From Candidatus Kryptoniota bacterium (GTDB lineage: Bacteria > Bacteroidota > Ignavibacteria > Kryptoniales > JAKASW01): a stretch of DNA of 34,372 nucleotides. Position numbers and translations under genes: made by a program. The stretch spans positions 1 to 34,372 of the forward strand of contig JAHECO010000039.1 in assembly GCA_024641705.1 (NCBI GenBank). The letters are read 5' to 3'. The notes under the pieces are model-generated. The model had not been told where the DNA came from. It made no database searches and worked only from the letters and a program-made list of their open reading frames with translations. How positions within the stretch are numbered: the first letter of the stretch is position 1; every line of letters starts with the position of its first letter. Below are positions 1 to 34,372 of the stretch, one piece after another.

Positions 1-783
1 GATGCTAATGATGCATACAAGTGGGTGCGTTCACTCACAAGCCCCGACGTTACCTTTGATGATGCCACCATGTGCGAGATGGTTCACGATACCTATGATT
101 TCCAAAGGACGCCGGAAACCGCGGCTCACGGGGCATTGATATGTTCTGTGATACAAATGCTGGTCGATCCGGACAACAACGATCCGATCGAGGTATTCCC
201 GGCTATTCCTGCATCTTGGTGGAGTTCGGGTGTAAGTTTCAAATATATCCTAGTCAAAGGAGGCATCGAAGTAAGCGGCAGTATCAGTGGCGCAAATGTA
301 ATTGTAAGTCTCACGAACATTAATTCGGCTTCCAAGAACGTAAACCTGCGCGTGTGGCTTCCGTCGGGGACCACATCTCTTAGTCAGTCACCGACTGGAA
401 CGGTAGTTGCGAATGGTTATGCAACGTTAAGCGATACTCTGAAGGGGAACGGCACCAATACTTACAGTTTCGTACTTCCGGTGACATCGGTAAAAAAAAC
501 GGGAAACGGCGGAATACCTACTAAGTTTGCCTTATCCCAGAATTATCCTAATCCGTTTAACCCGACGACCAAGATCGCATACGATGTTCCGGTGAAGGCG
601 CACGTTACGGTTGCGATATACAGCGTATTGGGTCAAAAGGTGGCGACACTAGTTGATGCCTCTAAGAACCCTGGTAGGTATGTCGCGACGTTCGACGGAA
701 GCGAGCTTGCGAGTGGCGTGTATTTGTGCAGGATGACTGCAGGGAACTACTCGTCAACAATCAAACTCATGATGCTGAAATAG
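1..783 (+). CDS. C-terminal part of a secreted glycosidase-like protein with T9SS sorting domain (5' partial)
   Basis: The reading frame is open from base 1 (DANDAYKWVRSLTSP...), so this is the end of a longer gene that starts outside the window; the internal GTG at 25 is not a real start. The first ~110 residues (SVIQMLVDPDNNDPIEVF, PAIPASW, then a short beta-rich stretch) resemble the C-terminal part of (alpha/alpha)6-barrel glycosidases such as GH95-type fucosidases, where an LLPALP-like motif and a 'GGF.V' strand follow the barrel; this is inference from pattern only. From about residue 175 the FALSQNYPNPFNPTTKI motif, a VLGQKV strand and a final LASGVYLCRM and IKLMMLK strand form a canonical type A sorting domain of the type IX secretion system, so the protein is probably exported and anchored or released outside. 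It heads a small carbohydrate-degradation block. Confidence 0.75.
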   Translation, partial: DANDAYKWVRSLTSPDVTFDDATMCEMVHDTYDFQRTPETAAHGALICSVIQMLVDPDNNDPIEVFPAIPASWWSSGVSFKYILVKGGIEVSGSISGANVIVSLTNINSASKNVNLRVWLPSGTTSLSQSPTGTVVANGYATLSDTLKGNGTNTYSFVLPVTSVKKTGNGGIPTKFALSQNYPNPFNPTTKIAYDVPVKAHVTVAIYSVLGQKVATLVDASKNPGRYVATFDGSELASGVYLCRMTAGNYSSTIKLMMLK

Positions 784-1083
784 GCGACGAAGCGAAACGC
801 TCGTTCTCAAATCGAATCTGCTTGAGACTCATCTTAGTGAGCAGTTCTTGATTGCTCATGCTCTATGCAAGCAGTGTGAGGTTCAGTTGGCCTACGCTGG
901 ACGGTTGTAATCTAAATGTTGAAAATAGAACCGGTCGACAGTCCTCGACAAATCACTCGTGCCGGAGGTTGGGGGGACATGTGATTGACTATGTGGAGAC
1001 TGGCAACTGAAGATCTAGGCATCCATTCTCAGAGATAGATGAGTGTGTCCAGCGGTACTACGACATATCAAAGGGGATTGAAG

Positions 1084-2184
1084 ATGGCCTATTCTAAAAA
1101 AGAATTTGGCATGACAATGACATTCAATACGCTCGCATCGCCGCTGTTGGTTTGCTTGGTCATAGTAGTATTGAATACAAGCTTTGGAATACCAAAGCTC
1201 AATGCACAGGTATTAATGATTCCGAAAATTTCAAAACCGTGGTCAGAAGCCTTGAGATTAATAGGAGACGGTCACACCCTGTATAGCGATTTTGCTCTGA
1301 TAAAAGACAAGCTGGGAAGATGGCATTGTATTGGTACTTTCGGAAAAGGTGAGGGTAATAGTAGTAATGGCTATGCTCTGAGTGATGGTTATTCGTTATT
1401 TCACGCAGTTGGATCTTCGCTTATAAAACCCTTGAGACTACTGAGGAAAATTCCTTATCAAATAAAGTCGCCGACCGCTTATATGTGGTCCCCCATGGCA
1501 ATCTGGAATAAGAAACGCACAACTGCGTATCTGTACTACTTCCACTATTTGGGATCATCGGACTTTACGCAGAACTGTGTCCGGTTATTGATATCTACTT
1601 CCCCTGATCTTTCAATCTGGCATCCATATTCAGCCAAAGGTCTGAAAGAACAGAATATGGTTTTTCGTGAAAGGGATGACCGGGACTTCTGCGTCTTCTG
1701 GGATAAACAATTGAATAAATACCTGATGTATTACGCTTGTGCTGGCACGTATCCTGGGATGAAAGGGCTTCAGACAATAGATCGTGTTCGAACTTCCACC
1801 GACCTGCTGCATTGGTCCGACCCGGTTCCCGTGATGGGGCCGCCCCCCGGATATGGGTGTGCAGAATCGCCCTTTGTTCTATTCAAAGACGGATACTACT
1901 ACCTGTGGGTAAGCGGATGCGATTACAGCCGCGTCTCTCTGTATATTTCCAAGAATCCTTTCAATTTTGGAGATCCTGCTCTTAATCGTATTGAGGAAAT
2001 GCCGGGACATGCGCCCGAAATTGTTAAGGATGGCGGGAAATACTACATGGCATGTTCAATGATTTCAACCGTTCCGAGCAAGACTCCTGCGGCCCACGAT
2101 CTAGACGGGGTTTTCATACAACCGCTGCAATGGATCCCCGCGACCGAACAGATGAAGAAACGTGTGGTAGCGTCCAAGCCGTGA
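1084..2184 (+). CDS. Secreted GH43/GH32-like five-bladed beta-propeller glycosidase
   Basis: I chose the ATG at 1084 because AAGGGG lies seven bases upstream; the frame is open back to 1039 with no better site. The ~366-residue product has an N-terminal hydrophobic stretch (LLVCLVIVVLNTSFG) consistent with a signal peptide. The rest shows propeller-blade repeats typical of the GH43/GH32 superfamily: YSDFALIKDKLGRWHCIGTF, later CVFWDKQLNKYLMYYACAG, then RVRTSTDLLHWSDP, then CAESPFVLFKDGYYYLWVSG, then GHAPEIVKDGGKYYMACS. The acidic positions in blades 1 and 3 (YSD; CAESPF) are where these enzymes place the nucleophile/base and the general acid. The substrate cannot be told from sequence. Its neighbours are two other glycosidase-like genes, and the aldolase-based microcompartment operon lies about 3.3 kb downstream. 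Confidence 0.7.
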   Translation: MAYSKKEFGMTMTFNTLASPLLVCLVIVVLNTSFGIPKLNAQVLMIPKISKPWSEALRLIGDGHTLYSDFALIKDKLGRWHCIGTFGKGEGNSSNGYALSDGYSLFHAVGSSLIKPLRLLRKIPYQIKSPTAYMWSPMAIWNKKRTTAYLYYFHYLGSSDFTQNCVRLLISTSPDLSIWHPYSAKGLKEQNMVFRERDDRDFCVFWDKQLNKYLMYYACAGTYPGMKGLQTIDRVRTSTDLLHWSDPVPVMGPPPGYGCAESPFVLFKDGYYYLWVSGCDYSRVSLYISKNPFNFGDPALNRIEEMPGHAPEIVKDGGKYYMACSMISTVPSKTPAAHDLDGVFIQPLQWIPATEQMKKRVVASKP

Positions 2185-2339
2185 TCGATTTGCTATAGCA
2201 CGTGGCCGGACAAAACAAGAGTCAATCACCCACCGACCAATACGAAATCGTGTCGGTCAGGACAGCCAAAGCGGTATGCTTTAGACTTTGAATTTGTGGA
2301 AGATCAGATTGTCTCCTATCACTAGAGAGAGTGACACAA

Positions 2340-3977
2340 ATGAAGAAGGCTATTCTCTTATTTGTATGCCTGAGTCTATGGTTAAGCTCTGGGGTGACAT
2401 TAGCACAAGACAGCGTTGATATCAACGGCAGCGACGTTGTCCCGCGAATCACTTTTCCTAGAATTACGCAGTCAGACTTTCAACATGCTTTCAACGTCTT
2501 GCAGGGATGCGTGGTCACTCGGCTGCCGGTGTACGGGTTCACGCATCCGTTCATGTATCCCGGGGGCCTGTATGACAAGTGGTGGTACGAGATAGATTCT
2601 GTGAATGTCCTTGGAGCAACTCTCCCTTGTAAGCCCTACTTCGAGAAATTCTGGTGGGAACTGGACGGCTCACTTACTCTAAGCGGTGCGAAATGGGCAA
2701 ACGAGGAATTTGCGGAAAATGTCATGAGGAATTTCATAGCAGTCCAGCGACCCGATGGAAGGATTCCCTTATTCGCACCGGATACTCTCATAATAAAATC
2801 AAAAGTCAGCGCGTTCCCGACATTGTTCGAAATCGGTCACGCTATTGCAAGGCGCACGAGCGATGCGGCATTAGTGCGGTCGATATTCAATTGTTTGAAA
2901 AAGTATTTGGATTGGTGGCTGTTAACAAGGAGGGACAAAACCACGGGGCTTATTACCGGAGTCTTTGAAGAGTCCCTCCCCTCGGATGAAGGACGTGATC
3001 TTACTAGAGCCCCTGTTGATCTCAATTCCGAGATTGTGATCGGATGCGAAAATGTAGCAAGACTCGCGAAGCATTTGGGCGATATGAGAGATTATCGAAA
3101 GTACACCCGGATTGAAAGCGAAATCAAAGATTCGATGAATAAGTATATGTGGGCGGACAGCGCTTATTACTCGTACAATGTGCGAGATAGACATATCGTA
3201 AAAAGGCTTCTTTGCAACACTTTCTACCCGCTGGAAGATAACATTGCGCGAGGGAACAGGGTTAAGAGATTGCTCGAGCTGCTAACCGATAACAGGTACT
3301 TCAACTGGGATCAGAATCCGGTAACTACAGCCTCCAAAATGGATCCGTCATTTAACGAGATCCCCGGAGTCTACAACGGGAGACAGTGGCTGGGCGATGT
3401 CTGGTCAATGAAAAATGTTGCCATAATTCATGGGCTGGAGGACGTAGGACGATATGACCTGGCAGCGTATCTGTCTTACAAAACGGCAATGGAGTTCAAC
3501 AATAATTGCTCGGAGTTTATTATCCCTTCCAGCGGTCTCGGTCAGGGGCAATTGGATTATGGATTGTCAGCCTCGCAGTACATTCAGATCATTGTTGAAA
3601 AGATATTCGGAGTCGACTACGACAATTTCAATAATACAATTACTATAATGCCTAGGCTTGCAGCCGCATTGCGAGGACATGATATTGCCCTTGACTCGCT
3701 GAGACTTCCTGATGGTAACCGGCTGGATTTGGAGATTCAATCGAGTAATTCCGGGGACGTACGGATTAAGTACCAAATCACGGGGGAACACAGGAGCAGC
3801 ATGGAGGTGGGCCTTGCCTTGCCGGATAATAGCAACGTCTCCTATAGAGCTACGGGGAGAGAGGGGAAGCCTGTCAAGTTGTCTACGGTCAAAAAAGGGG
3901 CGGCACGAATATATCAGTACGACTGCGGTCAAAGCGATTCCGGCATGGTTGATTTCATGAGAGGAGAAAATCCATGA
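2340..3977 (+). CDS. Secreted (alpha/alpha)6-barrel glycoside hydrolase, trehalase/GH63-like
   Basis: The ATG at 2340 gives MKKAILLFVCLSLWLSSG plus VTLAQ, a good Sec signal peptide; GAGAGAG lies just upstream, and the GTG at 2331 in the same frame is less likely. The mature protein has hallmarks of the trehalase/GH63/GH37 (alpha/alpha)6 barrel: YDKWWYEIDS near residue 80, FWWELDGSLTLSG near 105, VQRPDGRIP, a tryptophan-rich helix KYLDWWLLTRR, the APVDLNSEI motif (compare PADLN in GH63), and a closing GRQWLGDVWSMKN. A C-terminal beta-sandwich (NTITIMPRLAAALRGHDI and after) follows. Length, about 545 aa, fits a single-barrel glycosidase. It overlaps the following small frame by four bases (ATGA), so the two were probably co-translated. 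The substrate is unknown; proximity to a deoxysugar metabolosome suggests release of sugars from plant or algal polysaccharide. Confidence 0.65.
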   Translation: MKKAILLFVCLSLWLSSGVTLAQDSVDINGSDVVPRITFPRITQSDFQHAFNVLQGCVVTRLPVYGFTHPFMYPGGLYDKWWYEIDSVNVLGATLPCKPYFEKFWWELDGSLTLSGAKWANEEFAENVMRNFIAVQRPDGRIPLFAPDTLIIKSKVSAFPTLFEIGHAIARRTSDAALVRSIFNCLKKYLDWWLLTRRDKTTGLITGVFEESLPSDEGRDLTRAPVDLNSEIVIGCENVARLAKHLGDMRDYRKYTRIESEIKDSMNKYMWADSAYYSYNVRDRHIVKRLLCNTFYPLEDNIARGNRVKRLLELLTDNRYFNWDQNPVTTASKMDPSFNEIPGVYNGRQWLGDVWSMKNVAIIHGLEDVGRYDLAAYLSYKTAMEFNNNCSEFIIPSSGLGQGQLDYGLSASQYIQIIVEKIFGVDYDNFNNTITIMPRLAAALRGHDIALDSLRLPDGNRLDLEIQSSNSGDVRIKYQITGEHRSSMEVGLALPDNSNVSYRATGREGKPVKLSTVKKGAARIYQYDCGQSDSGMVDFMRGENP

Positions 3978-4315
3978 CGGATTCTCTCGGACACCTATTT
4001 GTCATTATGAGTGTGCTGACTCCACTGATCTCAGGAGTTGCGCAAACCCTTCGGATCGAGACCAGTAGAAGGTCGGTCGAGATGGGATATTCGTGCAGGT
4101 CAGGGCCCGAATGTTACTTGCTCAATCCGAAAGTGAGCGGGACTAGCTTATGTCGCCGAATGTCAATCGTCTCAGGTGGGGAGCACAAGAGATCCCTGAC
4201 TCAAGCGGCAAGGCAGTATTCATCTTTCCCATGCCGAAAGCGGGACGCGCTGAGAATCGTGGAGCAGAAGAATAGACTGTATAAGATGAGTGAAAAGGAT
4301 CGGCCGATTGAGTGA
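3974..4315 (+). pseudogene. Possible remnant of a secreted protein gene overlapping the glycosidase
   Basis: The ATG overlaps the stop of the preceding gene (ATGA) and has a strong ribosome site (GAGGAG, eight bases upstream). The first 24 residues (MTDSLGHLFVIMSVLTPLIS) look like a signal peptide. After about residue 50 the translation loses any recognisable character: it becomes rich in Arg, Ser and Cys, and there are no domains. I read it as the 5' end of a further exported glycosidase-type gene whose remainder has been lost or frameshifted. A genuine 113-aa secreted protein cannot be excluded. Confidence 0.35.
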
Positions 4316-4429
4316 TTTCGCAAGGCAACTCTGTGTCTCCTGAGATTCGCGCATGGGTCACATGGAGGAATCCTAAAGGCACATGATTAGTCGAAAACAA
4401 ACCCAACTTAAAATGCGAGGAGAAACGGC

Positions 4430-5053
4430 ATGAAGTCTGGGCAATTGCCAACAACCCTGTTCCTTGACATCGGTGGCGTCCTTTTGACGAACGGATGGGA
4501 CCGCAACTCGCGCAAACGTGCTGCCGAAAAGTTTGATCTCGACTATGACGATATGAATGAGAGACATCATCTGACATATGACACCTATGAGTCCGGGAAG
4601 ATCAGTCTTGATGAATATCTCGAAAGAGTTGTCTTCTATAAAGAGAGAAATTACAGTCGCGATGATTTCAAGAGCTTTATGTATGCTCAGTCAGAGCCTT
4701 ATTCGGACATGATTGAGCTGATTAAGATGCTTAAAGCAAAACACAACTTGAAGGTGGGTGTGATAAGCAATGAAGGGCGTGAATTGACAGAGTACCGGAT
4801 CGCTGAATTCAATTTGAGGGAATTCATAGATTTCTTTGTATGCTCGTGCTTCGTGCACATTAGAAAGCCGGACAGGAAGATATTTCAGATGGCACTTGAT
4901 CTTGCACAGTCTCAACCAAGCCATTCATTGTATGTAGATGATAGAGAGATGTTCGTTGGGGTGGCGCGGGGGCTCGGGATAGCAAGTGTACATCATGTCA
5001 CGAAGAAATCCACCGCGGCGTCACTTGGTTCGATCGGACTTGATATTGGGTAA
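4430..5053 (+). CDS. HAD-superfamily (subfamily IA) phosphatase-like hydrolase
   Basis: The four HAD motifs are in order: motif I LFLDIGGVLL near residue 10 (nucleophile Asp; the second Asp of the usual DxD is replaced by Gly, as in many YihX-like members), motif II GVISN near 115, motif III lysine in IRKPDRKIF near 148, and motif IV LYVDDREMF near 168. The four-helix cap sits between motifs I and II, which makes it subfamily IA. GAGGAGAAACGGC before the ATG is a good ribosome site. It probably dephosphorylates a small phosphorylated metabolite, possibly a sugar phosphate given the surroundings; the substrate is not readable from sequence. A rho-independent terminator lies about 75 bases downstream, which separates this gene from the microcompartment operon. 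Confidence 0.75.
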   Translation: MKSGQLPTTLFLDIGGVLLTNGWDRNSRKRAAEKFDLDYDDMNERHHLTYDTYESGKISLDEYLERVVFYKERNYSRDDFKSFMYAQSEPYSDMIELIKMLKAKHNLKVGVISNEGRELTEYRIAEFNLREFIDFFVCSCFVHIRKPDRKIFQMALDLAQSQPSHSLYVDDREMFVGVARGLGIASVHHVTKKSTAASLGSIGLDIG

Positions 5054-5126
5054 GTAAACGCGTGGTTCAATCGATCGGCCGTCACCCGGTCATGTGACCG
5101 TACGAATGTTGCTTCTCCTTAAGGTT

Positions 5127-5168
5127 GACCCGCTTCAGCACTGATGTGTTGGGGCGGGTCTATTCTTT
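5127..5168 (+). terminator. Rho-independent terminator after the HAD gene
   Basis: GACCCGC (5127-5133) pairs with GCGGGTC (5154-5160), and the T-rich stretch TATTCTTTC follows. The hairpin is preceded by GTTGCTTCTCC (5108-5118), an 11-mer that also precedes the terminator at the end of the microcompartment operon (14902-14912). Confidence 0.7.
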
Positions 5169-5360
5169 CGGACCTGGAAGCATGGAAGACGTTCAGCTGC
5201 AGCCGCATGGAAGTACCCGTAATCGAGGTAAAATCAAACGTCACCGACCTGAAAGCCGCATGGTCCCGGAGGATTCTTCTCCAGTCGCCTAGGGTGGGTG
5301 TTCGGTGGATATGAGAAACCGGGGCCAAAAACGGTCGATTTTCGCATTGTTAGGTAAAAA

Positions 5361-5422
5361 ACAGAAAACATTTCGAAAAAAAACGAAAACATATTGCAAA
5401 CAAACGAAAGGACGTTTATATT
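5361..5422 (+). promoter_or_regulatory. Promoter and phased CGAAA repeats upstream of the DeoR-family repressor
   Basis: TTGCAA (5394-5399), a 17-base spacer and TATATT (5417-5422) form a good sigma-70-like promoter about 28 bases before the repressor start. Across and upstream of the -35 box, AGAAAA/CGAAA motifs recur with their G at 5364, 5375, 5385 and 5406, spaced 11, 10 and 21 bases. All are therefore on one face of the helix. Tandem CGAAA/TTTCG-type half sites are a plausible operator for a DeoR-family sugar repressor, so autoregulation of the operon is inferred. Confidence 0.55.
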
Positions 5423-5449
5423 GGCTTGAGTTGAGATGGTACGTTATCA

Positions 5450-6223
5450 ATGACGCAGATGCGGCAGCAGAAAATACTCGAGTTGCTCGCTTCCAAAGGG
5501 AGCATGACAGTCGCCGAGCTAAGTCAGCAGCTTGACGTTACAGAAGTTACAATAAGGGCCGACCTGAACAACCTGAGCAGAGAAGGAAAGATCGCCAGGG
5601 TTCATGGAGGCGCACAGCTAATTGAAGAGCGGACAAGACAAGAGTACAACTTTCAAACACGCAAAAGTCTCAACTCGCAGAAGAAGGAAAAAATCGGGAG
5701 GCTTGCAGCTCAGCTGGTGAACTCTCTCGATTCCATACTGCTGGATTCAAGCACGACCACCCTGGCGCTTGCGCGTGCTCTGAGAAAGCGTGAAGATCTG
5801 AGGGATGTAACGGTCATACCGACCGGTCTTTGGACGGCGATCGAACTTATGGGCTGCCAAAACATAAACGTCCTTTTGCCGGGTGGGTACCTGAGACATA
5901 CCTCCGGTTCGATCACAGGACTTCCGGCAACCCATTTCCTGGGCGATCTAACCGTCCGGAAGGCATTCCTGGGGGCTTTGGGAATTTCCGCTGAGAAGGG
6001 GTTAACAGACGCTCATCTGCTTGAGGTCGAATTGAAAGAATCCATCATCAGCCGGGTCGAAGAGGTCACTATATTGGTTGACGGCAGCAAGTTCAGGCAA
6101 ACAGGTCTATCAGCATTTGCAGATATAAGTCAAATCAATCGAGTCATAACCGACTCGACCGCTCCGAAAAGTGAACTGGAGAAACTTCGCAAAGCTCGTG
6201 TCGAAGTGTTGATAGCAAAATGA
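5450..6223 (+). CDS. DeoR-family transcriptional repressor of the microcompartment operon
   Basis: Residues ~4-55 form the DeoR winged helix-turn-helix (QKILELLASKGSMTVAELSQ, then VTEVTIRADLNNLSREGKIARVHGGA, the family signature). The C-terminal ~170 residues form the sugar-phosphate-binding domain (LLDSSTTTLALARAL, then VIPTGLWTAIEL, then LLPGGYLR, then FLGALGISAEKGLT and a closing DGSKF motif). The 257-aa length is typical. It probably senses a phosphorylated sugar such as fuculose- or rhamnulose-phosphate and controls the operon it heads. DeoR regulators lead PVM-type metabolosome loci, which agrees. The ATG at 5450 has only a weak ribosome site; an in-frame ATG at 5459 is the alternative. 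The pduL gene starts 15 bases after its stop. Confidence 0.85.
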   Translation: MTQMRQQKILELLASKGSMTVAELSQQLDVTEVTIRADLNNLSREGKIARVHGGAQLIEERTRQEYNFQTRKSLNSQKKEKIGRLAAQLVNSLDSILLDSSTTTLALARALRKREDLRDVTVIPTGLWTAIELMGCQNINVLLPGGYLRHTSGSITGLPATHFLGDLTVRKAFLGALGISAEKGLTDAHLLEVELKESIISRVEEVTILVDGSKFRQTGLSAFADISQINRVITDSTAPKSELEKLRKARVEVLIAK

Positions 6224-6238
6224 AAGGATGTATCGAGA

Positions 6239-6967
6239 TTGTCGCAAAGTAATTCGCTTACCGGCAGTTGTGCAACACAGTCCTGTAATTCTGAAGAAGA
6301 ACTAGTTGACCTCATCGCAAGAGAAGTCCGCAATATACTTCAGTCGGAAATCGCGGGCCCGAAGGTTCGTGCTGTAAGCAATTCCGGATATCCGCTGATC
6401 CCTATAGGTATATCGAATCGTCATGTCCATCTGACGGAGCGGACGTTTCATTTACTCTTCGGCGAACAGACTGAATTTGAGCCTCTGAGGCCGCTGTATC
6501 AGCCCGGAGAATTTGCAAGCAAGCATACTATCACAATAGTTGGCCCCAAGATGCGGAGCATTCCGGCGGTCCGGATTCTCGGGCCTTTCAGGAAGTACGA
6601 CCAGGTCGAGCTGTCCTTGACCGACTCGATATTTCTCGGCGTGGATCCGCCCGTCGCAAACTCGGGTTCCCTGGAAAAGGCGGCGTCGCTGACGCTAGTA
6701 GGACCGCATAATTCGATCCATTGCGAGAAGTGTGCGATCGTGGCTAATCGTCATATTCACTCGACGGACGAGGAAGCGGCCATGTTCGGGCTGAAGAACG
6801 GCGATTTCTGCAAGATCCGCATCGGAGGAGAAAAAGGCGTCGTGTTCGAGAATGTGCTTGTCAGGACTAACAAGAATTGGGAACTTCAAATTCATCTCGA
6901 TACCGATGATGCTAACGCCGCGAACATTCGGGATGAAACACTCGCCGAACTCGCAGGTAAAATGTAA
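6239..6967 (+). CDS. pduL: Phosphotransacylase PduL with N-terminal encapsulation peptide
   Basis: PduL transfers an acyl group from CoA to phosphate, which recycles CoA inside the compartment and makes the acyl phosphate for the kinase. The family's two barrel signatures are present: GISNRHVHLT (His62, His64) and KCAIVANRHIHS (Cys165, His172, His174). These supply the metal-binding site. Residues ~18-38 (SEEELVDLIAREVRNILQ) form an amphipathic helix joined by a linker to the barrel, as expected for an encapsulation peptide. The start is TTG at 6239, with AAAGGA nine bases upstream; no ATG in frame gives the complete helix, and the nearby ATG at 6228 is out of frame. The gene is 15 bases after the repressor and 4 bases before the first BMC-P gene. 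Confidence 0.9.
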   Translation: MSQSNSLTGSCATQSCNSEEELVDLIAREVRNILQSEIAGPKVRAVSNSGYPLIPIGISNRHVHLTERTFHLLFGEQTEFEPLRPLYQPGEFASKHTITIVGPKMRSIPAVRILGPFRKYDQVELSLTDSIFLGVDPPVANSGSLEKAASLTLVGPHNSIHCEKCAIVANRHIHSTDEEAAMFGLKNGDFCKIRIGGEKGVVFENVLVRTNKNWELQIHLDTDDANAANIRDETLAELAGKM

Positions 6968-6971
6968 GGCC

Positions 6972-7271
6972 ATGAAACTCGGAAGAGTCATAGGAAAGGT
7001 AGTCTCGACCCGGAAAGAAGGAAATGTCGACGGTCTGAAAATCCTTGTCGTACAGTATCTCGATGATAAGCTGGGCGCGACCGTGAAGACTGCGGCATGT
7101 ATCGACTCGGTCAACGCAGGCGATGGCGATATCGTCCTGTTGGTCTCCTCTTCTTCGGCGAGACTTACGAATGTGACGAAGAATGTCTGCACGGACAATA
7201 CTATAGTCGGCATAGTTGATGCCGTCTCTTCCGAAAATAAACACTTGTACAGGAAATCAAATTCGGATTGA
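6972..7271 (+). CDS. BMC-P (EutN/CcmL-type) pentameric shell vertex protein 1
   Basis: This is a 99-residue single EutN/CcmL domain: MKLGRVIGKVVSTRKEGNVD opens the barrel, followed by GLKILVVQYLD, then AACIDSVNAGDGDIVLLVSSSSARLT and a final IVGIVDAV strand. Pentamers of this family cap the vertices of the icosahedral shell. The frame is open upstream into pduL, but the ATG at 6972 begins exactly where the family begins, just after the pduL stop. It has an unusually long basic tail (SSENKHLYRKSNSD). It is one of four vertex-protein paralogues in this operon. Confidence 0.88.
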   Translation: MKLGRVIGKVVSTRKEGNVDGLKILVVQYLDDKLGATVKTAACIDSVNAGDGDIVLLVSSSSARLTNVTKNVCTDNTIVGIVDAVSSENKHLYRKSNSD

Positions 7272-7277
7272 ATCATC

Positions 7278-7595
7278 GTGGAAGTATCCATCGAAAGATT
7301 AATTGAGTTAATAGTTAAAGAGATCACGGCTGAACTGTCGAGACGCGGAATAGCTGTGATTCCGGCCTCTGGCAAGACGACGTCGTCCGGTGTCCGGATG
7401 TCCCAGAAACATCTTCAAGAAATGGCGGATCTGAAGAATTACAAGACGCCGGTACTGACAGAGAATCATCTTGCATCTTTGGAATCGAGTATACGGGAAA
7501 TTTTGCTTCCGAAGGGAACGGTCGTAACTCCGGGAGCCAGGGATATTATTCTGAAAAGAAAACTGATAATAAGAAGCGACCATAGGACAAATTGA
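7278..7595 (+). CDS. Uncharacterised 105-aa microcompartment-associated protein with encapsulation-like helix
   Basis: I do not recognise a named family. The start is GTG at 7278. Residues 1-24 (MEVSIERLIELIVKEITAEL) form a short amphipathic helix of the type that directs cargo to BMC shells, followed by a Pro/Ser/Gly linker. The C-terminal part contains TPVLTENHLASL and then PKGTVVTPGARDIILKRK, a small motif resembling a 'P.G...TP.A.....' element found in some other compartment-associated proteins such as the EutT end region. It has no obvious catalytic residues. It lies between a vertex protein and a BMC-H gene with very short spacing, so it is most likely a lumen protein, adaptor or organising factor of the compartment. 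Confidence 0.7.
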   Translation: MEVSIERLIELIVKEITAELSRRGIAVIPASGKTTSSGVRMSQKHLQEMADLKNYKTPVLTENHLASLESSIREILLPKGTVVTPGARDIILKRKLIIRSDHRTN

Positions 7596-7606
7596 AAGGA
7601 GAAAAA

Positions 7607-7894
7607 ATGTCGAGAGTGGCTTTGGGCTTCGTGGAGACGCGCGGAAGTGTCGGTGCAATCCAGGCCATCGACGCTATGCTCAAGACGGCGAATGTGGAAT
7701 TCGTCGAGAGGATCGAAATCGGCAGCGCATACGTGACCGCTTTGGTCCGGGGCGAAGTCGGGGCGGTACGTTCATCGGTCGAGGCCGGTGCTGATGCCGC
7801 AGCAAAAGTTGGCGAGCTTGTGAGCACTAACATTATACCTTCAGCGCACGAAGATGTGTTCGCGCTGATCGGAATTGAGAAAGAGGAGAAGTGA
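7607..7894 (+). CDS. BMC-H hexameric shell protein 1
   Basis: This is a single 95-residue BMC domain: SRVALGFVETRGSVGAIQAI, then DAMLKTANVEFVERIEIGSA, then VTALVRGEVGAVRSSVEAGA and KVGELVSTNIIPSAHEDV. Hexamers tile the shell facets. AAAGGAG lies six bases before the ATG at 7607; the same-frame TTG at 7592 is not needed. The pore region (around ERIEIGSAYVT) differs from the other two BMC-H proteins here, so pore selectivity may differ. It is followed after three bases by the next BMC-H gene. Confidence 0.92.
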   Translation: MSRVALGFVETRGSVGAIQAIDAMLKTANVEFVERIEIGSAYVTALVRGEVGAVRSSVEAGADAAAKVGELVSTNIIPSAHEDVFALIGIEKEEK

Positions 7895-7897
7895 ACA

Positions 7898-8200
7898 ATG
7901 GTCGAGGCGTTAGGAATCATCGAGACATTCGGATTTACTGCTGCTATTCAGGCTGCCGACGCAGCGGTGAAATCTGCAAATGTGAAATTGGGGAAATGGA
8001 TCAAGATTGGAGGCGGCCGAGTGGGCATAGTCATACGCGGGGACGTGGCGGCGGTAAATGCGGCAGTCGAAGCCGGCGTACAGGCAGCATCGTCCATAGG
8101 CAATGTAGCTGCGCAGGTCGTCATTCCGAGGCCATCCGACAAACTGTCCCCAAAGTTTCCAATTGAGCCGCTGAGGTCGGAAAAAAAGTCGACGAAATAA
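7898..8200 (+). CDS. BMC-H hexameric shell protein 2
   Basis: This 100-residue BMC domain opens with MVEALGIIETFGFTAAIQAA, continues DAAVKSANVKLGKWIKIGGG and RVGIVIRGDVAAVNAAVEAG, and closes with VVIPRPSDKL. A short basic, flexible tail (PLRSEKKSTK) follows. The GAGGAG site overlaps the end of the previous gene, which suggests coupled translation. The tail is typical of facet proteins whose C-terminus points to one face of the shell. It sits immediately upstream of the aldehyde dehydrogenase gene. Confidence 0.92.
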   Translation: MVEALGIIETFGFTAAIQAADAAVKSANVKLGKWIKIGGGRVGIVIRGDVAAVNAAVEAGVQAASSIGNVAAQVVIPRPSDKLSPKFPIEPLRSEKKSTK

Positions 8201-8216
8201 ATAGCCAAGGTGTAAT

Positions 8217-9644
8217 GTGAATGTAGATGATGCACAACTGACCAGCCTCATCCATAACGTCGTTGCCCGCGTTGTGGCTCAAATGGAGACCGGCGAGACA
8301 GCCCCGAAATCGAGTGCAAAAGGCAACTGGGGTGTGTTCGACGGTGTAAATGATGCTATTGAGGCGGCGTATGAGGCTTACCAGTCGTTCGGGCAGCGAA
8401 GTATGCAGTGCCGGAAGGATATTACGGACGCGGTCAGACAGATGGCGCTCGATCATAAAGAAGAGCTTGCCGCGATGACCGTTGAAGAAACCGGGATGGG
8501 GCGTGTCGAGCATAAGATTGCAAAGTTCGTCAACGCCGCCAAACACAGCCCGGGAATCGAATATCTTCGACCGGAAGCGTGGTCCGGAAAGAACGGCCTA
8601 GCGCTCGATATTTATGTGCCTTTCGGAGTTATCGGGAACATAAGTCCGAGCACGCATCCTGGTCCGACGATTATCAACAACATAATCATTCAACTGTGCG
8701 CCGGTAACACGATAGTGTTCAGCCCTCACCCATCCGCTAAGAGAGTCAGTGCGAGGGTCATCCAGCTGGCAAACCAGTATATGGTTGAGGCGGGGGCACC
8801 GGAGAATGTGGTTACCTGCATCGCGGAGCCTTCGATCGAAGCCATGAAGACGATGTTTGGCCACAAAAAAGTCGCTCTCCTGTCTGTCACCGGCGGCCCC
8901 GCAGTAGTCGACATGGCCATGGGATTTCCTAAGAAGGTCATCGCGGCCGGTCCGGGCAATCCGCCCGTACTGGTAGATGAGACCGCCGACCTGAAGTTGG
9001 CCGCGACTGAGATCACCCAAAGCGCGAGCTACGACAACAATGTTCTGTGTATTGCGGAAAAGGAAATTTTCGTAGTCGAATCCGTTTTTGACTCGTTTAT
9101 GAAAGAAATGTCCGAAGCTGGAAACGTCAGATTGACCACGGAACAGATGGATCGCTTGGGCAATATAGCTTTGGAACAGTCGGGCAAGCATTGGCTGATC
9201 AAACGCGATTATACCGGCAAAAATGCGAACGTTCTTGCGATGGCGCTAGGCCTGGATATTCCAGAAAGCGTTCCGCTTCTATTCGGAGAAACAAGGCGTG
9301 ATCATCCGTGGGTAGTTGCGGAACAAATGACCTCCTGCATTCCGGTCGTCAGGGTAAAAGACTTCGACGATGGATTACAGGCTTGCCTGAAGGCCGAGCA
9401 CGGATTCAAACATACGGCAAGTATTTTCACGAACGATATAGTCCGTTCCACAAAGTATACGAGAGCCCTCGACTGTGATGTCCACACAATTAACGGCGGG
9501 ACCCTTCGCGGCGACGGCGGCGATCTCGGTGAAGGCTATTTTTCACACACGATAGCTACTCCAACCGGGGAAGGGATATGTACTCCGCTTAATTTTGTCC
9601 GAAAACGCCGGGTGATGACACACGGCGCGCTTAGATTCGCGTAA
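8217..9644 (+). CDS. pduP: CoA-acylating aldehyde dehydrogenase (PduP/EutE-like) with encapsulation peptide
   Basis: The enzyme oxidises the compartment's aldehyde with NAD+ and CoA to acyl-CoA. In an aldolase-type compartment the aldehyde should be lactaldehyde. The 475-residue length is typical. It shows an N-terminal amphipathic helix (DDAQLTSLIHNVVARVVAQM) and linker that serve as encapsulation peptide, then IYVPFGVIGNISPSTHPGPT, VTGGPAVVDMAMG, AAGPGNPPVLVD, the catalytic cysteine at ~278 in NNVLCIAEKEI, and a terminal HTINGGTLRGDGGDLGEG motif typical of PduP. The start is GTG at 8217 with CAAGG upstream. It lies between BMC-H genes and is followed 32 bases later by the third BMC-H. Confidence 0.92.
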   Translation: MNVDDAQLTSLIHNVVARVVAQMETGETAPKSSAKGNWGVFDGVNDAIEAAYEAYQSFGQRSMQCRKDITDAVRQMALDHKEELAAMTVEETGMGRVEHKIAKFVNAAKHSPGIEYLRPEAWSGKNGLALDIYVPFGVIGNISPSTHPGPTIINNIIIQLCAGNTIVFSPHPSAKRVSARVIQLANQYMVEAGAPENVVTCIAEPSIEAMKTMFGHKKVALLSVTGGPAVVDMAMGFPKKVIAAGPGNPPVLVDETADLKLAATEITQSASYDNNVLCIAEKEIFVVESVFDSFMKEMSEAGNVRLTTEQMDRLGNIALEQSGKHWLIKRDYTGKNANVLAMALGLDIPESVPLLFGETRRDHPWVVAEQMTSCIPVVRVKDFDDGLQACLKAEHGFKHTASIFTNDIVRSTKYTRALDCDVHTINGGTLRGDGGDLGEGYFSHTIATPTGEGICTPLNFVRKRRVMTHGALRFA

Positions 9645-9676
9645 AACAGTTTACCAGCATATTAAGGAGAAATAAA

Positions 9677-9952
9677 ATGGCCGTGAAAAATGCAATTGGA
9701 ATTCTTGAGACCAAGGGGTTTGCACCTCTTTTGCAGGGAGCAGACGCTGCGGTGAAGTCGGCTAACGTCGACCTGGTCGAATGGCGTCAGGTCGGAAGTG
9801 GCTACACGTCTTTCGTGGTTGAGGGAGATGTTGCGGCGGTACGCTCGGCGATCGATGCGGCGGCGGTCGCGGCATCGAAGGTCGGCGAGGTCGTATCTCA
9901 ACTGATCATTCCACGTCCCGTCGACGAACTGGACAAGTCTTTCAACCGGTAG
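9677..9952 (+). CDS. BMC-H hexameric shell protein 3
   Basis: This is a 91-residue BMC domain: NAIGILETKGFAPLLQGADA, then AVKSANVDLVEWRQVGSGYT, then VVEGDVAAVRSAIDAAAVAA and a final LIIPRPVDELDKSF. AAGGAG before the ATG is a strong ribosome site. Compared with the other two, the loop at the pore (RQVGSGYTSF) and the alanine-rich helix after GDVAAVRSA differ, so it may form a distinct facet tile. It begins a tight run of shell genes: three vertex proteins follow, at spacings of 7, 2 and -1 bases. Confidence 0.92.
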   Translation: MAVKNAIGILETKGFAPLLQGADAAVKSANVDLVEWRQVGSGYTSFVVEGDVAAVRSAIDAAAVAASKVGEVVSQLIIPRPVDELDKSFNR

Positions 9953-9959
9953 CGCGCAA

Positions 9960-10241
9960 ATGATCTTCGCCAAAGTGGTTGGAACGGTAGTGTCGACGCA
10001 GAAGGATGTGAACCTTAACGGGAAGAAACTGCTCCTCTGCAAGGAAGTGGATCATGAAGGAAATCCCCTCGGGTCGTATCACATCGCTGTTGACGCTGTG
10101 CAGGCCGGAGAAGGGAGTCTCGTCCTCATCTCCTACGGTTCCTCAGCCAGAATGACATCCGCGACAAAGAACGCACCCATTGACGCTGTAATCATGGCGA
10201 TAATTGACGACGTGCAGATAACTCACAAGGTCAAAGGCTGA
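9960..10241 (+). CDS. BMC-P pentameric shell vertex protein 2
   Basis: This is a 93-residue EutN/CcmL domain: MIFAKVVGTVVSTQKDVNLN, then GKKLLLCKEVD, then IAVDAVQAGEGSLVLISYGS with SARMTSATKNAP, and a closing VIMAIIDDVQI strand. This is the most canonical of the four vertex proteins, since it retains the conserved 'GSSAR' segment and 'PIDA.I..IID' ending. Spacing to both neighbours is under ten bases. Confidence 0.9.
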   Translation: MIFAKVVGTVVSTQKDVNLNGKKLLLCKEVDHEGNPLGSYHIAVDAVQAGEGSLVLISYGSSARMTSATKNAPIDAVIMAIIDDVQITHKVKG

Positions 10242-10243
10242 CT

Positions 10244-10507
10244 GTGAAGCTGGGTGTGGTTGTCGGAGTCGTCTGGTCGTCCAGAAAAGTGGAGCAACTG
10301 GAAGGATGCAGGTTGTGCGTGGTGCAGCCGGTTTCCTCGATCGGCAAGAAATTGGGAAATCCGATCGTCGCCGCCGACCCGAAGAACATCGGTGCCTCGC
10401 GGGAAACCGTAGTCTACGTAACGAGCACGGACGCAGCCGAGGTTTTCGATTCCGGGTTCGCACCGGTAAATGCCAGCGTCGTTGAACTTGTCGACGAAGT
10501 GGTCTGA
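10244..10507 (+). CDS. BMC-P pentameric shell vertex protein 3 (divergent)
   Basis: This 87-residue EutN/CcmL domain starts at GTG: KLGVVVGVVWSSRKVEQLEG, CRLCVVQPVSS, then AADPKNIGASRETVVYVTST and a terminal ASVVELVDEV. It departs from the canonical family: the GSSAR segment is replaced by TSTDAAEVF, and it has a double cysteine pattern (GCRLCV). It overlaps the next vertex gene by one base, so the two are translationally coupled. Paralogous vertex proteins may form mixed pentamers or occupy different vertices; this is inference. Confidence 0.87.
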   Translation: MKLGVVVGVVWSSRKVEQLEGCRLCVVQPVSSIGKKLGNPIVAADPKNIGASRETVVYVTSTDAAEVFDSGFAPVNASVVELVDEVV

Positions 10508-10782
10508 TGTTCCTGGCGCGCGTGGAAAAGAAAGTGATCTCGACCCAAAAGCACGAAGCTTATAACGGGAAGCCGCTCTTCGTCGTCCAGCCTATCTTGC
10601 CCGACGGGGTCTCAAAGGGAAGTGAGTGGATAGCTATGGATTCCGTCGGCGCGGGGATAGGCGACATAGTTATATGTGGCGGGGCGCCGGGTGTCGCAAA
10701 AACGCTATTCAATTTAAAGACGGCTCCGATAAGGACGATTATCATGGCGATCGTTGATAGAATCGACTATCAGGAAGAATAG
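10507..10782 (+). CDS. BMC-P pentameric shell vertex protein 4
   Basis: This 91-residue EutN/CcmL domain has MFLARVEKKVISTQKHEAYN, then GKPLFVVQPILPDG, then IAMDSVGAGIGDIVICGGAP, and a final TIIMAIVDRIDY. The GSSAR segment is changed to GGAPGVAK. The ATG overlaps the upstream TGA (TGATG), and the pduS-like gene begins four bases after its stop with GAATAGAGGATGG, which serves as the ribosome site for pduS. Confidence 0.9.
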   Translation: MFLARVEKKVISTQKHEAYNGKPLFVVQPILPDGVSKGSEWIAMDSVGAGIGDIVICGGAPGVAKTLFNLKTAPIRTIIMAIVDRIDYQEE

Positions 10783-10785
10783 AGG

Positions 10786-12081
10786 ATGGAATTAAGCGAA
10801 ATAGAAAGACTTGGTGTCATCGGGGCCGGTGGAGCTGGATTCCCGACGCACGTCAAATTGAATTCAAAGCCCGACACGGTGATCATGAACGCTGCGGAAT
10901 GCGAACCCCTCCTTCATAAGGACATGGAACTCCTGCAGCATTATTCCGATGAAGTGCTCAGGGGATTCAGAACAATCAAGCAGATAACCGGCGCACAGAG
11001 GGCGATAGTTGGAATAAAAGAGAGGCATCAAACTGAAATTGACCTGCTAAGGTCAAAAGCCAGCAGCGATATTGAGGTGGTGCCAATAGAAGATGTGTAT
11101 CCGGCGGGTGATGAGGTGACGCTAATTTACATGACGACAAAGAAACTCGTCCAGCCGGGTGATTTGCCGATATCGATCGGGTGCGTGGTCCAAAATGTTG
11201 AGACGCTGTACAACATAGGCGTCGGTAAAGCGGTCGTCGAGAAATTCATTTCGGTCGCGGGTGCGGTCGAAGAGCCTGCGACCGTAAGAGTCCCTGTCGG
11301 GACCACGTTTGCCGAGGTCCTTTCTCACTTCGAAATCACTGCGCCGGATTATGTGGTGAGATCGGGCGGCCTGATGATGGGGGCAGTCGAATATGATCTG
11401 GACAAATCCGTATCGAAACGCACCGGCGCCCTCATAGTTCTGCCCGCGGATCATTATTGCGTCACCATGTACGAAAGATTCAAAACCGATCATGATACCG
11501 ACCGAATCGCAAAAGCTGGATGCGACCAATGCAACATGTGCACCGAGCTTTGTCCGAGATATTTGCTGGGCCAGCCCGTCAGACCTGAGACTGCAATGCG
11601 CAATCGCATGTTCACGAGAGAAGACTATCCGATGGTTAATCCTGGAAGTGCATCGTGCTGTGAATGCAATCTTTGCACGATGTATTCATGCCCGGAGGGA
11701 CTGGATCCGAGGGGTGCGACCGTGATAGAAAAACATCTGCTGCGCACGCAAAATACGAAGTGGACCGGTGGTCCCTTATCGGTCCATCCCATGTACGAAT
11801 ATCGAAGAGTCCCAACGAAGAAACTGATGCAGAGGCTCGATGTGCTGAAATTCAAGGATGAGGGCCCGTTGAAAAAACTGGACATAGATCCGAAGACCGT
11901 CCGTGTCCCGCTCGATCAGCATATCGGTGCTCCGGCGGAGCCGATCGTCCGAAAAGGACAATCTGTAAGAAAATACGATCTGATCGGAAAGGCAGCCGGA
12001 AAGGTGTCGGGTAATGTTCATGCTTCGATGGATGGTGTGATCAAAGAAATATCGAAAAACGACGTAGTTATCGAGAGGTAA
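10786..12081 (+). CDS. pduS: PduS/RnfC-like iron-sulfur flavoprotein of the compartment
   Basis: The 431-residue protein has the RnfC/PduS layout. An N-terminal nucleotide/FMN-binding part opens with GVIGAGGAGFPTHVKL and continues with MNAAECEPLLHKDMEL and the PAGDEVTLIYMTTKK region; an SLBB-like domain follows near residues 165-205. Two [4Fe-4S] motifs are clear: C246-x2-C249-x2-C252-x3-C256P, and C291-x2-C294-x2-C297-x4-C302P. The last ~60 residues (QHIGAPAEPIVRKGQSVRKY, then GKVSGNVHASMDGVI) form a barrel-sandwich, biotinyl-like domain. PduS in 1,2-propanediol compartments is a cobalamin reductase and binds the shell protein PduT. No B12-dependent diol dehydratase is seen here, so electron transfer or NADH re-oxidation is a more likely role. 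Its stop overlaps the start of the PduT-like gene. Confidence 0.88.
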   Translation: MELSEIERLGVIGAGGAGFPTHVKLNSKPDTVIMNAAECEPLLHKDMELLQHYSDEVLRGFRTIKQITGAQRAIVGIKERHQTEIDLLRSKASSDIEVVPIEDVYPAGDEVTLIYMTTKKLVQPGDLPISIGCVVQNVETLYNIGVGKAVVEKFISVAGAVEEPATVRVPVGTTFAEVLSHFEITAPDYVVRSGGLMMGAVEYDLDKSVSKRTGALIVLPADHYCVTMYERFKTDHDTDRIAKAGCDQCNMCTELCPRYLLGQPVRPETAMRNRMFTREDYPMVNPGSASCCECNLCTMYSCPEGLDPRGATVIEKHLLRTQNTKWTGGPLSVHPMYEYRRVPTKKLMQRLDVLKFKDEGPLKKLDIDPKTVRVPLDQHIGAPAEPIVRKGQSVRKYDLIGKAAGKVSGNVHASMDGVIKEISKNDVVIER

Positions 12082-12653
12082 TGATGGAGGCAGGCAATTC
12101 AGTCGGTGTAATCGAGCTCAGCAGTATTTACAAAGGGTTCCAGGTCCAGGATGAGGTCCTGAAGTCGGCGAATGTCGAGAAGTTGGTTGCCCGGACTATT
12201 TGTTCCGGAAAGTATCTGATGATTGTCCGAGGCGATGCCGCAAACGTGCAGATCGCGATCGACGTCGCGAAAGCGACGGGAGAGTTCTCGGTTGTCAACG
12301 TAACCGCAATCCCCAACCTTGACCCGCGCGTCTTTCCCGCGATATCAGGGGGAACCTCGTTGGACATGAATGTTCGGAAGAAAGTGGGAGCTATACTTGT
12401 GATCGAGACCTTCTCCGTCGTCTCGGCAATTAAAGCCGCCGACAGCGCGGTAAAAGAAGCGGAGCTGGACCTCTTGAGAGTGCATATCGCGATGGCCGTC
12501 GGGGGCAAAGGGTTTGTGGTCATGACCGGAGACATCGATGCGCTCGAGTCGGCGGCGCGGACTGCGGTTGAGAGCATCAAGGAAGACGGCATGCTTGCCG
12601 GTTATGCGATAATCAAGAATCCGCATGAAGAAGTTCTTAGAGAATTAATCTAG
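12081..12653 (+). CDS. pduT: PduT-like tandem BMC-domain (BMC-T) shell protein with cluster-binding cysteine
   Basis: Two BMC domains lie in tandem: residues ~6-90 (SVGVIELSSIYKGFQVQDEV, then LKSANVEKLVARTICSGKYL) and ~102-188 (VGAILVIETFSVVSAIKAAD, then VHIAMAVGGKGFVVMTGDID). It forms a trimer equivalent to one hexagonal tile. The RTICSGK segment matches the KTICPGK segment of Salmonella PduT, whose pore cysteine binds a [4Fe-4S] cluster at the three-fold axis; here it is Cys41. The second-domain MAVGGKG segment and the IKNPHEEVLRELI end also match PduT. The start codon overlaps the pduS stop, supporting the known PduS-PduT partnership. Confidence 0.9.
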   Translation: MMEAGNSVGVIELSSIYKGFQVQDEVLKSANVEKLVARTICSGKYLMIVRGDAANVQIAIDVAKATGEFSVVNVTAIPNLDPRVFPAISGGTSLDMNVRKKVGAILVIETFSVVSAIKAADSAVKEAELDLLRVHIAMAVGGKGFVVMTGDIDALESAARTAVESIKEDGMLAGYAIIKNPHEEVLRELI

Positions 12654-12668
12654 GAGAGGAGTTATAGA

Positions 12669-13469
12669 ATGAAACAGGAATGGGAACTGAAAAGGGATAT
12701 AATCGAAATCGGAAGGAGAATCTGGACACGCGGTTACGTCGGCGCAAACGACGGGAATATAACCGTCGCGTTGAATGAAAACGAGCTGCTTACGACGCCG
12801 CACGGCGTCAGCAAGGGCTTCATGACCCCCGAGATGATAATCAAAGTCGACAGGAACGCAAAAGTCATAGCCGGTAGTTCAAAGTACCACCCTTCGAGTG
12901 AAGTGAAAATGCACCTGGAGGTTTACAAGGAGCGCCCCGACATCAAATCCGTCATCCACGCTCATCCTACTTATGCGACGAGTTTTGCAGTGGCGGGAAT
13001 CCCGTTGGATAAATGTGTATTGCCGGAAGCGATTCTGGTTATCGGTGCGGTGCCGACGGCAAAGTACGGTCTCCCTTCCACGATGGAACTTGCAGAATCT
13101 ATACAAGAACACATCAAACACTCCGATGCGATCTTGTTGGAAAATCATGGCGCGATTACTCTCGGAACGGATCTCTTCGATGCATATTACAAAATGGAGA
13201 CACTTGAGCACGCGGCGAGCATCGTCTGGAAGGCTATTCAGTTGGGCAACGTAAACGTTCTATCGGAGGACGAAAGGGGAAGATTGCTGGGACTGAGGGA
13301 GAAGTTCAACCTTCAGGGTCGTGTCGCAGCTTGTGATGTTACACCGATGCCGAGCAGTGAACGCCCGACCACGATGGCTGCAGCCCCAAGTTCAGGCAAG
13401 AATCAAATCTCGGAAGAGTATATCAGGGAAATCACCGAGAAGGTACTGGCGAAGATCAAAAAGAATTAA
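12669..13469 (+). CDS. Class II aldolase (L-fuculose/rhamnulose-phosphate aldolase type) with C-terminal encapsulation peptide
   Basis: The enzyme should cleave a 6-deoxyketose-1-phosphate into DHAP and L-lactaldehyde using a divalent metal. Key residues all lie five positions beyond those of E. coli FucA: Glu78 (HPSSEVKMHLEVY), His97 and His99 (VIHAHPTYATS) and His160 (LLENHGAITLG). The catalytic domain ends near residue 215. A Pro/Ser/Ala linker (MPSSERPTTMAAAPSSGKN) follows, then a terminal amphipathic helix (ISEEYIREITEKVLAKIKKN), a typical C-terminal encapsulation peptide. FucA itself is ~215 aa, so the extension is extra and argues that cleavage happens inside the compartment. GAGAGGAG precedes the ATG. 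The precise sugar (fuculose or rhamnulose) cannot be told. Confidence 0.9.
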   Translation: MKQEWELKRDIIEIGRRIWTRGYVGANDGNITVALNENELLTTPHGVSKGFMTPEMIIKVDRNAKVIAGSSKYHPSSEVKMHLEVYKERPDIKSVIHAHPTYATSFAVAGIPLDKCVLPEAILVIGAVPTAKYGLPSTMELAESIQEHIKHSDAILLENHGAITLGTDLFDAYYKMETLEHAASIVWKAIQLGNVNVLSEDERGRLLGLREKFNLQGRVAACDVTPMPSSERPTTMAAAPSSGKNQISEEYIREITEKVLAKIKKN

Positions 13470-13502
13470 TTCCAATTGTTTGTTACCAGAGATCGCCATC
13501 AT

Positions 13503-14693
13503 ATGAAAATCATCGTTTGTAATATCGGCTCGACCAGTTTCAAGTTCCAGCTCCTCGATATGGCGCATGAGAGGACAATAGCGCGCGGCTATACCGAACG
13601 CGTCGGATCGGAGAATGCGCCGGTCACATACTGGATCGGCGAACGAAAAGTGTTCTCGGATGAGATCAAAATTCCCTCTCATCGTGATGCCGTGCAACAT
13701 GCGGCGAAGTTTCTAGTTGATCCGAAATTCAAAATTCTCAAGGATCTTCAACAGATCGACGGCATCGGTTTCAAGACTATACAAGCCGGAGATAAGAACG
13801 GCTCCGTTCTTCTGACCGACGACGTACTCCAGGCAATGGAAGATTATCGCGACCTGGCTCCCGCGCACAATCCGCCGTACCTGATTGCCATCTACATGTT
13901 CAGGGAGCTTCTTCCCAATACCAAACTGGTCGGGGTGTTTGAACCCGGTTTTCACGTTAATGCTCCAGATTATGCAAAGATATACGGCACTCCTTACGAG
14001 TGGATCGAGAAGTACAGCGTCATCAAATACGGTTATCACGGCTCGTCACACCGCTACATAACGGGGAAGACCGTCGAACTTCTCAAACTTCCGAAGGACA
14101 ACCACAAGATTATTTCGTGCCACCTCGGCGGCTCGTCTTCGGTATGTGCGTTCAAGGATGGTATTGCAATCGACACCTCGATGGGATTCACTCCTCAATC
14201 CGGTCTGATCCAGGGGACACGAATCGGGGACATCGACCCGTTTGTCTTTCCTTATATAATGAAGAAGAAGAATATCTCGCTCGATGATGCGTTGAAAGAA
14301 TGCAGTAAGAACGGGGGACTGGCCGGGCTTTCCGGAATATCTGCCGATATGAGGGACATTAAAGAAGCGATCAAGAAGGGAAACAAACGAGCCTTGCTTG
14401 CGCGGAACAAATTTATTTATGATGTGAAACGATACGTGGGTGAGTTCATTGTTATCATGGGGGGCCTGGATGCCATTACATTCACAGGCGGCATCGGTCA
14501 GAGAGATGCCGAATTACGGGAAGAGGTGTTGAAGTCCCTGGCATTCCTCGGGATGAAAGTTGACGCCGATAAGAACGGCAACAATGAAGAAGTTATTTCT
14601 ACTGCCGATTCGAAGGTCAGGGCGTTGGTTCTGGAGACCAATGAGGAGATTGTCGTTGCTAGGGAGACACAAAAAGCGATCGAGGATCTCTAG
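13503..14693 (+). CDS. ackA: Acetate-kinase-family acyl-phosphate kinase of the metabolosome
   Basis: This is the ASKHA-fold kinase that converts the acyl phosphate made by PduL (lactyl-phosphate expected) into the acid plus ATP. The 396-residue length fits AckA. Motifs: NIGSTSFKFQLLD at the start, PAHNPPYLIAI near residue 120, YGYHGSSHRY, CHLGGSSSVCAFKDG, DTSMGFTPQSGLIQGTRIGDIDP and FTGGIGQRD. Compared with housekeeping AckA it shows NIGSTS for NAGSSS and GIGQRD for GIGENS. I chose the ATG at 13503 because the family begins there; the in-frame TTG at 13476 would add nine atypical residues. It is the last gene before the terminator. PVM-type loci also carry a dedicated AckA. Confidence 0.9.
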   Translation: MKIIVCNIGSTSFKFQLLDMAHERTIARGYTERVGSENAPVTYWIGERKVFSDEIKIPSHRDAVQHAAKFLVDPKFKILKDLQQIDGIGFKTIQAGDKNGSVLLTDDVLQAMEDYRDLAPAHNPPYLIAIYMFRELLPNTKLVGVFEPGFHVNAPDYAKIYGTPYEWIEKYSVIKYGYHGSSHRYITGKTVELLKLPKDNHKIISCHLGGSSSVCAFKDGIAIDTSMGFTPQSGLIQGTRIGDIDPFVFPYIMKKKNISLDDALKECSKNGGLAGLSGISADMRDIKEAIKKGNKRALLARNKFIYDVKRYVGEFIVIMGGLDAITFTGGIGQRDAELREEVLKSLAFLGMKVDADKNGNNEEVISTADSKVRALVLETNEEIVVARETQKAIEDL

Positions 14694-14920
14694 ATATCCG
14701 GGGGAATCCCGAGTAAAGTAGCTATGGAAGCGTATCCTTTGCGAAAAAGTCTGATAACGGATCTTCGGCCCTTAGAAGCAAAGGATCTCTCACCAGTCGA
14801 TCCGATTTCCATGTCGTAGCAGCGACTATCGAAGATAATTTACCCCCAAAGCGTTCCCTATCGACAATTTAGATTATGATGGCTTAGTGTTCTAAAGAAG
14901 AGTTGCTTCTCCCTAAAGCA

Positions 14921-14960
14921 AACCCGTCTCAGCAGCAACATCGCTGGGGCGGGTTTTCTT
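14921..14960 (+). terminator. Rho-independent terminator ending the microcompartment operon
   Basis: AACCCG (14921-14926) pairs with CGGGTT (14950-14955), with an inner CAGC/GCTG stem, and TTTTCTTGTTT follows. GTTGCTTCTCC (14902-14912) precedes it, exactly as before the terminator at 5127. The 230 bases between the ackA stop and this hairpin hold no gene that I can see. Confidence 0.75.
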
Positions 14961-15231
14961 GTTTAAAGACTTGCCCCCGTGAACTCCCAGTCTGCACCTT
15001 CCCATCCATCGCTGCAACTGTCACTGCCGATTCCCGAAGTTGATTGATGCCCGTTATATGCCCGGTCGCGGGGAGAAAAGTATATCAAAAAGGATTTTCA
15101 GGTATCACGAAATCCGCGAAGGCAAAATAAAATCGGCGAATTCACTTCGCGCTGTGTACCATGGCACGCCTGTCACGCAGGAGGTCGTCCCGATAAAGAT
15201 CGGGAAGCCTCGTCAACCCTGCCATTATTTT
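14961..15231. other. Intergenic stretch without a recognisable gene
   Basis: Apart from TCCCGAT/ATCGGGA with a four-base loop (15188-15205), nothing here looks coding. The open frame from 15040 runs straight through two hairpins and gives a composition-driven translation without domains. Confidence 0.5.
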
Positions 15232-15266
15232 AAGCCCGTGAGACAGAAGGTCACGGGCTTTCTTAT
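15232..15266 (+). terminator. Strong hairpin terminator
   Basis: AAGCCCGTGA (15232-15241) and TCACGGGCTT (15251-15260) form a perfect ten-base stem with a nine-base loop, followed by TCTTATT. The A-run on the left side makes it plausibly bidirectional. No gene lies directly upstream, so it may serve a transcript I cannot identify, or be a second stop behind the operon terminator. Confidence 0.7.
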
Positions 15267-15800
15267 TGTTAGGCCGCCCGTCGCACACTCCGAACGCCGG
15301 CATTTCTGAAGAGCTTCCTTCCAGGAAAATATTACCCCCCTTCATGTGAGAATTACCTCGTCCATGGGCGTCACGGGCGGGGGGCTCATGACTGCAGTAA
15401 CCTGCGGAAAATATGACCGCTTCGCCCTCCGGGGCGAAATGTGGTAATCTGCCCTTTGTGGAGGGACAGCATGGGCGGTAGTGCCCGGGCGACCATCGGT
15501 TTCCGGCTTGCGGAGGCGGACCGGACTTCCGGCCCCCGGCCGGCATAGTTCTTGCCCAAATTGGGATCATAGAAAGGACATTCCATGAAGACGGAGCACG
15601 GTAAAATTAGGCGGAGCGGATACGGGAAAGTGACGTCGCCGAAGGCAGCGGTGGGCACGGGGTCCGACAGCCTCCTGAAATCCGGGTCCGGAGAAAACCG
15701 CAGTCCGGTGCGCGGTTCATCCGGCGAGCTGCATTGCACAATCTTCATACTTCCGCGGACGGGAATTGTCGCAGATGACGCCGGGCGCACAAGAGTGAAA
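15267..15800. other. Intergenic stretch, GC-rich, no gene seen
   Basis: The stretch is GC-rich with short palindromes (for example around CGCCCTCCGGGGCG, 15424-15437). The open frame that begins at 15585 is in phase with the small membrane protein downstream, but its first 70 residues are Gly/Ser/Arg-rich without family character. Confidence 0.4.
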
Positions 15801-16022
15801 ATGAGCAGAGTGATGATTGCGGTCGCCGCATACGCTCTTGTCGGCGCGATCGTCCTTTACTCCGTTGCAGAGAACAGCCTCGCCGCGTTCATGCCTGCAG
15901 TATTAGTAGCCGCGCTCTACATAGTGCTGTCGCACCGGTACGATCTGTCGGTCAAAGCCCGGCAGGAAATTGCGGATACTAATTTGCGGAAGCTCCTCTC
16001 TATTAGTGTGAGCAAGAACTAG
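15801..16022 (+). CDS. Small two-helix membrane protein
   Basis: I do not recognise a family. From the ATG at 15801 the 73-residue product is MSRVMIAVAAYALVGAIVLY, then SVAENSLAAFMPAVLVAALY, then IVLSHRYDLSVKARQEIADT and a basic end. It has two predicted membrane helices joined by a short loop and a charged cytoplasmic-looking tail. The frame is open upstream to 15585, but those residues do not look like protein. The upstream ribosome site is weak (AAGAG). It stands alone between hairpins and repeats; no function can be assigned. Confidence 0.45.
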   Translation: MSRVMIAVAAYALVGAIVLYSVAENSLAAFMPAVLVAALYIVLSHRYDLSVKARQEIADTNLRKLLSISVSKN

Positions 16023-16119
16023 GTACACGGCCGGTGCGGCCGGGATGGGGACGGATCTGATGTTCCTTCTCTTATTTTGGGTGAGCAAAGTCCTGCTTTC
16101 AACCCAACTTGCCTAACCC

Positions 16120-16248
16120 GAGGTTGTCCCAAAACAAGGAAAATGTCATTCTGAAGGAGCGGAGCGACTGAAGAATCCACTTATTCGTTCTGAAAAATGG
16201 ATGCTTCACTTCGTTCAGCATGACAGACAAGACTTTCTGGACAGCCTC
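16120..16248. repeat. MITE/REP-like imperfect palindrome
   Basis: The element is about 129 bases. Its ends are inverted copies: GAGGTTGTCC (16120-16129) and GGACAGCCTC (16239-16248), nine of ten matching. Inside, TGTCATTCTGAAGGAGCGGA (from 16144) is mirrored by TCACTTCGTTCAGCATGACA (ending 16225). This TGTCATTCTGAA...GAATC palindrome is a style of dispersed repeat seen in many bacterial genomes. It encodes nothing, and mobilisation would need a transposase elsewhere. Confidence 0.65.
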
Positions 16249-16754
16249 ATCGTGCTCATTCTCTGAACTAATATAGAGGGAGGAGTGAGCGGGCAAGAGC
16301 TCAATGCTGGCACCGATAGAGCGGGTTCTATCCTACCGCGAGCCACAATTTCTTCGATCGTTTCGTCCGACGAATTCGTGTTTCAGACTCCATCCATATA
16401 GATCAATGGCGCGAATGAGAGAGTTTGTCACAAATCAATTCGTGTCATTCGTTGAGGTCCGGCCATCCATTGGTTAGAATAGTCGTTCAATTCGTTTCAC
16501 GGTTTTCCGTGCCGCTGTTCCGAGAAATGTACGATTGCTCAAAAAACAGTTGACGGGAATCAGGCAAAGAAATAAATTGAGTTCGATAGCAGAGTTAGAA
16601 CGGGCAGGAACAGTAAGACAGGATAGAGCAGCGTAGCACGGATTGAACCGCAGCGGGTGTACGAGTGCCACACCGGTAATTCGGCAGACCGCGGTCAATA
16701 ACCATTCGTAGGCCCACAACAACAGCGAACCTTTAGATTTTCGCAGACTCCTGT
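16249..16754. other. Intergenic stretch with one candidate promoter
   Basis: No convincing gene on either strand. TTGACG (16550-16555), a 17-base spacer and TAAATT (16573-16578) form a sigma-70-like promoter pointing toward the 21-bp repeat and the gene at 17225. Confidence 0.3.
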
Positions 16755-17252
16755 ATGGAGCGCGCGGAAGAGAGGCTCTTTATGCCGCTTCCACCGTCCG
16801 AAGCAAAGGAGTCGAGATACGAAGCAAAGCGATCGCGATGCGAAACATTGGAGTTGAGAAGGTTGACATTGCAGTTGGAATGGCGCGCAGAGACATCTGA
16901 ACGTGCAGCAAAGGAGTTGCGACGGGGAGCAATGGGACTTGAAGGCGAAGCATTGGAGTTGGAAACCGAAACAATGCAGTCTAAATGCGGAGCATTGGAA
17001 TCCGGATGTGAAGTATTGTCACTGCGATGTGACACAATGATAATCGAAGGGGAGACATTGGAGTTCGGGCCGGAAGCATTGGAGTTCAGGCGGTTAGCAG
17101 CGGAGTTTGGATGGGAAGCAATGGCGAAAACAAGCGAATCACGAAGGGTCGAGGAAAAGTTTCGGAGGTTGGACAAAAACCTCCGGGTGGCAAATCAAAA
17201 ACAATCAAAGAAAGGAGCAAGGCAATGTCCAAGTATCTGGAGAACAAGCTGA
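16755..17252 (+). CDS. Possible heptad-repeat (coiled-coil) protein encoded by 21-bp repeats
   Basis: From the ATG at 16755 the frame stays open for 165 codons through all sixteen 21-bp repeats. It reads as heptads of the form E-A-L-E-L-x-x (for example EALELET, ETLEFGP, EALEFRR), with Ala/Thr at position 2 and Leu/Phe/Ser at position 5, a spacing compatible with a coiled coil. Against it: no clear ribosome site; unit changes occur at all three codon positions; other frames, including one on the - strand, are equally open because the repeat lacks stops; and the end overlaps the next gene's start by 28 bases. It is either a young coding repeat or non-coding. Confidence 0.3.
   Translation: MERAEERLFMPLPPSEAKESRYEAKRSRCETLELRRLTLQLEWRAETSERAAKELRRGAMGLEGEALELETETMQSKCGALESGCEVLSLRCDTMIIEGETLEFGPEALEFRRLAAEFGWEAMAKTSESRRVEEKFRRLDKNLRVANQKQSKKGARQCPSIWRTS
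16800..17135. repeat. Sixteen tandem degenerate 21-bp repeats
   Basis: Units begin at 16800 and recur every 21 bases without a single slip up to 17135. The unit is GAAGCATTGGAGTTG followed by six variable bases; the best copies begin at 16947, 17052 and 17073. Exact phase with strong base divergence implies either coding constraint on length or an old expansion. Weaker copies may continue to about 17190. Confidence 0.85.
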
Positions 17253-17923
17253 CGATGTTCGAAGCGGTGGACTCCGTGCTGAAGGAGAACAGCGCGAAGT
17301 ACGCGACACTGGCTGCGCTTGCGGAAGCGGCGACATCGTTCGACGGCCTGGTAGTGCAGATCAGGTCGAAATCGACGGAGGTGATTACTGCGACGGCGGG
17401 CAAGTCGCAGGGGAAGTGGGACGCCGAGGATCTGCTTCTCGATACCCTTGTACCGGTGGCGGCGGCGCTTTCGGCGTACGCGACGAAGACGGGCGACACG
17501 GCGATGAAGGACACCTGCACGATCAGCGAGACGAAGCTGAGGAGGATGCGGGACACCGACCTCGTGGCGCGGGCGACGGCGATCCACCAGCACGGGACCG
17601 CCGGTGAAGGCTTGGCGGCGTACGGGGTCACGACGGAGATGCTGGCTGCGCTTAAGCAGCGGATCGACGCGTTCAACAGGTCGATCGGCGAGCGGGAGAG
17701 CAGCGTGGCCCAGCGGATGGGGGCGAGGCTGTCGCTGTCCAACCTGTACGACAAAGCCGACAGCATGTTGACCGACGAGATCGACAACATGATAGAGATG
17801 CTTAAAGGGACTGAAACGCAGTTCTACAACGAGTACTTCGCCGCGCGCGTGACGAAGGACGTGGGGCTGAGGCATAAGCCCGACGAGTCGCAACAGCCGG
17901 CACCGACTCAACCTACCAAGTAA
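17225..17923 (+). CDS. Unidentified alpha-helical protein of 232 aa
   Basis: I do not recognise a family. The ATG at 17225 follows AAAGGAG at good distance; the same frame is open back to 17111, but that part lies in the repeat. The product is almost wholly helical: SKYLENKLTMFEAVDSVLKE, then KYATLAALAEAATSFDGLVV, then DLLLDTLVPVAAALSAYATK, then LRRMRDTDLVARATAIH, then AALKQRIDAFNRSIGER, then a helix around DEIDNMIEMLKGTETQF, and a Pro/Gln-rich tail. No signal peptide, membrane segment or cysteine cluster is seen. Its base composition is more GC-rich than the genes around it, which together with flanking palindromes hints at separate origin. A large GC-rich hairpin follows the stop. Confidence 0.7.
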   Translation: MSKYLENKLTMFEAVDSVLKENSAKYATLAALAEAATSFDGLVVQIRSKSTEVITATAGKSQGKWDAEDLLLDTLVPVAAALSAYATKTGDTAMKDTCTISETKLRRMRDTDLVARATAIHQHGTAGEGLAAYGVTTEMLAALKQRIDAFNRSIGERESSVAQRMGARLSLSNLYDKADSMLTDEIDNMIEMLKGTETQFYNEYFAARVTKDVGLRHKPDESQQPAPTQPTK

Positions 17924-17936
17924 GCGATTACCAGCA

Positions 17937-17978
17937 CCCCCTCTCCCGACCCGGCGTGCGGTTGGGCGGGAGAGGGGG
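17937..17978. repeat. GC-rich palindrome (CCCTCTCCC family), extragenic copy; possible terminator
   Basis: CCCCCTCTCCCG (17937-17948) and CGGGAGAGGGGG (17967-17978) are perfect 12-base arms around an 18-base loop. The CCCTCTCCC core is shared with the palindromes inside hsdM and hsdR. It could stop transcription of the gene at 17225 although no T-run follows. Confidence 0.7.
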
Positions 17979-18036
17979 AGAAATGAGAGAGTGATTCTTC
18001 GTATTGGGGTATTGCGGGGTTCCTGCCAGTAAAATT

Positions 18037-18089
18037 GTCATCGTGAGGAGTCCGTCCGTCCGTGTGACGGACAGACGACGTGACGATCC
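18037..18089. repeat. REP-like palindrome, copy 1
   Basis: GTCATCGTGAGGAGTCCGTC begins at 18037 and the mirrored end GACGGACAGACGACGTGACG finishes near 18086. The GTCAT(T/C)G(C/T)GAGGAG motif is a common style of dispersed bacterial REP. A relative starts at 18499. Confidence 0.55.
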
Positions 18090-18136
18090 CCTTCAATTTA
18101 TAACTCCTATGCAGGCTGAGTGACAAGGGCCTAAGT

Positions 18137-18170
18137 GTTCTTTCTTTTGTCTTGACACAAAAGAAAGAAC
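18137..18170. repeat. Perfect 14-bp inverted repeat
   Basis: GTTCTTTCTTTTGT (18137-18150) and ACAAAAGAAAGAAC (18157-18170) are exact complements around a CTTGAC loop. It sits 21 bases before a much longer hairpin and may belong to the same element. Confidence 0.75.
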
Positions 18171-18191
18171 CAAATAAAAAGTCAAGACTAT

Positions 18192-18317
18192 GGGAAAATG
18201 ACTGGAAACTTCATCGCGGCGCTAAAACAAATCAAGTACTGAATAAAGTGAAGTGACAGAGGAACGCCAGATTTGTTTTTAGACGCGCCGCTCTAAGTTT
18301 CCTTACGTCATTTTCCC
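18192..18317. repeat. Long imperfect stem-loop of about 126 bases
   Basis: The left arm reads GGGAAAATGAC, GGAAACTT, GCGGCGC, AAAACAAATC in order (18192-18233). The right arm reads GATTTGTTTT, GCGCCGC, AAGTTTCC, GTCATTTTCCC (18270-18317). Each block pairs with its mirror, giving a long stem with small internal loops and a ~36-base apical loop. It is either a non-autonomous mobile palindrome or a structured RNA; no gene lies inside. Confidence 0.75.
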
Positions 18318-18951
18318 AAGGTCGAATACGAATCTGGATGTCTAACGAAGATCAGAGGGAATATTCGAGGAATCTCTCTTTGCGTTTTTGCGGTTAAGAG
18401 AATGGCTGGGGACGGGACGGCATTCCTGACCCGTCGTCAGGACGAGTTTCGCAGGGGGACAATCTAATTTCCCTTTGGGCGTCGTTACCAGTTCACCGGT
18501 CATCGCAAGGAGTCCGGCCATGTATGTTACCGCCGGAGGAGGTGATTGAGACCGTCCTCTTCGGAGGGACGAAATCCGCCCTTGGCGGACGATCCCTATC
18601 ATCACTCCCCCCGACCGATGGCCCATTCGTTTCCATTAGGACGTTTGGGGGTGGGCGGCAAACATACGGTATCCCGATGAAATGAGATCTTATCAGGACG
18701 CCTTGGGGAAGCACTCGCCATCGATTATCCGTCCATGACATTTTATTTGGCCGGATGCCTTCGGCAAAATGGATGCCTCGGAGAAGCAGAAAACCCCATC
18801 GGGGTTTTGGACGCCTGAGCAGTCCGTTCCTGACGCGCGCTTCGCACATTCCAACGGGCGGCAATGGCGTCAAGATACTTGCGGCTGCGCGTCGGGCCGT
18901 CAAAGGACCGCTTACGCCTGTGGGCAAGGCTGGCCTTCGACCTCGACTTAG
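18318..18951. other. Intergenic stretch with degraded REP copies and hairpins
   Basis: No gene recognised. A second GTCATCG(C)AAGGAGTCCGG motif starts at 18499 and the mirrored CCGCCCTTGGCGGACGATCC ends near 18597 (REP-like copy 2, partly degraded). Short open frames on both strands here give only composition-driven translations. Confidence 0.5.
18790..18808. terminator. Small perfect hairpin, terminator-like
   Basis: AAAACCCC (18790-18797) and GGGGTTTT (18801-18808) pair exactly around ATC. The A-run and T-run would allow termination in either direction. It insulates the promoter of the following pseudogene from upstream sequence. Confidence 0.5.
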
Positions 18952-18980
18952 TTGAAGTCGACAGTATTTTCCATTACATT
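18952..18980 (+). promoter_or_regulatory. Promoter of the truncated hsdM copy
   Basis: TTGAAG (18952-18957), a 17-base spacer and TACATT (18975-18980). The same boxes with the same spacing stand before the intact hsdM (23469-23497), and this conservation between two diverged copies supports function. Confidence 0.6.
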
Positions 18981-19030
18981 TTTTCATATTTACTATCTCT
19001 CAACAGTAGAACTTGGGCGGTAAAGGTAAA

Positions 19031-19171
19031 GTGGCTGTAGCGAAAAGAAAGAAGAAAGCACCTGAAGAAGAACCACTGAAAAACAAGCTGTGGAAAGCTG
19101 CCGACAAACTTCGCAAAAAGATTGGAGCTGCGGATTACAGGTGCCCCGCTCTCCTTGAACCCCACGCTTGA
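19031..19171 (+). pseudogene. Truncated 5' end of a type I methylase gene (hsdM)
   Basis: From the GTG at 19031 the translation VAVAKRKKKAPEEEPLKNKL, then [16 protein letters not shown], matches the start of the complete HsdM at 23548 ([20 protein letters not shown], then AAEY). It diverges abruptly after codon ~36 and ends at a TGA (19171). About 190 bases (18951-19139) are alignable to 23468-23660, including promoter, leader and the GTG start with its AAGG/GAGG ribosome site. It is the relic of a second type I locus cut off where the helicase module begins. Confidence 0.8.
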
Positions 19172-19276
19172 ATTATTTAAATGTTATCCCCAAATTCTCG
19201 GAAGATCGGCGAGACATTTTTGCGGTAGAGTAGTTTGTATCAGCGGCGGAAGGAGTTCCATTCATTTTGACTTGTA

Positions 19277-21862
19277 ATGGCTAAATCAGTCACTCTTAAG
19301 GACCTTTGGGCTGAGTTCGATTTCAAGCCAAACAAGAACCAGGAAGAAGCAATCCTCCAAGTCGATGGACCTCTTTTCCTGACGGCAGGTCCGGGCTCTG
19401 GTAAGACCAAGGTACTGCTTTGGCGAACTCTCAACCTGATCGTTTTCCACGGAGTCGAGCCTGAAAGAATCTTCCTCAGCACGTTTACGGAAAAGGCTGC
19501 CCATCAACTTAGGGAAGGACTAAAGACACTCCTGTCAGTTGTCACGAACCGCACCAGACAGCCCTTCGATCTTGCAAAGATGTCGGTCGGTACCGTGCAT
19601 TCGATATGCCAGCGAATCCTATCTGACCGCAGGTTCTCGCCCGATTCAAAACGGCCCCGAACCCCTCGCCTTTTCGACGAGCTTGAACAGTATTTCTACC
19701 TCTATAAGCCTTCTAATTGGAATCGGATCCTTGAGGCGAGCGGATTCGCGGATCAGGAGGCCTGCAATCACATGGTGAACCTGACAATTGGCAGGGAAGA
19801 TAAAGGATCGCGACACGTTGCGGTGACTAACGCGATCACTTTCTTCAATCGCCTGTCAGAAGAGTGCGTTGATCCGATTGAAGCGAAGAAAAAGACCCGT
19901 GATCCGGACATCAGGAGACTTCTTGACATGTACCGCTGCTACTCCCGTGATCTCTCAATGGAAAAACCATTCGGTGCGGTCGATTTTTCTCTTCTTCAGC
20001 AGAAGGCGCTGGATATTCTAAATCAAAATCATGCTGCGGAACACGTGTACGAACATGTGATCGTCGATGAGTACCAGGATACAAACACGGTCCAGGAGCT
20101 GCTCTTCTTCAAACTCGCCAGGGGTAACAGGAACATTTGCATTGTAGGCGACGACGACCAGGCGCTGTACCGGTTCCGGGGAGCGACCGTCGAAAACCTC
20201 GTGGAATTTGAACAGAGGTGCAAGACCTATCTCGGCGTGAAACCGAAACGTATCGGCCTTGATACAAACTACCGCTCCCGGCAACTCATCGTGAAGCATT
20301 ACACCGATTTCATCAACCGCTGTAATTGGAGAAGAGAAGACGGCAAAGGCTACCATCGAGTCCACGACAAGAAGATCCGGGCGCACAGCTCCGATGGAAA
20401 ACCGAGCGTAGTCGCATCGACTCCCGGCCCGCCCGAGGATGTGTTTTCAGAGATCGTCGGCCTGGTAAAGAAGATCATAAGACAAAAGAAGGTTGCCGAC
20501 CCGAATCAGATAGCGTTTTTGTTTCCCTCATTGAAAGGAAACGCTAAAGCCAAGGGCTTCAAGGAGGCACTGGAAGGTGCCGGGCTGAAAGTGTACGCGC
20601 CAAGAGCGGGACGTTTCCTCGAGCTGGATGAGGCAGAGGCAATCTTCGGATTGTTTATGCTGGTTTTCGGCAAGCCGAAATCCGAAGGTCCATTCAGTCA
20701 AGACCTCATGAAGTATCACCAATGGATGAAGGACTGCACCGATTTTGCAGACGGCATCGCTGCAAAAGACAAGCAGCTCAAGGGATTTATTGCAGACAAG
20801 CGCCGGGAGCTGGAGCTCGTACGGAAGGACTACGAGGTCATAAAGGCTTTTGTGAAGCGGGACCGGTGGTCGGACGAAATGCCATTCACGTCAGACATGC
20901 GCAGAAGATTGGCTGAAGCACCGGGCCTTTCCTTCCGCGCAAAAAAGGCGCTGAACAGTAAGTACCTGCAAATGGTGATAGAGCAGCGGATGAAAGAGAA
21001 AGACCCGTTCAAGCTGAAATATATTGTGAACCGCGCAACGTCGCTCGACTGGAGCGTGCTCGATCTCTTTTATCAACTTAACGCCTTCAAATACTTCCGA
21101 GACTTCTACGATGCCGCAGAGGTGGATAAGGATGAAGGTCCGCTGTGCAACTTAGGAATAATCACCGGGTACCTTGCCCGCTTCATGGACCAGTTCGTTC
21201 CCATCATCACTGCCAGCTATCTCGATGATGAAAAGCTTCAGAAGCAATTCTTCCTGTCATACATTTACGCGTTGTACCGAAGGGAGGAGTCTGAATTTGA
21301 GGACCAGGATGACCCCTTCCCCAAAGGGCGCATTCCCTTTCTGACCATCCACCAGGCGAAGGGATTGGAGTTTCCGGTTGTCGTTCTCGGAAACCCGAGG
21401 AAGCGGAATTGGGAGGCGTCAGAGACCGAAAAGATTGCGCGTGCTCTTACCGGCAGGGGAGGAGAGCCAATCGAACGAATCGGAGAATTCGACAACATGA
21501 GGATGTTCTATGTGGCACTCTCTCGCCCGAAGAACCTCCTCGTTATTCCTCACTTCAGGGGCACAGGCCAGGTGACGTCTCCTCCGCTGAAACAAATGCT
21601 GGATGAAGGTGACATGCTGAGAATACCTGAGTTTGACCTCCGGACGCTTCCTGAGGCCGACCATGACTCAGAAGATCTTGGGAAGAATTACTCGTACACA
21701 AGCGATTATCTGCTGTACAAGAAATGTCCGCGGCAGTATATGATCTTTCGCAAGTATGGGTTCGTGCCTTCCAGGTCGCAGACCATGTTCTTCGGCAGTC
21801 TCGTGCATGAGACGATCGAGGATCTCCATCATCTCTTTATTGAGAACAGAGGAAAGTCATGA
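19277..21862 (+). CDS. UvrD/AddA-like superfamily 1 helicase carrying the start of an Fe-S nuclease domain
   Basis: SF1A helicase motifs are all present over 861 residues: NQEEAILQ (Q motif), AGPGSGKTK (Walker A, Lys43), GTVHSICQRIL, IVDEYQDTN (Walker B, Asp264-Glu265), GDDDQALYRFRGA, NYRSRQ, TIHQAKGLEFPVV (~690-702) and MFYVALSRPKN. The last ~60 residues change character: YTSDYLLYKKCPRQYMIF (Cys817) and FFGSLVHETIEDLHH (His844) are the opening elements of an AddB/RecB-type PD-(D/E)XK nuclease with an iron-sulfur cluster. The rest of that domain is in the next gene, which overlaps this one by four bases. It unwinds DNA 3'-5' by family. The surroundings (type I restriction genes) suggest defence or break processing. 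Confidence 0.88.
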   Translation: MAKSVTLKDLWAEFDFKPNKNQEEAILQVDGPLFLTAGPGSGKTKVLLWRTLNLIVFHGVEPERIFLSTFTEKAAHQLREGLKTLLSVVTNRTRQPFDLAKMSVGTVHSICQRILSDRRFSPDSKRPRTPRLFDELEQYFYLYKPSNWNRILEASGFADQEACNHMVNLTIGREDKGSRHVAVTNAITFFNRLSEECVDPIEAKKKTRDPDIRRLLDMYRCYSRDLSMEKPFGAVDFSLLQQKALDILNQNHAAEHVYEHVIVDEYQDTNTVQELLFFKLARGNRNICIVGDDDQALYRFRGATVENLVEFEQRCKTYLGVKPKRIGLDTNYRSRQLIVKHYTDFINRCNWRREDGKGYHRVHDKKIRAHSSDGKPSVVASTPGPPEDVFSEIVGLVKKIIRQKKVADPNQIAFLFPSLKGNAKAKGFKEALEGAGLKVYAPRAGRFLELDEAEAIFGLFMLVFGKPKSEGPFSQDLMKYHQWMKDCTDFADGIAAKDKQLKGFIADKRRELELVRKDYEVIKAFVKRDRWSDEMPFTSDMRRRLAEAPGLSFRAKKALNSKYLQMVIEQRMKEKDPFKLKYIVNRATSLDWSVLDLFYQLNAFKYFRDFYDAAEVDKDEGPLCNLGIITGYLARFMDQFVPIITASYLDDEKLQKQFFLSYIYALYRREESEFEDQDDPFPKGRIPFLTIHQAKGLEFPVVVLGNPRKRNWEASETEKIARALTGRGGEPIERIGEFDNMRMFYVALSRPKNLLVIPHFRGTGQVTSPPLKQMLDEGDMLRIPEFDLRTLPEADHDSEDLGKNYSYTSDYLLYKKCPRQYMIFRKYGFVPSRSQTMFFGSLVHETIEDLHHLFIENRGKS

Positions 21863-22692
21863 CGGAAGAAGAGATACTCAAAGAGATCGAGGAAGCGTTC
21901 AACTTGAATTACGAGCGCCTCAGGCTTGAGGGCGGCCACGCTCTCACCGAGGATATCAAGAGGCTCGCGCTGCAGATGGTCATCAGGTACTGGAAGAAGA
22001 TGCCCGATGTGGCTGAAAAGGTGACCGACACGGAGGTGAAGATCTCGCTGCCGGAACAGCGAAGTCCTAAGAGGAGAAAGTTTTCGATAGAAGGCATTGT
22101 TGACATCCTGAAGGAAGAGGATGAAACATGGATGTACGACATTAAGACACATGACGGGAAATACGTTGAAAAGCACCTCAGGGATTACGAGAAGCAGCTT
22201 AACGTCTATTCTCATATCTGGAAAGGGCTTCGGGGGGAGGAACTGGACCACACGGCCGTGGTAGCGCTTTCGCTGCCGCCTCAGCTCAGGGATGCTTTGC
22301 GTACCGGAGATGAGAAACGCATTGAAAGCGAAACCGCGAAGTGGAATCCGTTGATCGAAATCCCGTTCGACCAGAAACATGTTGACGAAACAATAAAGGA
22401 ATTCGGGCAGGTCGTAGATCGCATTGAAGACAATGTTTTTTCTCCCCCGACACTTGCAACCCTGAAGGAGAAAATCGGAGGGGAGCAGTTCGGGACAAGA
22501 ATATGCCTCAACTGCGACGCGCGGTTCTCATGCCGTTCTTATCGAAAGTTTGCGTTGGGCTCGTCGTCGCCGACCATATCTGCGTTCAAAAAATACATCG
22601 AGGACTTAGGTCCCGAGGCTGATGTCGAGGGCTGGACGACGGACAACCTGGAACATTCTGAAATCCCTGAGGCTGTCGATATAGAGGCATAG
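21859..22692 (+). CDS. PD-(D/E)XK nuclease subunit with C-x2-C-x5-C cluster motif (second half of AddB-like domain)
   Basis: This 277-residue protein continues the nuclease domain begun at the end of the helicase: residues ~1-60 are helical; IEGIVDIL gives Asp82; TWMYDIKTHDGK gives Asp94 and Lys96 (the D...DxK catalytic set); EKQLNVYSHIW is the usual 'Q..Y' helix; and GTRICLNCDARFSCRSY gives Cys216-x2-Cys219-x5-Cys225, the same spacing as the last three cluster ligands of AddB. The fourth ligand would be Cys817 of the helicase. AGAGGAAAG stands just before the ATG inside the helicase gene, so initiation is coupled. Alone it lacks the first cysteine and the catalytic-domain histidine, so it must associate with the helicase or be joined to it by frameshifting. 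Confidence 0.82.
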   Translation: MTEEEILKEIEEAFNLNYERLRLEGGHALTEDIKRLALQMVIRYWKKMPDVAEKVTDTEVKISLPEQRSPKRRKFSIEGIVDILKEEDETWMYDIKTHDGKYVEKHLRDYEKQLNVYSHIWKGLRGEELDHTAVVALSLPPQLRDALRTGDEKRIESETAKWNPLIEIPFDQKHVDETIKEFGQVVDRIEDNVFSPPTLATLKEKIGGEQFGTRICLNCDARFSCRSYRKFALGSSSPTISAFKKYIEDLGPEADVEGWTTDNLEHSEIPEAVDIEA

Positions 22693-22732
22693 ATGGAATC
22701 GTACTATAAGCACGGAAAGGAGGAAGGGAGCT

Positions 22733-23392
22733 ATGAAATCATCCGCATCAGGCAATAAAGGGCGGGGCAAAGCAATCAACTACGACAGGGATCAGGACCT
22801 GGTCGCGATGTACAATTTCCCACTGCAGGTGAAGAGGGCAGTGCAGGAAATTCAGGGAGTTGCCGGGTTTATGATTTATGATGGGGCCATTTCGGACCAG
22901 GAAATTTCCTACCTTGGACAATGGTTGGAAACACATCGTGCTTTCCTCACGCAGTACCCACTTAGTGACCTCAGCAAGCTTTTCAACGAGATCATGAAGG
23001 ATGGCATTGTAGAGCCGCACGAAAGACGGCAGTTGTTCGATTTCCTAAGCTCCATCGCTGTCGGCAGTCAGAAGAACCCGGTGGTCAACGGCATATACAC
23101 CGATCATCCGCAGATTGTGTTCAAGGACCGCCAGTTCCTTTTTACAGGGGAGATGGAATTTGGTCCGAGAGAAAAGGCGGAACGGGTAGTAGTGGACCGC
23201 GGCGGTATAGTTGCGAAGAGCTGCACGCTGAAGACGAACTACCTGATCGTCGGCAACTTGGGAAGCGAGGCGTACAAGTTCGGGCGCTTCGGTTCGAAGA
23301 TCGAGAAAGCGATAACGCTGCAGAGGGAGAAGAAGACTCCTATTCAAATTGTGCGGGAGAGGGATTTTGTGGAGAATGTGGTAGGAGGTTGA
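22733..23392 (+). CDS. BRCT-domain protein associated with the helicase-nuclease pair
   Basis: The C-terminal ~85 residues are a BRCT domain of the DNA-ligase/exonuclease-associated kind: DRQFLFTGEMEFGPREKAER, then VVVDRGGIVAKSCTLKTNYL, then IVGNLGSEAYKFGRFGSKIE, then the IQIVRERDFVENV end. The N-terminal ~110 residues are helical (AVQEIQGVAGFMIYDGAISD, then EISYLGQWLETHR), with a conserved-looking acidic 'DG.....E' start similar to regions that precede BRCT in other bacterial proteins. No nuclease or ligase catalytic motif is present. It probably binds DNA ends or a phosphorylated partner and serves the helicase-nuclease, which ends 40 bases upstream. AAGGAGGAAGGGAG precedes the ATG. Confidence 0.8.
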   Translation: MKSSASGNKGRGKAINYDRDQDLVAMYNFPLQVKRAVQEIQGVAGFMIYDGAISDQEISYLGQWLETHRAFLTQYPLSDLSKLFNEIMKDGIVEPHERRQLFDFLSSIAVGSQKNPVVNGIYTDHPQIVFKDRQFLFTGEMEFGPREKAERVVVDRGGIVAKSCTLKTNYLIVGNLGSEAYKFGRFGSKIEKAITLQREKKTPIQIVRERDFVENVVGG

Positions 23393-23468
23393 TGTGTCCT
23401 TGACGTGCGGAATGCACGCGGCGAACGGCTCGGCCGCAGGAACACTTGCCCTTGGGGGTACGATTAAG

Positions 23469-23497
23469 TTGAAGTCGACACGATTTTCTGTTACATT
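23469..23497 (+). promoter_or_regulatory. Promoter of the type I restriction operon
   Basis: TTGAAG (23469-23474), a 17-base spacer and TACATT (23492-23497), identical boxes and spacing to those before the truncated copy at 18952. Transcription would begin about 45 bases before the hsdM GTG at 23548. Confidence 0.6.
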
Positions 23498-23547
23498 TTT
23501 CCATAATATCCATTCTACAACAACCGGAAGTGGGCGGTAGAGGACAA

Positions 23548-25215
23548 GTGGCTGCAAGGAAAAGATCAAATAACAGTTCTGCTGAAGAACCACTGGAGAA
23601 CAAGCTCTGGAAGGCTGCCGACAAGCTTCGCAAGAACATGGACGCCGCGGAGTACAAGCATGTTGTCTCGGGACTGATCTTCCTGAAATACATCTCCGAT
23701 GCGTTCGAAGAGCTCCACCAAAGACTTGTCGAAGGCAGGGGAGAGTACGAAGGCGCCGATCCGGAGGATAAGAACGAATACACCGCCGAGAAAGTCTTTT
23801 ATGTCCCGCCGTCAGCCAGATGGAAATGGCTGCAGGGCCGGGCGAAGCTTCCGACCATCGGAAAAGACGTCGACGATGCCATGCTTGCCATCGAGAAAGA
23901 TAATCCTTCACTCAGGGGAGTGCTTCCGACAGTCTTCGCGCAGGAAAAGTTAGATAAGCAGTCACTCGGCGGGTTGATCGACCTCTTTGCGAGTGCCGCG
24001 ATAGGCACAAAAGAGGCTCAGAGCAAGGACGTACTTGGCAGAGTTTATGAGTATTTTCTCGGACAATTTGCGCTGGCAGAAGGGAAGAAAGGCGGACAGT
24101 TCTATACTCCGACGACGGTCGTCCGGCTTCTGGTCGAGATGCTTGAGCCTTATGAAGGTAGAGTCTTTGATCCTTGCTGCGGGAGTGGCGGGATGTTTGT
24201 TCAGAGCGAGAAGTTCGTGATGGCACACCAGGATAGGCGCCCCCACCCCGTCCCTCCCCCAATGGGGGAGGGAGTAAGGGTGAGGGTGGCACTAAACCCA
24301 GCGGATAGGATTTCGATATTCGGACAGGAGAGCAACCAGACGACGTGGAAGCTTGCGAAGATGAACCTTGCTATCCGCCATATCGACAGCACAAATGTGA
24401 AGTGGAACAACGAAGGCTCATTTCTCAATGATGCGCACAAGGACTTGAAGGCCGACTATGTCCTTGCCAATCCGCCGTTCAACGACAGCGACTGGAGCGG
24501 AGAGTTGCTGCGCGACGACGCGCGCTGGAAGGTATGGGGCGAGAAACTTGTCCCTCCGCCGGCAAATGCCAACTATGCCTGGATACTTCATTTCCTCTAT
24601 CATCTTGCTCCGAACGGGAGAGCAGGTTTCGTTCTGGCCAAGGGCTCTCTCACCACGAAAACGAACAACGAGGGAGAGATTCGGAAGGCACTCATCGAAC
24701 ACGACGTTGTCGAATGCATCGTTAACCTGCCGACGAAACTTTTCCTGAATACGCAGATACCGTCGTGTCTGTGGTTCCTACACCGCGACAAGCAGCGCAA
24801 GGGTGAAATACTCTTTATCGATGCCCGAAATATGGGATTTCTTGTTAACCAGAGAACCCGAGAGCTGTCGGATGAGGACATAGCGAAGATTGCCGGTACG
24901 TACGACAACTGGAGATTAGGCCCTCACCCCGTCCCTCTCCCATTGGGAGAGGGTGACCGAAGGGCGGGTGATAGCGTGTACCAGGATGTTCCGGGCTTTT
25001 GTAAGAGTACCACTGTCGATGAGGTGCGAAAGCTGAATTATGTGCTGACCCCCGGTCGTTATGTCGGCCTGCCCGATGATGAGGACGATTTCGATTTTGC
25101 CGAACGATTCACGCATCTAAAATCCGAGCTGGAGAAACAGATGGCGGAGGAACAAACTCTAAATGAGCGTATCCGGGAAACCCTCGCGAAGGTGATCATT
25201 CCTGATAAGAGTTAA
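23548..25215 (+). CDS. hsdM: Type I restriction-modification methyltransferase subunit HsdM with two in-frame palindrome insertions
   Basis: HsdM is the adenine-N6 methylase of type I systems. The N-terminal helical domain ([20 protein letters not shown]) is followed by [17 protein letters not shown], the SAM-binding [12 protein letters not shown], the catalytic [13 protein letters not shown], and [20 protein letters not shown]. The start is GTG at 23548 with AGAGG five bases upstream; another GTG at 23530 is in frame. Two short segments have no counterpart in the family: [19 protein letters not shown] (24228-24295 region) between the methylase motifs, and [17 protein letters not shown] (24920-24972 region) just before DVPGFCKST. 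Both are translated GC-rich palindromes. They sit in loops and keep the frame, so the enzyme may still fold. Confidence 0.9.
24242..24289. repeat. In-frame GC-rich palindrome inside hsdM, copy 1
   Basis: CCCTCCCCC (24252-24260), AAT, GGGGGAGGG (24264-24272) form a perfect core; outer CCACCCCG and GGGTGAGGGTGG extend it. It is translated as [15 protein letters not shown]. Confidence 0.85.
24922..24973. repeat. In-frame GC-rich palindrome inside hsdM, copy 2
   Basis: CCCTCTCCC (24933-24941), ATT, GGGAGAGGG (24945-24953) form the core; CCCTCACCCCG and GACCGAAGGGCGGGTG flank it. It is translated as [15 protein letters not shown]. Confidence 0.85.
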
Positions 25216-25217
25216 AG

Positions 25218-26105
25218 ATGGATAAAGAATTTACGGTACATCCGCTGCCTCCCGAGAATTCCGTGGAGACAGCCAAAGTTCTGAAGCAGCTCTCGGCATC
25301 CCATCGGTATCTGGCGGAGTTGAAAGGTGTAGCAACTGCTATCCCTAACGAGACCATCTTGATTAATACTCTCGCGCTCCAGGAGGCCAAAGACAGCTCC
25401 GCCGTGGAGAACATAATCACGACCCACGATGATTTGTACAAAGCTGAACTCAATTATGCCGAGTTTAATACTGCGGCGGCGAAAGAGGTGGCGCGATATG
25501 CAAGCGCGTTGAAGAAAGGCTTTGATATCGTCCGCGAAAAGAAGATACTCTCGACTAATGTCATCTTGCAGATTCAGGAAGAGTTAGAAAACAATACGGC
25601 GGGGATCAGGAAATTACCCGGGACCAAATTAAAGAATGAGACATCCGGCGAGATAGTTTATACACCTCCGCAGGACCACGATACCGTCGTCAGGCTCATG
25701 CAAAATCTGGACGAGTACATGAACAGGGATGAACTTCATGCTGTCGATCCGCTTGTGAAGATGGCGCTGATTCACTATCAGTTCGAAAGCATCCACCCTT
25801 TTTATGACGGCAACGGTAGGACCGGCAGAATCATCAACATTCTCTACCTGGTTACGAAGGATTTGCTGCACTTGCCTATCCTGTACCTCAGCAGGTATAT
25901 CATCACCAACAAGTCGGAGTACTACCGGCTGCTTCAGGAGGTGAGGGACTCGGAGGCGTGGGAAGAGTGGATTCTTTTCATGCTGAAAGGGGTTGAAGAA
26001 ACCTCTCGCCAGACGATTTCACTGGTGCAGGGTATCAAGCAGTTGATGATGGAATACAAGAAGAGGCTTCGGAGCGATCTACCGAAGATTTATTTCGCAA
26101 GTTAA
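25218..26105 (+). CDS. Fic-domain protein (AMP-transferase type, class II with inhibitory helix)
   Basis: Fic enzymes transfer AMP or related groups to target proteins. The catalytic motif is complete: HPFYDGNGRTGR starting at His193. The N-terminal inhibitory motif (S/T)xxxE(G/N) is present as SSAVEN (Ser60, Glu64, Asn65), which places it in class II and means basal activity is self-restrained. Residues 1-40 match the usual N-terminal region (LPPENSVETAKVLKQLSASH), and the C-terminal part holds a helical domain (VRDSEAWEEWILFMLKGVEE). It starts two bases after the hsdM stop with AAAGATG, and such genes are often found within type I operons. A toxin or regulatory role toward the restriction complex is inference. 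Confidence 0.88.
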   Translation: MDKEFTVHPLPPENSVETAKVLKQLSASHRYLAELKGVATAIPNETILINTLALQEAKDSSAVENIITTHDDLYKAELNYAEFNTAAAKEVARYASALKKGFDIVREKKILSTNVILQIQEELENNTAGIRKLPGTKLKNETSGEIVYTPPQDHDTVVRLMQNLDEYMNRDELHAVDPLVKMALIHYQFESIHPFYDGNGRTGRIINILYLVTKDLLHLPILYLSRYIITNKSEYYRLLQEVRDSEAWEEWILFMLKGVEETSRQTISLVQGIKQLMMEYKKRLRSDLPKIYFAS

Positions 26106-26107
26106 TT

Positions 26108-26533
26108 TTGGACAATGCGGACAAGCAAGACATTGGTCTTCTTACGACTTGGGATCTTTATCGACTTGCGAGAGGATTTCTCAGGAACAACTGGAGCCAT
26201 GAGCAGGTCAGAGATTTGTTCTATCGGAATGGCAGAATTCCGCCCGTGCCTAGCAACTATAAGTTCTTAGGAGCTGTGGATGAGTTTTGGGAGAAAGTGA
26301 GCGCTCTCAGTATAAAGCTGGAAAGCGGCGGGCTGAAAGTCGGTGACAGAGTTGCATATGAATTGCCGGTGGACTTTCTTGAGGAATCAGTCGGGTCGCT
26401 CCAACTCGAGGGTGGATCGGTTAACGAGGCGAAGGAAGGATCGGTGGCTGGAGTGAAAACAACGCTCACCAGGGACCAAGCAAAGAAGGGCGTTAGGGTT
26501 TATGTAGTCACGGAATCTGTCAGAAAGGAGTAA
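26108..26533 (+). CDS. Short protein with EF-Tu-domain-2-like barrel; possibly C-terminal remnant of a larger protein
   Basis: No ATG fits; the only near start is TTG at 26108, two bases after the fic stop, without a clear ribosome site. The first ~70 residues (IGLLTTWDLYRLARGFLRNN, then EQVRDLFYRNGRIPPVPSNY) look like the helical end of a nuclease-type domain. The last ~60 (LKVGDRVAYELPVDFLEESV, then GSLQLEGGSVNEAKEGSVAG, then VKTTL) look like a small beta barrel of the translation-factor domain 2 kind ('G..V.SLQ....V..A..G..VG'). In my memory such sequence forms the C-terminus of longer restriction-island proteins, so this may be what is left of one. No catalytic residues are seen. Confidence 0.5.
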   Translation: MDNADKQDIGLLTTWDLYRLARGFLRNNWSHEQVRDLFYRNGRIPPVPSNYKFLGAVDEFWEKVSALSIKLESGGLKVGDRVAYELPVDFLEESVGSLQLEGGSVNEAKEGSVAGVKTTLTRDQAKKGVRVYVVTESVRKE

Positions 26534-26536
26534 AGC

Positions 26537-26584
26537 ATGACGAAAGTTCTGCTATTTTTAATGAACAAAGCATTTGTCGGTTGA
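26537..26584 (+). CDS. Possible 15-residue leader peptide
   Basis: ATG at 26537 has the best ribosome site in the neighbourhood (AAAGGAG, six bases away) and encodes MTKVLLFLMNKAFVG, then TGA. It stops eight bases before the next gene's ATG. It could couple translation to that gene, or be the frameshifted start of it. Confidence 0.3.
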   Translation: MTKVLLFLMNKAFVG

Positions 26585-26591
26585 GGTTGTC

Positions 26592-27497
26592 ATGGTTGAA
26601 GCTACTTTGCAAATAAGGCAGTATTCGAACAATAAGGTGACCATAGATGCGACTGAAATTACAGGCGAGGGCGCGCCAACTTTTCCTAGGATTATCGTAC
26701 CACTGAAGATGAAGCTTTCACCGCTAGGTGATGAAAATCAAAAGAAAGAATTCGTCATCTTAGGAATAGCGTCCGCTCTTTTCATCCAAGATACACAGCA
26801 GAAGATCACGGTGTCGTCATCACCAACATATCCCTACAGAGTCTCCAATAACTATGAGATAACCTCGCGGCTAGAATTTGGGTTGTCCCCTGATCGCCTG
26901 CAAATAGTCGAGGCGCAAAGAGGGGGCGGTGATCTAAATCTTCGCTTTGACCTGTGGTTCACGTTAGGTCTTTTCGACTCTGTGCAAGTCAATGATGGAG
27001 CGAATCAAAGGACGCTCAAGTTCCTAAGCGACATCGAATACTCCGCTGTTCAGTTGTCTAACGTTAAGATTCCACAGTCGCACTGGGTAAAGAACATTCT
27101 GCCACACTTGGGCTCGACTCAATATTTCCTTGTTGAGGTCCCCAAAGGTGACAAAGCAATTGCCAAGTCATGGCAGTATGTGGAAAGGGCAGAAGAAGCG
27201 TTTGGCAGATGGGATACAAAAGGAGTTCTCTCGAATTGTCGAGAGGTCGGAAAGGTGCTCGACACAACTGTGAAGGGGCAATATGGAGAAGGTTTCACAT
27301 ATAAGGAGCGCTGGGGTCGGGCGTTCAAAGTATTCACACACCTATGCTCGCTCGGGCTGCATCTGGAAGACAAATCGCAAGAAGAGGCGTTTTCGGGACA
27401 GGAAGTCAAGATCACGAGGGCTGACGCTGAGCTTGTGCTTGTCCTAACGAAAGCCTTAATGAAGTTTGCGGAAGAGCTCATGAAAGAGAGAGGCTGA
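26592..27497 (+). CDS. Unidentified 301-aa protein in the type I operon
   Basis: I do not recognise a family. I chose the ATG at 26592 (GAGG nine bases upstream); the TTG at 26574 is in the same frame. Residues ~1-150 look beta-rich (ATLQIRQYSNNKVTIDATEI, then PRIIVPLKMKLSPLG, then LQIVEAQRGGGDLNLRFDLW). Residues ~180-300 are helical with several Trp and Arg: KSWQYVERAEEAFGRWDTKG, then SNCREVGKVLD, then YKERWGRAFKVFTHLCSLGL and a terminal LTKALMKFAEELMKER. It has neither target-recognition-domain nor coiled-coil features of HsdS. Its position in the operon suggests an accessory or abortive-infection partner. Confidence 0.65.
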   Translation: MVEATLQIRQYSNNKVTIDATEITGEGAPTFPRIIVPLKMKLSPLGDENQKKEFVILGIASALFIQDTQQKITVSSSPTYPYRVSNNYEITSRLEFGLSPDRLQIVEAQRGGGDLNLRFDLWFTLGLFDSVQVNDGANQRTLKFLSDIEYSAVQLSNVKIPQSHWVKNILPHLGSTQYFLVEVPKGDKAIAKSWQYVERAEEAFGRWDTKGVLSNCREVGKVLDTTVKGQYGEGFTYKERWGRAFKVFTHLCSLGLHLEDKSQEEAFSGQEVKITRADAELVLVLTKALMKFAEELMKERG

Positions 27498-27520
27498 GAA
27501 CTAATAAGGCGCATCACCCC

Positions 27521-28708
27521 ATGATTCAGAAATCATTTGACGCGATTGACAAATCTGACATTGACGGGATAGTCCTCAATCAAGTCCGTGAGGAACGAAC
27601 CATCGAGTACAAACTGTCACTTCCAGGTAATTCGGACGATGATAAGCGCGAATTTTTGGCAAACGTGTCATCCTTTGCCAATGCATCTGGTGGTGATTTG
27701 CTATACGGAGTGGAAGCTGTCGATGGCATCCCTATGAATGCCCTTGGGTTGACCGCGAATTTAGATACAGAAATTCTACGATTGGAAAATCTTCTACGGG
27801 ATGGTTTAGAACCAAGAGTTCAAGGAATTCAGATAAAAGCCATTGAGGGGTTTAGCGAAGGCCCAGTTATCCTCGTTCGCATACCTGGAAGTTGGGGGGC
27901 ACCTCACATGATAAAATTCAAAAACCTTTCGCGGTTCTATACAAGGAACACTGGAGGAAAACATCAAATGGATGTCTCTGAGATTCGTTCCTCTTTCTTA
28001 CTCTCTGAAACTCTAAATGACAAGATTCGGGGTTTCAGAGACGATAGGCTAGGGAAGATAGTCTCTGGAGAAACTCCTGTGCAACTTCCGACTCTTGGAA
28101 ATCTTGTACTACATGTTCTGCCGGTGGCATCATTTGTTTCGGCCGTACGCTTAAGCTCTGAGTGGTTAGCGAAGCAGGCCACTAATCTCATTCCTTTGGG
28201 GGTTGGGGGTGGCTATAATCATCGATTTAATCTCGATGGATTCGTTACGTTTAACGGTCGGAGCGCTGAAGAAGAATCAAGATCATATTGCCTCCTATTT
28301 AGAACAGGCCAGATCGAGGCTGTACTAGCTAGTATAGTTCGTGAAAAAGATGGCACCCGGTTCATCTCAAGCCATACATTCGAGACTTACGTAGTGCATG
28401 GACTAACGAAATATCTCGAAGCACTCAAGAACCTTGAGGTCCCATATCCACTTATGATTTCTTTGGCCTTGACTGGTGTGTCAGGTGCTCGATTGTATCT
28501 TGATACATGGATGTACGGCTATGAGCCTTGTTCGATTGAACGCGATACTCTGGTACTCCCAGACGTTTTTGTTGAAGATGCAGCGTCCATGTCTGATGCA
28601 AACGGTATCGCTAAATCCCTCCGTATTATTTTTGATGCGGTATGGAACGCTTCTGGTTTACAGGGTTCTATCAACTTTGATAAAGATGGTAATTGGCAAC
28701 CTAAATGA
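27521..28708 (+). CDS. AlbA_2 (Schlafen-like) domain protein
   Basis: The N-terminal ~160 residues carry the AlbA_2/Schlafen-core pattern: EERTIEYKLSLPGNSDDDKR (Glu.x.K), then EFLANVSSFANASGGDLLYG, then VEAVDGIPMNALGL, then a strand IQIKAIEGF, GPVILVRIPGSW, and the FYTRNTGGKHQMDVSEIR end. This family binds nucleic acid or nucleotides and is common in defence islands. The following ~230 residues are a second alpha/beta part without recognised motifs, ending GLQGSINFDKDGNWQP. It lies 23 bases after the previous gene and 46 bases before hsdR. A helper or regulatory role in the restriction locus is inference. Confidence 0.78.
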   Translation: MIQKSFDAIDKSDIDGIVLNQVREERTIEYKLSLPGNSDDDKREFLANVSSFANASGGDLLYGVEAVDGIPMNALGLTANLDTEILRLENLLRDGLEPRVQGIQIKAIEGFSEGPVILVRIPGSWGAPHMIKFKNLSRFYTRNTGGKHQMDVSEIRSSFLLSETLNDKIRGFRDDRLGKIVSGETPVQLPTLGNLVLHVLPVASFVSAVRLSSEWLAKQATNLIPLGVGGGYNHRFNLDGFVTFNGRSAEEESRSYCLLFRTGQIEAVLASIVREKDGTRFISSHTFETYVVHGLTKYLEALKNLEVPYPLMISLALTGVSGARLYLDTWMYGYEPCSIERDTLVLPDVFVEDAASMSDANGIAKSLRIIFDAVWNASGLQGSINFDKDGNWQPK

Positions 28709-28754
28709 TAGGAAATGAGATCAAGTCTCGATTCTTCACTATTCAATCGGAAAA

Positions 28755-31700
28755 ATGCTTACTGAAAATAACGTCGAGCAATTCTCTGTAGAAGGCATAC
28801 AAGCCTTAGGCTGGGAGTACCAACATGGCCTTTCGATAGCTCCCGGTTCCGAAACCGCTGAGCGAAGCACCTTCGAAGAAGTACTCTTGCTTCCAAGGCT
28901 TCAACGCGCAATTGCCCGCCTGAATCCTGACATTCCAGCCGAAGCTCAAGAACAGGCGCTTAAAACTGTTCAGAGAATTCACTCGCCTGATCTCATCGCA
29001 AACAACGAACAATTCCACAAGTACCTCACGGACGGCGTGCCCGTTCAATATCGGGTAGGCGAAAGAGAGCTTGGTGGGTATGTCTGGCTCGTGGACTTTG
29101 CCAATCCAGACGACAATGAATTCCTTGCGGTTAACCAATATACAGTCACTGAGAAAAGCCTCTCGCATAGTGGAGCAGGACTCAGCAAGCGTTTGGACAT
29201 AGTTCTGTTCATAAACGGCATTCCGCTCGTCGTGATGGAACTGAAGAACCCGGCGGATGAAAACGCGACAACGTATAAGGCATTCGAACAGATACAAACA
29301 TACAAGGCGACGATACCGACCCTCTTCACTTACAATGCGTTTTGTGTAATCTCAGATGGACACGAAGCCAGGGCGGGGACAATCTCCTCCGACTTCAACC
29401 GATTCATGGCATGGAAGAGCATCGACGGGACAAAAGAAGCCTCCCGTTTTGTGCCGCAGCTGGAAACGCTCATCAAGGGAATGCTCAATCGCGCCACGCT
29501 GAACGATCTTATTCGGAATTTCATCGTCTTCGAGAAGACGAGTAAGCTCGATAAGAAGACCGGGCTTACGCAGGTAGAGGCAGTCAAGAAACTGGCGGCG
29601 TATCATCAGTATTATGCAGTGAATAAGGCGGTTGAGAGCACGATAAGAGCGGCTGGGTTTCACCCCCACCCTCATTCCCTCCCCCAATGGGGGAGGGATG
29701 AAAGGGTGGGGGTTAATTACCGCGGCGGTGCGATGTTTTCGAGTCTCCTCGAAGAGGCGCGCGAATTAAGGAAAAGGCAGACCCCGGTCGAGGAGATATT
29801 CTGGCAGATAGTGCGCAACAGGAGATTCCTGAACTTGAAGTTCCGCCGCCAACATCAGATCGGCCCGTATATCGTCGACTTCTATTGTCACGAGAGAAAG
29901 CTTGTTATCGAATTGGATGGCGGAGTTCACCAAATACCGGAACAGAAGGCACGCGACGCTGAACGCGATGAATATCTAAAGTCTCTCGGTAACCAGGTGA
30001 TACGTATCAAGAACGAAGACATCTCTGAACGACTCGGACAGACTTTGGAATCGCTAGCAAACACCCTAAGCCCACCCGAGCAGCCACTCCCTCTCCCTTT
30101 GGGAGAGGGTCGGGGAGAGGGAGACAGAAAGGCTGGAGTTATCTGGCACACTCAGGGAAGCGGCAAGTCCCTTTCGATGGTCTTCTACTCAGGTAAAATC
30201 GTCGCCGCGCTCGACAACCCGACAATAGTAGTCATCACCGATAGAAACGACCTGGACGGGCAATTGTTCGATACATTTGCCGCATCCAAGCAGCTGCTAA
30301 GGCAGGAGCCGGTACAGGCTGAGAGCCGCGAGCATCTGAAGGAGCTTCTCAGGGTCGCTTCAGGTGGAATTGTCTTCACCACAATCCAGAAGTTTTTCCC
30401 CGAAGCCGAGAGCTCACATTATGAATTGCTGTCGGACAGGAAGAACATCGTCGTCATTGCCGACGAAGCTCACCGCACGCAGTACGGCTTCAAGGCAAAG
30501 TTTCGCGACGTGACAGATAAGGACACCGGCGAGGTGTTGGGCAAAGAGGTAGCCTACGGGTTTGCAAAGTATCTACGCGACGCGTTACCAAACGCTACAT
30601 ACATAGGATTCACGGGTACGCCCATCGAAAAGGAGGACCGCAGCACCCCGGCGGTCTTCGGCAACTACGTTGACATCTACGATATCGCGCAGGCTGTCGA
30701 AGATGGGGCTACGGTGAGAATCTTTTACGAGAGCCGGCTTGCGAAGGTTAACCTGGACGAAGAAGGAAGGCGGTTGATCACCGAGCTTGACAAGGCGCTC
30801 GATGATGACGAGGCGATTACCAATAAACAGGTCGAGAAAGCAAAATGGGCGCGCCTCGAGGCGATCGTAGGGAATGGGAAGCGGCTGAAGAACCTCGCCA
30901 GGGATATCATTTCTCATTTCGAGCAGAGGCAATCTGTTATTGAAGGCAAGGGAATGATAGTGGCGATGAGCCGAAGGATTGCAGTTGACTTGTATGATGA
31001 GATAATAGCCCTGCGCCCCCAGTGGCATAGTGACGAGTTGACCAAGGGTGCCATAAAAGTTGTGATGACTGTTGCCAGCTCGGATGGTCCTGAAATGCAG
31101 AAGCATCATACGACCAAGCTGGATAGAGAAATTCTGTCGGACCGCATGAAAGATCCCGACGATCCTCTCAAGCTTGTCATTGTGCGCGATATGTGGCTAA
31201 CTGGTTTTGACGATCCCCCGCTGCATACGATGTATGTCGACAAGCCGATGCGGGGGCACACGCTGATGCAAGCGATTGCGCGTGTGAACAGGGTGTTCAA
31301 GGACAAGCCGGGCGGGCTGGTTGTTGATTATCTGGGGATTGCGACGGACCTCAAAAAGGCTCTTTCCTTTTACGCGAATGCAGGAGGCAGAGGCGACCCA
31401 ACAGAGACCCAAGAGCAAGCAGTAGCCGCCATGATTGAAAAGCTGGAAGTGGTGCGTCAGATGTTCTGCGAGAAGAGCAAATCTGAGAAGGTGATCATGG
31501 TGGCGGAGCCGACCGCATATTACGGAAGCGAGCCGAGATTCAACTATCTGCGGTTCTTCAAGGCATCACCCCAGGAGAAACTGTCGATCATCCTTCAAGC
31601 GGAAGAGCACATCCTCGGACTCGAAGACGGCAAGGCAAGATACATTCGCGAAGTAACGCTTCTCAGCCAGGCATTCGCGCTTTCCATCCCGCACCCGCAG

Positions 31701-32453
31701 GCATTGGAGATCAAGGAAGAGGTTGCTTTCTTCCAGGCGGTGCGGGCCAGACTGGTCAAGTTTGAAGGCGAGGGAGGCGGTCGAAGTCATGTTGAGATGG
31801 AGACGGCAATCAAGCAGGTTATCGACCAGGCATTGAGCTCGGAGAAGGTGATAGACATTTTCGATGCAGTCGGGATAAAGAAACCGGATATCTCCATTCT
31901 CTCAGACGAGTTTCTCCTCGAAGTGCAGGGAATGAAGCACAAGAACCTGGCAATCGAGCTATTGAAGAAAGTCCTGAATGACGAGATAAAGATTCGTTCG
32001 AAGTATAGTCTGGTAAAGAGCAGGGCACTCCTTGAGATGCTGGAGAATGCTATAAAGAAATATCAGAATAATCTCCTGACGACGGCGCAGATCATACAGG
32101 AACTCATCGAAATAGCCAAGGAGATTAAGCGGTCGGATCAACGTGGTGAGCAACTTCATTTGTCGAAAGAGGAGTTGGCGTTCTATGATGCGCTTGAGGT
32201 AAACGACAGTGCCGTCAAGGTCCTCGGGGACGAGACCCTGCGCGAGATTGCGAGGGAAATTGCCGAGAAGGTGAAATCCAATGCAACCATAGACTGGACC
32301 ATACGGGAAAGCTCCCGCGCTAAGTTGATGGTTGTCGTGCGGAGGACGCTGAGGAAGTACGGCTATCCGCCGGACAAGCAGCAGAAGGCGATAGATACGG
32401 TGCTTAAACAGGCGGAGCTGATGGGAGAATATTTAACTCAAGAGGAGTCATAA
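28755..32453 (+). CDS. hsdR: Type I restriction subunit HsdR with an in-frame DUF559 nuclease insertion
   Basis: HsdR translocates and cuts DNA. The N-terminal nuclease shows [20 protein letters not shown] (Asp...ExK). The motor follows: Walker A in [12 protein letters not shown] (~465-472), [10 protein letters not shown], and GFTGTPIEK; then [20 protein letters not shown] and a C-terminal helical region ([20 protein letters not shown]). At 1232 residues it is about 155 longer than a normal HsdR of this subfamily. The excess lies between [19 protein letters not shown] (ending ~299) and [17 protein letters not shown] (from ~456), two segments that are normally nearly adjacent. The inserted part contains palindrome, DUF559 domain, palindrome. 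The frame is kept throughout. Whether the protein still cuts is unknown. Confidence 0.9.
29655..30119 (+). mobile_element. In-frame inserted DUF559 nuclease domain bounded by GC-rich palindromes
   Basis: Residues ~301-455 of HsdR are foreign. After the first palindrome come [80 protein letters not shown] and [20 protein letters not shown], a full DUF559 (Vsr/PD-(D/E)XK-like) domain with its VDF and ELDGG residues intact. An internal ATG (29733) could be its former start; its stop has been lost, so it reads through into the second palindrome and back into HsdR. Free-standing DUF559 genes of ~115 aa are common. No splicing motifs of an intein are present. Limits are accurate to perhaps ten bases. 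Confidence 0.8.
29662..29713. repeat. In-frame GC-rich palindrome in hsdR, left of DUF559
   Basis: ACCCCCACCCT, then CATTCCCTCCCCC, AAT, GGGGGAGGGATG, then AAAGGGTGGGGGT: almost 24 paired bases per arm. It is read in a different phase from the other copies, giving [15 protein letters not shown]. Confidence 0.85.
30089..30123. repeat. In-frame GC-rich palindrome in hsdR, right of DUF559
   Basis: CCCTCTCCC (30089-30097), TTT, GGGAGAGGG (30101-30109), followed by TCGGGGAGAGGGAGA. It is translated as [15 protein letters not shown], in the same phase as the two hsdM copies. Confidence 0.85.
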
Positions 32454-32487
32454 CAAATTAACAATCCACAGAAGGGGGCTGAACAAT

Positions 32488-32772
32488 ATGTCGAAAGACA
32501 AAGATGAAAACCAGAAAGAGTTCACATTTGGGACGTGCGACTTTAGTTTCACTTCTCCTGAACGAAGACAGCTTTCCCCTCAAACGCCGGTCCTTAATGT
32601 AACCCTCTCATTCGAGAACGCACTTAAGCTCAACCTCGCTATCGACGAATGTGTGCGGAAGATCAACCGGTACAAGAAGAGTACGAAGGAAGGGAAGAGG
32701 GCAGCGCTCAATCTGGCGATCTTTCTCAATCAGGGGCGCGTGTCAGTGAATGAGACTAGGCTGAAAAAGTAG
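32488..32772 (+). CDS. Small protein of 94 aa downstream of hsdR
   Basis: I do not recognise a family. AAGGGGG precedes the ATG, so translation is likely. The product starts with an acidic/basic polar stretch (MSKDKDENQKEFTFGTCDFS) and then has one beta-strand-helix unit: VLNVTLSFENALKLNLAIDE, then CVRKINRYKKSTKEGKRAAL, then NLAIFLNQGRVSVNETRLKK. The pattern of a strand followed by a basic helix hints at a small nucleic-acid- or protein-binding fold. It lies 34 bases after hsdR and is probably the last gene of the operon. Confidence 0.65.
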   Translation: MSKDKDENQKEFTFGTCDFSFTSPERRQLSPQTPVLNVTLSFENALKLNLAIDECVRKINRYKKSTKEGKRAALNLAIFLNQGRVSVNETRLKK

Positions 32773-32876
32773 AACAACCCAAGCGTAGTTGCACTTTCTA
32801 TGGGGGCAGTGCCCCTTTGAGGGTTTCACGCGGTGGCGATGCAGTTGTTGATCTCCTTTGCCGCGGAGGGGATCTC

Positions 32877-32978
32877 ATGAACGGAGTCAACTTAGCAACA
32901 TATGAGATAGTAGAAGGGTTCATGCAGCGAAAGAGAGCCTATAGAGAGATTGACCCAGAACGAAAATCGTGGATTTGA
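32877..32978 (+). CDS. Possible 33-residue peptide upstream of the radical SAM gene
   Basis: ATG at 32877 has GGAGGGG five bases upstream. It encodes MNGVNLATYEIVEGFMQRKR, then AYREIDPERKSWI, then TGA. It is amphipathic and charged, ending in an aromatic. It could be a small regulator or a substrate peptide for the radical SAM protein 134 bases downstream, or a relic, since the frame is open further upstream. The remaining gap (32773-33111) shows nothing else. Confidence 0.3.
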   Translation: MNGVNLATYEIVEGFMQRKRAYREIDPERKSWI

Positions 32979-33111
32979 ATAATAACGACGTTTCGGAAAC
33001 TTGCTTGAACATTAAATAGAGAGTGCCTAAAATTCGTGCAACGTTAGGAAAGGAGAGCCCATAGTTGTTTTTGGTTTTCGTCTCTGGTTTAGATAGCGAG
33101 CTAGCTTATAG

Positions 33112-34257
33112 ATGAAGCTGCAATTGATAAACTCGCCTCTACCACTCACGACTAGCGGGTGTCTCCGTTCAAGCTGTTACCCGCCGCTGAACTTAATTTC
33201 GTTGGGAACATACGTTACTCAAACGTCCAACGGAGTCGATGTCCAGATATTGGATGGAGAGATTATTGGCATGGACGGTGTGATTGGTTCACTCAACGCG
33301 GATGTCTACGGCATCAGCAGTAACTCGATTTCATACGAGAGTGCTGTCGTTATTGGGGAGTATATCAAGCGAAGGGATCCTCGTGCAACTGTCGCGCTTG
33401 GCGGGGCTCATGCCACAAATTTTGCCGGGGCTATTCTGAGGCATAGAAAGTGTTTTGATCATGTTGTGGTTGGACAAGGTGAGGCAGCCCTACTCGAGAT
33501 CGTCGGTTGGAAGGCGAGACAAGCCGTGCATTCTATGGGCATCAGGAGTTTACATAGAGCACCGAGACTGTCGGTTACGACTCATCCTATCGCTATCGGC
33601 AAGTTGCCGCCGCCCGACTACTCGTTGGTAGATATTACCCCATACAATAGAAACTTCAAACTGCACTATCCCACGAAAGGTCGGTTCATCGGCCTGCCAC
33701 TCTATTCCTCATTTTCGTGTGATTGGCGTTTTAGAAGCGGTGGTTGTATCTATTGCTCGATACCTGCTTCTGAACCGTCTCGAATAAGTGGTGCTCAATT
33801 TTGGAATGAAGTTCTTCGCCTTCGGGATTCTTACGGTGCAGACTTCATTTGGGATATAAGCGACACGTTCACTTCAAGCCGCGAGTGGCTAAGGAGCCTT
33901 GCATTGACAAAGCCTGAATCGCCCGAAGTAGTCTTCCACGTGTATGTTCGGGCCGGTGATATCGATATGGAATCTGTTAGACTCTTGGATGCTATCGGTG
34001 TCCAAGAGGTAATGATTGGGGTTGAATCTTTTGACTCGCGTATGCTCCACAACGCAAGAAAGGGGATTAGTCGAAAGAGAATGGACCTGGCTCTTAATCT
34101 CCTCAACGAAAACGGGATACGGGTTGCGATCTCTTTCGTCCTTGGTTTACCGGGTGAAAGTGAGGATTCACTAAAAGTTACACTTGATCATCTATCCGAG
34201 ATTTCTTGGATGAACAACATTATCGAGAATCATGCAAGTGTTATAATTCCTCGGTAA
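33112..34257 (+). CDS. B12-binding-domain radical SAM protein with CX8CX2C motif, possibly truncated
   Basis: Residues ~1-140 form a cobalamin-binding-like Rossmann domain (MKLQLINSPLPLTTSG, then PPLNLISLGTYVTQ, then VDVQILDGEIIG, then DVYGISSNSISYESAVVIGE, then TVALGGAHATNFAG and VVVGQGEAALLEI). The radical SAM core follows: Cys203, Cys212 and Cys215 (FSCDWRFRSGGCIYCS) would bind the [4Fe-4S] cluster, then DFIWDISDTF, FHVYVRAGDI, EVMIGVESFDSRML and ISFVLGLPGESEDS. The usual spacing is CX3CX2C; here it is CX8CX2C. The protein ends at SVIIPR, where relatives normally continue with a PGT motif and a C-terminal helical domain, so a premature stop is possible. Start with a weak ribosome site (TAGATAGC). 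Function unknown. Confidence 0.72.
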   Translation: MKLQLINSPLPLTTSGCLRSSCYPPLNLISLGTYVTQTSNGVDVQILDGEIIGMDGVIGSLNADVYGISSNSISYESAVVIGEYIKRRDPRATVALGGAHATNFAGAILRHRKCFDHVVVGQGEAALLEIVGWKARQAVHSMGIRSLHRAPRLSVTTHPIAIGKLPPPDYSLVDITPYNRNFKLHYPTKGRFIGLPLYSSFSCDWRFRSGGCIYCSIPASEPSRISGAQFWNEVLRLRDSYGADFIWDISDTFTSSREWLRSLALTKPESPEVVFHVYVRAGDIDMESVRLLDAIGVQEVMIGVESFDSRMLHNARKGISRKRMDLALNLLNENGIRVAISFVLGLPGESEDSLKVTLDHLSEISWMNNIIENHASVIIPR

Positions 34258-34372
34258 TGTCAAGAGTTATGTGTAAAATTTTTGAGGATCGGCAAATTAC
34301 TTTTGCCGAAAGGCGCGCTTCTCCAATTTGCCTCCATCTTGTAGGCTATGAAGCCCAGGATAACGTAAGCGG

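Follow-up and report, generated by a model that had tools for sequence, protein, structure and literature searches.

A conserved split divides a predicted Fe-S nuclease domain between a UvrD-type helicase gene and the gene that follows it

We found that two overlapping genes in a 34,372-nucleotide stretch of DNA from a Candidatus Kryptoniota bacterium (contig JAHECO010000039.1; the window) divide a single PD-(D/E)XK nuclease domain between them. The first gene, ORF1, encodes a helicase that ends with the opening part of the domain, and the second, ORF2, encodes the remainder (Table 1). The two products probably form one obligate two-subunit helicase-nuclease with a predicted Fe-S cluster ligated by both chains. 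For the clade as a whole, we think it likely that the pairs are obligate two-subunit iron-staple nucleases, in which one predicted [4Fe-4S] cluster and the PD-(D/E)XK site are completed across chains and which depend strictly on the helicase. In the Fe-S nucleases known from the AddB/Cas4/Dna2 class, the domain that the cluster staples lies on a single chain. A clade that spans six phyla and is cut between the first and second catalytic motifs provides a natural test of whether two separate proteins can be held together by an Fe-S cluster, and of whether such a cluster can serve to check the assembly of a dangerous nuclease. Within this clade it is incorrect to annotate one gene as a full helicase and the other as a full nuclease, and the naturally occurring cut suggests where a helicase-nuclease could be divided to make it controllable.

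Table 1. Positions of the helicase-nuclease pair and its downstream neighbors in the window
Feature	Position	Strand	Description or basis
ORF1, SF1A UvrD-type helicase, 861 aa	19277-21862	+	PF00580, PF13361
ORF1 tail (last ~58 residues), opening part of nuclease domain	21686-21859	+	Alignment with one-chain homologues
Cys817 codon (TGT)	21725-21727	+	ORF1
His844 codon (CAT), motif I histidine	21806-21808	+	ORF1
Shine-Dalgarno-like AGAGGA, 5 nt upstream of ORF2 start	21848-21853	+	Sequence
ATGA start/stop overlap of ORF1 and ORF2	21859-21862	+	Sequence
ORF2, remainder of PD-(D/E)XK nuclease domain, 277 aa	21859-22692	+	PF12705 positions 61-247
Asp82 codon	22102-22104	+	ORF2, codon position
Asp94 codon	22138-22140	+	ORF2, codon position
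Lys96 codon	22144-22146	+	ORF2, codon position
Cys216, Cys219, Cys225 codons	from 22504, 22513, 22531	+	ORF2, codon positions
BRCT-domain protein	22733-23392	+	PF00533
Type I restriction-like locus	23530-32453	+	Pfam, PADLOC
hsdM	23530-25215	+	Type I locus
SoFic-like Fic gene	25218-26105	+	Type I locus
AlbA_2 protein	27521-28708	+	Type I locus
hsdR	28755-32453	+	Type I locus

ORF1 carries the helicase motifs GPGSGKT (Walker A, residue 38), DEYQDTN (residue 264), and TIHQAKGLEFP (residue 690). ORF2 matched the Pfam profile PDDEXK_1 (PF12705; E = 2.8e-8) from position 61 to position 247 of 247. Thus, the first 60 profile positions are absent from ORF2, and alignment with one-chain plasmid homologues identified them as the end of ORF1. 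In this alignment no core segment was lost or duplicated at the junction and the two pieces continued without a gap, the split point being the loop between the helix that bears His844 and the next helix. ORF2 also has a clade-specific insert (residues ~133 to 165) and a C-terminal tail. Coordinates and alignment together confirmed the initial annotation, which had placed Cys817 and His844 at the end of ORF1, Asp82, Asp94, Lys96, and a C-x2-C-x5-C trio in ORF2, and an ATGA overlap between the genes. Cys817, His844, Asp82, Asp94, Lys96, Cys216, Cys219, and Cys225 are among the residues that are invariant between the window and its fused or separately encoded homologues.

We then looked at how far the split extends. 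One genome per species from 84,980 species was scanned with a composite query built as a four-row alignment, and the relatives described here are the best 80 loci of that one scan. The search for fused or equally split homologues that had been suggested for this pair returned both. The 28 closest relatives (L037 to L064; 39 to 56% identity) were all split, each in the same interhelix loop. They come from six phyla: Cyanobacteriota, Bacteroidota, Planctomycetota, Bacillota, and Fibrobacterota, plus a Treponema. The remaining 52 loci, at about 30% identity, were in a single open frame in all cases that allowed scoring of both parts. The genes of Halobaculum and of one Enterococcus plasmid that are annotated in two pieces were rejected as candidates; they are broken inside the helicase, not the nuclease. 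In a tree of the whole composite, a branch with SH-aLRT 100 separated 26 split members from 52 one-chain members, and a tree of the helicase part alone, without long branches, divided 26 split from 49 one-chain members with the same support. Both trees are unrooted; because every other part of the tree holds one-chain forms, and AddB, AdnA, Cas4, and Dna2 are one-chain as well, the simplest explanation is that the split arose once, as a derived event, and then spread between phyla. Fused members may possibly exist inside the split clade outside the best 80 loci. Distances for ORF1 and ORF2 correlated (Mantel r = 0.93), as expected for coinherited genes and partly reflecting linkage.

The window pair itself was probably acquired horizontally, to judge from its distribution: it was absent from the 12 other species of the genus that were searched, and the members of the window's phylum that were found have one open frame (~975 to 989 codons where complete). 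ORF2 had no match in phage records and only distant matches in viral contigs.

The residues expected of one nuclease are conserved jointly over the two chains. Cys817 and the ORF2 trio Cys216, Cys219, and Cys225 were present in 29/29 split pairs (the window and its 28 relatives), so that the iron-staple pattern of one cysteine before and three after the catalytic core holds in every pair when both chains are counted together. Lys96 was likewise present in 29/29, and His844, Asp82, and Asp94 were present in 27/29 each. No other ORF2 cysteine was conserved in these pairs, and ORF2 has neither a conserved fourth cysteine nor an invariant histidine. According to the initial annotation, a shared domain would be refuted if the second gene of homologues itself encoded a fourth cysteine and a histidine. 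We found such a gene only on a distant branch (a Nostoc plasmid) and none in the split clade.

We modeled the composite from a split relative, L037, in which a TAA separates two genes that lie in the same frame; with glycine in place of this stop, the halves were folded together. The model of the nuclease composite had a pLDDT of 91.8 and a pTM of 0.85, and that of the full 1138-residue composite had a pLDDT of 90.3 and a pTM of 0.89, values to be read with the bias towards a joined domain that a one-residue join of the halves introduces. Residues 1 to 294 of the nuclease composite superposed on AddB residues 789 to 1137 (Z 16.9; rmsd 4.0; 270 aligned), a range within which the split, at residue 58, falls. 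The other matches of the nuclease composite were AdnA (Z 16.1), ACE1 (Z 14.4), and Cas4 and Dna2 (Z 12.4), and the helicase of the full-length composite matched UvrD and PcrA (Z 33 to 32). In sequence searches of the PDB, phmmer with ORF2 gave no match and profile A3 gave only Cas4 (4ic1; E = 0.0036). The composite nuclease is thus predicted to have the iron-staple fold of AddB and Cas4. The conserved split, the presence of the remaining cysteine and the histidine on ORF1 only, and the AddB-like composite all support the earlier proposal that the cluster and active site are completed between two chains.

These data suggest the following mechanism. ORF1 would be a UvrD-type SF1A motor, with 3'-5' translocation as in its family, and would supply the helices that open the nuclease domain together with the motif I histidine and one cysteine of the cluster. 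The separate ORF2 product, made in the window perhaps by reinitiation or coupling, would contribute the Asp/Asp/Lys catalytic core and three cysteines. Docking of ORF2 on the C-terminal end of the helicase would complete both the active site and the [4Fe-4S] cluster (1 + 3 cysteines), and we propose that cutting is thereby coupled to the presence of the motor. The nuclease is predicted to be active only when docked.

A different reading is that the pair does form but is mainly structural or regulatory, with a nuclease-like clamp gripping the helicase's DNA and cutting being secondary. Two Clostridium pairs (L052 and L064) have H844N, D82S, and Q or H in place of D94, while their four cysteines, Lys96, and helicase motifs are intact and the pairs are under purifying selection. 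A third (L126) has His844 replaced by N together with D82N and keeps all four cysteines. The catalytic residues are therefore lost jointly on both chains and the cluster residues are kept jointly on both. Because the three loci are related, the joint loss probably represents one or two events, not three. The surroundings of L052 are an ordinary, nondefense chromosomal context. Thus, a Clostridium subgroup has a degenerate active site outside defense contexts, and nuclease activity is not essential everywhere; in these loci the helicase perhaps uses a dead nuclease as a DNA clamp. For the clade we consider a primarily structural role unlikely, since 27/29 pairs of the main set, including that of the window, keep every catalytic residue.

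It is also improbable that the two proteins work apart, as an ordinary helicase whose tail is vestigial and a stand-alone Cas4-like nuclease that uses a three-cysteine or other metal site. Each gene does have its own start, and in the Nostoc plasmid relative the nuclease is encoded whole by a gene of its own. However, the ORF1 tail is among the best conserved stretches of ORF1, and its cysteine is present in all 29 pairs. In the Clostridium species in which another gene lies between the halves (see below), the dN/dS of the ORF1 nuclease part is 0.03 to 0.05, a value from 60 codons only. The lack of a fourth cysteine and an invariant histidine in ORF2 and the joint loss of catalytic residues on both chains further argue against independent function and favor a single two-subunit enzyme.

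The junctions between the halves bear on whether the two genes are ever joined in translation. The initial annotation had raised a -1 frameshift at the overlap that would give a ~1138-residue fusion, and stop readthrough would have the same outcome. In the window the genes are indeed in a -1 relation with a 4-nt overlap. However, the split relatives show all three relative frames (0, +1, and +2). Their junctions span -19 to +750 nt in the first set and include ATGA, TGATG, TAATG, longer overlaps, direct abutment, and short spacers; ORF2 starts in the relatives were picked by hand as the nearest plausible start codon. In three Clostridium species, C. zeae and two relatives (L062, L124, and L125), a complete and unrelated AHSA1-family gene (PF08327) lies between the halves, with gaps of 676 to 879 nt in the two added species. 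Both halves are intact there and under purifying selection (whole-gene dN/dS 0.07 to 0.17). The window overlap also lacked a recognizable X XXY YYZ slip site. With frames that vary, spacers, and an intervening gene, the relatives do not show the fixed frame relation of a programmed frameshift, and a fusion product of either kind is very improbable. ORF2 starts are instead preceded by Shine-Dalgarno sites; the median pairing energy over the clade is -7.1 kcal/mol, and that of internal ATG/GTG codons (n = 908) is -1.5 kcal/mol (p = 6e-7). The window's own site pairs at -6.0 kcal/mol and exceeds 88% of the pair's internal ATG/GTG codons in strength. Weak sites were found mainly in Bacteroidota, which make little use of Shine-Dalgarno sites. 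The remaining explanation, one gene broken in this genome by a sequencing or assembly error or a recent frameshift mutation, fits the fact that a single base inserted before the ATG would unite the frames, but it is refuted by 28 relatives split at the same place with differing junction sequences and by the Shine-Dalgarno sites upstream of ORF2.

Among known systems, the pair is closest to the UvrD-Cas4-like (pfam12705) fusions, for which Hudaiberdiev et al. 2017 (PMC5704561) give type III Mod and Res as the commonest context. The window pair groups with these fusions in the tree, and tblastn of ORF1 against the plasmid fusions gave 30 to 35% identity over most of its length. The fusions share the order of helicase and then PDDEXK_1 and the same catalytic and cysteine residues. 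They differ in being one chain, whereas the split clade is cut inside the nuclease domain and has its insert and tail in ORF2. Thus, the window pair has the helicase and the PF12705 residues of the family but neither the one-chain fusion nor the Mod/Res neighbors. The same paper describes an unfused UvrD and Cas4-like operon, mostly in Clostridiales, as an independent link between the two enzymes. That operon resembles the split clade in having two adjacent genes, and the Clostridium members of the clade likewise lie in nondefense surroundings; the text of the paper does not mention a cut within the domain. The Nostoc N6 plasmid pNPM2 pair (L016) also has the helicase and PD-(D/E)XK nuclease as neighboring genes, but its cut falls before the nuclease domain, so the first cysteine and the histidine are encoded by the second gene itself.

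AddB and AdnA/AdnB share the composite's fold, arrange their cysteines as C...C-x2-C-x5-C, and belong to enzymes that also contain an SF1 helicase. Their nuclease domain is a single chain, and AddB and AdnB heterodimerize with AddA and AdnA. The description of the pair as AddB-like therefore holds for the predicted fold and not for the closest named family, which is the UvrD-Cas4-like fusions and not AddB proper. No AddB equivalog of NCBIfam matched, and AddA/PcrA/RecB helicase models were hit only far under their cutoffs. Cas4, Dna2, ACE1, and the bacterial DNA2-like Bad (PMC7430649) have the same Fe-S nuclease fold as a single-chain domain, and Dna2 and Bad use an SF1B 5'-3' helicase, unlike the SF1A helicase of the split pair. 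The GajB models of PADLOC (Gabija) matched the helicase part only, and there was no GajA-like ATPase among the neighbors scanned. A search of open-access literature returned no split iron-staple nuclease and no two-chain Fe-S cluster. The parent fusion family, its Mod/Res context, and the unfused Clostridiales operon are thus already known, and none of the texts retrieved describes a split within the domain.

Downstream of most split pairs lie genes for an N6/N4 methyltransferase of ~630 aa and a type III-like restriction subunit of ~1000 aa; Mod/Res-like genes were found near the pair at 19/29 loci for c2 and 18/29 for c3. Fused plasmid relatives likewise have Mod and Res downstream. In the window these neighbors are absent and a type I locus is found instead, in which Pfam recognized no specificity subunit. 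The best-supported role, going by such neighbors, is that of an accessory helicase-nuclease of restriction-modification loci that would resect or destroy cut DNA. The assembled enzyme would probably process or degrade DNA opened by the neighboring restriction-modification enzymes, comparable to AddAB or RecBCD on broken DNA. The BRCT gene next to the window pair is not among the recurrent neighbors of the relatives.

Several further features of these loci were observed. In L043 (9003-10627), L047, and L051, two of them cyanobacterial and one from a planctomycete, a ParA-like ATPase and a ~240-aa protein follow the pair in place of Mod and Res. In the window, a 196-nt direct repeat (74%) is present at 18944-19139 and 23461-23656, and its upstream copy, immediately preceding ORF1, resembles what is left of another hsdM gene truncated to its 5' end. 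If so, the helicase-nuclease-BRCT block is flanked by this hsdM remnant on one side and by the intact hsdM on the other. Within the type I locus, positions 26108-26533 and 26574-27497 have no assignment. Four palindromic REP-like elements of the CCCTCCCCCAATGGGGGAGGG type are located at 24240-24280, 24921-24961, 29665-29705, and 30077-30117, two of them in frame within hsdM (11 protein letters each) and two within hsdR. Finally, positions 5450-14693 of the window hold a bacterial microcompartment locus with PTAC, aldehyde dehydrogenase, an RnfC-like protein, a BMC shell protein, class II aldolase, and acetate kinase.
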